Assembly: GCA_016278515.1 (NCBI GenBank)
Contig: JADQBR010000036.1
Span: 1-64,000, forward strand
Direction of reading: 5' to 3'
Length of the DNA: 64,000 nt
From: Bacillota bacterium
Lineage (GTDB): Bacteria > Bacillota > JADQBR01
Below, piece after piece: positions 1-64,000 of this stretch. A program made the translations under genes and the position numbers. The stretch's first letter is position 1. Each line of letters begins with the position of its first letter. The notes beneath the pieces are model-generated. The model searched no databases, was not told the DNA's origin, and was given only the letters and a program-made list of their open reading frames with translations.

Positions 1-7
1 AACCCCC

Positions 8-48
8 ATGTATAGAAAATTATCCACAACCCATAATTTCCTATACAT
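8..48. repeat. imperfect inverted repeat with a DnaA-box-like loop
   Basis: A 16-base arm at 8-23 pairs with 33-48 with a single mismatch. The 9-base spacer begins at 24, and the arm/spacer junction contains TTATCCACA at 20-28, which matches the DnaA box consensus. The element lies downstream of the three-HTH regulator gene, at the edge of the window, so its left context is unseen. It could be an operator, a terminator or a lone DnaA site; one box by itself does not make an origin. Confidence 0.45.
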
Positions 49-49
49 T

Positions 50-73
50 AAAAAAGGATGGTTATAGCCATCC
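50..73 (-). terminator. terminator of the three-HTH regulator gene
   Basis: On the minus strand GGATGG and CCATCC form a six-pair hairpin (56-73) just after the stop codon of the regulator gene. A run of six T follows (50-55). This is the arrangement of an intrinsic terminator. Confidence 0.75.
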
Positions 74-74
74 C

Positions 75-860
75 TTACTCATTCTGGAAAGTGGTAACTT
101 TAGACCTTTTGAAAAGCTGAATAAAGTTCAAGATAAATTTCAGCTCTTCTTCCTTCAGATTACATACTAGCCGGAGCACTGACTGAACGTTTCCATCCAT
201 CAATAATTTCCGCAATTCCGGTGAAAAACTGGGAAGCATTTCCTCTAGGCTATCATTATCCAACACAAAATAACATGGAGATACTCCTAAAACATCTGCA
301 ACGCTTTCCAATGTTTTTAATGAAGGCTGTACTCTGCCGTTTTCTATTTGGCCGACTAACCCTGCGGATATATTTGCCTTATTTGCTAAGTCCGATTGGG
401 TCAGGCCTTGGTCTTCCCTAATAGAACGCAATTTTAAGCCAATGGTGCTTTCATGACTGAGCATGATGGTGGAAACAGAAATATCCAATGCGTTAGCTAT
501 CATTTTGATTGTATTGACTGCTGGGTGAACGCTTTCCCGTTCTATTTCGCTCAGGTAACTTGGAGATATACCCACTTTAACGGCTAAAGCTCCTAGAGTG
601 AGCTCTTTTTCTTCTCTAATCATACGAATTTTGTCACCCATGGAGATCTTCAGTTTATCTCCCCCAATGTCAACCAGCATATTACGAGACACGTTTAACG
701 CGTTTGCAATCTTATCAATTGTTTTTATGGAGGGACGCTTAGCTCCCCTTTCAATCTCACTCAAATATGAAATGGATAAGCCGGCTTTATCTGACAAATC
801 GCTTAGTGTATAATTTCTTTCTTCCCTTAAATTACGAATTTTTTCCCCTAATATCACCAT
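75..860 (-). CDS. transcriptional regulator with three tandem XRE-type HTH domains
   Basis: This 261-residue protein is a predicted DNA-binding regulator. It contains three consecutive Cro/CI (XRE) helix-turn-helix domains, at about residues 4-60, 75-130 and 140-195. Each has the typical pattern of a first helix with I-R-x-x-R-E, then L-x-x-L-A, then a recognition helix such as SISYLSEIERG. A C-terminal helical tail of about 60 residues has no recognised ligand-binding fold. The ATG at 860 is chosen because a G-rich ribosome site lies 8 bases upstream; the longer reading would need a TTG. The gene has its own promoter and an operator-like palindrome. Most XRE repressors carry one HTH, so three in tandem is unusual. 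The target genes are unknown. Confidence 0.85.
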   Translation of the reverse strand: MVILGEKIRNLREERNYTLSDLSDKAGLSISYLSEIERGAKRPSIKTIDKIANALNVSRNMLVDIGGDKLKISMGDKIRMIREEKELTLGALAVKVGISPSYLSEIERESVHPAVNTIKMIANALDISVSTIMLSHESTIGLKLRSIREDQGLTQSDLANKANISAGLVGQIENGRVQPSLKTLESVADVLGVSPCYFVLDNDSLEEMLPSFSPELRKLLMDGNVQSVLRLVCNLKEEELKFILNFIQLFKRSKVTTFQNE

Positions 861-876
861 ATCAATAGCCCCCAAT

Positions 877-895
877 TATACCCATAGGGTGTATA
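877..895. promoter_or_regulatory. palindromic operator near the start of the XRE gene
   Basis: TATACCCATAGGGTGTATA is an almost perfect palindrome (one mismatched pair). It lies between the -10 element and the start codon of the triple-HTH gene, over the expected transcription start. This is where a repressor would block its own promoter. Autoregulation is inferred from position only. Confidence 0.55.
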
Positions 896-903
896 ATGGT
901 CTC

Positions 904-932
904 ATGGTACACCAAAAAACATGGCTTGTCAA
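904..932 (-). promoter_or_regulatory. sigma-A-type promoter of the XRE regulator
   Basis: On the minus strand a consensus TTGACA (927-932) is separated by 17 bases from TACCAT (904-909), which keeps the key T and A positions of a -10 box. The start codon follows about 44 bases downstream. Confidence 0.65.
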
Positions 933-965
933 TAGTCGCCAAGCCTTCATCATCATAGCAAAAAA

Positions 966-2333
966 CTACTTAAACAATTTATTGCTCAATACCTGTTCTA
1001 ATTGAGCAAGTGTGTGGCAGAGATGCATTTGGCTTTGTTCTCGGAAAATGCTAACTGTTTGCTGCTTATTCCACTGTTCTTTTGGCAATGGATTCAACCA
1101 AATTATTTTTTTCACCTGTCTTTTAATTTTTTTTAGCTTCTCGGCAGCCTTACCTGCCTGCAAGGTTTTTGTATCACTAATAATTATCATGATGGTATTA
1201 CCGCCGTAATCAACAGCATGCCGACTCGTTAGTTCCTTTAAAGATGAATTGAAATTGGTACCTTCCCCCCATACTCGGCTATCTTCTTGCATGGTCGAGA
1301 TAAAACCTTCAACATCTTTAACCGCATTCCTAGATAACTTTATCTGCTCTAAGGTTTCGGAAAATAAAAATATCCGTAGATTTCTAATGGCAGAAACCAA
1401 GCCGGCCATAAACAGCATAGTAAAAGTAGAATACTTAGACATGGAGCCAGAAACGTCACATAACAGCATAATGTCCGGTTTTCTGATACGTCTCTCACGA
1501 TATTTTAAATTGATGGGAATACCGCCATAGCGTAGGTTATGACGTATTGTTCGACGGATATCTACCTGTGAAGCTCTTTTGGATTGTTCATAGCGTCGGG
1601 AAATTTTTGTTGCTAGTCTTCTTGATAGTCTGTGAATAATTTGCCGCATTTTGGGCAAATCATTATCACTGATTTTTCCCATATCTTGAAACATCAAGTT
1701 TCTTTCCTTGGGATATTTACGCTCAAGCTCCGCCAGTAGCGCATCAAAGGATTCATCTCCAACGCTGTCCAAATCCATACTCTGAAAGTCCTGCAAACTC
1801 TGCCATCTGTCTAAATGTCCTTTTACTAAGGATTCCACTATCGGTTTAAATTTTTTGTCTACCTTTTTGCCTTGACTGGTTTGTTTCAAGAATTCTTTCA
1901 ACCGTTCTTGCTCTTCAAGGGACATTTGATTATAGGCTAGACTCTCGTCTTCTGTTAATTCCAAGCTTGCTTCTTGAAATTGCAGCTCTTCTTGTGTTTT
2001 CTCCAATTGTTGGTTCTTTTCATCCAGGCGCTCAAGATACTTTTTGTTAATGTTGTCACGTTCCGTTTCAGACACGAAAAAAGTATCAAATGCTTGGTCA
2101 AAAGCCTGAAGCTGATCCTGCTCCTTAACTAATGTTGCCTGCAGCGCAGCCTTAACTTCTCGCCGGTCAGCAATATCGATAAAATCTAGGGCATTAACAG
2201 CTTCGATAGTTTCAGCAGAACTGACACGCAAGCCAGTATGACGCAGCAGGCGTACAAAACGCAGCAAGTTAATTTCTATTAAATTATCTTCCTTAGTTTC
2301 TTTAGATTTCTGAATGTTGTCGCACATGACCAT
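966..2333 (-). CDS. VWA-domain protein of the CoxE family
   Basis: This 455-residue protein has a C-terminal von Willebrand A domain with the metal-ion-dependent adhesion motif D-V-S-G-S at about residues 293-297. A basic stretch rich in R and K precedes it, and the N-terminal half is long, charged and partly coiled-coil. CoxE-type VWA proteins work with a MoxR AAA ATPase as a chaperone pair that remodels or loads metal or cofactor into a partner enzyme. The MoxR gene lies immediately upstream and overlaps by 32 bases. The ATG at 2333 has GGAGG six bases upstream. The client enzyme is not known; the Fe-S protein encoded at the head of the operon is the obvious candidate. Confidence 0.85.
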   Translation of the reverse strand: MVMCDNIQKSKETKEDNLIEINLLRFVRLLRHTGLRVSSAETIEAVNALDFIDIADRREVKAALQATLVKEQDQLQAFDQAFDTFFVSETERDNINKKYLERLDEKNQQLEKTQEELQFQEASLELTEDESLAYNQMSLEEQERLKEFLKQTSQGKKVDKKFKPIVESLVKGHLDRWQSLQDFQSMDLDSVGDESFDALLAELERKYPKERNLMFQDMGKISDNDLPKMRQIIHRLSRRLATKISRRYEQSKRASQVDIRRTIRHNLRYGGIPINLKYRERRIRKPDIMLLCDVSGSMSKYSTFTMLFMAGLVSAIRNLRIFLFSETLEQIKLSRNAVKDVEGFISTMQEDSRVWGEGTNFNSSLKELTSRHAVDYGGNTIMIIISDTKTLQAGKAAEKLKKIKRQVKKIIWLNPLPKEQWNKQQTVSIFREQSQMHLCHTLAQLEQVLSNKLFK

Positions 2334-3195
2334 ATAGCCCCTCCGGACCAATTTGATTATTAAAGGTTATTATATCATCCTGATCTTTAAAAATTACAGT
2401 TTCTGTGTCCTTAATAGTATCAGGCGTCAACCTATCAGCGTCTAAAGCCATTAACGCTTTAACCCAATCAATAGTCTCGGCAATTGCCGGGGTTTTCTGT
2501 AAATCCAGTTCTCGACGGATAAAAGCCATGGCTTGAGCTATTTCATGAGACAACTTTTCCCCAGCTTCCGGTACACGGCTTCTAATAATAGCCAGTTCTT
2601 TTTCAATGGATGGATAATCAATGTACAAAAAGATACAGCGTCTTTTCAACCCATCTGACAAAGCTCTTTCTCCATTGCTTGTTAAGACCACAATTGGAAT
2701 TTGTTTTGCAAAAATTGTCCCCATCTCAGGAATGGAAATTTGGAAATCTGACAACAATTCAAAAAGGAATGCTTCGAATTCTTCATCAGTCTTATCGATT
2801 TCATCAATCAGTAAAACCTGCTTTTTATCCGAATTGATAGCCTGTAGTAAAGGCCGTTCTAGAAGGTAATCCCGAGAAAAAAGTTTTTCCTCAGTTATAC
2901 CGTTGTTCTCCGGGGCTTTGCTCATTTGAATACGCAACAACTGTTTTTGGTAATTCCATTCGTATAATGCTTTGTTCTCATCTAAACCCTCATAACACTG
3001 CAGCCGAATCAAATTAGTATTAAAGCATTTGCTTAACACTTTAGCTATTTCAGTTTTACCTACACCAGGTGCTCCGGTAATTAATAAAGGTTTATCTAAT
3101 CTTAAAGCTAAGAAAATGGTGGTGATTAATTGTCGGTCACAAACGTAACCATGTTTGCCAAATTGTTGCCAAAGAGTATTCTTATCAACCTGCAT
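2302..3195 (-). CDS. MoxR-family AAA+ ATPase
   Basis: This 297-residue AAA+ ATPase has Walker A GAPGVGKT at residues 41-48 and Walker B VLLIDEID, followed by a sensor-1 stretch ending in TSNGERALSDGLKRRC. MoxR ATPases remodel enzyme complexes, usually together with a VWA protein, and such a gene follows with an overlap. The ATG at 3195 has GAGAGGG eight bases upstream and is preferred to a GTG three codons earlier. The gene overlaps the end of the upstream Fe-S gene, so the three are very likely co-translated. The family assignment is firm; the substrate is unknown. Confidence 0.88.
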   Translation of the reverse strand: MQVDKNTLWQQFGKHGYVCDRQLITTIFLALRLDKPLLITGAPGVGKTEIAKVLSKCFNTNLIRLQCYEGLDENKALYEWNYQKQLLRIQMSKAPENNGITEEKLFSRDYLLERPLLQAINSDKKQVLLIDEIDKTDEEFEAFLFELLSDFQISIPEMGTIFAKQIPIVVLTSNGERALSDGLKRRCIFLYIDYPSIEKELAIIRSRVPEAGEKLSHEIAQAMAFIRRELDLQKTPAIAETIDWVKALMALDADRLTPDTIKDTETVIFKDQDDIITFNNQIGPEGLYGHVRQHSEI

Positions 3196-3817
3196 GCTTC
3201 TCACCCTCTCTTTTTCTAAGATTATCCAGTCCTATCCTATTTATTACCGTTCCGAATTTTTCACCAAATTCCCCTTGCACTAAATAAACCTCAAGCAGTT
3301 CAGCAATAATCGGCACTAACTCATTTACACCTACCAATGAGTATAATGTTCCTGCCAAATGCGGTCTCCGCCCCAATTTCCCCCCTGCCAATACTCTAAA
3401 ACCTGAATTAAGTTCTTCAATGGCATTGACTGGACAGGATTTAATACAAAGACCGCAGTTCAAGCACTTATTCCTATCTATATGTGCCGTTTTATCAACT
3501 GCTATAGCTTTATCGGGACAACTTTTTACACATTCACCGCAACCTCCACAAAGTTCTTCGTTGACCGCTGCAATTCGCTGTGCCTGCATTCCAATATCTT
3601 TTATCTGAGGCTGCGAACAGCTGTTGGGACATCCCGACAGTGAGATGCGCAGCATATGATGATAAAGAATTGGCGATGGCAGCTTGCTCTTAATCTTTTT
3701 AATTAAGTTCTGTTCCGATACTAGCTGATTAATTTCCTTTATTACCTGATTGGTGGAAAAGCACCTGTTAGAACAAGTGCGACAATTTTCAAAAATCAAT
3801 ACTTTTTCTGACCCCAC
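3185..3817 (-). CDS. small sulfite/nitrite-reductase-like protein with two [4Fe-4S] ferredoxin clusters
   Basis: This is a predicted redox protein of 210 residues. It begins with a cysteine group C-R-T-C-S-N-R-C, followed by SGCPNSCSQ, which resembles half of the siroheme/[4Fe-4S] motif of sulfite and nitrite reductases. Two classical ferredoxin motifs follow, CGGCGECVKSCP and CLNCGLCIKSCP. After them comes a G-G-K-L-G-R-R-P-H-L-A segment like the one near the end of sulfite-reductase domains. It is much shorter than DsrA or DsrB and resembles the low-mass sulfite-reductase group with an inserted ferredoxin domain. The GTG at 3817 has AAGGAG eight bases upstream. It heads an overlapping operon with a MoxR ATPase and a VWA protein. 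Whether siroheme is bound cannot be told from sequence. Confidence 0.7.
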   Translation of the reverse strand: MGSEKVLIFENCRTCSNRCFSTNQVIKEINQLVSEQNLIKKIKSKLPSPILYHHMLRISLSGCPNSCSQPQIKDIGMQAQRIAAVNEELCGGCGECVKSCPDKAIAVDKTAHIDRNKCLNCGLCIKSCPVNAIEELNSGFRVLAGGKLGRRPHLAGTLYSLVGVNELVPIIAELLEVYLVQGEFGEKFGTVINRIGLDNLRKREGEKHAG

Positions 3818-3894
3818 AAATATCACTCCTTGGAATCATTATACCCTAGACTCAATCAGATAAATGTGGTAAACCTCACAAACCGCACTGATTT

Positions 3895-3934
3895 AGAAAT
3901 CCCGGAGTCTATTTAAACAACTACCGGGATTTCT
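3895..3934. terminator. hairpin between bshB1 and the Fe-S operon
   Basis: AGAAATCCCGG (3895-3905) pairs perfectly with CCGGGATTTCT (3924-3934) around an 18-base loop. The stem lies about 145 bases past the bshB1 stop codon. The T run is weak on both strands, so a terminator role is likely but not certain. Confidence 0.5.
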
Positions 3935-4077
3935 TTATTGAAGAGTTCCTCAGCGCTAGTCTGACGTTAAAAAAGGTAATCATTAATTAATTCTGCTAGA
4001 ATCAGACAGATTCCTTTAATTATTGTCAGAATTTTCATTATCATCGAAGCTATCATGTCGGTTTTCACCCAGGTATA

Positions 4078-4782
4078 TTATATGATTTGCAGCATGTCCC
4101 GCACTTTTAAAGGTTCGGGTGAATAATACCCTTCCCCGTATTCCACCTTAATCAAACTACCGAGATATCCATTGCGCGACTGTATTCTTTTTAACAAGTG
4201 CGGAAGTTCCGTCGGGTTTTGCCCCGGCCATGTCCCAAATTGGGAAACATGAGCCATAATGGCTCGCTGTTTAGTTTGATGAACTTTCGTAATGTCAACC
4301 ACAAATGATGGTTCCCTAGTATAATGCAAGAAATAATAAAATAGTCTGGCTGGACGATGCGCTGGAATGTCCGAATACCTTTTCCAAAGACCGGAAATAA
4401 ACATTGCCTGGGTTACTAGCCCACTGGCAGCAATATGATCCGGATGGCGATCGTTATTGTCCGGTGCAATTAGTACTTTTGGCTTAAAGCGCCTTATTAC
4501 ACGAACCACAGGTTCCAAAAACTCTTCACTTACTGTCAGTCTGCTGTCTGGAAGTTTTAAATTAACGCGATCACTGACTCCTAGAATATCTGCCGCATTT
4601 TGGGCCTCGACTATTCTTTCTTCCGGAGTACCATTGGAGGCCATCTCCCCCTGAGTGAGGTCAACCAGTACAACTTTTCTACCCAAAGAAACTTCTCTTG
4701 CAACTAAGCCCCCTGCACCAATTTCTAGATCATCAGGATGTGCACCAAAGACCATAATGTCGCATGGGTTTTGTTTATTCAT
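4078..4782 (-). CDS. bshB1: bacillithiol biosynthesis deacetylase BshB1 (PIG-L family)
   Basis: BshB1 removes the acetyl group from GlcNAc-malate to give glucosaminyl-malate, the second step of bacillithiol synthesis. The 234-residue protein starts with the PIG-L zinc motif GAHPDDLEIG and carries the second metal-site motif D-R-H-P-D-H near residue 120. The sequence around T-x-G-E-M-A-S-N-G-T is typical of the BshB1 branch. The ATG at 4782 has AGGAG eight bases upstream; the longer reading frame lacks a ribosome site. It follows bshC closely, which supports the pathway. bshA is not in the window. Confidence 0.9.
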   Translation of the reverse strand: MNKQNPCDIMVFGAHPDDLEIGAGGLVAREVSLGRKVVLVDLTQGEMASNGTPEERIVEAQNAADILGVSDRVNLKLPDSRLTVSEEFLEPVVRVIRRFKPKVLIAPDNNDRHPDHIAASGLVTQAMFISGLWKRYSDIPAHRPARLFYYFLHYTREPSFVVDITKVHQTKQRAIMAHVSQFGTWPGQNPTELPHLLKRIQSRNGYLGSLIKVEYGEGYYSPEPLKVRDMLQII

Positions 4783-4805
4783 ACCATTACATCTCCTTTC
4801 AGAAA

Positions 4806-6437
4806 TCATTTTAAAGTATATATTTGGTGGAACCATCCGTCAGTAAAATCCACATCCCTAAATATATTCCGCAAGTCTTCACCAAAGTAAAATAATAAAG
4901 AATAAAAACTGTATATTTGTTCTTGCGGTTTATTTGACGGTAATAATATTGCCTCTGTCTCCTTAACTCTATTAATGTAGGATTTGTGTTGTTTTCTAAC
5001 AGTTTGCCAAGCCTTCTTTTTCATATATTCAAGGCGTCCAATGGTCTTGTCTAATTCTCGATTCCCTAACTGTTGATATTTTTTATCCATTAACGTTAAA
5101 CTGTTAATAAGCTGCTGGTATTGGTTCTTAATCGTCTGCTCAACTATGGTAAAATGCTCTTCAATATGTTTTGGCATTTGCTCCCCCACGTAAGCCCTTA
5201 ACTTTACCCCAAACCCCTCCGCCAGCCATCGGTCATCTTGAAAAAGCTGTTCAATGACCTCATTTTCTTTCCGACCGACCACAGTTACTTGTGCCCTGGG
5301 AAAGATAGGCGGCATGGGTACTCCAGATACCTGATAAATTTCTTTTAACTGCGCTAAGTAGTTAATTTCTCCTGGGCCAGCTACAAAGGCTGCTGTAGGT
5401 AGTAAATAATCTTGCAGAACCGGTCGTAAGGAAACCCCGGGACTAAACCTCTCAGGATATCGTTTAGCAAGGTCAATTAGCTGCGGCAGCGTATACTCCC
5501 ATTTCCCTAAATCGCTGCGTGTAGAAACCTTACCATCATGCAGATAAAGCGGTACCCTATCACCATCTATATAAAAAAACAAATGCATATGTTCCTGCTG
5601 TTTCTTTATTGCCGGCTCATAACCTAAACTTCTCATATCCTGAGCGCCATTAGCTGCCGCCGCTTGTAAGTTGACATTATCTGTAATTGTTTGTTCGATT
5701 AATGGACCGGCCAGCTGTCTTAGCTGGGGTAACATGGGATCCAACAGAATCAAACCTTCTTTTTCAAACAATTTTAGCATGGCTTTTGCAAACCAGTCAC
5801 ACAATGTTTCGGAGGATGCTGCCAATTCCCGCTGCTGCTCCAACAGTCTTATATTATTCTCTGTTTCCGGTATGACAGCACCCATTTGGGCAATAAGCTG
5901 CTCAGGGTTTTCTATTTCAATACAACCAACTGATGGGCGTCCCTGCGGTCTTACTGGCGTAGCCAACGATCGTTGACGCCTTTTGGATGATATTAGGTGA
6001 AGGCGGTTAACTTCGGCAAAATCATGATCTTCACTGGCCATCCAGAAAATGGGAACCACCGGTTTTTTGTGCTGTCGCTGTAATTTGTGGCTTAAAGCAA
6101 CTGCTGTCATAGCTTTGTAGACGGTTAGGGCAGGACCGGTGAGTAAACCTGTCTGTTGCCCGGTAACTACGGCCGTACACCCCGCATTCTCTAAAAGAGA
6201 AATATTATCTAAAGTTTTTCTGCCAGCACCCATGCGTCGATTATAGCGGCCCAAGCATTGTGATAAGACGCGTCGATGCTGTTCCGTCTTGCTGACCTTA
6301 CTGGCATGATCCGCTAGACCCTGTTCATCAGGAAAGCTGGCAAAGCGCTTAAGTAATAATTGTTCTTTCTTTGAATAGTAATCCTGGGCAATAATGTTGC
6401 CTGTAAAAGGTTGAGTACGTTTAATTTGCATATCCAT
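4806..6437 (-). CDS. bshC: bacillithiol biosynthesis cysteine-adding enzyme BshC
   Basis: BshC is the putative ligase that adds cysteine to glucosaminyl-malate, the last step to the thiol bacillithiol. The 543-residue length equals the family norm. Family features visible are V-T-G-Q-Q-T-G-L-L-T-G-P near residue 95, FWMASEDHDFAEVN, a GPGEINYLAQLK segment, and a long C-terminal coiled coil. The ATG at 6437 has AGGAG five bases upstream. bshB1 follows with a 23-base gap, so the two form an operon. A PerR-type peroxide regulator lies just upstream, although a terminator separates the two genes. Confidence 0.93.
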   Translation of the reverse strand: MDMQIKRTQPFTGNIIAQDYYSKKEQLLLKRFASFPDEQGLADHASKVSKTEQHRRVLSQCLGRYNRRMGAGRKTLDNISLLENAGCTAVVTGQQTGLLTGPALTVYKAMTAVALSHKLQRQHKKPVVPIFWMASEDHDFAEVNRLHLISSKRRQRSLATPVRPQGRPSVGCIEIENPEQLIAQMGAVIPETENNIRLLEQQRELAASSETLCDWFAKAMLKLFEKEGLILLDPMLPQLRQLAGPLIEQTITDNVNLQAAAANGAQDMRSLGYEPAIKKQQEHMHLFFYIDGDRVPLYLHDGKVSTRSDLGKWEYTLPQLIDLAKRYPERFSPGVSLRPVLQDYLLPTAAFVAGPGEINYLAQLKEIYQVSGVPMPPIFPRAQVTVVGRKENEVIEQLFQDDRWLAEGFGVKLRAYVGEQMPKHIEEHFTIVEQTIKNQYQQLINSLTLMDKKYQQLGNRELDKTIGRLEYMKKKAWQTVRKQHKSYINRVKETEAILLPSNKPQEQIYSFYSLLFYFGEDLRNIFRDVDFTDGWFHQIYTLK

Positions 6438-6471
6438 AATCGCTCCTCACGTAAAAAAGCGTTAACAGCAA

Positions 6472-6493
6472 AAACCGGGGGAAGCCCCGGTTT
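6472..6493 (-). terminator. perR terminator
   Basis: AAACCGGGG and CCCCGGTTT form a nine-pair stem around a GAAG tetraloop, followed on the minus strand by a short T run. It lies directly after the perR stop codon and before bshC. Confidence 0.8.
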
Positions 6494-6515
6494 ATTTAAT
6501 GTTTTGCTCTTTATC

Positions 6516-6935
6516 TTATTCTGACTCTCGACTTTTATTTTCAGTCCCCTGCTTCCTGCTTCCTTGGCATTCTTTACAGTAACCGTAGATTTCCAGTCTG
6601 TGAAAAAGGATCTCGACATTATCAACTACTTTTGAATTAAGATCCAATGGTTCCTTAAATGCTATATCGGTTACCTTATCACAATTAATACAAACAAAAT
6701 GATAATGGTTTTCTGGATTGCCATCAAACCTGCTAAAAGAGCTCCCATAATTAAGCTCCATTATGGCTCCCATTTCTACCAGCAAACGTAAATTACGATA
6801 AACGGTACCCAAACTAATCTTTGGCATTTCCTTTCTTGCCTCTTGGTATACCCAATCAGCCGTCGGGTGACATGTAGTGCTTTTAACAATAGCTAATATT
6901 AATGTTTTCTGCTTTGTCATGCGATGCTTGGACAC
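6516..6935 (-). CDS. perR: PerR-type peroxide-responsive repressor (Fur family)
   Basis: This 139-residue Fur-family repressor is closest to PerR, which senses peroxide by metal-catalysed oxidation of histidines. Visible are the winged-helix segment ISLGTVYRNLRLLVEMG, the regulatory-metal ligands in RFDGN and ENHYHFVC, and the structural zinc pairs C-I-N-C and C-K-E-C. The segment HRLEIYGYCKEC closely follows Bacillus PerR. The start is a GTG preceded by AAGGGG. The promoter carries a perfect Per box over its -10 element, so autorepression is expected. The last 15 residues are an extra tail encoded in part by a simple-sequence repeat also present at 38266-38281. PerR is preferred over Fur or Zur because of the operator match. 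Confidence 0.88.
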   Translation of the reverse strand: MSKHRMTKQKTLILAIVKSTTCHPTADWVYQEARKEMPKISLGTVYRNLRLLVEMGAIMELNYGSSFSRFDGNPENHYHFVCINCDKVTDIAFKEPLDLNSKVVDNVEILFHRLEIYGYCKECQGSRKQGTENKSRESE

Positions 6936-6960
6936 CTGTAAAACCCCTTATCAGTAATTG

Positions 6961-6997
6961 TTATAATTATTATAACTTAATTTAGAGTTCTACGCAA
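6961..6997 (-). promoter_or_regulatory. perR promoter with overlapping Per box
   Basis: On the minus strand TTGCGT (6992-6997), 17 bases and TATAAT (6969-6974) form a good sigma-A promoter. The 15-base palindrome at 6961-6975 matches the PerR operator consensus TTATAATNATTATAA exactly and contains the whole -10 box. Repressor binding would exclude RNA polymerase. Confidence 0.85.
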
Positions 6998-7042
6998 ATG
7001 TTTTACAATGGTCGAAAGAAAGTCCTCCCTCTTCGCCTCAAT

Positions 7043-7405
7043 TTAATTCAAATTAGAGTCACTTCTGCCATAACCAAACCAATCGGACACGGCATCACCT
7101 AAGATCTTTTGAATATCCCCCATCATCCTAGACAACTTGTATTCTGCATTGAGGTACTCATTAATATCTTTATTTAAGGAAAGCATTTGATACATTCTTT
7201 CTATGTGTTCCACTTGTTCTTTTGATACTTCCTGTCCCGCCAACTGCGCCATTTGCAGTTCCAGCTGTTGGTTGCGAAAATCTTGCAATAGATTTAAATT
7301 ATTTTCGTCTTTTTCAACTAGATGTTTTGCTCCGACAAATTCTTCATATTCACTGCTTTCTTCCAGCGCTTTCGCCAAACGATGGGCTAAATCATAAACC
7401 TCCAT
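7043..7405 (-). CDS. YlbF/YmcA-family protein
   Basis: This 120-residue, nearly all-helical protein belongs to the YlbF/YmcA family. In Bacillus these form a complex with YaaT that directs RNase Y cleavage and affects sporulation, competence and biofilm development. The sequence shows the family pattern of an N-terminal helix ending in E-Y-x-x-F, then D-F-R-x-x-Q-x-E-x-Q, and a C-terminal helix ending in L-G-D-A. The ATG follows a G-rich ribosome site. It is upstream of perR, but perR has its own promoter. Exact orthology to YlbF or YmcA is not settled. Confidence 0.8.
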   Translation of the reverse strand: MEVYDLAHRLAKALEESSEYEEFVGAKHLVEKDENNLNLLQDFRNQQLELQMAQLAGQEVSKEQVEHIERMYQMLSLNKDINEYLNAEYKLSRMMGDIQKILGDAVSDWFGYGRSDSNLN

Positions 7406-7617
7406 AAAAATACCCCCTAGGTCTAACTTAAAACTATTAAATAATTTTGTTAGTAAATTTAATTACTTGATATAGTTCATGGTATTCTATTTTTGTAAAA
7501 AAAGTCCTTCTTTTAAAGGATGTAGCGAGGCTGCAGGGACATATCGAACAATATTCTTGGTCTTGAATAAACTTATTTTTACTGCAGCAAACTAAGTAAA
7601 AAGGAGGGATTCTATTA

Positions 7618-7794
7618 ATGCCAATAAAAATTCCATGGATAAAAAATGAGGCTTTTGACCCTAATTATGAATTCGCCGAAAGTTTAGATGCTACAGATGA
7701 TGAATTAAGCATTTTTCAACCCGAAACCGAGGAATCTTCGAACGATTCCTTTAGTGATCCTCATATAAACCAAGGCAAATCAACATTGTTTTAA
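7618..7794 (+). CDS. small acidic protein, 58 residues, unknown
   Basis: A strong ribosome site AAGGAGGGA (7601-7609) lies eight bases before an ATG that opens a 58-codon frame ending at 7794, immediately before a very long hairpin. The product starts MPIKIPWIKNEAFDPNY and then becomes acidic and rich in serine, with no cysteine and no membrane segment. I do not recognise it. The ribosome site, the clean stop and the following terminator favour a real gene. It is isolated: the upstream neighbour is divergent and the downstream one convergent. Confidence 0.6.
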   Translation: MPIKIPWIKNEAFDPNYEFAESLDATDDELSIFQPETEESSNDSFSDPHINQGKSTLF

Positions 7795-7806
7795 CCTTTC
7801 CGTTAA

Positions 7807-7854
7807 GGACAAACCTAAGCAATGCCAAATTTTTGGCATTGCTTAGGTTTGTCC
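7807..7854. terminator. 23-bp hairpin shared by two convergent genes
   Basis: The arms 7807-7829 and 7832-7854 are perfect reverse complements around a 2-base centre, giving a stem of 23 pairs. The right arm contains the stop codon (7843-7845) and the last codons of the convergent P-loop gene. The left arm begins 13 bases after the small acidic ORF. It probably ends transcription from both sides. Confidence 0.7.
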
Positions 7855-8907
7855 TGTAAACAAGGCCTTAAACAGTATGTCTCCGTTTCGCTTAATATCA
7901 ATGGCAGGTACGCTAATAACCTTATCAACCGTCTCGACCAATTTAACCGCATCGACGTATGCTGGTTCGTAATCCTGAGCTTCAAATCTATACTTAGGGA
8001 AAAAAGGATTAACAGTTACAGCTACTAATGGCAACTTTTGAGCCACTAGTAATTTGACACCATAGTTCTCCAACCTTTCAAACAAACGATGAATATTACC
8101 GACACCACCGGCTAGTGCCAGCTTAATTGGATCCGCAACGCAGATGTCAAAATTTAACTCATTGGAAATAATGTGCTCCCCTAGTTGTTTCCAAAGTTTC
8201 TCTTGAACCACACCGGGAATTTCTAGTCTTTTGGTTTCAGATGTCAGGTGTTCCAGTAGTTCAAATAGTTGCCTATTAGTAAATAATGAAGCAAAACCCA
8301 TCCTATGTTTCTTTCTAAATCCGTTTTGGACGGTAATTTCAGTTGACAGTCTTTCCTTTAATTGGGGCAGTCCGAATAAATAAGCAATACTATGGGTCTC
8401 GTACGCCAGCCTGGTAATATCAGGTGATCGAGCGGCCCCGGTCGCCAAAATGAACCCTTCAGTCTCCACCATGGGAGCTAGCCGGTTTAAAGCCCCATCT
8501 ACCAGAATTATGTCAAGATCAAGCGTTTTAAGTTCATTTATGATAATCCTAAGATCGCTGCTTTTATTAGGCCCCGCAATTACCACTAATCCTTCTTTTT
8601 CCACTCTGCCAATAATAATGTTTCCCAAAGGCGTGCTTATAGGCGTTTCCTTAATTACTTGAATGCGCGCAGTACTTACCGGCAGGCACCGTCTAGCAAC
8701 GGCCACAGTGGTATTGACGGAGACTGGTATCCTTGGCTTGGGCAGCCCGGTGACGTTATCCAATCTTTCACCATCATACCCAATACTAGTCAAACCGGTT
8801 GAGAAACCTTTTTTTTTAAACATATCAAGTAGATAATTTGTTGTAGTAGTTTTACCAGTATTTTTTGCTGTGCCTGCTATGCCAATTACATTATATAGTA
8901 AGCCCAT
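7843..8907 (-). CDS. P-loop NTPase of unknown function next to a B12 mutase
   Basis: This 354-residue protein opens with a nucleotide-binding loop in GIAGTAKNTGKTTTTNYLL, like CobQ/MobB-type P-loop proteins. It has a likely Walker-B-type strand DIILVDGALNRLAP near residue 135, followed by a TGAARSPD segment. No membrane segments are seen. It starts one base after the B12-protein stop codon, so it is in the same operon. Adenosylcobalamin mutases often need ATP- or GTP-driven chaperones that exchange damaged cofactor, and that role fits its position. This is inference; I do not recognise a named family. Its stop codon lies inside a long hairpin. Confidence 0.6.
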   Translation of the reverse strand: MGLLYNVIGIAGTAKNTGKTTTTNYLLDMFKKKGFSTGLTSIGYDGERLDNVTGLPKPRIPVSVNTTVAVARRCLPVSTARIQVIKETPISTPLGNIIIGRVEKEGLVVIAGPNKSSDLRIIINELKTLDLDIILVDGALNRLAPMVETEGFILATGAARSPDITRLAYETHSIAYLFGLPQLKERLSTEITVQNGFRKKHRMGFASLFTNRQLFELLEHLTSETKRLEIPGVVQEKLWKQLGEHIISNELNFDICVADPIKLALAGGVGNIHRLFERLENYGVKLLVAQKLPLVAVTVNPFFPKYRFEAQDYEPAYVDAVKLVETVDKVISVPAIDIKRNGDILFKALFTGQT

Positions 8908-8908
8908 G

Positions 8909-10738
8909 TTAAGTCACCGTATGCTCTACCGTGTCTCTACCCGCTCGGCCGGGATACGCTCCCTCTTCACGTGTTCCTAAATTTCCGTCGTAAAGCGCCT
9001 GGACAAAGTCTCCCGTCTGCAACACATCGTCAATTACTTTATCTATTTCTGAAACTAATCGTTCTCCCCATTGTTCAGCTTTACCAGACGGACTGATTCC
9101 TGTGGAGCCAAAAAAACGAAAACCTTCCTGGACAGCCTTTAAAGTATCTGTTTTAGAAGGAACCGATATTGGTCCGCCGGAGTATGCTTCGTCTGAAGAG
9201 GCGATAGATATTGCATCTACACCCAAGGATGAGGCTAAACACGCGTGCAGACCTGTACTCATGGCAGACTGAACTCTGTCTTCAGTTTGGGTCAGAAAAC
9301 CAATTGGCGCGCCCGGCCAAATAGGTGCATCAATTATGTTCTTTAAAGCATATATTTTTGCTGCATTGAAATCAACATAGTTTCCCTCCATCTGTTCTCC
9401 AACCATCGCTTCCGGTGAGTAGGCGAATAATGGCTGTAAAATAGGCTTACCGCCAAGCATTACGCCTAGTGTACTAACAATAAGCATACCGGCAAATGCC
9501 TTATGCGCCGGCACCCCAGCTAATTCTTCATTTGTAACCACATCAAAGGACATCCCGTATTGAATCGCATAACGAATGGCATGGTATCCATCCACCGTTA
9601 ATCTCTCAGGGTCCGTGCCGGCACCTAAGGAACCGTAACACATATTTATTTTGGTCATATCCGCACCCAGTTTACCTGCTAAGATAACTGTCTCCGGAGT
9701 ATTTAATCCTCTGTGGGCTCTCACCTGCCAAAGAGTGGAAGGTTCGAGAGCACCATGAATCCTATTCAAATTGGCAGGTGTAATTACTGTTCCATCTTCC
9801 TGATGCGTTAAAAAACCGTCAAAGAACCCCTCTGTTCTAGCACCCCAAGAAGGGTCAAAATGCACTACCCCATCTGCACCCCATGCTTCGCTCGCCTTAA
9901 TATGGCCAATATCCATAAAAGGACATCCGGTACCATACTGATTAAATATTACCGGTCTGCTTTTTACATGCTGAACCTTACTTAACATTATTCGTTCTTT
10001 TGTTTCTTGCAAGAATTCTTCTAAGGCTATTACTTCCTCTCTTGTAAAACGTCTAGTTTTAGGATGCAGCTCACCTTTTAAATAATAATTTTTCGGCTGT
10101 TCACCACAAAGATGTGGGTATTCCTTATCAAATTCGTCGTTTCCCTTGCGATTACGCCAACGTCCGACATCCCATAGTTCTTCCCGTGCAACGGCCCGTT
10201 TGACTCCCGGACTGGTTTTATCTTTTGCCCATTTCCTTATCTGGCCGGCCACTTGTTCTAACTTATTCCCCATGGATTTATTGATAAACTTATAGGAATA
10301 ACTGCTGGTAATGTCCTGCTTATCCTTTTTAACACCAGTATCTTCTTTGCTAATTTCTCGTCCTTCCACAAATGCTACTGCCTGTTCAACGGTGGTGCCC
10401 GGTCCAAATCCGGCGTCAAACCCCAATTCGGCCGCCAGTTCAGGCCTGACAGCCATGCCCCCTATACCGAGAGTTACTTTGTCTCGTAAACCGCTGGCAT
10501 CAACTAAATCCACAAACCTGGATAATAATTCAGCAACACCATACCCTAAAGTTCTGCTGATTAAGACCGTGCCTGCCTCTTTGTCGATGATTTCTTGAAT
10601 TATCTCCTCTACAGGTAAGTCAGGAGGTAAAAGATAAGTCTTATGACCCGCCTCTTCCAGTCCCCGCCTAATCATTTTCAGCCCAATATCGTGGACAGGG
10701 TCCAATGGGGCCAATAAAACTTTTTTTATTTCAGTCAT
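8909..10738 (-). CDS. cobalamin-binding mutase-like protein (N-terminal B12 domain fused to a barrel)
   Basis: This 609-residue protein has an N-terminal base-off/His-on cobalamin domain. The signature D-P-V-H-D-I-G lies at residues 13-19, S-R-T at 61-63 and the glycine pair at 93-94, in the order found in glutamate and methylmalonyl mutases. A linker of about 100 residues leads to a large domain (about 240-590) resembling a mutase TIM barrel, with segments such as KINMCYGSLGAG and IASSDEAYSGGP. A carbon-skeleton or amino-group migration using adenosylcobalamin is the likely chemistry. Ornithine and lysine aminomutases place the B12 domain last, so this order is different. The ATG overlaps the upstream small gene by eight bases and a P-loop NTPase follows. 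The substrate is unknown. Confidence 0.7.
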   Translation of the reverse strand: MTEIKKVLLAPLDPVHDIGLKMIRRGLEEAGHKTYLLPPDLPVEEIIQEIIDKEAGTVLISRTLGYGVAELLSRFVDLVDASGLRDKVTLGIGGMAVRPELAAELGFDAGFGPGTTVEQAVAFVEGREISKEDTGVKKDKQDITSSYSYKFINKSMGNKLEQVAGQIRKWAKDKTSPGVKRAVAREELWDVGRWRNRKGNDEFDKEYPHLCGEQPKNYYLKGELHPKTRRFTREEVIALEEFLQETKERIMLSKVQHVKSRPVIFNQYGTGCPFMDIGHIKASEAWGADGVVHFDPSWGARTEGFFDGFLTHQEDGTVITPANLNRIHGALEPSTLWQVRAHRGLNTPETVILAGKLGADMTKINMCYGSLGAGTDPERLTVDGYHAIRYAIQYGMSFDVVTNEELAGVPAHKAFAGMLIVSTLGVMLGGKPILQPLFAYSPEAMVGEQMEGNYVDFNAAKIYALKNIIDAPIWPGAPIGFLTQTEDRVQSAMSTGLHACLASSLGVDAISIASSDEAYSGGPISVPSKTDTLKAVQEGFRFFGSTGISPSGKAEQWGERLVSEIDKVIDDVLQTGDFVQALYDGNLGTREEGAYPGRAGRDTVEHTVT

Positions 10739-11042
10739 CCAACTTTACCTCCTTATCCATTTTCAGCCAACCATATTCGTCACCGGATCGATGAATATAA
10801 GCTCGAGCTCTAACACGTGCACCAACGCCTAAAAAGTCTAGGTTAACCACATCAATGTCGTTAAACCCCATCTCTTTCATTAATTCTAACGCTAAAGACC
10901 TCGCTTCGTCTTCCGTGTCACAAATTAGAAAAGTTTCAACATCTAAGGCATCCATAACGTGATTTAATGCTTTGGTCAAGACCATAGCCTCCTTTAAATA
11001 CTTTAAATTTTTTCTAAGGTTAGTATCAATCTGACTAGCCAT
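10731..11042 (-). CDS. small conserved-looking partner of the B12 protein, unknown
   Basis: This 103-residue protein has an N-terminal helical part (about 1-35) and an alpha/beta part with DVETFLICDTEDEARSLAL and a strand-rich VGARVRARAYIHR. The stop codon overlaps the start of the B12 mutase gene, so the two should be made in fixed ratio, as are the small and large subunits of several B12 mutases. It does not resemble OraS as I remember it. The ATG at 11042 has no clear ribosome site; a codon four residues earlier is the alternative. A subunit role is inference. Confidence 0.6.
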   Translation of the reverse strand: MASQIDTNLRKNLKYLKEAMVLTKALNHVMDALDVETFLICDTEDEARSLALELMKEMGFNDIDVVNLDFLGVGARVRARAYIHRSGDEYGWLKMDKEVKLDD

Positions 11043-11169
11043 ATTTATGTACACAGAGTTATCACATTCTTAGGCTACGTGCATAAGGTGTAGCATCAAT
11101 AAAATGTTACAATTCATTTTTTGTAACGCTAAATTATTTTCACAAATAAAAAAGGAGTTGACAAAAATT

Positions 11170-11955
11170 ATGCAAGCTCAAAAATTTGTCCAGGACCTTT
11201 GCCCTGACTATTATTCAGACCAATGCCCTTGTATAATCACCCAGGTTAATTACTGCCCCGTTTGTTCTTTTTTGGGGAGTTCCCATGATTGCAACGACTG
11301 TAACTGGGCCGGGAAATGTATCCAATTGGAGGAGAAATTTAAAGATTTTGGGCCTCCGACTATGGCTTTAAAGGAAGGTAAAATCCAGCATATAAAAAAC
11401 TTCCTATTGCCTGGGGCAGGCATCTTATTCTTTGGTTACGCCACCAAATCCATGATAAACTCAATATCCATTCTATCGACTATTAACCTAATATCTCACC
11501 AACAACCTCATTACTGTTCCATTCCGGGCGTAGTGTTAGATATCTACCATGATATGCAGTTGGTTGTGCTGGGGCTTAACACATTATCAATTAGGGAAAA
11601 ATATCTCATTCAACAAAATAAAGAAATGTCCGTCCATATTACCAAACAACCGGCTGTGCTGGGGCTTAACAAATTAAATAGAAATGAAAAAACTCTCATT
11701 GTATCGTCCAAGTTTGGAAACCTTTTGGCTGAACCAATAGCCCAACAGTTTAATAATGCAGTTATTCAACCGCCCCGCGACTTGGCACCATTAATAAAAC
11801 AAAGGCTAAGCCAGTGGGCTCAAGAAGATATCTCAACAGATGTTAGCCAAATTGTTAGTTTAGGCAGTCATACCCAACATAAAAAGCTATTGCTCAGCCT
11901 TAATACTAAACAGTCTCTGCAAATGTCCTTGCTAAATAACAATTTGTTTCACTAA
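11170..11955 (+). CDS. cysteine-rich protein with an internal 30-residue duplication, unknown
   Basis: This 261-residue protein has a dense N-terminal cysteine region (about residues 10-50) with CPDYYSDQCPC, NYCPVC and CNDCNWAGKC. That region could bind zinc or an Fe-S cluster. The central part contains two adjacent 30-residue units, each starting V-L-G-L-N-x-L and continuing E-K-x-L-I. The underlying DNA repeats 21 of 22 bases at 11565-11586 and 11655-11676. The ATG at 11170 follows AAGGAG at 12 bases; an upstream frame extension lacks a ribosome site. It is divergent from the B12 operon and convergent with the FAD/PLP operon. I do not recognise the family. Confidence 0.65.
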   Translation: MQAQKFVQDLCPDYYSDQCPCIITQVNYCPVCSFLGSSHDCNDCNWAGKCIQLEEKFKDFGPPTMALKEGKIQHIKNFLLPGAGILFFGYATKSMINSISILSTINLISHQQPHYCSIPGVVLDIYHDMQLVVLGLNTLSIREKYLIQQNKEMSVHITKQPAVLGLNKLNRNEKTLIVSSKFGNLLAEPIAQQFNNAVIQPPRDLAPLIKQRLSQWAQEDISTDVSQIVSLGSHTQHKKLLLSLNTKQSLQMSLLNNNLFH

Positions 11956-11974
11956 AAGCTTACAACCTCTTTAC

Positions 11975-12024
11975 CAACAAAAGGTACGAAAAGGAAATAT
12001 TTATCCTTCTCGTACCTTTTGTTG
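11975..12024. terminator. bidirectional terminator
   Basis: CAACAAAAGGTACGA (11975-11989) pairs with TCGTACCTTTTGTTG (12010-12024). A further five pairs continue after one mismatch, around an 8-base loop. It sits between the convergent Cys-rich gene and the FAD oxidoreductase gene. Confidence 0.8.
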
Positions 12025-12038
12025 ATAATGAAAATCCT

Positions 12039-13325
12039 CTATTTTACTGACTGATTAAAGACATTGGTTAAGCCTGCTTGCTCTGCTCGTTGTTTAATTT
12101 CATTGATATCCGTGGTGTAAAGATTATTTTCCTTCATTCTATTAAAGTATACTGAACCTGAGAATGTATACTTTTTCGTAATACCTTCTTTTGTTCTCAT
12201 TTGTTTACCAACATAACTAACGGCATCTCCTACAGCTAAGCTATCGGGGATTGTTAATAAATCTTTTTTGCGAGCATACCGAACTGCGTTATGACCGGCT
12301 AATGTTCCAGTACAGATAGCTTCAGTATGTCCTACAAGCAAGCCGGCCTTCTCACCACCGCAAAAAAGATTATCCAACCCTTCCACTTTCAATGAATCAT
12401 CGCGATAGGATATGGCTAAGTAGCGCATGGAATTACCCATACCGCCTGCATAGGGATCTTCAAACCTGGCGTTCTCAAAACCAGGAATCTGCCTTAGTGT
12501 ATCTAAAGGATAAAAAGGCGACATCAGTTTTGCATGCCCTGTATCCAAAAGAATAATATTATCATTGAATTCTTTCAATGCATATTGTTGACATGCCTTA
12601 GTCTCTAATGCCTTTTCTCCTTTTCTTAAATGCTCGGGAATCGCTATTAAGGCAACTCCAGTCTTGTCCAATTGACTGACTATATCTTCGGACAGGGAGT
12701 CCTTATGCAGTTTACAGGAACCGCTCATGGCACCGATGGAACCATCGCCCTTTTGTCCCATAAATTCATCGGCACCAGCTTTAGCAGCCAGGCTAATCCG
12801 CGGGCCAAAACTAGGACAACGATAAACACACATGGCGCAACCATTACCATACTTACTACAATTTCCTTGGGGCCCGGCTGTGCCGGTTGTTTCTACAAAA
12901 ACATCAGCCTCATAAGTCTCTCCATCTTCGGTTGTTACAGACGTTATGCGACTGCCGTCTGTTTCTAACCCTTTAACCCTGGACAAAGTCTTAACATTAA
13001 TTCCCGCATTTTCAAGTCTTTTCTTTACAGCCGGCTCTATCAAAGCGATATCATAAAGTGTTGCATGTTTATGACCTGGGAACTCAATGTTTTGGTGACG
13101 AGCATTATTATCAGTGTCTTCAAAGAGTTCCCCTCCGCCCATTGCCATCATTTCTTCCGTGGCAGTAAAGCGGCCGTTATTACGCATGATACCTCCGACG
13201 AGACCGGTTCCCAACAACATATCCGTCCGTTCAAGCAAAGTAACTTCATCTGCACCTGCTTTTTTAGCGGCAAGGCTGGCTCCGGAGCCAGCCCACCCAC
13301 CGCCAACGACTACGACCTTAACCAT
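12039..13325 (-). CDS. FAD-dependent oxidoreductase with a cysteine cluster
   Basis: This 428-residue flavoprotein starts with a dinucleotide-binding fold, V-V-V-G-G-G-W-A-G-S-G, ending in the acidic L-L-E-R. A C-terminal FAD segment reads NLFCGGEKAGLLVGHTEA. In the middle GNCSKYGNGCAMCVYRCP offers at least four cysteines that could hold an Fe-S cluster or a redox disulfide. It resembles the GidA/FixC superfamily but is not MnmG. Two ATGs are adjacent; the second (13325) is better spaced from AGGAGG. The PLP-enzyme gene ends 13 bases upstream and ridA precedes that, so the enzyme may oxidise an amine or amino acid to an imine that RidA hydrolyses. The substrate is unknown. Confidence 0.75.
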   Translation of the reverse strand: MVKVVVVGGGWAGSGASLAAKKAGADEVTLLERTDMLLGTGLVGGIMRNNGRFTATEEMMAMGGGELFEDTDNNARHQNIEFPGHKHATLYDIALIEPAVKKRLENAGINVKTLSRVKGLETDGSRITSVTTEDGETYEADVFVETTGTAGPQGNCSKYGNGCAMCVYRCPSFGPRISLAAKAGADEFMGQKGDGSIGAMSGSCKLHKDSLSEDIVSQLDKTGVALIAIPEHLRKGEKALETKACQQYALKEFNDNIILLDTGHAKLMSPFYPLDTLRQIPGFENARFEDPYAGGMGNSMRYLAISYRDDSLKVEGLDNLFCGGEKAGLLVGHTEAICTGTLAGHNAVRYARKKDLLTIPDSLAVGDAVSYVGKQMRTKEGITKKYTFSGSVYFNRMKENNLYTTDINEIKQRAEQAGLTNVFNQSVK

Positions 13326-13338
13326 CATATTCCTCCTT

Positions 13339-14799
13339 CTATAGAATGCCTGCGTATTTACTAAGGATTTCGATCAACTTAACTTGGGCCTTGACACCGT
13401 ATCGCATTACATCTTCTTTTAGCTGTCCATTTTCATCTGTAGTACCTAGATCCGGAGAGATATAGATGTTACCATCATAAGCAACTGTAGGAATTACACC
13501 CATCTGCTTCATACCATCCTGAAGCAAGTTAGTCCCCGAATACATATCTTCAATAGAGAATATAGGGATTCCCATTGTACCGTCTTTCCAAGTACCTTCA
13601 TAGTTGACCTCTACTGCTTTAGAATTGTAGCTCTTGGTAATGCTAATTCCTTCTCTAAGTTTAGGGTCTAATTCTCCAAACTCTTCTTTGACGATTCTTT
13701 CCAGATCGTCAACTGGCTTGGTCAGTACTTCAGGATTATCCCTTAGCACTTTTAGGGCCTGAATTTGAGTGAGTAAGGCCTCTTTACCTGGATCAAAGGT
13801 AACATAGGCTGCCTTACCATAAGAAGATGGCGTTCCCCATCGATCACCGTGCATACCTAATGCTCTACGAATAGTAACCATGTATTCTTCTTTACCAATT
13901 ATTAAACCACTGGTAGCAGCACCGGTAGCCTTATCCATAGAGTAAATCATTACATCTGCACCGGTTTTTCTTGGATCGGTTCCAACAAAAGGTAAGCCCC
14001 ATGCATTATCAACCACATAAGGCAGATCATAGGAATGGGCTAAATCAGCTATAAATTTCTGCAGTAAAGGCGTACCCTCTTCATCTTTTGCACCGTAACC
14101 GTAACCCGGTGTCTCATATGCAAGCGAAGTGAAACCAGTTAACATAGACTCATGAATCTCAGCATGGAGAGCCAATTTTTCAATGGACGCTTCCGGATCT
14201 ACTCCCGTCAACAAAGGCACTGGGTGATGCTTAATTCCATGTACAGCATAATCTGCACCTTCCAATTTAACAATCACAACATCCAAGTTATTTTGGCGTT
14301 TACCGTTAAAACCTAGTTCTCCCGGTGTAGAGCCGCGGTCAGCCAAAATATCTTTAAATCTTCCTGGGAATGGCCTGCCGTAACCTCCCTGATGGTGTAA
14401 GTGCTTCTCGTAGGGTGCGATATAACGCGCACGATAGTTATCGCCTCGTCCCTGCATCGGCGGCGTAAATAAGGAATCAAAACTTACCCATAGTCCTGCT
14501 TCACAAGTGCTGACAGATGCTGCGTCATATTCATCGCCATAAACATCCTTGACCAATTCGCGAATTTGATCCATCAAAGCGGCAAGCGGAATAACCTTCT
14601 TTGCTCCCTCTTCACTTGCTTGTAAGATATCATCACGCATTGGTGCAGGGCAACCGGAAATAGCACCAGTCATACCGAATGTTCCACGAATGTCTTTGGG
14701 AATCCCTATTTGATCCGCAGCCTTCCTTGCATCAGCATAAATATTAGCTACATTAGCATGCAGATTCTTATACATTTGAAATTTATATTTATTAGCCAT
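13339..14799 (-). CDS. fold-type-I PLP-dependent enzyme of unknown specificity
   Basis: This 486-residue protein has the fold-type-I PLP signature. An aspartate pairing with the pyridine nitrogen is visible in [12 protein letters not shown], and the likely Schiff-base lysine lies in [15 protein letters not shown]. The N-terminal part has [16 protein letters not shown], and the cofactor phosphate site is probably [10 protein letters not shown]. Aminotransferase, beta-lyase or decarboxylase chemistry are all possible; I cannot assign a named family. The ATG has AGGAGG ten bases upstream. It is encoded between ridA and an FAD oxidoreductase. RidA commonly protects PLP enzymes by hydrolysing enamine and imine intermediates, which makes a functional link likely. 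Confidence 0.75.
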
Positions 14800-14818
14800 C
14801 AGAATTTTGCCTCCTTTA

Positions 14819-15277
14819 TTATTTTACCTTTACAATCATTTCTACTTCTACTGCTGCATCTACAGGTAGTTCATTAACACCCACTGCCGCACGAGCATGC
14901 TGCCCATGCTCTCCAAATATCTCTCCTAGTAATTCTGAAGCTCCATTAATAACCTTTGGCTGATCATTAAAACCTGAAGCACTACTGACAAAACCGGTTA
15001 CTTTCACAATCTGCTTAATATTATCCAGGCTTCCTATCTGGCCTTTAATTACCGCCAAGCAGTTCAGTGCACATACCTTTGCTGCTTCGTAGCCCTGCTC
15101 TAGAGTCATATCTTTCCCTAATTTCCCCTTGAATTTTAACTCTCCATTGACAAAAGGGATTTGACCGGAGGTATAAACATAATCCTCCACCTTTACTGCA
15201 GGCACATAAGCGGCCACAGGTTTTGGAGCTTCCGGCATGGTTAACCCTAATTCCTTTATCTTCGCTTCAAATGACAT
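14819..15277 (-). CDS. RidA-family enamine/imine deaminase
   Basis: This 152-residue member of the RidA/YjgF (L-PSP) family resembles the longer subgroup with an N-terminal segment before the fold. Visible are [14 protein letters not shown], a G-x-x-A-a-x-V-C-A-L-N-C-L segment, and [15 protein letters not shown]. The last contains the conserved arginine that binds the substrate carboxylate. RidA hydrolyses reactive imines released by PLP or flavin enzymes. The ATG at 15277 has AGGAGG seven bases upstream. It is followed after 19 bases by the PLP-enzyme gene, so this may be a dedicated rather than a housekeeping copy. Confidence 0.88.
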
Positions 15278-15370
15278 CCATCTGCCTCCTTTCTCTTGAA
15301 ATTCCATTGAATTAGTCTATTTCTAACTATCTTCCTAATATATTATCTTCTTTGTGAAATAGATTATGCG

Positions 15371-15808
15371 CTACCTTTTTGTGCAACGTATTTCCATTCC
15401 TAACTCCAAGTCCCGTTCTTTCCCGCTTATCCTTTCTTCGGAAAAAATTACTATGTTTAAGTGATTTGGCATGTGAGTAATATCAAAACCGACAACGGTA
15501 CCTATTATATTTCCTAATACATAAAGGTCATCACCAACCACCATCACTCCACCTTGGGTTACCTCCAAGAATCCTAAATATGCTATTTTATTTATTTTCT
15601 TAGTCGGACCCGCTGCAGGTTCGTCCGTTAGTATCAGTTCATGAATGTCTCCTTTTAGTACGGCCCTAGAAATAGGCGCAATAAGTTGAAGATTTCTCTC
15701 CTCCAAACGGCCATCCAGCACCACTACTAATTCTCCTAACATTTCTCGTTTTTTTGTATAGGGATTGCTTTTAAACATTCCTGATTGGTAAGGGTCTGTT
15801 GACGTCAT
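15371..15808 (-). CDS. conserved-looking protein of unknown function, 145 residues
   Basis: The protein is mainly beta, with motifs ELVVVLDGRLEERN, YLGFLEVTQGGVMVVGDDL and NIIGTVVGFDITHMPNHLN. It has no signal peptide or membrane segment. The single histidine-rich point and several acidic residues could bind a metal, but no known motif is evident. It has a good ribosome site and heads the run ridA - PLP enzyme - FAD oxidoreductase with a 93-base gap to ridA, so it may belong to that operon. I do not recognise it. Confidence 0.6.
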   Translation of the reverse strand: MTSTDPYQSGMFKSNPYTKKREMLGELVVVLDGRLEERNLQLIAPISRAVLKGDIHELILTDEPAAGPTKKINKIAYLGFLEVTQGGVMVVGDDLYVLGNIIGTVVGFDITHMPNHLNIVIFSEERISGKERDLELGMEIRCTKR

Positions 15809-15983
15809 ATCTACATCTCCCCTCCTTCTTTTAAGTGGTTATTTTAAGTGGTTATTTTAAAAAGTCTCGAACACGCACTAAATATTTTTATAACACTTAG
15901 ATATAGTATGAAAGATTGTTTCTGACTTTATGTAAAATAGCCGAAAAGAGCTGAAACATTTACTTTCTAAAAAAATGAAAAGC

Positions 15984-16000
15984 ACTCGCTTCAAGCGAGT
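15984..16000 (-). terminator. terminator of the CaCA exchanger gene
   Basis: ACTCGCT and AGCGAGT form a seven-pair stem with a three-base loop 15 bases after the exchanger stop codon. A T-rich tail with seven consecutive T follows on the minus strand. Confidence 0.75.
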
Positions 16001-16014
16001 ACCTATTAGTTTTA

Positions 16015-17016
16015 TTATCTTATCACACCTGTTATTATCAACAAAACAAAAAGCAAATAAAAAAATCCTCCTGACATCAGGCTGAATGGTGTCAGATACT
16101 TATTCCTGCGTAGCTGTATATAAACAATCAAGGTGGAAGTTAACGCAAATGCTGCACTGACCATAGCCGTAAATGTTAAATTCCAGTCAGTCAATGCAAT
16201 ACCTAAAGCAGGAATAAGAGAACTCTGAAATACCATGGCTCCGGTGATGTTCCCCAATGCCAGTGTATCCTTCCCCTTACTAACCCAAATAATACTATTA
16301 AATTTCTCGGGTAATTCCGTAGCTATTGGAGCTATTATTAAGGCCAAAATAAACTGAGGAATCCCTAAAATGCCTGCCAAATGCTCTATGCTGGCTACAA
16401 ATTCTTCTGCTCCAAGGATAATAAGACCCAAAGCTACCAAGACCTGCAATATAACAATTTTAAGATCCGGGTCCGGACTTTTTCTGCTGAAAAATAATGG
16501 ACTTAGGTCGTGTTCCTCACCCAAATCGCCTTCTTTTTTAAGGGTTTGCCATACATAATACCCATATGCACCTACCAGAAAAACCACTACCACCAACTTC
16601 ATTGTATGGCTGGGTAAAAACGCACTCAATACTGCAATAGTGTAGACCATCATAAAAAAGCTTAGGTCCCTAGTCATATTAGAAATATCAACCTTCATTC
16701 TTTTAACATTTCTGCGACGTTTCTTAAATATTATTGCCGCCACACCTACCAAGAAGAATGCCAGCGTAGATAACATAAAAGGCGCACCTAAAATTGCTCC
16801 GATGCCAATGTCATGCCCTTCATCACCTGGACCCAAAATTGCTATTACGGGAATCATCGTTTCAGGTAAAGCTGTTCCCACGGCCGCCAGAATACTTCCG
16901 ACAGCCCCTTCGGATAGATTCAGTTTTTTACCTAACCACTCTATACCATTGGTGAAAACCTCGGCTCCCAACAAAATTATACCAAGTCCCAAAAGTAAAA
17001 AAGCAATGTCAATCAT
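16015..17016 (-). CDS. CaCA-family sodium/calcium exchanger-like membrane protein
   Basis: This 333-residue integral membrane protein has about ten hydrophobic segments in two inverted halves. The first alpha repeat reads GSILAAVGTALPETM and the second LALIIAPIATELPEKFNS. The paired acidic residues in these repeats are the cation-binding glutamates of the Ca2+/cation antiporter superfamily. It would exchange Na+ or H+ for Ca2+ or another cation at the cytoplasmic membrane. The gene stands alone, with its own terminator. The ion cannot be told from sequence. Confidence 0.88.
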   Translation of the reverse strand: MIDIAFLLLGLGIILLGAEVFTNGIEWLGKKLNLSEGAVGSILAAVGTALPETMIPVIAILGPGDEGHDIGIGAILGAPFMLSTLAFFLVGVAAIIFKKRRRNVKRMKVDISNMTRDLSFFMMVYTIAVLSAFLPSHTMKLVVVVFLVGAYGYYVWQTLKKEGDLGEEHDLSPLFFSRKSPDPDLKIVILQVLVALGLIILGAEEFVASIEHLAGILGIPQFILALIIAPIATELPEKFNSIIWVSKGKDTLALGNITGAMVFQSSLIPALGIALTDWNLTFTAMVSAAFALTSTLIVYIQLRRNKYLTPFSLMSGGFFYLLFVLLIITGVIR

Positions 17017-17135
17017 CTTATTACCCCACTTCTACCCTTTTTGCAATACATAATTTATTGTTTCTAGAGCATGTTTTTTTATACAATGTAATTAAATAGA
17101 ATAAAAGTCTATGTCACCACGGACCTATTAGTAAA

Positions 17136-17161
17136 AAATACCCCGGAAAACCGGGGTATTT
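17136..17161 (-). terminator. terminator of the hdr-flx operon
   Basis: AAATACCCCGG and CCGGGGTATTT form an 11-pair stem with an AAAA loop, followed on the minus strand by a T run. It lies nine bases after the last gene of the operon. Confidence 0.85.
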
Positions 17162-17169
17162 TAATGCTT

Positions 17170-18012
17170 TTAGTATTCGTTAGGCATAGTTTTAAGCTGC
17201 TCTAGAGAAAAAACTGGCCCATCCAAACAAACATAACAACTGCCTATATTGCAGCGGCCGCATTTTCCAATCCCGCACTTCATACGCATCTCAAGCGTAG
17301 TAATAATTTGGTCGTTTGTAAACCCTAGTTTCTCCATAACTGGCAGGGTAAACTTAATTCCGATAGGCGGGCCGCAAATTATCGCAATAGTATTCTCTGG
17401 TTTAGGCGCTAATTTCTCAACGAATGGAGGAACAAAATCAACGCTGCCCGTCCATTCATCGTCTCCTCTATCCACAGTGACATCAACACTGCAATTCGGC
17501 ACCTCATGCCAGTTTTCTAACAAATCCTCCTTGAAAACTAAATCCTGTGGAGAACGAGCGCCATAAACAATCTGCATTTTACCGTAGTCTTCCCGGTTAT
17601 TTATACAGTGATATATCATGGTACGCACGGGAGCCAAACCAATACCCATCCCGATAAACAACATATCCTTACCTTTACAAAGATCCACCGGAAAACCATT
17701 GCCATATGGGCCGCGGACACCCACTTCTTGACCTTCTTCAATCTCATGCAATGCATCCGTCACTATACCCGTCTTCTTCAGACTAAACTCTAAATGATCT
17801 TCATCAACGATTCTAACGGAGAACATGGCTTCCCCTATAGACAACAAAGAAAGCATAGCTACCTGTCCCGGCATGGGAGTAAAGGGTCTGCCATTTTCAA
17901 ACTTAATATGAAAAGTCTTTACGTCGGGAGTCTCATCAATTATTTTTGTAACTATTCCTGTAACAGGAACCAATGGATGCTCTTCCAACTGTTTCTTAGC
18001 TGGTTCACTCAT
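17170..18012 (-). CDS. flxA: FlxA/AsrB-like FAD- and NAD(P)-binding subunit
   Basis: This 280-residue ferredoxin-reductase-type flavoprotein would take electrons from NAD(P)H and pass them into the Flx/Hdr complex. It has an N-terminal FAD beta-barrel, the nucleotide-binding GMGIGLAPVR, the reductase motif CGPP, and a C-terminal [2Fe-2S] group CGIGKCGRCNIGSCYVC. This is the plan of sulfite reductase subunit B, hydrogenase gamma subunits and FlxA. The start overlaps the upstream Fe-S gene by eight bases. Placement after hdrCBA-mvhD and two Fe-S subunit genes matches the flxABCD-hdrABC clusters of sulfate reducers. Confidence 0.85.
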   Translation of the reverse strand: MSEPAKKQLEEHPLVPVTGIVTKIIDETPDVKTFHIKFENGRPFTPMPGQVAMLSLLSIGEAMFSVRIVDEDHLEFSLKKTGIVTDALHEIEEGQEVGVRGPYGNGFPVDLCKGKDMLFIGMGIGLAPVRTMIYHCINNREDYGKMQIVYGARSPQDLVFKEDLLENWHEVPNCSVDVTVDRGDDEWTGSVDFVPPFVEKLAPKPENTIAIICGPPIGIKFTLPVMEKLGFTNDQIITTLEMRMKCGIGKCGRCNIGSCYVCLDGPVFSLEQLKTMPNEY

Positions 18013-19003
18013 TTACAGCCACCTCCCCTAGTTCTTTGATAATTCGGGTGATGTCCATATTAACTGGGCACTTTGCCAAACACCTTCCACAACCGACGCA
18101 TGCAACCTTATCATATCTTTCAGGGAAATACTGTAATTTGTGTAAGAAGCGGTTCCGTACCCTTTCCTTTTTTGACGGTCTAGGGTTATGGCCACCTGCC
18201 ATTCTCGTATATTCAGAAAACATACAAGAGTCCCAGCAGCGGAATTGGAAGCCTTCTTCACCAACATTCTTTCTTCTTATATCAAAGCAGTGACAGGTGG
18301 GACACAAATACGTGCAAGCACCGCAGCCTATGCACTTGCGACTCAATTCTTCCCAATAAGGATGCTCAAACATCTTGGCCAGCTTTTCTGCCAGTCCCTG
18401 TGGTTCTACCTTTATGATACATTCAGCAGTGTCCGGTTTATCTGCTGATCCATCTTCCAATTCAGAAAGACTATCTAACAAAGCCTTTCCCGCGTCTGTT
18501 TTTGCATCTAATGCCAATTGTTCGCCTAAATCAAACATGACAATGTCAGCATGTTCTGATTCAGATTTATCTATTCCCATGGAGTCACAAAAACAGGTCG
18601 GCTCCGGATCCTTGCAACCTAATGAAATTAAGATTGTGTTATCTCGCTTATTTTTGTAGTAATCATCTTCATAACCCTTCGTTAAAAAGACATCATCCAT
18701 CATCAAGAAGCTTCTCACATCACAAGGTCGAATTGCGAATATTACCTGCTTTTCGGAACCAGCAGCTACTTCCGCCACTTCAGCCTTCATGCCTTTTGTC
18801 GTATAGCGATACATGGTCTCGGTCTGAGGAAATAATAAGTCTTTTGGCGGCAATAATGCATTACTGCTTAAATCCACTTCTTTACCGTCAGTCCACGGTT
18901 GGAATTTTATTACGTCATCTTCATTTACGGGAGCAAACACCTGGGCTTCGCCGGATAAACTATTTAACAAATCTTTTAACTTGCTTTTGTCTAGGATCTT
19001 CAT
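18005..19003 (-). CDS. 4Fe-4S dicluster subunit, AsrA/hydrogenase-beta-like (Flx complex)
   Basis: This 332-residue electron-transfer protein has an N-terminal domain of about 200 residues, including IFAIRPCDVRSFLMMDDVF, as in sulfite reductase subunit A and cytosolic hydrogenase beta subunits. Two C-terminal [4Fe-4S] motifs follow, CIGCGACTYLCP and CVGCGRCLAKCP. It would relay electrons between the FAD/NAD subunit (the next gene, overlapping by eight bases) and the other Fe-S subunits. The ATG at 19003 has AGGAGG upstream; the longer frame has no ribosome site. It corresponds to FlxB or FlxC; which name applies is not certain. Confidence 0.82.
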   Translation of the reverse strand: MKILDKSKLKDLLNSLSGEAQVFAPVNEDDVIKFQPWTDGKEVDLSSNALLPPKDLLFPQTETMYRYTTKGMKAEVAEVAAGSEKQVIFAIRPCDVRSFLMMDDVFLTKGYEDDYYKNKRDNTILISLGCKDPEPTCFCDSMGIDKSESEHADIVMFDLGEQLALDAKTDAGKALLDSLSELEDGSADKPDTAECIIKVEPQGLAEKLAKMFEHPYWEELSRKCIGCGACTYLCPTCHCFDIRRKNVGEEGFQFRCWDSCMFSEYTRMAGGHNPRPSKKERVRNRFLHKLQYFPERYDKVACVGCGRCLAKCPVNMDITRIIKELGEVAVNE

Positions 19004-19019
19004 GGCCACACCTCCTCCT

Positions 19020-19916
19020 TTACATAAATTCCTCTGGATCGTTTTCGTCATACTTACCAAGAGGAGGTTTATCCTCAAGGTCCATTCCTGCATCGTAGTC
19101 ACCAAACAAATTATTTATATCTTTAATTATCTTTTTATTCAAACTCATAATGGGTATATCCATAGGGCATACCCGTTCGCACTCGCCGCACTCAATACAA
19201 CGTCCCGCCACATGCATAGCCCTAGTTAATGCAAAAAATTGATTTTCGGAAGTAACCACTCTCTTACCCAGCCACTCAGGCTCTGCTAAATCAAAACAGC
19301 ACTCGCGACAGTTGCACGCCGGGCAAACATTACGACATGCAAAGCAGCGAATACATTTATCATATTGACTTTTCCAAAAATCATACTTTTCATCAGATGC
19401 CTTTTCCTCCAACTGCAGTACGCTTTCAAAGCGTTTGGTTTCGTCAATTTCAGCAACCACGACTTCGTCGGCCATCAATTCATCAAAAACCATAGGATTG
19501 GGGGTAGTGCAATCGGCACATCTTTCAGCCAAAGGTAACTGGTCAACCTGATTCTCTTTGGCTTTTTTCGCGGCTTCAGCATCTTTCATACCTGGACATG
19601 GAACTCCTAGAATAACTAATTTATCACGGTTTATCTGCTGGTCCTGTAATAAACGGTTAATGCCTCTGGCGTCACACCCTTTAACAAACAAGGCAATCTT
19701 TCCGTCTAAATGCTTATAATCCAACAAATATTTGCTTAGGTTATTTATACAAAATTGATCCCAAACCAACCGATCTGCATCATCGGGATTGGTAATAAAC
19801 ATGGGCGGGGATTGGTACCAAAAAGTACCCTTTTCCCAACCAATAACCAACTTAACCTCTTCCTGTTCCAGCAACTCTTTGGCTTTATTACGCATCTTTT
19901 GTACTATATCCATCAT
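19020..19916 (-). CDS. 4Fe-4S dicluster subunit of the Flx complex
   Basis: This 298-residue iron-sulfur protein has a cysteine-containing N-terminal domain, with KGCDARGIN and VPCPGM in the middle. A dense C-terminal region follows with CIRCFACRNVCPACNCRECC and CIECGECERVCP, giving at least two [4Fe-4S] clusters. It is soluble, with no membrane segment. Its start ATGATG overlaps the mvhD stop codon by four bases, showing coupled translation. By position and composition it is the second Flx Fe-S subunit, sitting between the MvhD-like selenoprotein and the AsrA-like subunit. Confidence 0.82.
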   Translation of the reverse strand: MMDIVQKMRNKAKELLEQEEVKLVIGWEKGTFWYQSPPMFITNPDDADRLVWDQFCINNLSKYLLDYKHLDGKIALFVKGCDARGINRLLQDQQINRDKLVILGVPCPGMKDAEAAKKAKENQVDQLPLAERCADCTTPNPMVFDELMADEVVVAEIDETKRFESVLQLEEKASDEKYDFWKSQYDKCIRCFACRNVCPACNCRECCFDLAEPEWLGKRVVTSENQFFALTRAMHVAGRCIECGECERVCPMDIPIMSLNKKIIKDINNLFGDYDAGMDLEDKPPLGKYDENDPEEFM

Positions 19917-20365
19917 ACTTCATCCCTCAACTTCCTGTTAGGTCCTAACGGCTTAATTCTTTCTGCCAAGTCGTCAATTGTTTGTTTAAACTTGGTCGCC
20001 TCAGAACCGGAAATCCATCTCGCTTGGAAACGCTGGGGATCAATTCCCACAAATTCCAGCATACGCTGCATTAAGAGATAACGTCTGCGAGTGAAATAAT
20101 TGCCACTAACATAGTGGCAGTCACCAGGGTGTCAGCCGGCTACCAGCACTGCATCCGCACCGCGCTGAAATGCCCGCATAATAAACTGAGGATTAGTTCT
20201 CCCAGAGCAAGGAACGCGAATTACCCGTACATTTGGCGGGTACTGCATTCTGTTCAATCCCGCAAGGTCAGCTCCTGCATAAGCACACCAATTGCAGCAA
20301 AATGCTACTATTTTCGGAGTCCATTCCTCTGTTTGGGTGGCCTGTGCTGCTTGTTCTACAGACAT
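19913..20365 (-). CDS. mvhD: MvhD/FlxD-like subunit, predicted selenoprotein (Sec78)
   Basis: MvhD passes electrons from a donor module to HdrA through a [2Fe-2S] cluster. The 150-codon frame has the family motifs [15 protein letters not shown] and R-V-P-C-S-G-R. An in-frame TGA (20132-20134) falls exactly where the family has the first Cys of G-C-H-P-G-D-C-H-Y; the sequence reads [19 protein letters not shown]. The frame then continues with family-like sequence to a stop at 19913. A hairpin with an eight-pair stem begins 12 bases after the TGA, as in bacterial SECIS elements. Selenocysteine is also known in VhuD of Methanococcales. The gene overlaps hdrA by ten bases. Reading it as two broken ORFs would be wrong. 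Confidence 0.9.
20101..20119 (-). promoter_or_regulatory. SECIS-like hairpin of mvhD
   Basis: TGCCACTA and TAGTGGCA form a perfect eight-pair stem with a TGT loop, starting 12 bases 3' of the TGA. GTGA and TCAC can pair further out. The position matches bacterial SECIS elements, which lie within the coding region. Confidence 0.7.
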
Positions 20366-22338
20366 ACTGCATCCACCTCCGCTAAAATTTGTTCATTAGT
20401 GAATCCTTGTAAATTAATTGCACCGGAACGACATGCCACAGTACAAGACCCACAGCCCTGACAGAGGCCCTTATTCACTGAAGCAACCTGTCTCTCAATG
20501 GTCTTGCCTTGAGCACGTTCTTCGATATTTTTCATTTCAATGGCACCATACGGACAGACCGGCTGACATATTGCACAACCGGAACAGATACTCTCATTAA
20601 CTGTACTAATCATTGGGTCGGTTGCCAAGTTATCCTTGGAAAACAGACCGCATACCTTTACTGCTGCTGCACTAGCTTGAGCCACAGTATCGGGTATGTC
20701 TTTAGGACCTTGACAAGCACCTGCCAAAAATACTCCGGCAGTAAAAGTTTCCACCGGCCGTAGTTTCGGATGGGATTCCTGGAAGAAACCGTCCTTATCC
20801 GTTGCAAAGCCTACAGTACTGGCTATTTTTGCTGAACCGATGCTTGGAACCATGGCTGTAGCCAATACCACCATATCAGCTTCCACTTCCACCTGCTTGC
20901 CAATTAGAGAATCTTCACCACGCACTATCAATTTTTCACCTTGCTTATAAATCTTAGATACTCTGCCTCTAACGTAAACGGCACCGTCGTCCAGAGCCCG
21001 CTGGTAAAATTCTTCGTATGATTTTCCTGGAGTCCGTACATCCATGTAAAATACAATAGCTTCGGAATCCTCTATCTTTTCTTTTACCTGATGCGCATGT
21101 TTAGCAGTATACATACAACAGGCCCTTGAGCAATAACTTTTACCTTTGGCTTCATCTCTAGAGCCAACGCATTTAATAAATACAACTGTTTTTGGTTCTG
21201 TTCCATCGGACGGCCGCAATATTTTTCCATCGGTCGGACCCGAGGCATTAGACATACGCTCAAAATGCAAACCAGTAATTACATCCGGGTATTTGCCGTA
21301 ACCGTATTCACCATAGGCCTCTTGCCAACCAAAGAGATCATAGCCGGTGGCCATAACTACAGCACCAAATCTTTCAGTAACCAGCTTATCTTCATCATCA
21401 TAGTTGATGGCTCCTACAGGACATATCTTTTCACATACCCCACACTTGTCTTCGTTAATTTTGCGACAGCTCTTGTGGTCAATAATAGGTTTATTAGGAA
21501 CCGCCTGAGCAAAAGGCTTGTAAATAGACTTGCGTTTGCCAAGTCCCAAGTCATATTCACTATTTACCTTCTTAGGGCATTTGGTCTCACAGAGACCACA
21601 ACCAGTGCATTTATCATAATCAACATATTTGGCTTTTTGACGAATGGTTACGTCAAAGTTACCTATATAACCGTCAACTTTTTCCACTTCAGACCAGGTC
21701 ATCATTGTAATGTTGGGGTGCTGCGACGCAGCAACCATTTTCGGCGTGCTAATTCAGGCCGAACAGTCTAGAGTAGGGAACACCTTATCTAACATGACCA
21801 TTTTGCCGCCGATGGTGGACTCTCGCTCTAATAATACCACCTGATGTCCGGAATCAGCGATATCTAACGCCGCCTGCATACCGGCAATCCCTGCGCCGAC
21901 AACCAAAGCTCTTTTATTGACAGGAACATCTGTTGAATAAAGTGCAACGTTTTTAGAAGCCTTAGCTACAGCCATTCTTACCAATTCGACAGCTTTATCA
22001 GTCGCAGCCGCTTTTTCCTTACTATGGACCCAGGCGCATTGTTCACGAATATTGGCTATTTCCAATAGATAAGGATTTATTCCACTACGTTCCAAAGCTT
22101 TTTGGAACGTAGGTTCGTGCAACCTGGGGGTACAGGCTGCAACAACTACGCCGTTTAAATTATATTCCTTGATAGCCTTACGGATTTCCTCCTGGCCAGG
22201 CTCGGAACACATGAATTTATAATCGGTGGCAAACGCCACATTCGGCATAGCCTTAGCAACCTCCGCTACATGAGCCACGTCAACTGTTGCCGCAATATTT
22301 GTCCCACAATGACATACAAATACACCTATTCGTTTCAT
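20356..22338 (-). CDS. hdrA: HdrA, heterodisulfide reductase flavin subunit, predicted selenoprotein (Sec195)
   Basis: HdrA is the flavin subunit of soluble heterodisulfide reductases and the site of electron bifurcation. The 660-codon frame contains an FAD fold ([18 protein letters not shown]) near residue 145. Four [4Fe-4S] motifs follow: [33 protein letters not shown] and [11 protein letters not shown]. An in-frame TGA at 21754-21756 (codon 195) replaces the conserved Cys in T-L-D-C-S-A-C, so the sequence reads LDCSA-TGA-ISTPKMV, and the frame continues without a break. A SECIS-like hairpin follows. Sec at this position is known in Methanococcales HdrA. The start overlaps hdrB by four bases and the end overlaps mvhD by ten. 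Confidence 0.92.
21717..21736 (-). promoter_or_regulatory. SECIS-like hairpin of hdrA
   Basis: On the minus strand GGTTGCTGCGTCGCAGCACC folds as GG/CC, a bulged T, a six-pair TGCTGC/GCAGCA stem and a GTC loop. It starts 17 bases after the TGA. The bulged T and G-T in the loop are the features SelB reads in the E. coli fdhF element. Confidence 0.78.
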
Positions 22339-23234
22339 ACTTCATCCCTCCTAGTGGCCGGATGTTTTAATAAATCTTTGCCTTCCAGCAATGGCATGGG
22401 GTTTACAAAATGTTTGGTTACTCCCATGTCTTTTGCTGAGTAACCAAATGCCAATCCCATTAGTTCAGTAAAGTAGAAAATAGGAAGATTATATGATTTA
22501 TTGTTTATTTTTTCGATTTCTTTTTGACGCATATCCAAATTCAACATACACAACGGACAAGCTGTAACAATACATTCTGCCCCGTTGACCTTAGCGTCTG
22601 CCAATATGCTGTCTATCATGGGCAGACCAACATCAGACTTGGCAGTTGAATGACCGGCTCCGCAGCATTCAACCTTAAATGACCAATCTACAGCATCAGT
22701 GCCAATATTTTTCATTAATTGATCCATACTCTGAGGATCTTCCGGGTCGTCAAACTGTGTAACTGCCGGCGGTCTAACCAATAAACAGCCGTAGTAGGAA
22801 GCCGCTTTCAAACCATTTAAAGGACGTACTACCTTTTCCTTTACCATATCGGAACTTATAGCACTGGTCATCACATCCAGCAGCGCTTTTACTTCATTGC
22901 TTCCTTGGTAATCCATTTCTATGGCTTTATTTACCTTTTCCTTAGTAGCTACAGAGTGTTTAACAGCCTGTTGTGCTGATTTCAGTCTATTAAAACATGC
23001 AGCGCAAGGCACAGCTACGTCCAATTTCTTAGCCTCGGCTATTGCCAAATTACGTGCAGGCAGCGCCAAAGCCAACAAGTGATCGGTATTATGGGCAGCT
23101 GATGCACCACAACAATTCCATTCGGGAATTTCCCAAAGTTCAATTCCCAAGTGTTTTGCTACAGCCTTTGCAGAAACATTATATTCGATGCCGGTTGCAT
23201 TTAAGGAACAACCTGGATAATAGGCAAACTTCAT
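22335..23234 (-). CDS. hdrB: HdrB, heterodisulfide reductase subunit B
   Basis: HdrB carries the catalytic non-cubane iron-sulfur clusters that cleave the disulfide substrate. The 299-residue protein has two CCG domains. The first includes YYPGCSLNATG, EWNCCGAS and PCAACFNR; the second includes GCLLVRPP, KVECCGAGHS and TACPLCMLN. The spacing fits the HdrB/D family. In bacteria without methanogenic coenzymes the disulfide partner is unknown and may be a DsrC-type or other small thiol. It starts four bases inside the end of hdrC and ends in an ATGA overlap with hdrA. Confidence 0.92.
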   Translation of the reverse strand: MKFAYYPGCSLNATGIEYNVSAKAVAKHLGIELWEIPEWNCCGASAAHNTDHLLALALPARNLAIAEAKKLDVAVPCAACFNRLKSAQQAVKHSVATKEKVNKAIEMDYQGSNEVKALLDVMTSAISSDMVKEKVVRPLNGLKAASYYGCLLVRPPAVTQFDDPEDPQSMDQLMKNIGTDAVDWSFKVECCGAGHSTAKSDVGLPMIDSILADAKVNGAECIVTACPLCMLNLDMRQKEIEKINNKSYNLPIFYFTELMGLAFGYSAKDMGVTKHFVNPMPLLEGKDLLKHPATRRDEV

Positions 23235-23803
23235 TCGGCGTCACCTCCCATGTTCCTGACATTCTCAAATATTCTTTTAACCGCGCCATTGTCTTGGATT
23301 TTCTCTGCTAACAAATGTATTTTTCCTTTTTGCAGCATTTGCGGCCCCATTCCTACATCTTTAAATAATTGACCGCTTTTCAAATTAAAGTTTACTATTA
23401 AACTCATTTCATGGACACGTCCATACTTTTCTACTGAAGCCAAGAATAAATCGTTAAATAAATCAATGGTTTTCTCAGGGCGATAGCCCATTTCTTTCGC
23501 TTCAATTCTAATCGTTTCCATAACCTTGGCTAAATCAATTTCCTTGGGGCAGCGTGCATAACATGTTTCGCAGCTGGCACATAACCAAATACTGTGACTC
23601 TTCAGTGCCTCTTCTTTTAACCCTAACTGCATTAGACGCATTATCTGTCGTGGTGTATAGTCCATTGCGAACGCCACCGGGCACCCGGCAGTACATTTAC
23701 CACACTGATAACAATCTGTGAAATTCACGCCGCTGAGCGAAGATATTTTATCTCTGAAACCTCGCCCTTGCGATAACGCTGTACTTAGGTTCAAACTCTC
23801 CAT
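23231..23803 (-). CDS. hdrC: HdrC, heterodisulfide reductase subunit C
   Basis: HdrC is the two-cluster ferredoxin-like subunit carrying electrons from HdrA to HdrB. The 190-residue protein has [4Fe-4S] motifs CYQCGKCTAGCP (about residue 32) and CASCETCYARCP (about residue 75), followed by a helical C-terminal half. There are no transmembrane helices, so it is the soluble type rather than the QmoC/DsrMK type. The ATG at 23803 has GAGGGGG upstream; a longer frame has no ribosome site. It is the first gene of the seven-gene operon. Confidence 0.9.
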   Translation of the reverse strand: MESLNLSTALSQGRGFRDKISSLSGVNFTDCYQCGKCTAGCPVAFAMDYTPRQIMRLMQLGLKEEALKSHSIWLCASCETCYARCPKEIDLAKVMETIRIEAKEMGYRPEKTIDLFNDLFLASVEKYGRVHEMSLIVNFNLKSGQLFKDVGMGPQMLQKGKIHLLAEKIQDNGAVKRIFENVRNMGGDAE

Positions 23804-24115
23804 ACTATCCCCCTCTTTACAAAAATAAAATGCACTATTCAGCACAAGCTGAAACATAACCTGTCCCAAATAGGCCTAAAAACCCATATTGAATTATAGT
23901 TCGTGACAGGGTGTTAAACTCCTGCAAGATCCTCTAAAAATTCTTATCCTATGCTCAACCTCAACCTAAACTCAAAAAAGACTATGACATCCCTGTCGTC
24001 TTCTATCAAAATTATTGTATTCGTTAATACCTTAGATAGAACCTAAAACATTTTAAGGGTAATGAAAATAACTTCTTTTTCTAACACACATAACATAATA
24101 ATCTATGGAGAAAAT
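23804..24115. other. divergent intergenic region between hdrC and nptA
   Basis: About 310 bases separate the start codons of hdrC and the Na/Pi symporter gene, so both promoters should lie here. It is AT-rich. I see no strong palindrome, riboswitch or confident -35/-10 pair. Confidence 0.5.
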
Positions 24116-25051
24116 ATGGGAGATAAACTTATGGGAAAACTATATCTTGCGCCGATTGGCCTGCTTCTATTTTTATATGGCATGCACATTTTACGAACCG
24201 GGCTGTCGTCTATGTGGAATCATAAAACCAAAAATGTTTTGCGAAAATTGATAGATACTCCATGGAAAGGATTAATAGCTGGAGCTATAGCCACAATAAT
24301 TCTGCAATCCAGCAGTGCAGTTACCGTTATCACTATTGGGCTGATTGACAGCGGTTTTATTCCGTGGCCCTTAGGGCTGGGGATTGTACTGGGGACGAAT
24401 ATTGGTACTTGTGCCACCGCACAGCTATTATCTTTTAGTGTTAACCAATACTGGTTTCATTTCTTTATTTTGGGAACCGTAATAAGATTACTAAACAAGG
24501 ACATAAAATTTGGGAAGGTATTTATGGGCTTAGGAATATTGTTAGGAGCCATGGAGTTGATTGTTTGGTCCGGCGCAGTAATTAATCAAGCCCAGTGGTT
24601 TGAATATCCAATGTCTTTCACAAATTCTTTAATAGCAAGCACATTTATCACTGCCATAATGCAGAGCAGCAGTGCTTTCTTAGTTATGGTAATGTCATTA
24701 AGTTCTGTCGGAGCCTTAGAATTGAGGGAAGCGCTGCCCCTAATTCTGGGGGCTAATCTAGGAACGTGCGTCACCGCTTTAATTGCGTCCATAGGAGGCA
24801 GCCCCGGTGCTAAAAAGATTGCCTACAGTCACATATTGTTAAATTTTATTGGAATAATTGCATTTCTACCTATATTGCCAGGCTTTATTATCATCATAGA
24901 AGCTACCTCCGTCTCACTGCCCAGGCAGATAGCGAATGCTCATACTATCTATAACATTATTTGTTCATTGGCTGCATTACCTGGTGTGAAGTTTATGGCA
25001 GGTTTGTTAAGAAGGCTTCCACCAATTGACAAAAAAAACACATTAATATAA
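24116..25051 (+). CDS. Na/Pi-cotransporter family protein, short form
   Basis: This 311-residue membrane protein carries the two signature repeats of the Na/phosphate symporter family: ILQSSSAVTV (about residue 60) and IMQSSSAFLV (about 180). Each is followed by a glycine-rich segment, GTNIGTCATA and GANLGTCVTA. About eight hydrophobic helices are visible. The PhoU-like cytoplasmic tail of NptA-type proteins is missing, so this is the short form. The ATG at 24116 has GGAG eight bases upstream. It is followed after 22 bases by a flavoprotein gene, likely in one transcript. Phosphate is the expected substrate. Confidence 0.85.
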   Translation: MGDKLMGKLYLAPIGLLLFLYGMHILRTGLSSMWNHKTKNVLRKLIDTPWKGLIAGAIATIILQSSSAVTVITIGLIDSGFIPWPLGLGIVLGTNIGTCATAQLLSFSVNQYWFHFFILGTVIRLLNKDIKFGKVFMGLGILLGAMELIVWSGAVINQAQWFEYPMSFTNSLIASTFITAIMQSSSAFLVMVMSLSSVGALELREALPLILGANLGTCVTALIASIGGSPGAKKIAYSHILLNFIGIIAFLPILPGFIIIIEATSVSLPRQIANAHTIYNIICSLAALPGVKFMAGLLRRLPPIDKKNTLI

Positions 25052-25073
25052 GCTAAAATTTGAGGTGAAAAAA

Positions 25074-26210
25074 GTGAATAAAAAATATTTTGCAGTCATT
25101 GTCGGCGCTGGTCCAGCCGGTTCTTATTTAGCCTATAAGTTAGCCCGAAATAACATGCCTGTAGCCCTTATTGACAAGAAAATATTTCCGAGATACAAAA
25201 CATGCGGCGGCGGTATCTCCGCCAAAGCCACAAAACTGCTGCTTGATGCAGAAATAGATTTTTCCAATTTAGTCCAGGACCGAATAAAAAAAGTGATTTT
25301 TACAAAAAACTGTCTTGGCCCTGTTCCGGTGACCTTTGAGCAACCGATTATTGAAATGGTTATGCGCGATGAATTCGATGATCATCTCAGGCAACACGCT
25401 GTATCCGCAGGAGCAGATTTTTACCCTGAAAGTACATTTCTGCAACAGGAAAATACAAAAGATGGGTTATTAATTAAAACTTCTGGTAAAGCAATCAGTA
25501 CAATTTATTTAGTAGGTGCAGACGGAGCAAATAGTCAAGTTGCGAAATCCATGGGACAACCTGTCAAAAGAAGGAAAGGCTTTGCTGTGGAATGCGAACT
25601 AGAATCAACCAGACAGGCTCAATATAAGGGAACAGTTATATTAGACCATGGACATATTGACGAAGGGTATGGCTGGGTCTTTCCAAAGAAAAACCATCTT
25701 TCAGTCGGTATAGGTTCTTTTTCTCCCAAACAAAAGAACTATAGACAGCACCTGGAAAGGTTTTTAACTAGTCTTAATTTGCCTCATGAAAAGAAACTTA
25801 CCAGAGGGCATCTCATACCCACTCCTTCCCAAAAAAAAGTCTTCTTACATAAGGATTACGCTTTGCTGGTGGGAGATGCCGCTGGTTTAGTCGATCCCAT
25901 GACAGGAGAAGGTGTTTACTACGCTTTAAAAAGTGCCGAATTAGCTGCCGAAGCGCTAATGAAAAATAAATTATCATCTTACTCCGATTCGGTAAATTCC
26001 TTACTGATGCCTGAACTTAGGCAGGCCAAAAGAGTTGCCAAGATTCTCTACACCGCACCCGCTGCAGTACATAGTTTAATTCAAAAGAATCACAATTTAG
26101 CTAAAAACCTCGCAGAAGTAGTGTACGGTGGCGAATCATATCGTAACCTATTTAAAGGCCTCGCCACCCAAATAGTCAAGATACCTTGGTCAAATATTTC
26201 ACCTGACTAA
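25074..26210 (+). CDS. geranylgeranyl-reductase-family flavoprotein
   Basis: This 378-residue FAD-dependent oxidoreductase belongs to the geranylgeranyl reductase family. These enzymes reduce polyprenyl double bonds in lipids, quinones or carotenoids. It has the FAD fold VIVGAGPAGSYLAYKLA, the acidic VALIDKK, FPRYKTCGGGIS typical of the family, and the second FAD motif LLVGDAAGLVDPMTGEGVYYAL. The GTG at 25074 is six bases after GAGGTG and is preferred over a GTG three codons earlier. In this kind of organism a likely substrate is a menaquinone side chain, but that is only a guess. Confidence 0.85.
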   Translation: MNKKYFAVIVGAGPAGSYLAYKLARNNMPVALIDKKIFPRYKTCGGGISAKATKLLLDAEIDFSNLVQDRIKKVIFTKNCLGPVPVTFEQPIIEMVMRDEFDDHLRQHAVSAGADFYPESTFLQQENTKDGLLIKTSGKAISTIYLVGADGANSQVAKSMGQPVKRRKGFAVECELESTRQAQYKGTVILDHGHIDEGYGWVFPKKNHLSVGIGSFSPKQKNYRQHLERFLTSLNLPHEKKLTRGHLIPTPSQKKVFLHKDYALLVGDAAGLVDPMTGEGVYYALKSAELAAEALMKNKLSSYSDSVNSLLMPELRQAKRVAKILYTAPAAVHSLIQKNHNLAKNLAEVVYGGESYRNLFKGLATQIVKIPWSNISPD

Positions 26211-26334
26211 CTTGACGTCAGTTCCGGCATTTCGACACGAGGATGTCAAACGCCAACTAAATCATGGCATCTGCAGTGCAATTCTAGAGTTCAGAGGAAG
26301 TTGAATCTCCGACTGACTTAAGAACTTGCAATAA

Positions 26335-26358
26335 ATTGGGGTCCGTTCGGACCCCAAT
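26335..26358 (+). terminator. terminator downstream of the geranylgeranyl reductase gene
   Basis: ATTGGGGTCCG and CGGACCCCAAT form an 11-pair stem with a TT centre, followed by GGTTTATTTT. Confidence 0.8.
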
Positions 26359-26370
26359 GGTTTATTTTAA

Positions 26371-26389
26371 AGCTTTCCAGAGGAAAGCT
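26371..26389 (+). terminator. second tandem terminator
   Basis: AGCTTTCC and GGAAAGCT pair around AGA, and two T runs follow. It lies 12 bases after the first terminator and gives a back-up stop. Confidence 0.7.
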
Positions 26390-26603
26390 GTTTTTGCTTT
26401 TTGATAATTTTAACGGAAAGCTATTTTTTATATTTTTGTAATTTATTTGTCATTATTAATATGAGCAGCATTTTTAACGATTACACTGTCAAATTAGTGC
26501 TAAAACTAACAAAATGTGTTTAATCAGAAAAACTTTTGTTGTTATAAAATTTCAGTTTGTAACAAATAATAAAAAAGAACTTTAAAAAGGAGGTTTTTTA
26601 CGA

Positions 26604-27083
26604 ATGTCCAAAGTTTTAGCTGTATTCAGTGATCGTAAAAGAGCTGAAGATTGCGTCAACGCATTAAGAGATGCGGGTTTTGACCGCGAAATATCTGTAC
26701 TCAGTAAAGAAGAAAAGCAAGATAATCAAGGCGGTCAGGGTACGATGAAAGAGGATACAGGCGGAGTCGCCGGCGGCGTTACCTCAGGAGGTATGCTTGG
26801 AGGCATAGCAGGTTTAGCCTTAGGCGCCGGTGCCATCGCAGTTCCTGGTTTAGGACCCCTTATTGCTGCTGGCCCCATAGCCGGTCTATTATCCGGTGCT
26901 GCTACAGGCGGCGTGGCTGGCGGTTTGGTAGACTGGGGAATTCCAGAAGCTGAAGGTAAACAGCTAGAAGAAGATGTTAAACAAGGGAAAATTCTAGTTG
27001 CGATTGATGCCACTGATAAAAAGAAAGACGAAGCTATTAATTTATTACGCCAGTTCGAAGGCGAAAACATCAAAGTTCATTAA
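26604..27083 (+). CDS. general-stress-type protein with glycine-zipper core
   Basis: This 159-residue protein has an N-terminal alpha/beta segment (VLAVFSDRKRAEDCVNALRDAGF), as in the YflT/GSP17M general-stress family. A long Gly/Ala-rich hydrophobic core follows (about 55-110) with G-G-x-x-G-G repeats able to form glycine-zipper membrane helices. The short C-terminal alpha/beta part is KILVAIDATDKKKDEAINLL. Such proteins are induced by heat, salt or oxidative stress, and their biochemical role is not established. A strong AAAAAGGAGG ribosome site precedes the ATG. It is a single-gene unit closed by a terminator. Confidence 0.75.
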   Translation: MSKVLAVFSDRKRAEDCVNALRDAGFDREISVLSKEEKQDNQGGQGTMKEDTGGVAGGVTSGGMLGGIAGLALGAGAIAVPGLGPLIAAGPIAGLLSGAATGGVAGGLVDWGIPEAEGKQLEEDVKQGKILVAIDATDKKKDEAINLLRQFEGENIKVH

Positions 27084-27089
27084 ATTTAT

Positions 27090-27116
27090 AAAGTCAGGGT
27101 TTCTAACCCTGACTTT
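27090..27116. terminator. bidirectional terminator
   Basis: AAAGTCAGGGTT and AACCCTGACTTT form a 12-pair stem with a TCT loop between the convergent stress-protein and fdhD genes. Confidence 0.85.
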
Positions 27117-27122
27117 ACTATT

Positions 27123-27947
27123 TCAGATCAATATTCTGTGTGGGTAGGTATAAATATTTGCCCCATTTTTTCTGAGGTAGCCGACTATGGTTACATTTAG
27201 CTCTTGTGCCAATTCTACGGCTAGAGAAGTGGGCCCAGTACCGGACGCTATAATCGGGATTCCGGCTTTGGCTACTTTTAACAAGATCTCTGAAGAAAGT
27301 CGCCCGGTAGTAACAAAAAACTTTTTGCACGAGGTTATACCCTCAGAATAATACCAGCCGAGCACTTTGTCAGCAGCGTTATGGCGGCCAATATCTTCAC
27401 GCACCACAAGTAGTTTCCCTTCAGAAAAAATTCCGCAGGCGTGGACACTCCCTGTTTGGGCGTAGAGTTCCGAAGCTTTTTGCAGCTTAAATTTGGCTCT
27501 TACAATATTCTCTAAAGAAATTTTATCCTGAGACTCCACCTTAAGTGTCTTTTTGTCCATTAGGTGATAAAAGCTGGTTCCACCGCCACAGCCTGAGGTA
27601 AGGTAACGTTTGCCTAGAGTCTCTAATGCCATCTTATTAACACTGTCAGTATTTATGTTGACTGTTCCACATTTTTCGTCAACATTAATATCAGTTATTT
27701 CCACTGCTTTTGAGAGTAGCCCTTCGCCTATTAGGTAGCCAGTTGCTAATTCTTTCAAATGAGTAGGCGTACACAAAAATGTTACAATTTCCCGCTGATT
27801 AACGCTTACCGTAACAGGAAATTCTTGGGGAACAAATTTTTTTTCAATCTTTACTTCTCCGGTTGTTTCCACTTTGGTTACATTAATTGCTTGCTTCATT
27901 AGTTTGGTATCTATCTCCTTTAATGTTTCTATAGCACTCTTCGCCAA
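27123..27947 (-). CDS. fdhD: FdhD, formate dehydrogenase sulfurtransferase
   Basis: FdhD transfers sulfur from a cysteine desulfurase to the molybdenum or tungsten cofactor of formate dehydrogenase. The 274-residue protein shows the family motifs TSGCGGGTSF (active-site cysteine region), TGSVHACGIF, V-R-E-D-I-G-R-H-N-A-A-D-K-V, TTGRLSSEIL and SGTGPTSLA. The reading starts at a TTG; an ATG at 27899 is the alternative, but AGGAG lies 15 bases from it, so the start is uncertain. No formate dehydrogenase gene is in the window. Confidence 0.9.
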   Translation of the reverse strand: MAKSAIETLKEIDTKLMKQAINVTKVETTGEVKIEKKFVPQEFPVTVSVNQREIVTFLCTPTHLKELATGYLIGEGLLSKAVEITDINVDEKCGTVNINTDSVNKMALETLGKRYLTSGCGGGTSFYHLMDKKTLKVESQDKISLENIVRAKFKLQKASELYAQTGSVHACGIFSEGKLLVVREDIGRHNAADKVLGWYYSEGITSCKKFFVTTGRLSSEILLKVAKAGIPIIASGTGPTSLAVELAQELNVTIVGYLRKNGANIYTYPHRILI

Positions 27948-27982
27948 TCGAAGCGGAAATTCCTTGTAGGATTCAGGCTAAA

Positions 27983-28810
27983 TTAACTTGTGACCCGTTT
28001 TTGCCCACTGCGTGGTTTAGTCTTGGATTGTTTTTTATTATCTTCTTTGGCTGCTTTAACACTCTCTCTCAATGCTTCCATAAGATCAACCACTTTCGGC
28101 TCTTTATGTCTTTTCGGTACGGATATCTCTTCTTTATCGATTTTTGCTTTTATCAATTCCATTAAGGCTTCTCGATAATTACTAGCATACTTTTCAGGAT
28201 CAAATGCTGCAGAAAGGTTTTTAACCAAACTAATAGCCATTTTTACCTCATTATCATGTATTTGAATATCCTCTATTTTAGGCAATTCGCTGGATGAACG
28301 AATTTCATTGGGGAAGTACATAGTATGCATCACTATAGTGTCTTTATCATAAACCCTTAATGCAGCCAGACTTTCTTTAGAACGGAGGAAAACTTTGGCC
28401 ACAGCAATCTTCCCTGTTTCCTTTAGCGCAGTCAACAGTAATTGGTATGCTTTTTGGCCAAAGTTTTCCGGTGCTAAGAAATACGTTTTGACAAAAAATA
28501 TTGGATCTATTTCCTGTAAATCTACGAAATCAATAATATCTATGGTTTTTAATGTATTCAATGGCAATTGTTCAAAATCTTCATCCTCAAGTATTACATA
28601 TTTGTTTTTTTCATATTCATAACCCCGCACAATTTCATCAGCGCCTATTTCTCTATCACAAACGGGACATACTTTTTCGTATTTAATCGGAGTCTTGCAT
28701 TCAGAGTGGAGATAGTTAAACTTAACACTTTTATTTTCTGTCGCAGCAAACATTTTTATAGGAATATTTACCAACCCAAATGACACGGCACCTTTCCACA
28801 TGGTTCTCAT
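27983..28810 (-). CDS. ku: Ku protein (non-homologous end joining)
   Basis: Bacterial Ku binds DNA double-strand ends and recruits ligase LigD. The 275-residue protein starts MRTMWKGAVSFGLVNIPIK, the hallmark Ku N-terminus. It has the pattern C-x-x-C in KVCPVCDRE, the core Ku beta-barrel, and a lysine-rich tail that in other Ku proteins contacts DNA or LigD. No ligD is adjacent. It is divergent from a SASP gene and near germination genes, so a role in repairing breaks on spore outgrowth is plausible. Confidence 0.93.
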   Translation of the reverse strand: MRTMWKGAVSFGLVNIPIKMFAATENKSVKFNYLHSECKTPIKYEKVCPVCDREIGADEIVRGYEYEKNKYVILEDEDFEQLPLNTLKTIDIIDFVDLQEIDPIFFVKTYFLAPENFGQKAYQLLLTALKETGKIAVAKVFLRSKESLAALRVYDKDTIVMHTMYFPNEIRSSSELPKIEDIQIHDNEVKMAISLVKNLSAAFDPEKYASNYREALMELIKAKIDKEEISVPKRHKEPKVVDLMEALRESVKAAKEDNKKQSKTKPRSGQKRVTS

Positions 28811-28954
28811 TGTTCATTCACTCCTTGATAAAATGTCATTTATACTAATTTGTAGCTATTCTTCTAAACATTTTACAACATGGAACTACTGACATTGCAC
28901 ATACTAGTATTGTATCTGATGTAGGAGTATTCAATTCAAAAGGAGGTTTTTTTC

Positions 28955-29137
28955 GTGGCTAGAAACGGCAGCATTATGTCTGACGGACTCAAATATGAGT
29001 TAGCCAAGGAAATGGGTGTAGACGGTATTGTCGCTAATGAAGGGTGGGGAGGCGTACCGTCTAAACAATGTGGTATGTTAGTAAAAATGGCCATAGAAAA
29101 AGCGGAACAGGCTATGGCCCAAAACTTTGTAAAGTAA
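28955..29137 (+). CDS. alpha/beta-type small acid-soluble spore protein
   Basis: SASPs coat and protect DNA in the dormant spore. The 60-residue protein has the family pattern M-S-D-x-L-K-Y-E-x-A-K-E-x-G, with G-W-G-G-V-P-S-K in the middle and G-x-M-V-K-x-x-I-E-like segments (here CGMLVKMAIEKAEQ). The start is a GTG preceded by AAAGGAGG. A CATACTA at 28900-28906 fits the -10 of sigma-G/F promoters, but I do not see a good -35. A terminator follows. Confidence 0.92.
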   Translation: MARNGSIMSDGLKYELAKEMGVDGIVANEGWGGVPSKQCGMLVKMAIEKAEQAMAQNFVK

Positions 29138-29156
29138 ATACCCTACACAAGATACC

Positions 29157-29175
29157 CCGAGGCATTTTGCCTCGG
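29157..29175 (+). terminator. terminator of the SASP gene
   Basis: CCGAGGCA and TGCCTCGG form an eight-pair stem with a TTT loop, followed by ATTTTTTC. Confidence 0.85.
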
Positions 29176-29299
29176 ATTTTTTCTGTTTATTGCTGATGGC
29201 CATTTCAAGCAAATTTATTTTTCTATCCTAAATTTTTCTTTAGAGTAATATTTTTTTAATTTTGGCACAAACTACTTTCCGAGGGAGGTTTGAAAAAAA

Positions 29300-29986
29300 A
29301 TGAACAAAAAACTCTTCTTGGTTGGATCAGTCCTAACTATTGTTTTACTAGCAACTCTATTTTATTCCACTGCAACCGAAGCCGAGTATCGCAAAACATT
29401 ATACTACGGCTCCTCCGGGCAAGACGTAAGAGTCGTCCAAGAAAAATTAAGAAACTGGGGATACTATACTGGAGCAATTGACGGATATTATGCGGCAAAA
29501 ACCTTTCAAGCAGTTCGTCAGTTTCAAACTAAGAATGGGTTAAGAGTGGATGGCATTGTTGGGGAAGAAACATGGGGAGCACTTGGAGAACCTGTAAAAC
29601 CTGTCACGTACCAGGCAAATTCAGGGGGTGCTAGCGGACAAAATGTCTATCTTTTGTCACAGATAATAAGTGCTGAGGCTAAAGGAGAACCCTTTGAAGG
29701 CATGGTAGCAGTAGGTGCAGTTATCTTAAACAGGATTCAGAGTGCCTCTTTTCCAAACAGCCTAGCCGGTGTAATTTATCAGCCTTTGGCATTTGAACCA
29801 GTTGCAAACGGAAGCATCTACAATCCGCCGATAAGTGGTGCAGTTAGAGCGGCCAACTTGGCTCTCAGTGGTTGGGATCCGTCTTACGGTTGCTTATATT
29901 TCTGGAACCCTGCCACGGCTACAAGCAAATGGGTTTGGCAGCGTTCAATAGTTAGACGTCTTGGCAAACATGTTTTCGCACGATAG
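29300..29986 (+). CDS. sleB: SleB, spore cortex-lytic enzyme
   Basis: SleB is a lytic transglycosylase that digests spore cortex peptidoglycan on germination. The 228-residue protein has an N-terminal hydrophobic signal segment (about 4-24). A peptidoglycan-binding domain (about 35-95) includes GSSGQDVRVVQEKLRNWGYY. The SleB catalytic domain carries the conserved glutamate in IISAEAKGEPFEGMVAVGAVILNR. The length is normal. ypeB follows after 11 bases, as in Bacillus and Clostridia. Expression in the forespore is expected but no clear sigma-G promoter was found. Confidence 0.94.
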   Translation: MNKKLFLVGSVLTIVLLATLFYSTATEAEYRKTLYYGSSGQDVRVVQEKLRNWGYYTGAIDGYYAAKTFQAVRQFQTKNGLRVDGIVGEETWGALGEPVKPVTYQANSGGASGQNVYLLSQIISAEAKGEPFEGMVAVGAVILNRIQSASFPNSLAGVIYQPLAFEPVANGSIYNPPISGAVRAANLALSGWDPSYGCLYFWNPATATSKWVWQRSIVRRLGKHVFAR

Positions 29987-29997
29987 GAGGCATATTT

Positions 29998-31353
29998 ATG
30001 CGTAACCGAATATTAACTGTTTTAGCTGGGCTATTAATTGTAGGATCTGTTTTTTGGGGCTATCAACAGAATACCCAACGCCAGCGCTTGGACAATCTTT
30101 TAAATTCACGATACCAACAAGCATTTTTCAATCTCATGGAACATGTAGAACAGAGTCAAGTCCTATTAGCTAAATCTATGGTAACGAATTCAGCTCAGCA
30201 GCGAACAGCCCTGCTCAGTGACATCTGGTACGAAGCAAACGTCGCTCAAGAAAACTTAAACCAACTTCCAGTTGCCCAGCCTATTTTGGGTCAGACTGCA
30301 AAATTTTTAACACAAGTTGGCGACTACAGTCTTTCAGTTTTAAAACAAAACGAACAGGGTAAGGCTTTAGACGATAACCAGTTAGACCAAATAACATCAT
30401 TGCATAATCGCATGTTAGACTTAACGAGAAAACTTCAAAAAATTAGAGCTGATGTTGTAGATGGAAAATTAACTTGGACTGAAATCAAAAAAAGCAGTCA
30501 GGGCAATTTGCCCGAAGGAAAGGTTCCTGAGGGCGAAAATTCATTTAGGGCAATCGACCAGGAATTAATGCAAGATCAACCAGTGCTAATATACGACGGA
30601 CCTTTTTCTGACCACTTAGAGCTTATGCAGCCTAAAGGTTTAGATGGAAAAGACATAACAGAGGAAGAAGCACAAGACGTAGTCCGTCAATTTATAGACG
30701 TACCGGATGATGGTCAGAACTGGCGATCAATGGTGAAAAAGGATAGTAATCCGGGAGGCAAAATTCCAGCCTATGCAGTTCAAATGGAAAACGATCATTC
30801 TCAAGTAATAGCTGATGTTAGTAAAAAAGGCGGCAAAATTGTCTGGCTTACTATTAATAGATCTATTGGCAAACCAAAACTAAAACCGGAAACTGCCAGG
30901 GTGAAAGCTATTGATTTCTTGAAGAATAAAGGATTTGAAAATGCAAAACCATCTTTTATGAAAATTAATCAGAGAACCGTTACAGTAGTCCTTGTGCCAC
31001 AACAAAAAGATATTTTGATTTATCCAGATCAAGTAAAAGTGGAAGTCGCCTTGGATAACGGTCAAGTAGTAGGTTATGAAGCGTTAGGTTTTATTATGGC
31101 CAATCACGATAGAGAGTTTCCAGCGATTAAGGTTACTAAGGAAGAAGCTCAAAAAAAATTAAATGACCAACTGGAAATTAACCGTAGTAAATTAGCTCTA
31201 ATCCCCTTAAGGCCAGGCACCGAAGTGCTCACCTGGGAATTTAGAGGTACTTACAAAGGCGATACCTTCTTTACGTATATTAACGTTGAAAACGGTAACG
31301 AAGAACAAATTTTCCAGGTTATCACAAATGATAACGGGGAACTAGCACTTTAA
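29998..31353 (+). CDS. ypeB: YpeB, germination protein
   Basis: YpeB is needed for SleB to be localised and kept stable in the spore. The 451-residue protein has an N-terminal membrane anchor (about 5-22), a helical region, and PepSY-type modules in the C-terminal half. Examples are EEEAQDVVRQFIDVP near residue 222 and ITKEEAQKKLNDQL-like sequence near 380. The ribosome site AGGAGG is well placed. Its linkage to sleB is diagnostic. Confidence 0.93.
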   Translation: MRNRILTVLAGLLIVGSVFWGYQQNTQRQRLDNLLNSRYQQAFFNLMEHVEQSQVLLAKSMVTNSAQQRTALLSDIWYEANVAQENLNQLPVAQPILGQTAKFLTQVGDYSLSVLKQNEQGKALDDNQLDQITSLHNRMLDLTRKLQKIRADVVDGKLTWTEIKKSSQGNLPEGKVPEGENSFRAIDQELMQDQPVLIYDGPFSDHLELMQPKGLDGKDITEEEAQDVVRQFIDVPDDGQNWRSMVKKDSNPGGKIPAYAVQMENDHSQVIADVSKKGGKIVWLTINRSIGKPKLKPETARVKAIDFLKNKGFENAKPSFMKINQRTVTVVLVPQQKDILIYPDQVKVEVALDNGQVVGYEALGFIMANHDREFPAIKVTKEEAQKKLNDQLEINRSKLALIPLRPGTEVLTWEFRGTYKGDTFFTYINVENGNEEQIFQVITNDNGELAL

Positions 31354-31373
31354 TTCTTTTGAGACCTAAATAA

Positions 31374-31402
31374 AAAACTAGCTCCAGTACGGGGCTAGTT
31401 TT
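31374..31402. terminator. terminator between ypeB and fliY
   Basis: AAAACTAGCTCC pairs with GGGGCTAGTTTT (12 pairs, one G-T) around a 5-base loop. A T run follows on the plus strand, and the stem reaches the last bases of the convergent fliY gene. Confidence 0.75.
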
Positions 31403-32513
31403 AGCCTTTTTTTAAATTCTCCAGTCTTTCCCTTGGGCTGACTATATGTGTCAGACGCACTCCAAAGTTTTCATTTATGACCACAACTTCTCCCTGCGCA
31501 ATTAACGTGCCGTTAACTAATATCTCCACTGGCTCATTAGCCAATTTCTCAAGTTCGACAATAGCACCAGGCATCATTTTTAACACTTCTTTTATTGGTT
31601 TTCTCGTTTTACCCAGCACTACGGAAACACGTAACGGAACATCCAAAATCAAATCAAGGTTCCGCGGTTGGTCACTGCCATAGCTGTACTCGCCACTACC
31701 GTCATGGCTGTGCTGAGCTGTTCCCTGGGCCTCTTCTTGCTGCTGAGGTTTCTGCTGGGGTGGTGCCGGTTGTACATCTTCAGGCACTGTTGTTGGTTGT
31801 ACTTCTTCCGCTACAGTATCTCCCATTAACATGCGCACCTGCTGGTGTGCAATATCCAATGGGATAACCTGCATTATCTCACTGTTAATGAGGTCACCTA
31901 TTTCCAAGGCAAAGGAAACAACTACCAGTGGTTGATCCCCTTCATATTTAAATGGATTACCCGTTTCTTCTGACAAGTCAACAGGTGTGATTTCCGGAGG
32001 TGTAATAACTACACTTTTATTAAACATGGTGGACATGGAAGTAGCGGCGGAACCCATCATTTGATTCATGGCTTCTGCAACTGCACTGGTATGAAATTCA
32101 GACAGCTCTACATTAGCGTTGGTTCCGTCCCCACCCATCATTAAATCAGCGATAATTGCCGCATCTTTAGCGTAAATTACTAAAACATTAGAACCCTGTA
32201 CCCCATCAGTGAATTTAATTTCTATTAATAAATACGGTTTACTAAAGGTATCACTCAACTCCTGGGTACTGCTTAATGAAACCTTAGGAGTCGTAATGTT
32301 TACCTTTTGATTAAGTAGTTGAGACAGAGTAGTAGCTGCTGAACCCATAGAAATATTACCAATTTCGCCCAGTGCGTCCTTGTCGGAATCATCTAAGGCA
32401 ACACCGTCGGCGGCTGTTTCTGCCTCAACCTGCTGCGCGTCTTCCTGCTCTGTATCGTCCGACTGGCTTAACAATGCATCTATTTCCTCCTGAGATAGGA
32501 ATGAATCATTCAT
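31401..32513 (-). CDS. fliY: FliY, flagellar switch protein with CheC-like and FliN domains
   Basis: FliY is a C-ring component and CheY-P phosphatase. The 370-residue protein begins with the CheY-P-binding-like peptide FLSQEEIDALLSQ. It then has a CheC-type domain with two D/S-x-x-x-E-x-x-N helices (ALGEIGNISMGSA and AVAEAMNQMMGSA), a low-complexity linker rich in Q, P and E, and a C-terminal FliN/SpoA domain (LDVPLRVSVVLGKTRKPI). The ATG at 32513 overlaps the fliM stop by eight bases. It is the last gene of the flagellar run. A separate FliN-domain gene lies at 48028. Confidence 0.93.
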   Translation of the reverse strand: MNDSFLSQEEIDALLSQSDDTEQEDAQQVEAETAADGVALDDSDKDALGEIGNISMGSAATTLSQLLNQKVNITTPKVSLSSTQELSDTFSKPYLLIEIKFTDGVQGSNVLVIYAKDAAIIADLMMGGDGTNANVELSEFHTSAVAEAMNQMMGSAATSMSTMFNKSVVITPPEITPVDLSEETGNPFKYEGDQPLVVVSFALEIGDLINSEIMQVIPLDIAHQQVRMLMGDTVAEEVQPTTVPEDVQPAPPQQKPQQQEEAQGTAQHSHDGSGEYSYGSDQPRNLDLILDVPLRVSVVLGKTRKPIKEVLKMMPGAIVELEKLANEPVEILVNGTLIAQGEVVVINENFGVRLTHIVSPRERLENLKKG

Positions 32514-33507
32514 CGGCAACAGCCCCTTCTTTTTCAATTGCAGTGACTTGAGCCGCTATATTAGCACCTTTCAAACCTGGTTGAGCCTTCATCTTTAGAC
32601 GACCTTCCACCAAAATATCTATATCAGATGAAATGGTTTTGTCTAATACTAAGCAGTCTCCTCGCTGTAATTGAAGAAAATCTCTTACTGTTATATTAGT
32701 CTCACCACATAAAGCAGTAATTTCCACCGGCACTTTGCTAATGTATCGGTTTATCAATTTGTCTAAGTTTTCGTTTTTCCGGTGTTCTGTGCTAGAGAAC
32801 CAGTAGTGGGTTGTTAACTTAGATATAATAGCTTCAAGCGTAATATATGGCAAACATAAATTGACATAACCTGTAGTACCAGCAACGGCACTGGTAAGTG
32901 TAACTAAAGCCACAGTTTCATTTGGAGATATAATCTGATTGAACTGAGGATTAGTCTCCACGGATTCAATTTTAGGACTAAATTCAAAAATGTCAGCCCA
33001 TGCCAACTTCAGGTTTTCTAAAATTTTAAAATTAAGTCTTTCCAGCACAGTTAACTCTATTTCAGTAAGTTCTTCCCCTACTTTCTCTTCAAGCATGGTA
33101 CCGCTTCCACCAAACAACAAATCTATCGTAGGCAAAAAGAATGCCGGGTTTGTTTCAAATATAGCAGTGCCATTGAGCGGCTCCATGGAAAATATAGTCA
33201 TCAAAGTCGGTGAAGGAACAGACATAATAAAATCTTCATAAGTCAATTGATCAACAGACGCTATTTTTACCTGAACACTAGTACGCAGGTATCCCGATAA
33301 GAAGTTTGACAGCAGCCTGGCAAAATTATCATGCAGCATGTGTAATGTTCTCAGCTGATCCTTAGAAAATTTATTGGGACGCCTAAAGTCATAGCGGCGA
33401 ACTTTCTCCTGTGTAGACTCGCTTTTAATTTTTTCAGCATCTATTTCTCCTGTAGATACTGCATTTAACAGCAAATCTATTTCAGATTGGGAAAGAACTT
33501 CATCCAC
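32506..33507 (-). CDS. fliM: FliM, flagellar motor switch protein
   Basis: FliM forms the C-ring and binds phosphorylated CheY. The 333-residue protein has the N-terminal CheY-binding peptide VLSQSEIDLLLNAV, the FliM middle domain starting RYDFRRPNKFSKDQLRTL, and a C-terminal SpoA domain (LQRGDCLVLDKTISSDIDILVEGRLKMKA is in that part). The length is typical. It is separated from fliL and placed after cheY, unlike the fliL-fliM-fliY order of Bacillus. Confidence 0.95.
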   Translation of the reverse strand: MDEVLSQSEIDLLLNAVSTGEIDAEKIKSESTQEKVRRYDFRRPNKFSKDQLRTLHMLHDNFARLLSNFLSGYLRTSVQVKIASVDQLTYEDFIMSVPSPTLMTIFSMEPLNGTAIFETNPAFFLPTIDLLFGGSGTMLEEKVGEELTEIELTVLERLNFKILENLKLAWADIFEFSPKIESVETNPQFNQIISPNETVALVTLTSAVAGTTGYVNLCLPYITLEAIISKLTTHYWFSSTEHRKNENLDKLINRYISKVPVEITALCGETNITVRDFLQLQRGDCLVLDKTISSDIDILVEGRLKMKAQPGLKGANIAAQVTAIEKEGAVADE

Positions 33508-33570
33508 GCTGCCACCTGCTTTCTAAGCTAAATAATAGGAGTAACTACAATAATTGCAAAAATATTTACC

Positions 33571-33936
33571 TCATGCGCCTAAAGCCTTGCTTAATGCCTG
33601 CAGCACTCTATCCTGTTGGAAAGGCTTGACGATAAAATCTCTTGCACCTGCTTGAATCGCTTCCATTACCATGCCCTGCTGCCCCATGGCACTGCACATA
33701 ATTACGTTTGCAGCGGAATCAAACTCTTTGATTGCTCTAACTGCATTAATTCCGTCCATCTCCGGCATAGTAATATCCATAGTAACTACATCCGGTTGAT
33801 GTTCTTTATACAAGTCTACTGCAACTACTCCGTTCGGTGCTTCTGCTACAACCTCATAACCGTTTTTCGATAAAATATCTTTAATCATCATACGCATAAA
33901 TGCCGCATCATCAACTATCAATACCCTTTTGCCCAT
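33571..33936 (-). CDS. cheY: CheY, chemotaxis response regulator
   Basis: This 121-residue single-domain receiver has an acidic pair in VLIVDDAAF, the phosphoacceptor aspartate in DVVTMDITMPEMDG, a switch residue in IMCSAMGQQ, and the conserved lysine in FIVKPF. It would carry the signal from CheA (not in the window) to FliM and FliY, which are encoded downstream. Confidence 0.95.
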   Translation of the reverse strand: MGKRVLIVDDAAFMRMMIKDILSKNGYEVVAEAPNGVVAVDLYKEHQPDVVTMDITMPEMDGINAVRAIKEFDSAANVIMCSAMGQQGMVMEAIQAGARDFIVKPFQQDRVLQALSKALGA

Positions 33937-33960
33937 TATACAATCTCCCCTTTCAATTAC

Positions 33961-34572
33961 CTATATCTCCAGACCCAAGGCCTTAAGAATTTTTTCCAAA
34001 GACTCCAACGTGGGCACCAGGAAGAAATGGCCACTCAAGGAATCTCCTTCAGCAAAGAACTCTGTTTCTATAATTAGTGCTTTATCAGCCCAGTGACCGC
34101 CTTCAAGCATCGCACCACTTAGTACGGCAGCCAGCATATCGAAAGCTAATGCAGGAATAGACTGATTGAGGCTTAATCGGGTAAACTGAGTGAAAGCCGT
34201 CAGAAAATTTCCTGTGAGAATATTACCGATTTCCTGCAGTGCGGAATGCACCATCTCCTGATTCTCGGCAGTTATTTCACCGACTAGCAGCTTAACCAAC
34301 CGATAAGCACTTTCCTCCGAAAGTAAAAAGAATATACTGCCTTCAACATCACCATTTATCTGAAAATAGGTACAAGCAACCGTATCTTCCTCATCACCCA
34401 CCAACTTTAACATATCCTGAAACGGCAGTACGCCTGACTTGGGTACAGACATGTTGATGGTGCAGTTTAACATCTGCGCCAAAGCACCGGCTGCGTTCCC
34501 CGCTCCAATGTTCCCTATTTCCTGCAGTGCACTTAGATGAATAGCCTGTAGGTTATCCCAATTAGTACTCAT
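33961..34572 (-). CDS. cheC: CheC, CheY-P phosphatase
   Basis: CheC dephosphorylates CheY-P and interacts with CheD during adaptation. The 203-residue protein has the two catalytic helices ALQEIGNIGAGNA (near residue 16) and ALQEIGNILTGNF (near 113), both with the E-x-x-N pair. The length is normal for the class. It lies between cheR and cheY. Confidence 0.95.
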   Translation of the reverse strand: MSTNWDNLQAIHLSALQEIGNIGAGNAAGALAQMLNCTINMSVPKSGVLPFQDMLKLVGDEEDTVACTYFQINGDVEGSIFFLLSEESAYRLVKLLVGEITAENQEMVHSALQEIGNILTGNFLTAFTQFTRLSLNQSIPALAFDMLAAVLSGAMLEGGHWADKALIIETEFFAEGDSLSGHFFLVPTLESLEKILKALGLEI

Positions 34573-34623
34573 ACAGCATCAACCCCTTTATTGTTATTCT
34601 GATCTAAAAACTATACCTTTTGA

Positions 34624-35391
34624 CTATTTAGCTTTTCTATAAAACCAAGGTAAGTATTTCTCAAAACCCAATTCTTGGTAATTAATGATGTTTTCAGTGG
34701 CCCCTATAAACAACATACCGCCTGGGGCTAGAGACTTGTTAAATTTTGAGTATAATTCCATCTGTGCCTCACGGGTAAAATATATAGTTACATTACGACA
34801 TACAATTAAATGATAACCTCCTTCATATCTTCCGGTAAGTAAATCATGTTTTCTGAAAGACACTAAGTCTTTGGCTGAATTTTTTAATTGGTAGTTCCCA
34901 TTTATTTCTTCAAAATAATTTCTTTTGCGGTGATCTGAAACATTTTTAATAATATTGGCCGGATAACGCCCTTGCTTGGCTAGAGCCAATATTTTGTCAT
35001 CCATATCAGTGGCGTGAATAGTGTGTTTGCCGCCACTTAGTTCTTTAAGGAGCATAGCTGTTGAATACGGCTCTGCCCCATTGGAACAAGCTGCACTCCA
35101 GATTTTCAAACTTCCATACTGTTCTATTAAATACGGAATGATCTTTCCCTCTAAGGTTTTAAAAATATCAGGATTCCGGAAAAATTCCGATACATTGATG
35201 GTAACCTTGTCCATAAACTGAGCCCATCGTTCCGGGTCATTTTCCAACGCGCTGAAGTAGCTGGCATAATCTGAGAAACCTTGATACTGCATTAAACTTT
35301 CAATACGTCTTTTGAGTTGTCTTTCTTTATAGCCATTTAAATTAATATTAAATTTGTGATTTATTTTTTCCTTAAACTGATTAAAGTCCAT
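34624..35391 (-). CDS. cheR: CheR, chemoreceptor methyltransferase
   Basis: CheR methylates receptor glutamates using S-adenosylmethionine. The 255-residue protein has the N-terminal helical domain (FKEKINHKFNINLNGYKERQLKRRIES), the SAM-binding IWSAACSNGAEPYSTAMLL, and the later YHLIVCRNVTIYF and GGMLFIGATENI segments typical of CheR. No receptor gene is present in the window. Confidence 0.95.
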   Translation of the reverse strand: MDFNQFKEKINHKFNINLNGYKERQLKRRIESLMQYQGFSDYASYFSALENDPERWAQFMDKVTINVSEFFRNPDIFKTLEGKIIPYLIEQYGSLKIWSAACSNGAEPYSTAMLLKELSGGKHTIHATDMDDKILALAKQGRYPANIIKNVSDHRKRNYFEEINGNYQLKNSAKDLVSFRKHDLLTGRYEGGYHLIVCRNVTIYFTREAQMELYSKFNKSLAPGGMLFIGATENIINYQELGFEKYLPWFYRKAK

Positions 35392-35411
35392 GGTTCCTCC
35401 TAATTACTTAG

Positions 35412-35918
35412 TTATTGTAATTCCTTTAATGTTCTACCAATACTTCGTATAAATACTTTGCCCGTATCCGTATCCAGTATCATGGTACGTCCAAAATTTC
35501 CGCCGACTTCTTCGGCCAAGAGTGTAATACCCTGTTCCTTTAAAACCTCTTTAACCTTTTTAATATTGCGCTCTCCAATGTTAAGAGTAGTTCTTTTCTT
35601 GTCTGCAAATGAAAACATCTGTGCACCGCCCGCTATTCTTGCCTGCAAACAGGAATAACTAGCCCCCATCTTTTTCAGCTCTGTAATCAAAATGGGCACG
35701 GCCAAATCCGCAAACTTAAAAGAATTAGTAATAGTACTAAATTGAGTACTGTCCGGCAACATTATGTGGGCCAGACCGCCTATCTTAAACTTGGTGTCAA
35801 AAATAGCTATACCTACGCAAGAACCTAAACCCAAGGTAATAATTTTCTTTGGACTGTTTGCAGTTTTAAGGTCTGCTATCCCAACTTTTATTTCTTGATC
35901 ATAGTCAAACTTTTTCAC
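35412..35918 (-). CDS. cheD: CheD, receptor glutamine deamidase
   Basis: CheD deamidates receptor glutamines and activates CheC. The 168-residue protein has the catalytic cysteine in TLGLGSCVGIAIFD, the catalytic histidine in GGLAHIMLPDS, and a conserved R-I-A-G-G-A-Q-M-F segment. It is the first gene of the cheD-cheR-cheC-cheY-fliM-fliY run, so a promoter is expected in the 200 bases upstream. Confidence 0.95.
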   Translation of the reverse strand: MKKFDYDQEIKVGIADLKTANSPKKIITLGLGSCVGIAIFDTKFKIGGLAHIMLPDSTQFSTITNSFKFADLAVPILITELKKMGASYSCLQARIAGGAQMFSFADKKRTTLNIGERNIKKVKEVLKEQGITLLAEEVGGNFGRTMILDTDTGKVFIRSIGRTLKELQ

Positions 35919-36119
35919 CTATTTAGTCCTCCAATTGAATTAAATCTTCCATATGTAGTAATATTTCCGTTCTCAGCATTATACCTTATTAAGATGAGGT
36001 TCGAAAAACCGCCAAATAATAAGCCGTTATCAATTGCTTGTTACTTGGCCCTTTTCCGAATACGCAACTTTAAAGAAGGTCTTCAAGCCACCCAAACATT
36101 ATGCTAGGAGTTGTTATCT

Positions 36120-36578
36120 ATGTTTTGCGCCGGCTGCCATCTTAAATTACCGAATAACTTGCGTTTTTGTCCCAACTGCGGACAACTGGCCAGCCAACCT
36201 ATGCCCAATTTTTCCGTTTCCTGGCCTACCTTATATAACCGTGGTTGCGAAAGTTTTAAAAAAGAAAATAATATAAAAGCCAAAGCTTACTTTAGCCAGG
36301 TGTTAGAGCTTAACTCGTCTCACCAACTATCATGGTATAATTTAGGCACCATTTTTCTAAAAGAAAATGACATATCTCAGGCCTTAATACATCTAGCTAT
36401 GTCTAAACAGTTAAATGCTTATCATATACCCACGCAACTAAACCTAGCAGCCTGTTACATTAAACAGAATAAGCTTATGTTAGCAATAACAGAATTAAGA
36501 AACATCTTGAAAATAGAACCTGATAACTCTCAAGCGCTTAGTGCTTTGGCTACGTTAAAAAAGCGAAAGAAAGCTTAA
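36120..36578 (+). CDS. zinc-ribbon/TPR protein, unknown function
   Basis: This 152-residue protein begins with a zinc ribbon, MFCAGCHLKLPNNLRFCPNCG, with two C-x-x-C pairs. TPR-like helix pairs follow (about 40-150), for example LSWYNLGTIFLKENDISQALIHL and PTQLNLAACYIKQNKLMLAITEL. Such proteins are scaffolds for protein contacts. The ATG at 36120 has AGGAG nine bases upstream. It is the only plus-strand gene inside the flagellar region and splits it into a structural part and a chemotaxis/switch part. A link to motility is possible but unproven. Confidence 0.75.
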   Translation: MFCAGCHLKLPNNLRFCPNCGQLASQPMPNFSVSWPTLYNRGCESFKKENNIKAKAYFSQVLELNSSHQLSWYNLGTIFLKENDISQALIHLAMSKQLNAYHIPTQLNLAACYIKQNKLMLAITELRNILKIEPDNSQALSALATLKKRKKA

Positions 36579-36599
36579 AAAAGATCGTTTAAAACGTAG

Positions 36600-37373
36600 T
36601 TATCTACGAATATTGTTGGCAATACTCCACATTTGGTCCGCCGTAGTTACAGTCTTAGAACTGATCTGATATGCCCGTTGCGCCATTAATACATTTGCCA
36701 TTTCTTCAGCGATGTTGACATTTGAAGATTCCAAAAAACCCTGCCATATTTTACCCGGGGCATGTTCTCCTGGTTGAAAAGCTTTTGCATCACCACTCTC
36801 CTTGGTTACTTGAAAAAGATTGCCTCCTAGTGCATTTAAGCCATCAGGATTTGGTATTTCGTGCAAATCTATTTCGCCTATCTGTTCTTTTTCTCCATCA
36901 TTTTTGACCGCATTTATTATTCCGTCCTGGGAAATATCTATTTTTTTTGTTCCTGCTGGGATTTTTGTGTTAGGAATAAACTCCAATCCACTGCCACTAA
37001 TTACCTGTCCTTCCTTATCCAATGCAAATGCGCCTACTCGACTATAGACCGTTTGCCCGTCCTTGGTCTTTAGCGCAAAGAAACCCTTACCCTCAATAGC
37101 CATGTCCAGCTCTCTTTCAGTTCTGATTAATTCACCTTGTCCAAAATCTTTACTAACTGCGTTAACCTTTACACCTGTACCAAACTCTGTCTTAGAGGCT
37201 TCATTAACCGGCAGCCCTAATTTACTCTTTTCCTGATACAGCAAATCCGCAAAATGAACAGTTCTTTTCTTATAACCGTGAGTATTTATATTATTAAGAT
37301 TTGTTGAAATGGTGTCTAGGTTTTGCATTTGAGCATTCATCCCTGATGCTCCGATCCAAAGATTTTTAATCAT
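36600..37373 (-). CDS. flhP: FlgG-family basal-body rod protein (FlhP-like)
   Basis: This distal rod protein of 257 residues has the rod/hook N-terminal motif GMNAQMQNLDTISTNLNNINTHGYKK, a central DMAIEGKGFF segment, and the C-terminal helix LMAQRAYQISSKTVTTADQMW that packs in the axial structure. Two such genes in tandem after sigD match flhO-flhP of Bacillus. Gene naming between FlgG and FlhP is a convention. Confidence 0.88.
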   Translation of the reverse strand: MIKNLWIGASGMNAQMQNLDTISTNLNNINTHGYKKRTVHFADLLYQEKSKLGLPVNEASKTEFGTGVKVNAVSKDFGQGELIRTERELDMAIEGKGFFALKTKDGQTVYSRVGAFALDKEGQVISGSGLEFIPNTKIPAGTKKIDISQDGIINAVKNDGEKEQIGEIDLHEIPNPDGLNALGGNLFQVTKESGDAKAFQPGEHAPGKIWQGFLESSNVNIAEEMANVLMAQRAYQISSKTVTTADQMWSIANNIRR

Positions 37374-37386
37374 TTAGCAATCCCCC

Positions 37387-38133
37387 TTAGCGTAAGCTTC
37401 CTATTTCTTTCGCACTCATTTCCATCACCCTATCGTACGCTTGAATAACTTTTTGATTGGACTCATAGGTTCGCACTACATTCAACATGTTAACCATCTC
37501 TTTCACCAAATTCACATTAGACTTTTCCAGTGATTTCTGCAAAACAGAAATTGAAGCATTAGTTGTTTCTCTTGTATTGTCCGAGGACTTAAATAGTGCA
37601 TTACCTTCTTTAATCAAGGTTTCCGGATTTTCAAAAGCCCGGATATCTAACTTATCTACCATTTGGCCGTCAATTGAAATCTTACCATATTCATCCAAAG
37701 TAATATCCTCAGATGACAATTTAATTCTACCGTTGTTACCCATTGCGTAAAAACCCATTTCGTTCACCAGGTAACCCTCTTGATTACGCTTAAAATGTCC
37801 ATTTCTAGAGTAACGCATTCCGTTTGGAGTCTCCAAGCTAAAATATCCGTCTCCCGCCAAAGCCATATCCAACGGTTGTCCGGTTCTTTCTACAATTCCA
37901 GGGTCATGTGCCGTTATAACTTGGTCAACCATACTACCGCTTGGCAAGCCGCCAATTAACTGCTTTTGACCATTTCCTATCTGCCATAAAAGAGTTTCCG
38001 GAAAACTTTTTAGCAGTGCCTCGTCCCTCTTATATCCGGGAGTGTTCGCGTTGTTTAAGTTGTTCGATATCGTTTCCTGCCTCATTTCCTGCGTTACCAT
38101 ACCCGTAGCCGCAGTATATAACCCTCGAAGCAT
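37387..38133 (-). CDS. flhO: FlgF/FlgG-family rod protein (FlhO-like)
   Basis: This 248-residue rod protein has MVTQEMRQETISNNLNNANTPGYKRDE at its start, the LDMALAGDGYFS segment and the C-terminal VVRTYESNQKVIQAYDRVMEM helix. It is followed after 13 bases by flhP, so the two are co-expressed. The 154 bases upstream contain low-complexity repeats. Confidence 0.88.
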   Translation of the reverse strand: MLRGLYTAATGMVTQEMRQETISNNLNNANTPGYKRDEALLKSFPETLLWQIGNGQKQLIGGLPSGSMVDQVITAHDPGIVERTGQPLDMALAGDGYFSLETPNGMRYSRNGHFKRNQEGYLVNEMGFYAMGNNGRIKLSSEDITLDEYGKISIDGQMVDKLDIRAFENPETLIKEGNALFKSSDNTRETTNASISVLQKSLEKSNVNLVKEMVNMLNVVRTYESNQKVIQAYDRVMEMSAKEIGSLR

Positions 38134-38158
38134 ACTTTATACCCCCTTTAAAAATAGT

Positions 38159-38282
38159 TGGTCAGTTGGTCAGTTGGTCAGTATAATTGTATGTTGTAAA
38201 TCTTGTGTTCTGTGCTTTGTGCTTTGTGTCTTGCTTCTTGCTTCTTGCTTCTTGCCTCCTGCCTCCTGCTTCCTGCTTCCTG
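38159..38282. repeat. low-complexity tandem repeats upstream of flhO
   Basis: An 8-base unit GGTCAGTT is repeated three times at 38159-38182. A degenerate 7-base pattern (CTTGCTT, CCTGCCT, CCTGCTT) fills about 38230-38282. A 16-base stretch at 38266-38281 is identical to one in perR at 6549-6564. These are slippage-prone repeats in an otherwise compact operon. Confidence 0.8.
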
Positions 38283-38287
38283 AACCA

Positions 38288-38746
38288 TCATCTTGTAATA
38301 ATATCAATAATTTCATCCACATTGGCCTTGATGGGAACTTCGTATTGCCCGGCTAATATTCTGTTGCTCAATTGCTGTGCCTTGGCCACAGTTAAAAATT
38401 GCTGGGAATTAGCTACTCCTGCTTCCTTAAGTATCTCTGTTACACGAGACAATGGCGTGCCAGGCGGTATATTAACTGTCACAGCATCTATTAAGTCCTT
38501 CTTGTTGTCCATACCAGGTCTTTCCATCTGGGAACCGTCAATGTCTTTTGTATCTATATCTATATCTGTTGTTGGGGGTTTTTCAGCAAACTGTACTACC
38601 TCATCCCGAAAAACCATACCTAATTGGCGTGCATTCGCAATAATTTCTTCTTCTGAATTCTTAGGTTGGGAACCTGCCAAGACTATTAACCCGGATAGTG
38701 TTAACCCTATCCCCACACCTAAAAGTATTTGACTATATTCTTTCAT
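38288..38746 (-). CDS. membrane-anchored protein with an MltG-type LysM-like domain
   Basis: This 152-residue protein has one N-terminal transmembrane helix (about 6-24), a variable linker, and a C-terminal domain VNIPPGTPLSRVTEILKEAGV...GQYEVP. That domain resembles the LysM-like part of endolytic transglycosylase MltG/YceG. The MltG catalytic domain is absent. It probably binds peptidoglycan from the membrane. The start overlaps the swrB-like gene by four bases. Its place in a motility operon suggests a role in seating or guiding basal bodies through the wall, which is inference. Confidence 0.7.
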   Translation of the reverse strand: MKEYSQILLGVGIGLTLSGLIVLAGSQPKNSEEEIIANARQLGMVFRDEVVQFAEKPPTTDIDIDTKDIDGSQMERPGMDNKKDLIDAVTVNIPPGTPLSRVTEILKEAGVANSQQFLTVAKAQQLSNRILAGQYEVPIKANVDEIIDIITR

Positions 38747-39252
38747 CCAACGCTCTGCTTTCTGAGAGAGAGAATTAATTCTATTTCCCCCTTTCCGCGA
38801 TTATGCTCCCTGGCAATTTGTGTTACGTTTTTACCTCTATCATAGTCTTTATATATTTCATTAAACATAGATAACTGGTTAGACATGGGATCTGGTACTT
38901 GGTTAGGTACTTGGTTAGGTACTTGGTTGGATACTTTGTGCAAAACCGCGGCAAAAGAATTATCTCCGAGGACATCACTGTCATGCCCGTTGTCTCGCAT
39001 CTGCTCAACGAGTCTAGTTATGTTGTCACTCATGAGTTTTACCTGTTGCTGTAATTGGTAGTTACTCCCGTTTTCAGGCCGTTTGTTCAAACTGTGTTGT
39101 AACCTTTTCCGCTCGTCATTAACTACCTTCATCCGTTGTTCCAACTCAAAAATCATATCATCTTTTTCGGATCTTTGTTTTATGACCTGGGGTATCGTTA
39201 ATCCAATAACAAGCAGGCCACCTAAAATAAATACCCAACCCATCTTATTCAT
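38743..39252 (-). CDS. SwrB-like membrane-anchored coiled-coil protein
   Basis: This 169-residue protein has an N-terminal transmembrane helix (about 4-22), a charged coiled coil (about 28-85), and a C-terminal helix-turn-helix-like segment (DRGKNVTQIAREHNRGKGEIELIL). In Bacillus subtilis SwrB, of similar size and layout, is encoded directly after sigD and promotes maturation of the flagellar export apparatus. Position and layout agree; sequence identity cannot be judged here. It contains a tandem N-Q-V-P repeat encoded by three 12-base units. Confidence 0.7.
   Translation of the reverse strand: MNKMGWVFILGGLLVIGLTIPQVIKQRSEKDDMIFELEQRMKVVNDERKRLQHSLNKRPENGSNYQLQQQVKLMSDNITRLVEQMRDNGHDSDVLGDNSFAAVLHKVSNQVPNQVPNQVPDPMSNQLSMFNEIYKDYDRGKNVTQIAREHNRGKGEIELILSLRKQSVG
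38894..38929. repeat. three 12-base tandem repeats inside the SwrB-like gene
   Basis: The unit GGTACTTGGTTA occurs at 38894-38905, 38906-38917 and, with one change, 38918-38929. On the coding strand it gives tandem N-Q-V-P units. Copy number could change in frame by slippage. Confidence 0.85.
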
Positions 39253-39994
39253 CCCCTATCATCAAAATGCGAAGCCTCATTAAGGCTCGAGAATGGAGTT
39301 GTGAAACTCTCGACTCGCTTACTCCCATAACTTCACCAATTTCTCTTAGGGTAAGTTCTTCAAAATAATACAAGGATAACAAGGTCTGCTCTTTTTCAAG
39401 CAATTTACCCAAATTGTCCGTCAGCCTTTTTTTTGTGTCGTCAGCCAGTAACACCTGTTCCGGTGTCAGGCCGGTATCCCGTACTGTATCTATTAACTCT
39501 ATGTTTCTGTCCTCCAGCAAAAGTAGTTCACCTAAATGGCTTACAGACAGGTAGTTTACCTCATTTATAATTTCGTGCACCTGATTTTCATCCATATTTA
39601 ACGCGTTGGCGATTTCCTTGACTGTCACTTCCCTTTGATACTTTTGCTCTAACTCCTTTACTACGCCCTGAACTCGGCTTAACTTGTCCATAGTCGACCG
39701 AGGAGCCCAACTTAAGCGGCGCAGTTCATCAATTATTGCACCACGGACTCTACTATAGGCATAAGTCTCAAATTTTAAGCCCCTCGAATTATCAAATTTA
39801 TCCACAGCATCCATCAACCCGATAATACCATAGCCAATCAAGTCTTCTTCATCAATTCCCGTAGGCAATCGCAATTTTAACCTGCCTACTATTATCCTTA
39901 CCAGAGGCAAATGCTGCTCCAACAACTGGTTTCGTGTAACTTCATCCCCTCTAACATATGGGTCTGCCGATTTTCCACGAGATGCTTGATTCAT
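39245..39994 (-). CDS. sigD: Sigma-D/FliA, flagellar sigma factor
   Basis: This sigma factor directs RNA polymerase to late flagellar and chemotaxis promoters. The 249-residue protein has region 2 (DLIGYGIIGLMDAVDKFD...GLKFETYAYSRVRGAIIDELR), region 3 and region 4 (LTLREIGEVMGVSESRVSQLHSRAL). This is the FliA/SigD/WhiG branch. It ends inside the swrB-like gene start (overlap eight bases) and follows a PilZ gene. An anti-sigma factor FlgM is not seen in this window. Confidence 0.95.
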   Translation of the reverse strand: MNQASRGKSADPYVRGDEVTRNQLLEQHLPLVRIIVGRLKLRLPTGIDEEDLIGYGIIGLMDAVDKFDNSRGLKFETYAYSRVRGAIIDELRRLSWAPRSTMDKLSRVQGVVKELEQKYQREVTVKEIANALNMDENQVHEIINEVNYLSVSHLGELLLLEDRNIELIDTVRDTGLTPEQVLLADDTKKRLTDNLGKLLEKEQTLLSLYYFEELTLREIGEVMGVSESRVSQLHSRALMRLRILMIGDE

Positions 39995-40005
39995 AACTCT
40001 CTCTC

Positions 40006-40674
40006 CTAGTCGCGTGCCATACGACGACGTTCTATCAATTTCTTAAATACAAAGCTAATGATAGTATCTTGGTCACGGGAATCTATATCGATAAAAGCTG
40101 CACCTGTAGTCCAACGTTTTCTCCCGTTTTGTTGAAATCCACTCACCCTCTTAATGACACTAAGAATTGAAAAATTCTTGTCTTTCTTATTCCTGCCAGC
40201 CAAGTCCAAGTTTATCATAACTAAACTGCCGGATTCCAGATGCTCCCTATTAATAAATTGAAGCCCGCCACCGCTAATATCACGCGTTATGGCACGTTTT
40301 TTCTTATCGTCAATGATTAATTTATTATCCTCGTTCTTTGTCACTTTCTGATAACTGATTTCCAATGCAATATCCAATCGGACATGTTGACGCAGTTGAA
40401 TTCGTTTAGCTTCCTGGGGAATAACCAGTTTATATAAAGGCACACTTTCATCCAGCACCCGACCGACCACAGTACTCTCAAAGACAATTCGCCCGCCGTC
40501 AAATATATAGGAAACCTCAACCTGGTCACCCTGCTGTAGTATCAATCTCTCATGACCCTTGGTAGGCAATTGAATGGTAAAGATATTATTATCCACACTT
40601 TTAACCATACTTTTAAATATATCATCTTCGTTCAATCGTGCTATCTCTATTTTTTTGTTTACAAATAAGCTCAT
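40006..40674 (-). CDS. YcgR-like PilZ-domain protein (c-di-GMP flagellar brake)
   Basis: This 222-residue protein has an N-terminal YcgR beta-domain (ILQQGDQVEVSYIFDGGRIVFESTVVGRV) and a PilZ domain. The c-di-GMP motif is QLRQHVRLDIAL (the R-x-x-x-R part), followed by R-D-I-S-G-G-G-L-Q-F, which matches the D/N-x-S-x-x-G half. Such proteins slow or curb the motor when c-di-GMP rises. The start is uncertain: the ATG at 40674 is used, but a TTG at 40686 has a better-placed ribosome site. It lies between flhG and sigD. Confidence 0.85.
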   Translation of the reverse strand: MSLFVNKKIEIARLNEDDIFKSMVKSVDNNIFTIQLPTKGHERLILQQGDQVEVSYIFDGGRIVFESTVVGRVLDESVPLYKLVIPQEAKRIQLRQHVRLDIALEISYQKVTKNEDNKLIIDDKKKRAITRDISGGGLQFINREHLESGSLVMINLDLAGRNKKDKNFSILSVIKRVSGFQQNGRKRWTTGAAFIDIDSRDQDTIISFVFKKLIERRRMARD

Positions 40675-40741
40675 CTCAATGGTCAAAAAAATCCCCACTT
40701 TCAGCGTAGCTAACTAATCGATGCAACAAAGGGATATTATA

Positions 40742-41614
40742 TTAATTAAACAGCCGCATCAATCTATTGACAAAACCATCCATTCCTTTCCCTTGGTTAA
40801 CTCTATACCCCATTATTTTTTGGGCTATTTGGTTGATGTCGTTGGTAGCTTTAGCTTTCGGGTAAAGTTGAGCAAAAGGCTGCTGTTTTCGCACCGCCTT
40901 GCCCACCGATAAATCCTGTGAAATATATCCCAACTGCTTAACCTTTATTTGTAGAAATTTATTTGCTACAGTCTGTATTTTATTAACGGTTTGGCTCGCT
41001 TCAGTAGAATGAGCCACCATATTAACTATTAAACTAACTTCATCATGCAGTTTAAACTTTGACAATATCTTTATCAATCCATAGGCATCGGTAATCGAAG
41101 TAGGCTCCGGCGTCAACACCACACAGACCTCATCCGCTGCTGAAATAAAAGCCAACACATTTCGAGAAATCCCGGCCCCAGTATCAATGATGAGAAAGTC
41201 AACATCACTTTCAAAAGTACGCAGAGCAGAAATCAATCGTTCTCTCTGATAATAGTCCAAGTTGGCCAGTTCTTGAATACCCGAACCACCCGGCAGTACT
41301 TTTAGATCGTAGGGACCTGTCAAAATTATGTCGTCCAAAAGCTTTTCCCCACGCAGTACATCATAAAGAGTAAACTTAGGAACCAAGCCCATTAAGACGT
41401 CAATATTTGCCAATCCTAAATCGGCGTCTAATATCATAACGCGCTTGCCGGTTTTAGCCAGGCTAAGGGCCAAATTAACCACCACGTTAGTCTTACCCAC
41501 GCCCCCTTTACCGCTAGTCACGGCAAGAATGCGTAAACCATTTCCTTGATTATCTGCTTTCTTGATAATCTTACTATTTGTTATTTCTCTTAATCTATAT
41601 GCCTGGTCATGCAT
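40742..41614 (-). CDS. flhG: FlhG (YlxH), MinD-like ATPase
   Basis: FlhG is a ParA/MinD-type ATPase that controls flagellar number and placement with FlhF. The 290-residue protein has the deviant Walker A in VTSGKGGVGKTNVVVNLA, followed by VMILDADLGLANIDVLMG and the switch LIIDTGAGIS. It starts in an eight-base overlap with flhF. Confidence 0.95.
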   Translation of the reverse strand: MHDQAYRLREITNSKIIKKADNQGNGLRILAVTSGKGGVGKTNVVVNLALSLAKTGKRVMILDADLGLANIDVLMGLVPKFTLYDVLRGEKLLDDIILTGPYDLKVLPGGSGIQELANLDYYQRERLISALRTFESDVDFLIIDTGAGISRNVLAFISAADEVCVVLTPEPTSITDAYGLIKILSKFKLHDEVSLIVNMVAHSTEASQTVNKIQTVANKFLQIKVKQLGYISQDLSVGKAVRKQQPFAQLYPKAKATNDINQIAQKIMGYRVNQGKGMDGFVNRLMRLFN

Positions 41615-42668
41615 CGTGAGCAGCTCCCAAAATCAATTTTGCCAGCTTCTCCGGAGTAGCCTCTTCAATATCGTCCGGAACATTCTGCCCATTGGTTATG
41701 TATCTTACGGGAACATCAGTTTTTGAAACTACATCAACAATGGGTCCAAGGATTTCCGTTTCGTCAACTTTGGTAAATATTAAACTATCATAACCCACTA
41801 TTTTAAAATCTTCTACAATTTTCAACAAATCCCTGCCCCTAGTAGTACTACTCAATACTAAACAAGTTTCACCAACTTCTATTTGTTCAAGAAAACCTTT
41901 TAACTCACGGATCTGAGCACTATTTTTTGATGGTCGCCCGGCAGTATCAATGAGAATTAGGTCCTTATCTTGGTGTTTATCAACAATATGTTTTAATTCC
42001 TTAGGAGTCATCACCACGTCAATGGGAATACCCATTATTTCGCCATACGTTCTCAATTGTTCTACGGCTCCTATTCTATATGTATCAATAGTGACCAGAG
42101 CCACTTTCTTATTCAAATACAAACTGAATTGCGCTGCCAGTTTTGCCATGGTTGTCGTCTTACCTACACCTGTAGGTCCAATAAATGTGATAATCTTACT
42201 ATCTTTTGAGCAATCTTTTTCCAATATAGTAATCATATTTTCAGTTAGCTGGCCATAGATCTGCTGCTGAGAAACTTCTTGTCCCGGGTCCCCAACATCC
42301 TGAAATAACTGGCTTACAACTTCGTTACTGATTTCCATTTGCAATAATAGTTCCCGCCAACGTCCTAGTGTCTGAGGCTGGGGTTCCTGGTAAGATGAGT
42401 TGGTAAGTTTATTAAGCAGTTTCTTCATCTCTGCTACTTCCCGTTCCAAACCTCCCGAATGTTCATCTTTCACATCCTCAGTCGGTTTCTCCTGTCGGGT
42501 TTCATCTACTGCAGCAGTTACTTCCAATTTTTTCGGTGAAAATAGCCCTATTAAGCCGTTTTCACGTACCTTTTTGCTGCTGATTATTACTGCATCCGGT
42601 CCCAGGTCTTGACGAATGATGGTAAATGCATCCTGCATATCTCGTACTACATATCGTTTAATCTTCAC
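41607..42668 (-). CDS. flhF: FlhF, SRP-type GTPase
   Basis: FlhF sets where flagella are built. The 353-residue protein has an N-terminal B domain (MKIKRYVVRDMQDAFTIIRQDLG), an acidic linker, and the SRP GTPase NG domain with GPTGVGKTTTMAKLA, LVTIDTYRIGAVEQLR, LIDTAGRPSKN and FTKVDE. It begins at a GTG and overlaps flhA. Confidence 0.95.
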   Translation of the reverse strand: MKIKRYVVRDMQDAFTIIRQDLGPDAVIISSKKVRENGLIGLFSPKKLEVTAAVDETRQEKPTEDVKDEHSGGLEREVAEMKKLLNKLTNSSYQEPQPQTLGRWRELLLQMEISNEVVSQLFQDVGDPGQEVSQQQIYGQLTENMITILEKDCSKDSKIITFIGPTGVGKTTTMAKLAAQFSLYLNKKVALVTIDTYRIGAVEQLRTYGEIMGIPIDVVMTPKELKHIVDKHQDKDLILIDTAGRPSKNSAQIRELKGFLEQIEVGETCLVLSSTTRGRDLLKIVEDFKIVGYDSLIFTKVDETEILGPIVDVVSKTDVPVRYITNGQNVPDDIEEATPEKLAKLILGAAHDA

Positions 42669-44742
42669 CTATATTCACCATGCCAACGGCCTCCACATCC
42701 AAATTGGGAGTTAGTTCGTTTACGGACAATACAGCCAAATTAGGAAGAAACCTTTCGGTTAAACGTTTGAAAGCCAAACGTGCCCGGGCACTGCAAAGTA
42801 CTGTTGGCTGATTATCCCCAAAATTAACCCTTTGTATGTTCTCTGATAAATTATCAAAAATTATTTGAGTAATATTAGGGTCCAGAACCGGATATGATCC
42901 TTCCTGAGTTTGTTGCAGCGACCCTACTAACTTTTCTTCTACTTGCGGGTGCAGCGTTAAAACATTAAGTGTGCCGCTAGGCGCAAAAATGCGAGAAATA
43001 GTCCTTGCCATTGACTGCCGCACAATCTCGGTTAAATAATCACTATCCTTACTGCGGACGGCATGGTCGGCCAAACATTCCAGTATTCCTACCATGTCCC
43101 GTATTGGCACTTGTTCTTTTAACAAATTCTGCAATACTTTTTGTATTTCACCGTTAGACATAAGATCAGGCACCAAGTCCTCAATTAATGCAGGATTACT
43201 TTCCTTAACCAGGTCTAACAGTTCCTTCACTTCCTGTCTACCCAACAATTCATAAGCATGGGATTTAATAAATTCAGTTAGGTGCGTAATAAGTACTGTT
43301 TCGGCATCAACCACCGTAAAACCTCTTATTTCGGCATCTTCTTTAGTCTCTTCCTTTATCCACCATGCGGGCAGCCCGAAGGTCGGTTCCGTTGTAGCAC
43401 TACCCGGCAAATCGAACTCTTCTTCGCTGGGATTCATAGCTAAATAATGATTGGGTATGATCTCCCCTTTTGCCACTTCATTACTGCGAATTTTAAATAT
43501 ATATTGGTTTGGCCCCAACTGCAGATTATCTCTGATACGAATTGGTCTAACGTAAACTCCTAATTCCGTGGCACATTGTCTTCTTACCGCAGCTAAACGA
43601 TCCAGCAAATCACCGCCTTGGCCTTCATCAGTTAAAGGAATTAACTGATAACCAATTTCAACCTCCAACGGGTCCACTTGTAATAAAGATAAGACATCCT
43701 CCGGTTGTCTGGAGCTTTTTCTGGCCTCCTGCAGTTCCTGTTCTTGCTCCAAAGCAGCTTTATCTTTGTTTTCGTTAATTAATAAGTAGGCAGCATAGCC
43801 GGACGCACCAGACAAAATAAGAAACGGCAGGGAAGGCAAACCCGGAATTAAAGCCAATATCAATAACAGTACCGCAGTCATAGCTATTACCTTCGGAAAG
43901 CTGGTAAATTGTCTGGCCAAGTCCTTACCAAAACTCTGGCCTGCACCGACTCTTGTCACCAAGATACCCGTAGCAGTAGAAACCAGCAGAGCAGGCAGTT
44001 GTGACACCAAACCGTCTCCAACAGTCAGCAGTGTGTATGTCTGCAAAGATTCAATAAATGGCATATCTAACTGCCAAACACCAATCACAAAACCACCCAA
44101 TATATTTACTACTGCTATAACAATACCGGCAATGGCATCCCCTTTTACAAATTTACTAGCACCATCCATGGCTCCAAAGAAGTCTGCCTCCTGCTGCAGT
44201 TTCTTGCGCCTGTCCTTGGCTTCCTGCTCCGTGATTAAACCTGAATTCAAATCCGCATCAATACTCATTTGTTTTCCAGGCATTGCATCTAGTGTGAATC
44301 TTGCTGCCACTTCTGCAACTCGACCGGCACCATTAGTGATAACAACAAATTGAATAACAGTTATGATAATAAAAATTATAAGTCCAACAACATAATTTCC
44401 GCCTACCACAAAATCGCCAAAGGCCTGAATTACATCGCCGGCCCGTGCATTTAGTAAAATTAATTTGGTAGAGCTAATATTCAGTGATAATCGGAATAAG
44501 GTTATCACCAACAATAATGAAGGGAAGACGGAAAACTGCAGCGGTTCCGTTGTAAATAGGGTAGTTAATAAAATGATGGCACTGATAGTCAAACTGATAG
44601 CCAGCAAAATATCCAACATGCCTGGTGGAACCGGCACAACAATGATAAGAACCACTGCAATTACCAAGGCAGCAATAAATATATCACTATTTTTCGATAT
44701 TTGTTTTAAAGTCCAGTTTAACCTGCTGGATTCTGTTGCCAT
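42658..44742 (-). CDS. flhA: FlhA, flagellar export gate
   Basis: FlhA forms the nonameric gate of the type III export apparatus. The 694-residue protein has about eight transmembrane helices in its first 330 residues, the FHIPEP-type loop with RFTLDAMPGKQMSIDADLN, and a large cytoplasmic domain that binds export substrates. The ATG at 44742 has AAGGGG seven bases upstream and is preferred over a TTG two codons earlier. Confidence 0.96.
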   Translation of the reverse strand: MATESSRLNWTLKQISKNSDIFIAALVIAVVLIIVVPVPPGMLDILLAISLTISAIILLTTLFTTEPLQFSVFPSLLLVITLFRLSLNISSTKLILLNARAGDVIQAFGDFVVGGNYVVGLIIFIIITVIQFVVITNGAGRVAEVAARFTLDAMPGKQMSIDADLNSGLITEQEAKDRRKKLQQEADFFGAMDGASKFVKGDAIAGIVIAVVNILGGFVIGVWQLDMPFIESLQTYTLLTVGDGLVSQLPALLVSTATGILVTRVGAGQSFGKDLARQFTSFPKVIAMTAVLLLILALIPGLPSLPFLILSGASGYAAYLLINENKDKAALEQEQELQEARKSSRQPEDVLSLLQVDPLEVEIGYQLIPLTDEGQGGDLLDRLAAVRRQCATELGVYVRPIRIRDNLQLGPNQYIFKIRSNEVAKGEIIPNHYLAMNPSEEEFDLPGSATTEPTFGLPAWWIKEETKEDAEIRGFTVVDAETVLITHLTEFIKSHAYELLGRQEVKELLDLVKESNPALIEDLVPDLMSNGEIQKVLQNLLKEQVPIRDMVGILECLADHAVRSKDSDYLTEIVRQSMARTISRIFAPSGTLNVLTLHPQVEEKLVGSLQQTQEGSYPVLDPNITQIIFDNLSENIQRVNFGDNQPTVLCSARARLAFKRLTERFLPNLAVLSVNELTPNLDVEAVGMVNIGED

Positions 44743-44764
44743 AAGCAAGCCCCTTTGTTATTCG

Positions 44765-45865
44765 TTAAAATCTTTTACCAAGACGGTAGAGCATCGCCAG
44801 TATTTCTGCTACAGCCTGATACATCTCTTCCGGAATTTCTTCACCAATCTCCACGTTGTCATGCAGCAGCCATGCAATAGGTTTGTTCTCAACTACCGGG
44901 ATATCATGTTCTTTCGCCACTTCAATAATTTTTTGGGCTATATAATCTGCGCCTTTTGCCACTACCATAGGCGCCACTAATTCTTCCGGATTATATTTTA
45001 CTGCAATAGCCAAGTGGGTGGGGTTAGTAATAATAACTGTACTTTCAGGGACTTCCTGCATCATTCGTCCCATTGCAAACTCTCTTTGCTTTTCTTTTAA
45101 CTTTGATTTAATTTGAGGGTCACCCTCAGTTTGTTTATATTCTTCCTTCACTTCCTGTTTACTCATTTTCAGTCTTTCATTGTGCTCATAGCGCTGAAAA
45201 AGATAATCTAAGATTGCTATGCCGGCAAAAATTCCTACTGCGCCTAAAGCAACACGAAATATTACGGAAGAAGCAATTTGGAAAGTGCCGAAGACGTTAG
45301 TCTGCATTATCATCAATAAATCTTCGAACCTGCTAGCTACCAAAACATAAGCAACTACACCAACTACAACAGTTTTAATAATCGCTTTGACTAACTCTAC
45401 TAAGGCTTTTTTAGAAACAATTTTTTTAAAACCCTGGGCAGGATTGATGTTGGACAATTTAGGCTTAATGGCTTCCGGCGCAAATAAAAATCCTACTTGA
45501 GCCAAATTACTGATAAGCCCTGCCATGGCAGCGAACAGCAGTAACGGTGCTATTAGTTTGGCAAATTCATATAATACCTCTTGAACCAGCACCGAAAAAT
45601 TCTCTTGACTTAATTCCCAATTCATCCGATTACTTAAAAAAAAGCGAAGGACATTGTTGGCCCCTTCCAAGTAATACTGCCGCAGCATAAAAAGAGTTAG
45701 CAGTATCACCAATAGTCCAAATGCAGCATTAATGTCACTACTTTTGGCAACTTGCCCCTTCTGACGAGCCTCGCGTTTTCGTTTAGGGGTTGCATCTTCA
45801 GTTTTCTCCTGGTTGAATAACTGTAAGTCCATAACTCGGGTTATTCTAATTTCTGCAACCTTCAT
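44765..45865 (-). CDS. flhB: FlhB, export specificity switch
   Basis: FlhB switches export from rod/hook to filament proteins. The 366-residue protein has four transmembrane helices and a cytoplasmic domain with the self-cleaving N-P-T-H motif in VIITNPTHLAIAVKY. The ATG at 45865 overlaps fliR in ATGA and has GGAG eight bases upstream. A second ATG at 45832 gives the MDLQLFNQEKTE start usual in the family, so the extra 11 residues are possible but not certain. Confidence 0.95.
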   Translation of the reverse strand: MKVAEIRITRVMDLQLFNQEKTEDATPKRKREARQKGQVAKSSDINAAFGLLVILLTLFMLRQYYLEGANNVLRFFLSNRMNWELSQENFSVLVQEVLYEFAKLIAPLLLFAAMAGLISNLAQVGFLFAPEAIKPKLSNINPAQGFKKIVSKKALVELVKAIIKTVVVGVVAYVLVASRFEDLLMIMQTNVFGTFQIASSVIFRVALGAVGIFAGIAILDYLFQRYEHNERLKMSKQEVKEEYKQTEGDPQIKSKLKEKQREFAMGRMMQEVPESTVIITNPTHLAIAVKYNPEELVAPMVVAKGADYIAQKIIEVAKEHDIPVVENKPIAWLLHDNVEIGEEIPEEMYQAVAEILAMLYRLGKRF

Positions 45866-46623
45866 ACCAAGCTCTCCATAATTAATATCAGGTCTTTTTC
45901 CATCTGAACCAGCAGGTCACTTATAACCCCTGCCAGCATTGGTAATACTAAGGCCACTACCAGCATGCCCAATCCGGCTTTAATTGGAAAACCTAGAATA
46001 AATACGTTAAGTTGGGGGACTGTTCTTGCGACCAAACCCAGGGAAATATCACTAATCAACAGTACCGCCAACACCGGTGCCGCAATTTTAAAAGCGACGT
46101 CAAACATGCTTACGAAAAGACTTACCAACTGTTGAGCAAGATCGCCACCAAATGAACCAGCCCCTAGCGGAACTAATTGAAAGCTTTTTACTATAGCTAA
46201 AATTAGAGCATGATGTCCATTGAAAACAAAAAATAAAAGAATGGCAAAAGTATATATAACATTTCCCATTAGCGTTACCTGTGTACCACTTTGAGGGTCT
46301 AAAACCCTGGCCATGGCAAAGCCCATCTGCAGGTCAATCAATTCTCCCCCAATTCTCACCGCCTGTAAAACCAAGTTAGTTGTAAAGCCCAGCAATATAC
46401 CCGTCATCACTTCCTTGCCAACCAACAGCATAAAAACTAACATGCTATTAACCGATTCCAGTTGCGGCACGAAGGGTATTGTTAAAAAGGTTAACAATAC
46501 TGCAAAGCCAACCTTGGTCAGGACCGGAATTCCTTTTATCGAAAAAAACGGCGCTGTGACTGTAAAAGCAGATATCCGTACTAACACCAAAAAAGCAGCA
46601 GACAATTGCGGAAAATCCAACAT
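45862..46623 (-). CDS. fliR: FliR, export apparatus protein
   Basis: This 253-residue membrane protein of the export gate has about six transmembrane helices and the family segment GGELIDLQMGFAMARVLDPQSGTQ. It ends in an ATGA overlap with flhB, as usual in this gene order. Confidence 0.95.
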   Translation of the reverse strand: MLDFPQLSAAFLVLVRISAFTVTAPFFSIKGIPVLTKVGFAVLLTFLTIPFVPQLESVNSMLVFMLLVGKEVMTGILLGFTTNLVLQAVRIGGELIDLQMGFAMARVLDPQSGTQVTLMGNVIYTFAILLFFVFNGHHALILAIVKSFQLVPLGAGSFGGDLAQQLVSLFVSMFDVAFKIAAPVLAVLLISDISLGLVARTVPQLNVFILGFPIKAGLGMLVVALVLPMLAGVISDLLVQMEKDLILIMESLV

Positions 46624-46633
46624 GACAGCACCC

Positions 46634-46903
46634 CTAACGGATTATGGAGCTAAGGTTTCCAAAAAGGTTTTGAGTAAATCCTATTAACAGGTTTAACATC
46701 CATGACCCAAAAACTAATATTGCCAGCATTACCGCCACAATTTTTGGTACAAAGGTCAGTGTCTGTTCCTGTATTTGTGTTGTTGCCTGTAGTATGGCAA
46801 TAACCAATCCTACTACTAAGCCGATCCCCAGGATAGGAGCAGCAATTAATAATGCCGTGGTTAGTGCCTCTCTTGCCAGATGGATAACGTATTCTTGGGA
46901 CAA
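46634..46903 (-). CDS. fliQ: FliQ, export apparatus protein
   Basis: This 89-residue protein has two transmembrane helices, and the expected QATTQIQEQTLTFVPKI lies between them. The TTG at 46903, seven bases after GGAGG, gives exactly the family length; the longer ATG frame would add 19 residues without a ribosome site. Confidence 0.93.
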   Translation of the reverse strand: MSQEYVIHLAREALTTALLIAAPILGIGLVVGLVIAILQATTQIQEQTLTFVPKIVAVMLAILVFGSWMLNLLIGFTQNLFGNLSSIIR

Positions 46904-46920
46904 TGAACTACCTCCATACT

Positions 46921-47676
46921 TCAGAAACTTTCTACCAGACCTTTTACGACTAAATACCATCCGTCCACCATTACAAATAACATCAGTTTAAACGGCAAGG
47001 AAATCATCACCGGTGGAAGCATAAACATTCCCATAGACATCAAAGTGCTGGCTACTACCATATCGATAATCAAAAATGGAATGAATATAATGAAACCCAT
47101 TTGAAAGGCAGTCTTTAATTCACTAATAACAAATGCTGGAATTAGAGTAGACAGCGCAACATCATCCATGGTTGCCGGCCGATCCTGTTTAGCTATATTG
47201 ATAAATAAGGCCAAGTCCTTTTCGCGTGTTTGGGCCAGCATGAATTCTCTCAACGGAGCTGCTGCTGCATCAACTGCTTGATCTTGACTGATTTCCTCAG
47301 CTACGTAGGGGTCGATAGCATTGATTTTAATGTCCTGATAGACAGGCATCATAGTGAAAAACGTTAAAAACAATGCCAACCCAATTACTACTTGATTAGG
47401 CGGAGTTTGCTGCGTAGCCAACGCATTACGTACAAACGACAGCACCACAACTATGCGAGTAAATGAGGTCATCATAATCAAGATGGCAGGCACCAACGCT
47501 AAAATAGTCAGCAAAACCAGCAAACGCACACTATCCACCACTTGGCCCGGGTTATCACTTTGCGAAACGTCAATATTTATATCGGGGATAGGCACCGGTG
47601 CTGCGACTGAAGGTGTCGCGCAGCCTATAACTATTAATAATATGACTAATATCACTAAAAACCACTTAGTTCTCAT
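46921..47676 (-). CDS. fliP: FliP, export apparatus protein
   Basis: This 251-residue protein has a cleavable signal-like N-terminus, the LTILALVPAILIMMTSFTRIVVVLSFVRNALATQQTPPNQV signature region and C-terminal membrane helices. The ATG at 47676 has AAGGTG at good spacing and overlaps fliO by 11 bases. An upstream extension of 48 residues is out of family. Confidence 0.94.
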   Translation of the reverse strand: MRTKWFLVILVILLIVIGCATPSVAAPVPIPDINIDVSQSDNPGQVVDSVRLLVLLTILALVPAILIMMTSFTRIVVVLSFVRNALATQQTPPNQVVIGLALFLTFFTMMPVYQDIKINAIDPYVAEEISQDQAVDAAAAPLREFMLAQTREKDLALFINIAKQDRPATMDDVALSTLIPAFVISELKTAFQMGFIIFIPFLIIDMVVASTLMSMGMFMLPPVMISLPFKLMLFVMVDGWYLVVKGLVESF

Positions 47677-48025
47677 CTTTGTCACCTTCATTTGGGTCGT
47701 AGCCTTTAAAAAACCTGGCTTTCCATTGTTGCAGACTTGGCACAATTCTGTCGCCAACCATGTGTTCCATTTCCGGGTAATCGTTAAATTTTTCCAACAG
47801 TTTAATGCCTTTTTCACCAACTGATAACAAGAGATAATTGTCCTTTACTTTTACTACTGCAAGATAGTTCTTGTTACCCAATGCTATTTGATCCACAACC
47901 TTTAATGTGCCTGAAGACGTAAAACCCTTCTTGCCAAAACCATATTTAAGGACAAAATAAATAAGCAGCAGTACCAAGGGTAGAGAAACCATTAGCCTCA
48001 ATACCGCCGAACCAAGATCCCCCAT
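47666..48025 (-). CDS. fliO: FliO, export apparatus assembly protein
   Basis: This 119-residue protein has one N-terminal transmembrane helix (about 8-28) and a small beta-rich cytoplasmic domain (LKVVDQIALGNKNYLAVVKV...LLLSVGEKGIKLL) of the FliO/FliZ type. It lies between fliN and fliP. Confidence 0.88.
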   Translation of the reverse strand: MGDLGSAVLRLMVSLPLVLLLIYFVLKYGFGKKGFTSSGTLKVVDQIALGNKNYLAVVKVKDNYLLLSVGEKGIKLLEKFNDYPEMEHMVGDRIVPSLQQWKARFFKGYDPNEGDKDEN

Positions 48026-48027
48026 AA

Positions 48028-48384
48028 TTAGTCCTCCGTACTGCCTATAGCATTAATTCGAACTCCCAACACCTCATTAATGACAACTATTTCGCCGGAA
48101 GCAAAAAACTCGTCATTAATATTTATATCTACATGCTCGCCTGCCAAACGATTAACCGGCAGTACACTATCCTTATCCAATTCCAGTATTTCACGTACAG
48201 TTCTTGGAGTTTCTCCCAGTTCAACAGCGAGCTCTACGATCACATTCCCCAAAAATTTAATATCATGTTCTTTGTCCGTTTTGTTTGCCTCTTTCAAAGG
48301 AAGAAACTTGGCTTTTTTCACAACTTCTATATCATTACTAGATCCTTCAAGCATAGACTGTATTTCCTTTTCTGACATGTTCAA
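48028..48384 (-). CDS. fliN: FliN, flagellar switch protein
   Basis: This 118-residue protein has a C-terminal SpoA domain, VIVELAVELGETPRTVREILELDKDSVLPV...GEIVVINEVLGVRI, which is a FliN C-ring module. The N-terminal EKEIQSMLEG resembles the start of FliY, but there is no CheC part. The TTG start is nine bases after GGAGG. With fliY at 31401 the window encodes two FliN-type proteins. Confidence 0.88.
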   Translation of the reverse strand: MNMSEKEIQSMLEGSSNDIEVVKKAKFLPLKEANKTDKEHDIKFLGNVIVELAVELGETPRTVREILELDKDSVLPVNRLAGEHVDININDEFFASGEIVVINEVLGVRINAIGSTED

Positions 48385-48441
48385 ACCAATCGTCCTCCTT
48401 ACATATCGGAATCAATGAACTTTAAAGAAACCTACCGGCAA

Positions 48442-48912
48442 TTACTGGATAATGAAATCGTTAAAATAGATGCCCCTTATTTCTCCTTCGGTTAATATTT
48501 TATTAATTGCCGTTCTGATTTCAGTTCTTAATGCATCGGTCTCTTCTAAAGTATCCAGATCTGACACCGATTTACCACGCAGAATATTTATCACCATATC
48601 TCTCACCCGATGACGCTTCTCCTCTATTTCTGGTCGTAAGTCCTTGCTGCCGTATTCAAGAGTCACTTCTACTCTCAGAAACCGTCTATAATCCATATCC
48701 ACGAGGTTCACAGTGAATGTCTGCATCTGAAATTTAAAGATGTCCTTAGGCACTTCCTTTTGAGTGCCCTGGCTATCTTTAAAAAACATAATATATGTAG
48801 TAGTTGCAGCTCCTGCTACTATTAACAATATAAGAGAAATAATTAATATTTTTTTAAAACCGCTTTTTTTATGCGGCGTTTCTGCAGTTTGTGTTGGTTG
48901 TTGCTGAGCCAA
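48442..48912 (-). CDS. fliL: FliL, motor-associated membrane protein
   Basis: This 156-residue single-pass protein has a transmembrane helix at about 19-38. Its periplasmic domain, FTVNLVDMDYRRFLRVEVTLEY...GIYFNDFIIQ, is of the FliL type and supports the stator. The start appears to be TTG, since no earlier ATG has a ribosome site. Confidence 0.92.
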   Translation of the reverse strand: MAQQQPTQTAETPHKKSGFKKILIISLILLIVAGAATTTYIMFFKDSQGTQKEVPKDIFKFQMQTFTVNLVDMDYRRFLRVEVTLEYGSKDLRPEIEEKRHRVRDMVINILRGKSVSDLDTLEETDALRTEIRTAINKILTEGEIRGIYFNDFIIQ

Positions 48913-48927
48913 TTATCTTTCCCCACC

Positions 48928-49644
48928 TTATTGAAGATTTTGCGAATTAATCACAATGACCACACGTCTATTTGTAGCCCGTCCTTCCACGGTTTTATTG
49001 GAAACCACCGGGCGATATTCCCCGTACCCTACGGCTACCATTCGCTTGGGATCGAGATGATGTTCTCTGGTAAAAAAACGCACTACCCTGGCAGACCGCG
49101 CTGCCGACAATTCCCAATTTGAAGGAAACTCAACGGTGTTTATCGGTCTATCATCGGTATGACCTTCCACACTAATTTGATTAGGTATTTTTGCAAATAA
49201 ATCTCCAAGCTGAGCCAACATATCTTTGGCACCCGATTTTAAATCAGCCTTTCCCGAATCAAAAAGCACCTTCTCCTTTATAGTCAAAGCAACTCCTCGT
49301 TCCTCGTACTTAACTGAAATCGAAGCTTCTAAACCGTTATTTTCCAAAAAAGCTTCAATAACAGTATAAACTTCCATTAGTTTGGCATTGTCACTTACTT
49401 GACCCATTTGTTCATTTATTACTTTTGTTTGATCCTTGTTATCATCAACATTTTCCATGGGGCTGGGGCCGTTGTTTAATATTCCTGCTCCTTGAAAAGA
49501 AACAACAAAAGCTTTGAATTTCAATACATCCAATGAAGAAAAAGAATAAAGCAAAACAAAAAATACTAAAAGCAATGTCATCAAATCTGAATAAGTAACC
49601 ATCCATGCAGGGGCACCTTTTTTTTGTTTTTTATCCTGCGGCAT
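48928..49644 (-). CDS. motB: MotB, stator subunit
   Basis: MotB anchors the stator to peptidoglycan. The 238-residue protein has one transmembrane helix with the proton- or sodium-binding aspartate in WMVTYSDLMTLLLVFFVLLY, and an OmpA-like domain (ISVEGHTDDRPI...WELSAARSARVVRFF). The ATG at 49644 lies inside the motA end (overlap 14 bases). Confidence 0.94.
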   Translation of the reverse strand: MPQDKKQKKGAPAWMVTYSDLMTLLLVFFVLLYSFSSLDVLKFKAFVVSFQGAGILNNGPSPMENVDDNKDQTKVINEQMGQVSDNAKLMEVYTVIEAFLENNGLEASISVKYEERGVALTIKEKVLFDSGKADLKSGAKDMLAQLGDLFAKIPNQISVEGHTDDRPINTVEFPSNWELSAARSARVVRFFTREHHLDPKRMVAVGYGEYRPVVSNKTVEGRATNRRVVIVINSQNLQ

Positions 49645-50449
49645 CGAACTCCGCCCCCCCTCCCGGAGACTCCTCTTCTTCCTGGTCTCTGTTTGAAGGT
49701 GGAACAAATATGTTTAGTTTTTCTTCCAGAATACGCGGGTTAAGTCCAGACTGTATCCCCAGTATCCCTTCCAACATAATACGTTTTTCCAATACTTCAT
49801 CTTCTGTTTTCAGAGCCAATTTACCAGCCATGGGCGCAAAAATTAGATTTGCCATTAATGAGCCGTAAAAAGTTGTTAGTAAAGCGACGGCCATAGCAGG
49901 CCCTAATGCACTGGGGTCATCCAATTTAGCCAACATTTGAATTAGGCCGATCAATGTGCCTATCATTCCAAACGCCGGAGCAAGCTCGGCCCATGATTCA
50001 AATACTCGCTGTCCAATATCATGCCGTTGTTCCATATTATTTATATTGTTTTCCATAATATCTCTTATCAGGTCGGGTTCCAATCCGTCTACCATTAGTT
50101 GAACGCTTTTTGCAAAGAATGGATCACTATCATCTTGAATCTCATCCTCCAGCGCCAACAACCCTTCTCTTCTTGCTCTTTTAGCCAGTTCCGTAAATTG
50201 ATCCACAATTGCTGTAGGGTTAGATGGCTGCTCTGTAAAAACCTGTCTTACTGTAGAAAAAACCCTTTTTAATTGGGCAATGTTATAATTAACCGCTAAA
50301 GCTGCCATAGAACCAAAAATAGTGATTAAAATTCCTTGAATATTAATAAAAAGTCCAACGCTTCCACCAATAAATATGGCCGCGCCAATTACCCCAAACC
50401 CTGAAACTATTCCAATAATAGTCATTGAATCTAAACGCATACGTTTCAC
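49631..50449 (-). CDS. motA: MotA, stator subunit
   Basis: This 272-residue protein has four transmembrane helices and a cytoplasmic loop with charged residues that contact FliG. The segment ESWAELAPAFGMIGTLIGLIQML is typical of the family. It ends in a Gly-rich acidic tail overlapping motB. It is preceded by a hairpin separating it from flgE. Confidence 0.94.
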   Translation of the reverse strand: MKRMRLDSMTIIGIVSGFGVIGAAIFIGGSVGLFINIQGILITIFGSMAALAVNYNIAQLKRVFSTVRQVFTEQPSNPTAIVDQFTELAKRARREGLLALEDEIQDDSDPFFAKSVQLMVDGLEPDLIRDIMENNINNMEQRHDIGQRVFESWAELAPAFGMIGTLIGLIQMLAKLDDPSALGPAMAVALLTTFYGSLMANLIFAPMAGKLALKTEDEVLEKRIMLEGILGIQSGLNPRILEEKLNIFVPPSNRDQEEEESPGGGAEFDAAG

Positions 50450-50498
50450 CCCTGTGCTGTAACCTTTTCCGCGTCAAATTTCACTCTAAGTAATTTAC

Positions 50499-50534
50499 GG
50501 TAATAAGGGGCGATATTATCCACCCCTTATTACC
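50499..50534 (-). promoter_or_regulatory. intercistronic hairpin between flgE and motA
   Basis: GGTAATAAGGGG and CCCCTTATTACC form a 12-pair stem with a 12-base loop, starting 19 bases after the flgE stop. There is no good T run, so partial termination or a 3' stability element is more likely than a full terminator. Confidence 0.6.
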
Positions 50535-50552
50535 ATAAACATAAGACTTAAA

Positions 50553-52871
50553 TTATCGTTTTAAGTTAACCAATTCCTGTAGAATCTCATCAGACGTAGA
50601 TATGGTCCGAGAGTTAGCCTGGAATCCTCTTTGGGTAATAACCATATCAGTAAATTCTTCCGCTAAGTCCACATTGGACATCTCTAAAGCATTGGCAACG
50701 ATAGTGCCCCTACCGACAGTTTCTGGAGCGTCAATTTGAGGATCTCCGGAGTTACCGGTAGATCGGTACAAGCTGTTACCGATCTTATTTAAACCACCCA
50801 TGTTGGCAAATGTGGCTAACGTAATCTGTCCCAGCACCTTGCGGTAACCGCCTGCGAATTCACCTATAATAGTGCCATCCTTTTCTACATTAATGTTTGA
50901 TATGGTACTGGCAGGGTTACCATCCTGATTCCTGGCCACAACAGAAAAGGCTCCTTCAAACTGAGTCAAACCTTCAAAATCCGGGCTAACAGTTACCCTA
51001 TCAGCATCCGAACCAATGGGGTCAAAGCTAAAGGATTTTGTTAATTTCCCCGTGCTGGCAAGATTGGTTTTCCGAGTAGCTTCTTCATCAATTTTACCGT
51101 AAACATCAAACAGTATTGAACCAGTTCTAGGATTTGTGGCCGCCGCTGAACCACCAATCATATTAGTTACTGGGGTAGGGTCCGCTAACGCAGCAGCATA
51201 TGAACTATCTGCTAGGGAAGCATCCACCAACGTCGCTGTTTCGGGATCCCCATTAAGAGCACTAACTACATCACTTAAGGTTGCTCCCGGGGCCAAGCTA
51301 ACCGTAATGTTGGTGCCATCTGCAGATGCTGTTGTGGCTGTGGCCGTTGATAAATTCTGCAGTTTAATACTTATCTCGTTTCCTGCAACACCCTGGAAGT
51401 CAGCTGTTATGTCCAACCCCTCAAGAAAACCACCGACAAATTGAGTTTCTGCTACTTCTCCTGCTAGGTAATCTGAATAAGCAGAGTTTACCTTCGCCTC
51501 TACATCCGCAGATAAATTAGTATTGATTACGTCAACCACGTCTTGAAGTGTGCTTGTCACCTGTCCATTTGCGTCTGTGGCCAGCGTTACAGTTACTTTG
51601 TCGTTGCTATTAATAGACGCGGCAAGTGTTTGACCAGCTGCTCCGTTACCGTCATCAATGACAATAGAATAATCATTACCATCTAAACCTGAGTTGGCTG
51701 CACTAATAGTAATGGCTGCTGACTCAACGCCACCTTTCAAAGTAACCGATGGCTCTGCGGAGGCAGGGTCAGTAGAAGTTGCCGTACTGGCAACTTTTGC
51801 CCCAATCAACGAGGATGCCGGGCTGAAGTTAATGCTGTCCGCTACTTCCTGGTATGACTTAAGATTGGTGCCATTTTTTCCAATTGTTACTGTTATTTTA
51901 TCCCCTACTACTTCAACGGTAGTAGGTGCGTCATCTTCTGCTGCTTCCAAGAATTCAACAGAAATGTTGTTTCCATCCGTTCCGCCTACATTAGCGGTGA
52001 TAATCATATCGCCGCCCATCATGCTGCCTGATGCCTTAGTGGCCGGAATGTCCAATGTAGTTCTAGCTTTACCCATGTAGGCCGTGGTAGCCTCCGGTTC
52101 AAAAACGTTCGCCTGAGCAGCTTCTATTGCAAATTGTTTAGCATCTTGTGACAAAGAGGAAAAGTTTGGAAAATATTCATTTATATAACCTTGAATTAGC
52201 GAATCATCCTCAGCTAAACTTACTGAATACTGCCATTCATTATCCGCTGTTTTAGTGTAAGTAGTGTTTATCATATGACTCTGACCCTGGGAATCATATA
52301 CTTGTTTTGCTACTATTGTAGATGTTCCAATTTCTGCCTTAGAATTTAAGTTATTCACAAAAGTTATCTCTTTGGTAGGTTCCGGTTCCAAACCGGAATC
52401 CCCGGGGATAACTATATCTCCAACTGTTTGAGTTAATGTTCCTAGATCATCCACGGTATAACCTTGAACTCTCAAACCTGTTTGGTTAACTAAGGTGCCG
52501 GTGGCATCAAATTCAAAAGCACCCAAACGGCTGAATACAAATTCTCCTTGTGAATCTTTGAGACTATAGAACCCGTCACCGGATATAGCCATATCAGTAT
52601 CCCTTTCCGTCGGCTGAATACTACCGGGACTAAAGATGGTATTAGTGGAGCCTATAGCCACACCTAACCCCACCTGGGTGGGGTTAATCCCCCCTTGTTC
52701 ATCCGTTGGTCTAGAAGCGTTTCTTAAAGTTTGACTAAACAGATCCAGGAAAGTGACGCGACTTTTCTTATACCCAAATGTATTGACGTTAGCAACGTTA
52801 TTCCCAATAATATCCATGCGTACCTGGTGTGCTTTTAATCCGGAAACTCCGGAATACAATGAACGTAACAT
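50553..52871 (-). CDS. flgE: FlgE, flagellar hook protein with enlarged central region
   Basis: FlgE polymerises into the hook. The 772-residue protein has the axial N-terminal motif GLKAHQVRMDIIGNNVANVNTFGYKKSR, the ERDTDMAISGDGFY segment, and the C-terminal VDLAEEFTDMVITQRGFQANSRTISTSDEIL. The family usually has about 400-450 residues. The extra length lies in residues about 270-580 as three consecutive modules of roughly 100 residues, each ending in a G-G. Each module has a pattern like G-N-x-I-S-I / I-T-V-T-L / D-V-V-x-A-I-N. They should form surface domains on the hook. Hairpins flank the gene on both sides. Confidence 0.93.
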   Translation of the reverse strand: MLRSLYSGVSGLKAHQVRMDIIGNNVANVNTFGYKKSRVTFLDLFSQTLRNASRPTDEQGGINPTQVGLGVAIGSTNTIFSPGSIQPTERDTDMAISGDGFYSLKDSQGEFVFSRLGAFEFDATGTLVNQTGLRVQGYTVDDLGTLTQTVGDIVIPGDSGLEPEPTKEITFVNNLNSKAEIGTSTIVAKQVYDSQGQSHMINTTYTKTADNEWQYSVSLAEDDSLIQGYINEYFPNFSSLSQDAKQFAIEAAQANVFEPEATTAYMGKARTTLDIPATKASGSMMGGDMIITANVGGTDGNNISVEFLEAAEDDAPTTVEVVGDKITVTIGKNGTNLKSYQEVADSINFSPASSLIGAKVASTATSTDPASAEPSVTLKGGVESAAITISAANSGLDGNDYSIVIDDGNGAAGQTLAASINSNDKVTVTLATDANGQVTSTLQDVVDVINTNLSADVEAKVNSAYSDYLAGEVAETQFVGGFLEGLDITADFQGVAGNEISIKLQNLSTATATTASADGTNITVSLAPGATLSDVVSALNGDPETATLVDASLADSSYAAALADPTPVTNMIGGSAAATNPRTGSILFDVYGKIDEEATRKTNLASTGKLTKSFSFDPIGSDADRVTVSPDFEGLTQFEGAFSVVARNQDGNPASTISNINVEKDGTIIGEFAGGYRKVLGQITLATFANMGGLNKIGNSLYRSTGNSGDPQIDAPETVGRGTIVANALEMSNVDLAEEFTDMVITQRGFQANSRTISTSDEILQELVNLKR

Positions 52872-52905
52872 TAATATCGACCTCCAAATTTTAAATTAGG
52901 TAATT

Positions 52906-52930
52906 AGTTGTTGTCAGTCGGACAACAACT
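52906..52930 (-). promoter_or_regulatory. intercistronic hairpin upstream of flgE
   Basis: AGTTGTTGTC and GACAACAACT form a perfect ten-pair stem with an AGTCG loop, between the upstream flagellar-operon gene and flgE. No T run follows, so RNA processing or stabilisation of the flgE message is more likely than termination. Confidence 0.6.
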
Positions 52931-52958
52931 TTGGGCTTCCTCATAGAGGTCCAGCCCG

Positions 52959-53348
52959 TTAAACAATTACTGCACTGTCAATATTGGTAAAGACATTTTC
53001 TTTTAAGCTCTGTCCGTCTACTGCGGTTACTACCGTCTTGTTGGGGACACTGACTATAAACGCCAAATCGTTCATCAGTACCAAAGATTCCCGGGCACCT
53101 TTTTCGCCGGCCCTTTGAACAGCTTGGTTAAGCTTTTCCACCTGCTGCGGTTCTAAGGTAATGTTACGACTAGACAAACGCTGTTGGGCATGCTTAGAAA
53201 ATTTAACTTCCGTAGAAGTTTCAACGGTCTGTTGGAGTACTGCATCAAAGGACGGGCCCGCAATCGGCTGTTTATCTTTAGGTTGTTGGTTCTGTTTCCC
53301 CGGTTGTACCGGTGCTATCGGCTGTTGTAGATTGATTTTGTTGGTCAA
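52959..53348 (-). CDS. flagellar operon protein (TIGR02530-like)
   Basis: This 129-residue protein has the pattern [16 protein letters not shown]...[38 protein letters not shown]. That pattern is typical of a conserved flagellar operon protein found between flgD and flgE in Firmicutes. Its precise function is not established to my knowledge; a role in hook assembly is likely from position. The TTG at 53348 is eight bases after GGAGG; the gene overlaps flgD by 71 bases. Confidence 0.82.
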
Positions 53349-53898
53349 CTGTGTCACCTCCGGATCCGTCTTCAACTTCTTCTATTAAAGAAGCCTCCTT
53401 AATGTTTCGCCAATTTAAGCTGGCATCACCCACCATTAAGATAGGGTCGCCACCGTTCATTTTAACGCCAGTAACTTTCCCTGTGATTTCCTCATCGGAA
53501 CTGTCAATACCGGTCACATCTTTACCCAAGAGAGTTAATACTCCCAGCACCTGCCAACCTGCGTTATTCTGCTGCTGCTCCAAAAAGCCCGTAAACTTTT
53601 CATCGTATTTGGCAAAATTAGCATTAAACTGCGAAAACTCAGTTCCAAAACCGGAGAAACTTTCGTTTAGGCTTTCTATACCTTCATTTGTATTTTGCGC
53701 CTGCTCCAAAGCGTTAAACTGAGCTAGCTGTGCAATAAATTCAGTGTCCTTTAAAGGTTCCATCGGATCCTGATACTTTAATTGTGTTACCAATAGACTC
53801 AAAAAATCATCTTTCCCCAGCGTGTCCCGCGACTCTTCTTTTGTGATATTAGTCGTTCCGGCCTGATTACTTGCATTTTTAGTGCCTTGAATTTCCAT
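53278..53898 (-). CDS. flgD: FlgD, hook-capping protein
   Basis: FlgD caps the growing hook. The 206-residue protein has the conserved N-terminus [40 protein letters not shown] and a C-terminal beta domain. The tail after about residue 185 is rich in T, S and Q and overlaps the next gene in another frame, so it is probably dispensable. Confidence 0.93.
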
Positions 53899-53912
53899 GT
53901 TCTCACCTCCTT

Positions 53913-56435
53913 CTATGCTAAATAGTCGACCAGTTGATTTGTGCTTCTTTGAACGTCCTCAGCCTGACCATCAATCACTTCACCAGAGGAATTTCGCTCA
54001 CCATAATTCCACTGTTTTCCTTTATTAAACCGCTGTTGCTGCTGCTGAAACTGGAAAAGTTGAGATTGTTGTTGGTTGCCGTCATCCTGTACAGTAACGT
54101 TCATTTGTCCTACTTTAATACCTTGTGCCTGAAGCGTTTCTTTTAGTATGGGGAGATACTCCTTGATCATCTCCTGCACCTTATGACTCTCTACCGCTAT
54201 CTTGGCAACAATGCCGGCATCAGTATGTTCAACTTTTAAGGATAACTGTCCTAAGTGCTGCGGTTTCAGTTTAATTTGAATTTCTTGTTTGCCTTCAGTA
54301 GATAGAACTTGGGTTTTCCCAACTATCTGCTTGAAGATCGACTCTCCCATTTCCTGGCTGCGCGTTTGATTAAAGACCTTAGAAAAATCTGTGCCGGAGT
54401 TTCCTTTTTGGTGTACACTGGCAAGAGTCATTTCCTTGCCTGTAGCCAACTGTTTAGTATTTTCTTCTTGGTCCTTAGAGAAATTAGCGTTATCGTTTCC
54501 GGCATCCTTTGATAATGTTGCCTTTTGGGCGCTTAGTAAATTGTCGCTAGGCAACTTAGTGGATGTCAATTGCACCCTTGGATAGTCCGCCTTTTCCGGC
54601 ATAAAATTTGAAATAAGATTCTTTATTTTATCGGTATCAACAGATAGTTCCTTTAGCTGCCCATCAGTATGCATCACTATATCTTTGACCAATCTTGTGA
54701 TTTCTTGTGACTTTACATTTAGCCCCTGGTTTAGCCGATTTACCACTTGCAGATACTGCTTTTTCTGATCTTTGCTCAACCCTAAGGTTTCTAATGCGTC
54801 TCTCAACTCCTGCGGTAGCTGCCGGCTTTCCTCGTTCCCTTTACCATCTGCTAGAATGCTTTGCTGATTTTGTGCTTGCAGCAAGTCGTTTTTAGCAAGA
54901 CTTTGCACACTATGATTGGTGCCTTCGCTGTTGTTAATCAGTTTTAGTATGGCGTTTTCTGCTGAGCTTGATAGCTGTCGAGGTTCCGTCAACGGATTCT
55001 TCCCTGTAGTATCCCTGTCCTCGGCCGTTTGTTTAACCAAAGCTTCCACTAATTTAACGATCTGCCTATTTGGTATTAATTCCTGCCGTTCCCCATTGGT
55101 ACTAAGGATTTGTAATAATCGGCTGACAGCTTGGTCACTTTCACCTTGACTTAACTGCTGACTAACTTGCCTTAAAGCATTATCAGGCATATGCTCGTTG
55201 TTCTGCGAAGATAATTGTGTTGGGCCCAAACCTTGTAGGTTATCAGCTATCTGAGTTAATACCAGACTGAAAGCTCCTAAGATGTTCTTCGCCTTCCCAT
55301 CATCCTGTTGGGCTTGAATTTTACCCAACTGCTGCAGTAATTGTATTAGGTCGGCTTTAACGGATTGATAGGTGCTGCCTTGAACTTCATTCTTGCCTTC
55401 TGCAAGATTCGAAACAGGTTGTTGAACATCAGTTCCTCGTAATTGCTGAAGCAACTGCACTAGCTCAGGTTGCAATTTTTTGCCGGATACCTCACCAGGT
55501 TGACTTGTCAGCTTATCCGACGAACCCAGCAGCATTGTTAATAATTCTGCAATATCCTGCCCTTCCGGATTGTCCACAGAGGAAGTAGTTGTTTCAGAAG
55601 TATCTTCCATGCCCCCGGCCTGTCCAAACTGTTGATTATTGTTCGACTGCTCGCTAGATGACTGTCCCAACTGTTTAAGCATCTGGGTTAGTGTCGTCCT
55701 TAATTGTGCTTCGGCATGGCCTTGTCCTTGCTGCTGATTAACAACCTTAGTCATCAAGTCCTGCACTATTCCGACTAAACCCAAGTCACTCTTTAAGGTT
55801 TGCACTAATTCCTGGATAGGCAAATTGGGATCTTTTGGCTGAAAAGCATCTGTCTGACCCAGTTTATAATCAGTAATCTCTGTCTCACCAAGAGCTTTTC
55901 CTGCCTCATTAAACAACCGTGCCAGTTTCCATGCTTTTTCTCCTAGCTCACCGGTTTCAGCTTGCCCTTCGAGCTGTCTTACAGCAGCCTCGGTAGTTAA
56001 TTCCTTAGCAATTAGAGTAAAAGTCAAACTTGCATTTTGTTGCTGATCTGGCATCTCACTTAACTGCTGAAATAATTGTGCTAATGCAGTTACAGGCGGG
56101 TCCCCAGTAGTCCCTTTTCCTTCCACCTGATTCACAGCAGTCTTAATGGTCATTTCCTTCATCATCTGAGTCGAAATTAACCTTGCATTTTGCTGCTCGC
56201 CTGGCATCTCACTTGACTGCTGAAATAATTGTGCTAATGCAGTTATAGGCGGGGCCCCAGTACTTTGTCCTTCTGCCTGATTTGGCGTCTTGGTTGCCAG
56301 GGCTTGTAGTGCAGCGATTAAATCAGCAAAGCTCTCAGTCTCTGTTCCTTGGCCTTGCCCCCCATAAGAGCCCGACATTTGCATTGAAGCACCTGCGGCA
56401 TTTCCTGCCTGCCCTAACATCAGGTTTACATTCAC
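53913..56435 (-). CDS. fliK: FliK, hook-length control protein (long form)
   Basis: FliK measures hook length and triggers the FlhB switch. The 840-residue protein is about twice the usual length. The C-terminal Flg_hook domain is clear ([30 protein letters not shown]...[19 protein letters not shown]). The rest is Q-, S- and T-rich, with repeated helices of the type [13 protein letters not shown] and [10 protein letters not shown]. Two 51-codon units near the N-terminus are nearly identical in DNA. The GTG at 56435 is five bases after GGGGG and is preferred over an earlier TTG/ATG-type start. Confidence 0.88.
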
Positions 56436-56463
56436 TTGTTCACCCCCTTTCCATAATAACCCT

Positions 56464-56898
56464 TCATCTATCAACTCTCTTTCTTACGAAAGAAGCAGTT
56501 GCCACTTCATCCAGCAGTTTTTGCTGCTTTGAATTAAACTCATAGACATACCTTTCCTGTTGGCGCTCTTTTAACTTATCCAACACCTGGCGTTCCTGCA
56601 TAGCAGATACCAATTCAACCCGCTTTTCCTTAACCATATTTTCCGCGCTAGATAACCTTTGGGCTTGAGAAACTATCTGCTGCTCCAACACATTAAGGTA
56701 ATGATGAGTATGTACTAGGCTGTTTAAGTCAATTGGTCCGTTTAATGGCTGTTGAACGGCTTGTTTCTCCTCTTTGTACTGTGTAAGCAAGGTTTTTGCA
56801 TGGTGTTGGCCACGAAACGCTTCCCCTAACTGCTGTTTTTTTTCCTCTTCCAGCGCTTGCTTGTAGTCTAGTACCTTTTGTAATTTAAAACTAAACAT
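56464..56898 (-). CDS. fliJ: FliJ, export chaperone/ATPase stalk
   Basis: This 144-residue all-helical coiled coil starts MFSFKLQKVLDYKQALEEEKKQQLGEAF, typical of FliJ, the gamma-like stalk in the FliI hexamer. It follows fliI with a 15-base gap. Confidence 0.9.
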   Translation of the reverse strand: MFSFKLQKVLDYKQALEEEKKQQLGEAFRGQHHAKTLLTQYKEEKQAVQQPLNGPIDLNSLVHTHHYLNVLEQQIVSQAQRLSSAENMVKEKRVELVSAMQERQVLDKLKERQQERYVYEFNSKQQKLLDEVATASFVRKRVDR

Positions 56899-56913
56899 TA
56901 TAAAGCCACCTCT

Positions 56914-58233
56914 TTAAACCATTGCATTTTGTAGCTGTTTCAGAACTTCCTCCATGGAAAGACTTTCGTCAATGTTCTGCCTCAAGAATTTGTTTATTCT
57001 ATCATGATATTTTATAGCCTCATCAATTTTAGGATTGGAACCTCTTTCGTAAGCACCGATACTAATTAAATCCTCGGCTTCTTTATAGGTGGCCAGCAGG
57101 CCTTTCAACCGCCCTGCCAACTGTTGGTGCTGTTTGTCTGTAATCTCCAACATCAACCTACTGATGCTTTCAAGTACATCTACAGCGGGAAAATGATTCT
57201 TGGCTGCCAGCCTCCTAGATAATACAATATGTCCATCTAAGATACCGCGAACAGCGTCAGCAACTGGTTCGTTCATGTCATCTGCATCAACCAACACTGT
57301 ATAGAGCCCGGTTATTGATCCTTGAGCAGAGTTGCCAGCCCGTTCGAGTAACCGTGGAAGCATGGCAAATACTGACGGGGTGTATCCCCGAGTAGCCGGC
57401 GGTTCCCCGATTGCCAGCCCGACTTCTCGTTGGGCCATGGCAAAACGGGTAACGGAATCCATCATGAACATTACCTTTTTACCTTGATCCCGGAAATATT
57501 CTGCAATAGAGGTGGCCACCATAGCCCCTCTAATTCTTATTAATGCAGGCTGGTCGGAAGTAACAACAATTACCACCGAGCGTTTTAAACCATCACTTCC
57601 CAAGTCTTTTTCCAAAAACTCCAGAACTTCTCTGCCCCTTTCTCCTATTAGAGCAATAACATTAATATCAGCACTACTTTTTCGGGCAATCATTCCCATT
57701 AATGTACTTTTACCTACACCACTACCGGCAAAGATACCAATTCTCTGTCCCAAACCACATGTTAATAGCCCGTCAAGAACCTTAACGCCAGTTATTAATT
57801 GTTCTGTAATGCGCTTTCTTGTTAGCGGATTTGGAGGATCATTGTCTACCGGATATGATTGTGCATTTTTACTGTAAGCAAGTTCTGCACCATCCATGAC
57901 ATTCCCTAATCCATCCAGCACCTGCCCCAGCATTTGAGGTCCTACTGCCACCTCTAATGGATGACCTGTAGGTATTACTAAGCACCCAGGTCCAATACCG
58001 CCAAGTTTGCCTAAGGGCATCAACAGCGTCACGCCATCGCGGAAACCTACTACTTCGGCTCGGACTATGCCGTTTCCGGGTGGGTAAATGTTACAAACCT
58101 CACCGATGGATACATCAATACCCTGAACCTCTACGGTAAGTCCTACCACTCTAGTAACTTTACCGCGAGTTTGCATAAAGTCTATGCTGTTTACTTGTTG
58201 GGAAAAGCTCTCCCAAGGAATATTAACTGTCAA
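56914..58233 (-). CDS. fliI: FliI, export ATPase
   Basis: This 439-residue F1-beta-like ATPase has Walker A GIFAGSGVGKSTLMG, the IGERGREVLEFLE segment, Walker B KVMFMMDSVTRFA and RGYTPSVFAMLPRLLERAG. It powers export with FliH and FliJ. It overlaps fliH by 11 bases. Confidence 0.96.
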   Translation of the reverse strand: MTVNIPWESFSQQVNSIDFMQTRGKVTRVVGLTVEVQGIDVSIGEVCNIYPPGNGIVRAEVVGFRDGVTLLMPLGKLGGIGPGCLVIPTGHPLEVAVGPQMLGQVLDGLGNVMDGAELAYSKNAQSYPVDNDPPNPLTRKRITEQLITGVKVLDGLLTCGLGQRIGIFAGSGVGKSTLMGMIARKSSADINVIALIGERGREVLEFLEKDLGSDGLKRSVVIVVTSDQPALIRIRGAMVATSIAEYFRDQGKKVMFMMDSVTRFAMAQREVGLAIGEPPATRGYTPSVFAMLPRLLERAGNSAQGSITGLYTVLVDADDMNEPVADAVRGILDGHIVLSRRLAAKNHFPAVDVLESISRLMLEITDKQHQQLAGRLKGLLATYKEAEDLISIGAYERGSNPKIDEAIKYHDRINKFLRQNIDESLSMEEVLKQLQNAMV

Positions 58234-58930
58234 CTTTTTTCCTTCCTAACAATGCTTTTTTTACTCTATCCAATTGCCCATCAATAGTGGCCTCAATCTG
58301 TCCCTGCTCAGTATCCACCAAACAACCACCAGGCGTAATATGTTGATCTACAATAATCCTGAGAGTTACGTTTCCGGGCAGTTCCTGAAGAAGCAGTTCC
58401 TTATTGGATCGCAGTACTTCTGCATCCTTGGGGTTAGCATGTATTAAATAATTCTTACCACCCTTGACTTTCTGAAGCGCTTCTTGCGCGATTATCTTTA
58501 TCTGCTGAGGTGACAGCTCAAGCTGTACCTGAATTAGTTTAGTCGTAATCTCTACTGCCAGGTCTATAATTTTAGGTTCAGTTTCTGCTACAGTCTCTTT
58601 AAGCAAACCTCTTGCCTGGTCTAATACTTCTTGAGCCTGCAATCGCAATTTGTCTGCTTCCTTTTTTCCGACAGTCAATCCCTCATTATATCCTTGTTGA
58701 AAGCCGGTCTCTTGAGCCTCAGTCGCTATTTTATCTCTATCTGCCTTAGCTTGCTCAACTATTTCTTCAGCTTCCAGCCGAGCTTTTTCTTTTAATGTTT
58801 CTAATTCGGGCTCCACTTGTTCTTTTGTCCTGAAAGAGTCCTCTGACTGCTCTTCCGTTTCAAATTGCTCCCTTAAAACAATTTCCTTCCCTTCATCATA
58901 AACATCTGAACCTCTGAATATTTTAGACAA
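58223..58930 (-). CDS. fliH: FliH, regulator of the export ATPase
   Basis: This 235-residue protein has an acidic helical N-terminal half with G-x-x-x-G-like spacing (ETGFQQGYNEGLTVGKKEAD) and a C-terminal domain like ATP-synthase delta (LITHA-type segment near ITPGGCLVDTEQGQIEATIDGQL). It starts inside fliG and ends inside fliI. Confidence 0.9.
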   Translation of the reverse strand: MSKIFRGSDVYDEGKEIVLREQFETEEQSEDSFRTKEQVEPELETLKEKARLEAEEIVEQAKADRDKIATEAQETGFQQGYNEGLTVGKKEADKLRLQAQEVLDQARGLLKETVAETEPKIIDLAVEITTKLIQVQLELSPQQIKIIAQEALQKVKGGKNYLIHANPKDAEVLRSNKELLLQELPGNVTLRIIVDQHITPGGCLVDTEQGQIEATIDGQLDRVKKALLGRKKVDS

Positions 58931-59933
58931 CTATCGAGTCCTCCCCGCCACGGGATATAATAATTTCGCCACTTTCCTCAAGCTGTCGGATTGCTGCAAC
59001 CACCCGCTGTTGAGCCTCTTCTACATCGCGCAACCGTACCGGCCCCATAAATTCGATGTCCTCTTGCAGCATTTCTCCCGCTCTTTTAGATAGATTTTTA
59101 AAGATTCGGGCAGTAACTTCGTCACTGGCACCTTTCAGCGCCAAGGGAAGATCCTTCATGTCTATTTCCTGCATAATTCTGCGAATAGAGGCATCGTCCA
59201 AGGTGATAATATCTTCAAATACAAACAGCCTCTTGCGCACTTCCTCCGCCAACTCAATATCTTCTTCCTCCAAGTCCTCCAAGATTACTTTTTCTGTGCT
59301 TCTATCTACACGGTTAAGAATCTCAACCAAGGCATTAACGCCACCGGCCTCAGCAAACTCTGACTGTACTACGGAGGAAAGTTTTTTCTCAAGCACACCC
59401 TCAATCTCCCGAATGACTTCCGGCGGGGTACGTTCCATTACCGCAATACGTCTAGCGATGTCGCTGCGTCTTTCTTCCGGCAAACTGTTTAGAACTACAG
59501 AAGCTTGATCAGGATCAATGTAAGCTAAGATCAATGCAATAGTCTGTGGATGTTCGTGTTCTATAAAACTCATTAACTGTTTTGGGTCCGTTTTTCTTAT
59601 CATGGAAAAAGGTCGGGTCTTGGTATGAGCTACTAATCTCTTAATAATTTCGCTGGCCTTCTGGGGTCCTACTGATTTGTCCAAGATTTCTCTGGCGTAT
59701 TTGATACCGCCATGCATCAGATATTCCCTTGCATTATGCAGTCCGGAAAAATCCTCCATAACCTGAACCTGGGTCGCCTGATCCACCTTACCCATATTTG
59801 CTATTTCAAAAGTGATTTGTTCTATTTCCTCACCTGATAGCTGTTTTAGTACTTTTGAAGATAGCTCCGGCCCCAAAGATATCATAAAAATAGCTGCTTT
59901 TTTTGCACCGGTATATCGCATTCCCTGCCGCAA
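58923..59933 (-). CDS. fliG: FliG, flagellar motor switch protein
   Basis: FliG is the rotor protein that meets MotA. The 336-residue protein has the armadillo-like N-terminal and middle domains (the latter with EHPQTIALILAYIDPDQASVVLNSLPEERR) and the C-terminal torque helix region with DLPLALKGASDEVTARIFKNLSKRAGEMLQEDIEFMGPVRLRDVEEAQ. The start is a TTG after GGGGTGGG; an ATG four codons later is the alternative. Confidence 0.95.
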   Translation of the reverse strand: MRQGMRYTGAKKAAIFMISLGPELSSKVLKQLSGEEIEQITFEIANMGKVDQATQVQVMEDFSGLHNAREYLMHGGIKYAREILDKSVGPQKASEIIKRLVAHTKTRPFSMIRKTDPKQLMSFIEHEHPQTIALILAYIDPDQASVVLNSLPEERRSDIARRIAVMERTPPEVIREIEGVLEKKLSSVVQSEFAEAGGVNALVEILNRVDRSTEKVILEDLEEEDIELAEEVRKRLFVFEDIITLDDASIRRIMQEIDMKDLPLALKGASDEVTARIFKNLSKRAGEMLQEDIEFMGPVRLRDVEEAQQRVVAAIRQLEESGEIIISRGGEDSIVV

Positions 59934-60004
59934 TTAACCCACCCCTTGATTCTAAGATTACATAAAGCTTAGGGTTCTTCATATAAGTACCTTCCAGGAA
60001 AATC

Positions 60005-61585
60005 CTACTTCTCACTTAGCCATGTTTTTACCAACTGTGCCGCATTTTCCGGGTTTTCATCTACAAGACGACGTACGTCCTTTTTCTTCTTCTCTCGTTT
60101 TTCTCTTTCCAGGCGTTTTTTAGGGTCTTCGCGCGATTGGTCTTCTTCAATGTGCATGGTGCTAACGTCCTGAATAGGTACCACATCTTCAATTGTTGCA
60201 TCTAACTGACCGGAAGAACGTCTCCTGCGAAATCCAATTAAAATCAAGATGAATGCCAATACTAACCCTAATGCAGTTAGACCGGCATATATATACCTCT
60301 CTGTCGTCTGCTCCTGTAATTGTTGAACAGCCTGCTGTTCCATAGCGTTTTCGGCTTCAGTCACAAAACTCTTATCAAAGGCCATACTCATCACAGTTAG
60401 TTGATCTCCTCTATCCGGATAATAACCGATAGCAGCAGTAACCAGATCCTGTATCTGTGTAACTTGTTGACCAGTCAACGGCCCGTCAACCGTAACGGCA
60501 GTAGATAACCTTTCAACCCTTCCCGGTGCATAGACAACCGTTTCCTGTTCCTGGTCTATTTCATATTGCCTGGTAATATTTTCACTAGACTGGCTGTTGC
60601 TTTCGCCCGCCTGATCCAGGCCCGGGTATGTATTCATATTGGAATCTGTTCCAACAGTTCCCCCGGCGGTGCTGCCGTTAGTCGAGGTATCCTCTCTTAT
60701 TATCTGCTCGTTTTTTACCACACCATCCTGACCGTAATCTATGCGGGTCACCTGACGTTCATCAAAATTCAAATCGGCACTAATCATGGTAACCACTTTC
60801 CCCGGACCAAAAATGCGCTCCAACATGCGCTGAACTCTATCTTCTAGATTCTTTTCAAATTCGCGTTGTAATCCCTGCTGTCTCACACGATTCTGGGCCA
60901 GTGACGAACTATCATTCGAACCAACTTGGTCAGAAAGAACATTCCCTTCCATGTCAATAACATTAACGTTCTCTGGCTTAAGGTTTTCAACACTGTTGGT
61001 CAGGAGCATCACAATTCCCCTCACCTGATTTGGTCCCAAGCTGGCCATAGGGTTTAACTTTATCACTACCGAGGCAGAAGACTCAGACGCATTATCTATA
61101 AAGACACTTGCTTCGGGAATAACTAGGTGAACTCTAGCCTGTTCAACTTCTTCCATAGCTACGATGGTCCGGCGCAATTCTTCCTGCAGCGCACGCTGAT
61201 AATTAAGGCGGCGTTCAAAGTCAGTCATGCCTAAGCGAGTTTGATCAAATAGTTCAAAACCAGTACCGCCGCTGGGTACAATCCCTGTGCCGGCCAGCTG
61301 TAATCGCAGTTCGTACACCTTATTCTCCGGCACCAGCACACTAGTGCCTTGGGCTCCCAACTGATATTCGACGCCCAATTCTTTCAACTGTTCTACAACT
61401 GCCGAAGCATCTTTGGCTTCTAATTTCGTAAACAACGGTTTGAAATTTGATTGATTAGTCCACCGAGAGAGCATAGTAACAGAAATAATAACTGCAACGC
61501 CCATAATGATTGCTGCGGATTTTTTTGTAGTTGATAGTGACGACCATTTTTCTAGTATCTGTTGCAAAAAATTATTCAAGCCCAT
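60005..61585 (-). CDS. fliF: FliF, MS-ring protein
   Basis: This 526-residue protein has two transmembrane helices (about 24-44 and 428-448), the ring-building motifs with RLQLAGTGIVPSGGTGFELFDQTRLGMTDFERRLNYQRALQEEL, and a C-terminal FliG-binding tail. The order fliE-fliF-fliG is standard. Confidence 0.95.
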   Translation of the reverse strand: MGLNNFLQQILEKWSSLSTTKKSAAIIMGVAVIISVTMLSRWTNQSNFKPLFTKLEAKDASAVVEQLKELGVEYQLGAQGTSVLVPENKVYELRLQLAGTGIVPSGGTGFELFDQTRLGMTDFERRLNYQRALQEELRRTIVAMEEVEQARVHLVIPEASVFIDNASESSASVVIKLNPMASLGPNQVRGIVMLLTNSVENLKPENVNVIDMEGNVLSDQVGSNDSSSLAQNRVRQQGLQREFEKNLEDRVQRMLERIFGPGKVVTMISADLNFDERQVTRIDYGQDGVVKNEQIIREDTSTNGSTAGGTVGTDSNMNTYPGLDQAGESNSQSSENITRQYEIDQEQETVVYAPGRVERLSTAVTVDGPLTGQQVTQIQDLVTAAIGYYPDRGDQLTVMSMAFDKSFVTEAENAMEQQAVQQLQEQTTERYIYAGLTALGLVLAFILILIGFRRRRSSGQLDATIEDVVPIQDVSTMHIEEDQSREDPKKRLEREKREKKKKDVRRLVDENPENAAQLVKTWLSEK

Positions 61586-61610
61586 CCACTCCCTTCAGCA
61601 GGTTCATAAA

Positions 61611-61910
61611 TCATATCTGCATGCGGGATATTTCCTTATATGCCTCTATGACTTTATTGCGTATTTCCATTGTTAACTGCAATGCCAAATCCGCTTTTTC
61701 AGTAGCAAGCATAACCTGGTGTAAATCCTGTATGTCTCCTGTGAAAAACTGATTGGTAATTTTATCCGCTTCCAGTTGAAGATCGTTTACTTCGTCTAGT
61801 GCCTTTTTGATTTCGTCAGCGAAGTTAGCCCCTGAGGCTTGTTTGTCATTCTTGTTACTTTCCAATTGTGTCGGAAGTTGTGGAATTGTTTTTGTTAAAT
61901 CAATTTTCAT
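61611..61910 (-). CDS. fliE: FliE, hook-basal body complex protein
   Basis: This 99-residue protein contains FADEIKKALDEVNDLQLEAD and the C-terminal DLHQVMLATEKADLALQLTMEIRNKVIEAYKEISRMQI typical of FliE, which joins the MS ring to the rod. It lies between flgC and fliF. Confidence 0.94.
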   Translation of the reverse strand: MKIDLTKTIPQLPTQLESNKNDKQASGANFADEIKKALDEVNDLQLEADKITNQFFTGDIQDLHQVMLATEKADLALQLTMEIRNKVIEAYKEISRMQI

Positions 61911-61920
61911 AAGTTATCCC

Positions 61921-62340
61921 CTAACCTCTACCAATGGTAAGAGCCTTTATTGCCATTGTTTTGCTAGCGTTAAGTACGGTTACGTTCGCTTCATATGCTC
62001 TTGTGGTAGAAATCAAATCTACCATTTCGTTAACAACATTAATGTTAGGCATTGCCACATAGCCATCTTTGTTTGCATCAGGATGACTGGGGTCATAAAT
62101 CATTTTTGGTGGTGTCTTGGCTTCTTCAACAGCAGCTACTTTGACACCATTTCCCACAGTTTGACCGTTAATTTTCCGCTCCAGTTCTTCCTGAAATATG
62201 GCCACTTTTTTCTTGTAGGGGCCGCCTTCTTCAGTACGAGTAGTATTGATATTAGCAATATTGCTAGAGATAAGATCCATCCGTAGTCTTTCAGCAGTTA
62301 GACTGCTGGCGCTAATGGCCATAGACTGAAATAGTTTCAT
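61921..62340 (-). CDS. flgC: FlgC, proximal rod protein
   Basis: This 139-residue rod protein has MAISASSLTAERLRMDLISSNIANINTTRT at the N-terminus and VVNEMVDLISTTRAYEANVTVLNASKTMAIKAL at the C-terminus, the two axial helices of the class. Confidence 0.95.
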   Translation of the reverse strand: MKLFQSMAISASSLTAERLRMDLISSNIANINTTRTEEGGPYKKKVAIFQEELERKINGQTVGNGVKVAAVEEAKTPPKMIYDPSHPDANKDGYVAMPNINVVNEMVDLISTTRAYEANVTVLNASKTMAIKALTIGRG

Positions 62341-62342
62341 GG

Positions 62343-62723
62343 TTATCTCCTCCCTTCACTAATAACGTAACGCAACATACCAAGTTTTTTGTTTAACTGC
62401 TGCACCGCTGTATTGTAATTAATGGAATTCATAGCCAGATTCACCATCTCTTGATCCATGTCCACATTATTACCATCCAGCCGCATGGTGGTGGAATTAT
62501 CCTTATTTATCTGAGGCTCAATTTTTTGTATGGAATTTAGGTTTATCCTGTTATTTGTCTCCAAAGTCTTACGCAGTTCCTCTTCAAAAGTGACGTAAGA
62601 ACGTTTGAAGCCGGGTGTGTTAATGTTTGCTAGATTATTACTGATTACCCTTTGTCTCGTTGAAGCCGTATCCAAAGCTTTCGTCAACAACTGACTGGTA
62701 AAATCACTAAACATATTCTGCAC
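62343..62723 (-). CDS. flgB: FlgB, proximal rod protein
   Basis: This 126-residue rod protein has LDTASTRQRVISNNLANINTPGFKRSYVTFEEEL and the C-terminal VDMDQEMVNLAMNSINYNTAVQQLNKKLGMLRYVI. The GTG at 62723 is seven bases after GGAGG and is a better start than the ATG three codons later, which lies 16 bases away. It opens the fla/che run together with flgC and fliE. Confidence 0.92.
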   Translation of the reverse strand: MQNMFSDFTSQLLTKALDTASTRQRVISNNLANINTPGFKRSYVTFEEELRKTLETNNRINLNSIQKIEPQINKDNSTTMRLDGNNVDMDQEMVNLAMNSINYNTAVQQLNKKLGMLRYVISEGRR

Positions 62724-63032
62724 CTTATCACCTCCCAAAATCTGGGCGCTCATACACATACTGAGCCTAACTCCTTTAAATAGACACTATTCTCCTTATT
62801 TGGATTGTTTCAACAAGAACCGTGTAATTCCTTCATCTTCCAATCTTTTTTTTCACCAAAAATCTTGAATTCGGGGACGGTTCTCAATGTTGAATTTCCA
62901 AGAGCAGAATTTAGTAGTTTAGAGTAAAAATGTTAAGCAAAGACCGGTAAATAAGATCGTCGAGATATGAAAACCGGAATATAGATATAGGAGACATTAG
63001 CAGAGGAGATTCATCCCGGCTGTAATCAAAGG
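62724..63032. other. intergenic region upstream of flgB, with a REP-like pair
   Basis: About 310 bases have no ORF of note. A promoter for flgB is expected here, but I cannot name a convincing one. AGAACCGT (62816-62823) and ACGGTTCT (62877-62884), the second inside GGGGACGGTTCTC, could pair across 53 bases. GGGGACGGTTCT motifs occur in REP-type repeats. No clear terminator for the upstream gene was seen. Confidence 0.4.
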
Positions 63033-63980
63033 TTAAACTTGGTAATTTACGCCGGTGATAGTTTGTTTGGGGGCGGGGATTAGATCCAGAACAGTGTTGA
63101 TTAAGCCGACATTGACGACAAGTTGTTCAATTGAATAACCAACAACGGACAAACCGTTCCGTAGTGTATCAGATTCCTTTTCAAGCAGCTCTCTACTATT
63201 TTCGCCGTTACAGATAATGTTCACTTTTAAGCTGCTGTCATTATAGTTAATCTTAAACCACACATCGCCTAGAGCATTAGACGCAACTTTAAGCACCAAT
63301 GTACAGTTATCTGGATTAAGCTTGCTGTTTTTTGATCCGTCCGCAATCAAATATAAATGGTGTTTATCAAATGGCCATCCGTAAAGATTATAACCAGACA
63401 ACATTTGATTTTCCTGCCGGTTTAAAAATTTAAAAAATTGGGCTTCTTCTTTTTGGGACATCTGGCCTTTTAACATCTTCAATAATTGTATAAGCTCCTT
63501 CATATCTTCATAGGACCGCACATCTATTCCCACACTTTTCAACCAAGCAGCCAGCATCAGCATGTCACTTGAAAAGCCTTCCATCTTTGTTAAGTTACTG
63601 AGCAGTTTAATCATCTCCGGGTCAATGGGCAACTTAAACCGCAACAGCTGCTGAACCATCAGCTCCAGTTCCTTGGAAGGCTGCAGTCCCAAACGCGAAA
63701 GCAAAACGGCTTCCGGTTTTACCAGTCCTTCCTCGCTAACAACCCGAAGCTTAATTATATTATCCGTAATCCCTTCCACCAAAAGTCTAAGTAATTGTCC
63801 CTGCTGCAAAGGAACCTGACTTTCCGCTTTAAGTACGGCGGTGCCTAATTTAAGCACAACCTTATTTCCGTGCACATCAGCAACCTGTCCCTTAACCACT
63901 TGTCCTTTGCTAAGAGAAAGTTTTTGCTGTAAGTTATTTAGATTTTGGGTAGATATATTAATGCCACTGGTTCTCATCAT
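63033..63980 (-). CDS. FliK-like flagellar protein (hook-length control superfamily)
   Basis: This 315-residue protein begins with a small beta-rich domain (GQVVKGQVADVHGNKVVLKLGTAVLKAES). A helical region (about 115-190) follows, then a C-terminal part with SNALGDVWFKINYNDSSLKVNIICNGENSRELLEKESDTLRNGLSVVGY, like the Flg_hook domain of FliK. It is a second FliK-type protein beside the long one at 53913. Similar genes lie near flgB in other Firmicutes. The ATG follows AAGGGG six bases upstream. The gene is complete, but the start of its operon is outside the window. Confidence 0.7.
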   Translation of the reverse strand: MMRTSGINISTQNLNNLQQKLSLSKGQVVKGQVADVHGNKVVLKLGTAVLKAESQVPLQQGQLLRLLVEGITDNIIKLRVVSEEGLVKPEAVLLSRLGLQPSKELELMVQQLLRFKLPIDPEMIKLLSNLTKMEGFSSDMLMLAAWLKSVGIDVRSYEDMKELIQLLKMLKGQMSQKEEAQFFKFLNRQENQMLSGYNLYGWPFDKHHLYLIADGSKNSKLNPDNCTLVLKVASNALGDVWFKINYNDSSLKVNIICNGENSRELLEKESDTLRNGLSVVGYSIEQLVVNVGLINTVLDLIPAPKQTITGVNYQV

Positions 63981-64000
63981 TCATTACCCCTTACTGTATT

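Follow-up and report, generated by a model that had tools for sequence, protein, structure and literature searches.

A recurrent gene module coupling a B12-domain mutase to a fold-type-I PLP protein, probably for anaerobic amino-acid catabolism

Positions 7843–15808 of the window, the 64,000-nucleotide stretch of a Bacillota genome analyzed here, carry a real and apparently uncharacterized gene module. It matches no pathway found in our searches and appears to break down an amino acid by means of two enzymes, a B12 radical enzyme that belongs to a new subtype and a PLP enzyme dedicated to the pathway. The island is probably an uncharacterized anaerobic amino-acid catabolic pathway, and as a whole it is best explained as a catabolic module for an amino acid that is gained and lost as a unit, an explanation to which we give somewhat better than an even chance. 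We regard it as a variant of B12-radical amino-acid catabolism, with a fair chance of new chemistry in the mutase itself. B12-dependent mutases are few, and with each further reaction type a metabolic route is opened up. The module is present in about 9% of the sampled Bacillota genomes and in two further phyla, and neither its mutase nor its PLP protein is covered by a curated model.

Gene content and linkage of the two arms

All seven minus-strand open reading frames of the island and the divergent plus-strand one were confirmed. Arm A (7843–11054, minus strand) encodes a KamB-type P-loop reactivase of 354 aa (7843–8907; NF052386 reactivase_KamB, 231 bits against a cut-off of 210), a B12-domain/barrel protein of 609 aa, hereafter MUT (8909–10738; PF02310, 7.5e-13), and a small OAM_dimer-like subunit (10731–11054; PF16554, E 0.002, under the cut-off). 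The KamB and MUT genes are 1 bp apart, and MUT overlaps the small-protein frame by 8 bp. Arm B (12039–15808, minus strand), with intergenic gaps of 10–63 bp, encodes a GidA-like FAD protein of 429 aa, hereafter the flavoprotein (12039–13328; PF01134, 5e-35), a fold-type-I PLP protein of 486 aa (13339–14799; weak DgaE/SelA matches, best 3e-11), a RidA/YjgF-family imine/enamine deaminase (14819–15307; PF14588, 6.4e-27), and a DUF6917 protein of 145 aa (15371–15808; PF21891, 5.7e-47). Between the arms sits the divergent gene for a Cys-rich protein (11104–11955, plus strand), and beyond arm B there is a gene for a Na/Ca-exchanger-like membrane protein (16015–17016, minus strand; PF01699, 4.5e-32). 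In the HMM scans, curated cut-offs were passed only by KamB, RidA/YjgF, the B12 domain, the FAD fold, and DUF6917, and no curated family model was found for the whole length of MUT or of the PLP protein. None of the curated pathways and family models searched covers the full gene set, in line with the original prediction that no named pathway has exactly this composition.

The gene combination recurs far beyond chance, in about 80 loci and in a second copy within the window's own genome. A scan of GTDB genomes yielded 80 loci in Bacillota, Chloroflexota, Verrucomicrobiota, and a few other groups; the Chloroflexota and Verrucomicrobiota contexts, in which the MUT and PLP genes are also clustered, rest on these loci, since wider sampling gave no further genomes. 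Together with the own-genome copies there were 83 MUT loci, many of which end at contig ends, and within the sequence present the small protein was found in 79 of the 83, the PLP gene in 64, KamB in 57, DUF6917 in 50, the flavoprotein in 40, and RidA in 34. The linked core consists of MUT, the small subunit, whose gene lies directly upstream of MUT, and the PLP protein, while KamB, DUF6917, RidA, and the flavin/Fe-S-like protein are recurrent accessories.

Genome-wide data agree with this picture. Among 299 evenly sampled Bacillota genomes, MUT was detected in 27 and the PLP protein in 28, and every one of the 27 MUT carriers had the PLP protein (Fisher p = 1.5e-37); it is therefore an obligate partner of MUT, and the co-occurrence check proposed in the original prediction revealed near-perfect coupling. 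In the second copy (contig C73, locus L006) the arms are interleaved in the order KamB, PLP, RidA, MUT, small protein, flavoprotein, DUF6917; its MUT is 61% identical to that of the window, and it adjoins genes for an FCD-domain regulator and a Na/Ca-exchanger-like protein. Pairwise identities of MUT correlated with those of the other families (rho 0.62–0.87; permutation maxima 0.16–0.37). Since genome-wide co-occurrence, the interleaved copy, and the correlated identities all point the same way, the two arms are one functional unit, as had been proposed. The divergent gene separating the arms in the window, and the occurrence in relatives of the flavoprotein by itself at that site, would suit two unrelated operons that became neighbors by chance, but this is extremely improbable given the coupling of PLP to MUT, the second copy, the conserved clusters in three phyla, and the correlated divergence, and it was rejected.

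In locus L023, the genes from DUF6917 through KamB lie between DacF-like and PRK05802-like genes. The matching site in L236 (genome G037) holds two flavoprotein genes, with a PRK05802-like gene between them, flanked by DacF-like and RluB-like genes, and has no DUF6917, RidA, PLP, small protein, MUT, or KamB. These six genes have thus been gained or lost as a unit. Neighboring genes for agmatinase/spermidine synthase, Cmk, ScpAB, and RluB in loci of the Thermosediminibacterales type were set aside as housekeeping synteny.

Fold and active site of MUT

MUT has an N-terminal B12 domain (approximately residues 1–128) followed by a KamD-like helical/TIM-barrel region (approximately residues 157–598). 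Its AF2 model is confident (pLDDT 90.9) and in Foldseek came closest to 1xrs_A, the alpha subunit of lysine 5,6-aminomutase (E 2.4e-17), with ornithine 4,5-aminomutase second and glutamate mutase third. With hhalign, residues 157–598 aligned to residues 18–495 of KamD over 410 columns (E 3e-6), and residues 3–126 matched the OraE B12 domain (E 2e-12). The structural match and the KamD alignment confirm the KamD/OraE-type TIM barrel. The base-off B12 motif DxHxxG is present as DPVHDIG at residues 13–19, with D13, H16, and D17 found in all 80 sequences and G19 in 70 of them, and MUT is by homology predicted to be of the AdoCbl type, which agrees with the adenosylcobalamin mutase originally proposed. 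Its layout is a permutation of OraE: the dimer-like domain is a separate protein, the B12 domain comes first, and the barrel last. MUT is only distantly related to lysine 5,6-aminomutase and represents a new subfamily, with permuted domains, of the lysine 5,6-/ornithine 4,5-aminomutase superfamily. For the small subunit, alignment with 25 relatives places the likely start near position 10985, giving about 84 aa; PF16554 matched 6 of 26 members, the best at 1.2e-4, under the cut-off.

PMC3958899 catalogues the residues through which lysine 5,6-aminomutase contacts PLP, and most of them are missing from MUT. The B12-domain segment carrying the Schiff-base lysine (Lys144/Lys629, at the cobalt histidine +11) has a 4-residue gap relative to OraE, so that this lysine is absent, and the H+11 position is occupied by leucine in 79 of 80 family members. 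In an alignment that is approximate at 20% identity, Arg184 corresponds to Asp295, Ser238 to Arg343, Tyr236 to Ala341, Arg268 to Ala373 (glycine in other members), and Asn299 to Thr402; the 187–189 phosphate loop, including Ser189, falls in a gap, and the only contact retained is Tyr263, as Y368. On the other hand, R340, H342, R343, and K363 are invariant in all 80 sequences, and the R340-x-H342-R343 set together with K363 and R379 is suited to carboxylates. With the PLP-anchoring lysine loop and most PLP contacts gone, the simplest inference is that MUT may be a PLP-free radical enzyme acting on a carboxylated substrate. Since MUT lacks the PLP machinery that known aminomutases use, the rearrangement of an amino compound in the original prediction is not supported as a shift specifically of the amino group.

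Carried further, MUT would found a PLP-independent branch of the aminomutase superfamily whose undescribed AdoCbl radical reaction on an amino acid feeds a dedicated new PLP lyase on a hitherto unknown anaerobic route to 2-oxobutyrate or propionate in three phyla, a tentative extension that we hold possible rather than probable. A PLP-free MUT in an aminomutase scaffold would show how radical aminomutases and PLP-free mutases interconvert, and DUF6917 and the new PLP family would gain a testable role.

Alternatively, MUT could still be a PLP-dependent aminomutase that holds the cofactor in a new way, via K363, Y368, and a glycine-rich YGSLGxGTD loop. K363, at the end of a barrel strand, and Y368 are both invariant (K363 in 80/80), and Y368 matches the PLP-stacking Tyr263 of lysine aminomutase. 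Such an enzyme could, for example, convert 2,4-diaminobutyrate to 2,3-diaminobutyrate, from which elimination of ammonia in the PLP enzyme and RidA would lead directly to 2-oxobutyrate. The loss of both the Lys144/629 and the 187–189 loops and the replacement of Arg184 by Asp, Arg268 by Ala or Gly, and Ser238 by Arg, together with a substrate that is uncommon as a nutrient, make this rather unlikely.

The PLP protein, accessory genes, and the likely product

The AF2 model of the PLP protein (pLDDT 89.5) was nearest to SelA, SepCysS, and Cap15 in Foldseek, with a best query-normalized TM of about 0.53. K290 (SMDK motif) and D264 are invariant, K290 being the likely Schiff-base lysine; the Asp and Lys and the fold match confirm fold type I. 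The closest curated families are DgaE and SelA, which are eliminases, and the nearest chains by sequence belong to enzymes of the cystathionine-gamma-lyase class. The PLP protein has the same fold as these enzymes and shares the region around K290, but it aligns over only about 60 residues by HMM, at 12%–15% identity and TM of about 0.5 in the fold search. It is thus distant from every solved family and forms a separate one that no curated model describes. These nearest relatives favor an elimination as its reaction. In the error-rich Paenibacillus locus L048, the PLP gene is absent and a frameshifted gene of the methionine-gamma-lyase family lies just upstream of DUF6917. A gene that by eye resembles ornithine cyclodeaminase precedes the latter lyase-family gene.

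In the preferred reading as a catabolic module, AdoCbl bound to MUT would generate a 5'-deoxyadenosyl radical that isomerizes the substrate, and KamB would exchange damaged cobalamin. The PLP enzyme would then cleave the isomerized amino acid, most likely by beta- or gamma-elimination, to an enamine or imine. RidA, where present, could hydrolyze an imine released by the PLP lyase or by amine oxidation on the flavoprotein, and the carbon would leave as a 2-oxoacid, with 2-oxobutyrate as the best single guess, to become propionyl-CoA or propionate. Homology and the locus variants support the outline of the original prediction, namely AdoCbl, PLP, and imine chemistry. KamB carries the P-loop motif GTAKNTGKTT, passes its curated cut-off, and in Bacillota and Chloroflexota lies next to MUT at the majority of loci; the P-loop NTPase expected in arm A is therefore present, but as a predicted reactivase rather than a catalytic step.

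The roles proposed for RidA and the flavoprotein hold only in part. PMC9127364 and PMC7311433 describe RidA proteins as deaminating enamines made by PLP alpha,beta-eliminases. The window protein is a full-length family match with the conserved residues; it falls under the TIGR00004 cut-off, but the YjgF branch PF14588 fits better, and its cut-off is passed. The combination of PLP, imine, and RidA fits the locus variants, but with 34 of 83 loci RidA is auxiliary to the pathway. The flavoprotein has the FAD fold and the predicted cysteine cluster: C157-x6-C-x2-C-x3-C plus C205, C246, and C323, all seven invariant in 45 of 45 homologues, the C-x6-C-x2-C-x3-C part being suggestive of an Fe-S cluster. 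It is, however, not a fixed flavin step. Its family occurs in 48 of 149 genomes, including ones without the pathway, and is missing from many MUT loci, and the flavoprotein is therefore auxiliary, with a family broader than the pathway. In genomes with no detected MUT it was seen in two settings. One is the equivalent site, where the exchanger and YlbF/Fur genes are its neighbors; the other is a sporulation block (gene names read from the sequences), where it adjoins DacF- or SpmAB-like genes and in some cases has a PRK05802-like partner. The Na/Ca-exchanger-like gene also stands beside the flavoprotein where MUT was not seen (L228, L231, L238), so that its occurrence follows the flavoprotein and this site, not MUT.

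The divergent Cys-rich gene was found where predicted, but it is optional and not conserved. It encodes a short form of a PRK05802-like protein (sulfide/dihydroorotate-dehydrogenase-like diaphorase; NF004470, 4.6e-9, residues 32–215) that is sporadic among the loci. A close homologue holds the equivalent position in L130, and full-length homologues adjoin a second flavoprotein in several loci of the Thermosediminibacterales type.

Neighboring genes in other phyla point to the product. In the Verrucomicrobial locus L072, a tight operon runs DUF6917, PrpB, PrpC, PrpD, aceE-like, PLP, small protein, MUT; its Prp matches are far over the curated cut-offs, and the full PrpBCD link was seen at this one locus. 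An aceE-like gene adjoins the PLP gene also in L063 and L068, and L062, L075, and L076 have 2-oxoacid:ferredoxin oxidoreductase genes in the neighborhood of the flavoprotein gene. In six Chloroflexota loci, each devoid of flavoprotein and RidA, DUF6917 is directly followed by a gene of the DapDH family, whose score of 196 bits narrowly passes the cut-off of 180.6. This gene was seen in Chloroflexota copies of the module only and did not co-occur with the flavoprotein in any locus examined; we read it as a non-homologous replacement of an amine-oxidizing step otherwise assigned to flavoprotein plus RidA. The L072 operon, this replacement, the lyase-family gene of L048, and the 2-oxoacid:ferredoxin oxidoreductase neighbors together suggest, by gene context and in part through single loci, a 2-oxoacid product, perhaps 2-oxobutyrate.

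Other substrate clues were sought. LysA adjoins MUT in five Verrucomicrobial loci; in both genomes checked it is the only close LysA, and it is therefore probably biosynthetic. Together with DapDH in Chloroflexota, it could instead be a pointer to diaminopimelate or lysine chemistry. No Rfam riboswitch matches were found in the window or in ten related loci, and a recurrent permease had no Pfam or NCBIfam match. Literature searches for DUF6917, for the combination of AdoCbl, aminomutase, and RidA, and for leucine aminomutase returned no paper.

Comparison with known B12-dependent systems

Glutamate mutase GlmES resembles MUT in combining an AdoCbl B12 domain free of the PLP lysine with a barrel enzyme, MUT has possible carboxylate-binding arginines, and GlmES was the third group in the fold search. 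But hhalign gave no profile-level similarity to GlmE (probability 0.1%), no methylaspartase was seen in the MUT cluster, and true GlmE occurs in the same genomes; kinship with glutamate mutase was rejected on the negative GlmE alignment. An analogous carbon-skeleton route is a separate matter. In it, MUT would isomerize an acidic amino acid to a methylaspartate-like product. Beta-decarboxylation by the PLP protein would turn this into 2-aminobutyrate, from which the flavoprotein with RidA, or the DapDH-like enzyme, would make 2-oxobutyrate. This would account for the exchange between flavoprotein plus RidA and DapDH and for the propionyl-CoA genes, and it agrees with the missing PLP contacts and the invariant carboxylate-suited residues of MUT. 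We nevertheless consider it unlikely: at least ten MUT genomes already have glutamate mutase, MUT lacks similarity to the GlmE profile, and the PLP protein is closer to eliminases than to aspartate beta-decarboxylase.

With D-ornithine 4,5-aminomutase OraSE, the module shares the OAM_dimer-like domain of the small subunit and a B12 domain 31% identical to that of OraE in the profile alignment. Clostridial ornithine clusters consist of a small subunit, a B12/barrel protein, a P-loop reactivase, a dehydrogenase, and a PLP enzyme, and the oxidative ornithine pathway thus has small and large subunits, reactivase, PLP enzyme, and redox enzyme in common with the island. However, MUT scores 41.5 bits against the OraE cut-off of 800, its B12 domain lies at the N terminus and not, as in OraE, at the C terminus, and the PLP contacts are missing. 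No OraE above the curated threshold was found in the window's genome, and no window protein matched the OrtA or OrtB models. The known ornithine fermentation cluster was accordingly rejected.

A divergent pathway of this oxidative type is a further alternative. MUT would form 2,4-diaminopentanoate or a homologue; its oxidation, in the manner of Ord, would fall to the flavoprotein with RidA or to the DapDH-like enzyme, and the PLP protein with DUF6917 would replace the OrtAB thiolase. The logically identical order of parts, the common superfamily, and an alanine-racemase gene upstream in some Chloroflexota loci speak for it. We regard it as quite improbable, since the residues that bind PLP for the amino shift are missing from MUT, many loci keeping MUT and PLP have no dehydrogenase, the PLP protein does not match OrtB, and the methylcitrate genes of L072 imply propionyl-CoA rather than acetyl-CoA and alanine.

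D-lysine 5,6-aminomutase KamDE differs from MUT in its domain order, which is permuted in MUT, and in its PLP lysine loop, which MUT lacks; six of the seven checked PLP-contact positions are altered or deleted. Kce, Kal, and Kdd partner genes of the lysine pathway do not lie by MUT; the window's genome carries a genuine KamDE locus elsewhere, on contig C68, and it is beside this separate locus (L007) that partner-like genes are found. The curated cut-offs, the missing partners, and the KamDE locus elsewhere in the genome led us to reject the known lysine fermentation cluster. The likeness to KamDE nevertheless extends to three parts: KamD aligns with both the N-terminal helical region and the barrel of MUT (E 3e-6; Foldseek 2e-17), the B12 domain of MUT resembles KamE (34% identity to 8t0v_D), and the P-loop protein of the window passes the model of the KamB reactivase that accompanies KamDE.

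Gene neighbourhoods around the island

In the window, genes resembling the bacillithiol genes bshB and bshC adjoin Fur- and YlbF-like genes at 4078-6437. The same neighbourhood flanks the GidA-like flavoprotein at locus L226, and part of it does so at L228 and L231; the mutase arm (KamB, the B12-domain/barrel protein MUT and the small protein) was not seen at these three loci. Adjoining the island at 17170-23869 is a series of putative redox genes, named by sequence appearance as ferredoxin-, heterodisulfide-reductase- and sulfite-reductase-like, and a similar series seems to adjoin the island or the flavoprotein at L130, L226, L228, L231 and L238.

The flavoprotein family outside the island

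At L227, L230 and L233-L236, a flavoprotein family member lies within a sporulation/housekeeping block, in most cases next to scpB-, dacF- or spmAB-, and rluB-like genes, and in part of these loci it is accompanied by a PRK05802-like diaphorase. MUT was not found in the genomes that carry these loci. The block-located protein is possibly an uncharacterised spore flavoenzyme. Three family copies (G052:C2:1330717-1331991, G128:C3:297447-298721 and G095:C1:1698239-1699504) were each reported with a single in-frame stop (TAA or TAG) inside the match.

Sub-module duplication and the canonical mutase

At L131 (G208:C10, 7127-17399), the DUF6917-PLP protein-flavoprotein-permease set is duplicated in tandem with just a single mutase unit, indicating that this sub-module can multiply independently. 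The window's own genome encodes, on a different contig, a canonical lysine 5,6-aminomutase locus comprising KamD, KamE and a KamB-like protein (L007, 6952-11577); this organism therefore carries the known mutase system as well as the new one.
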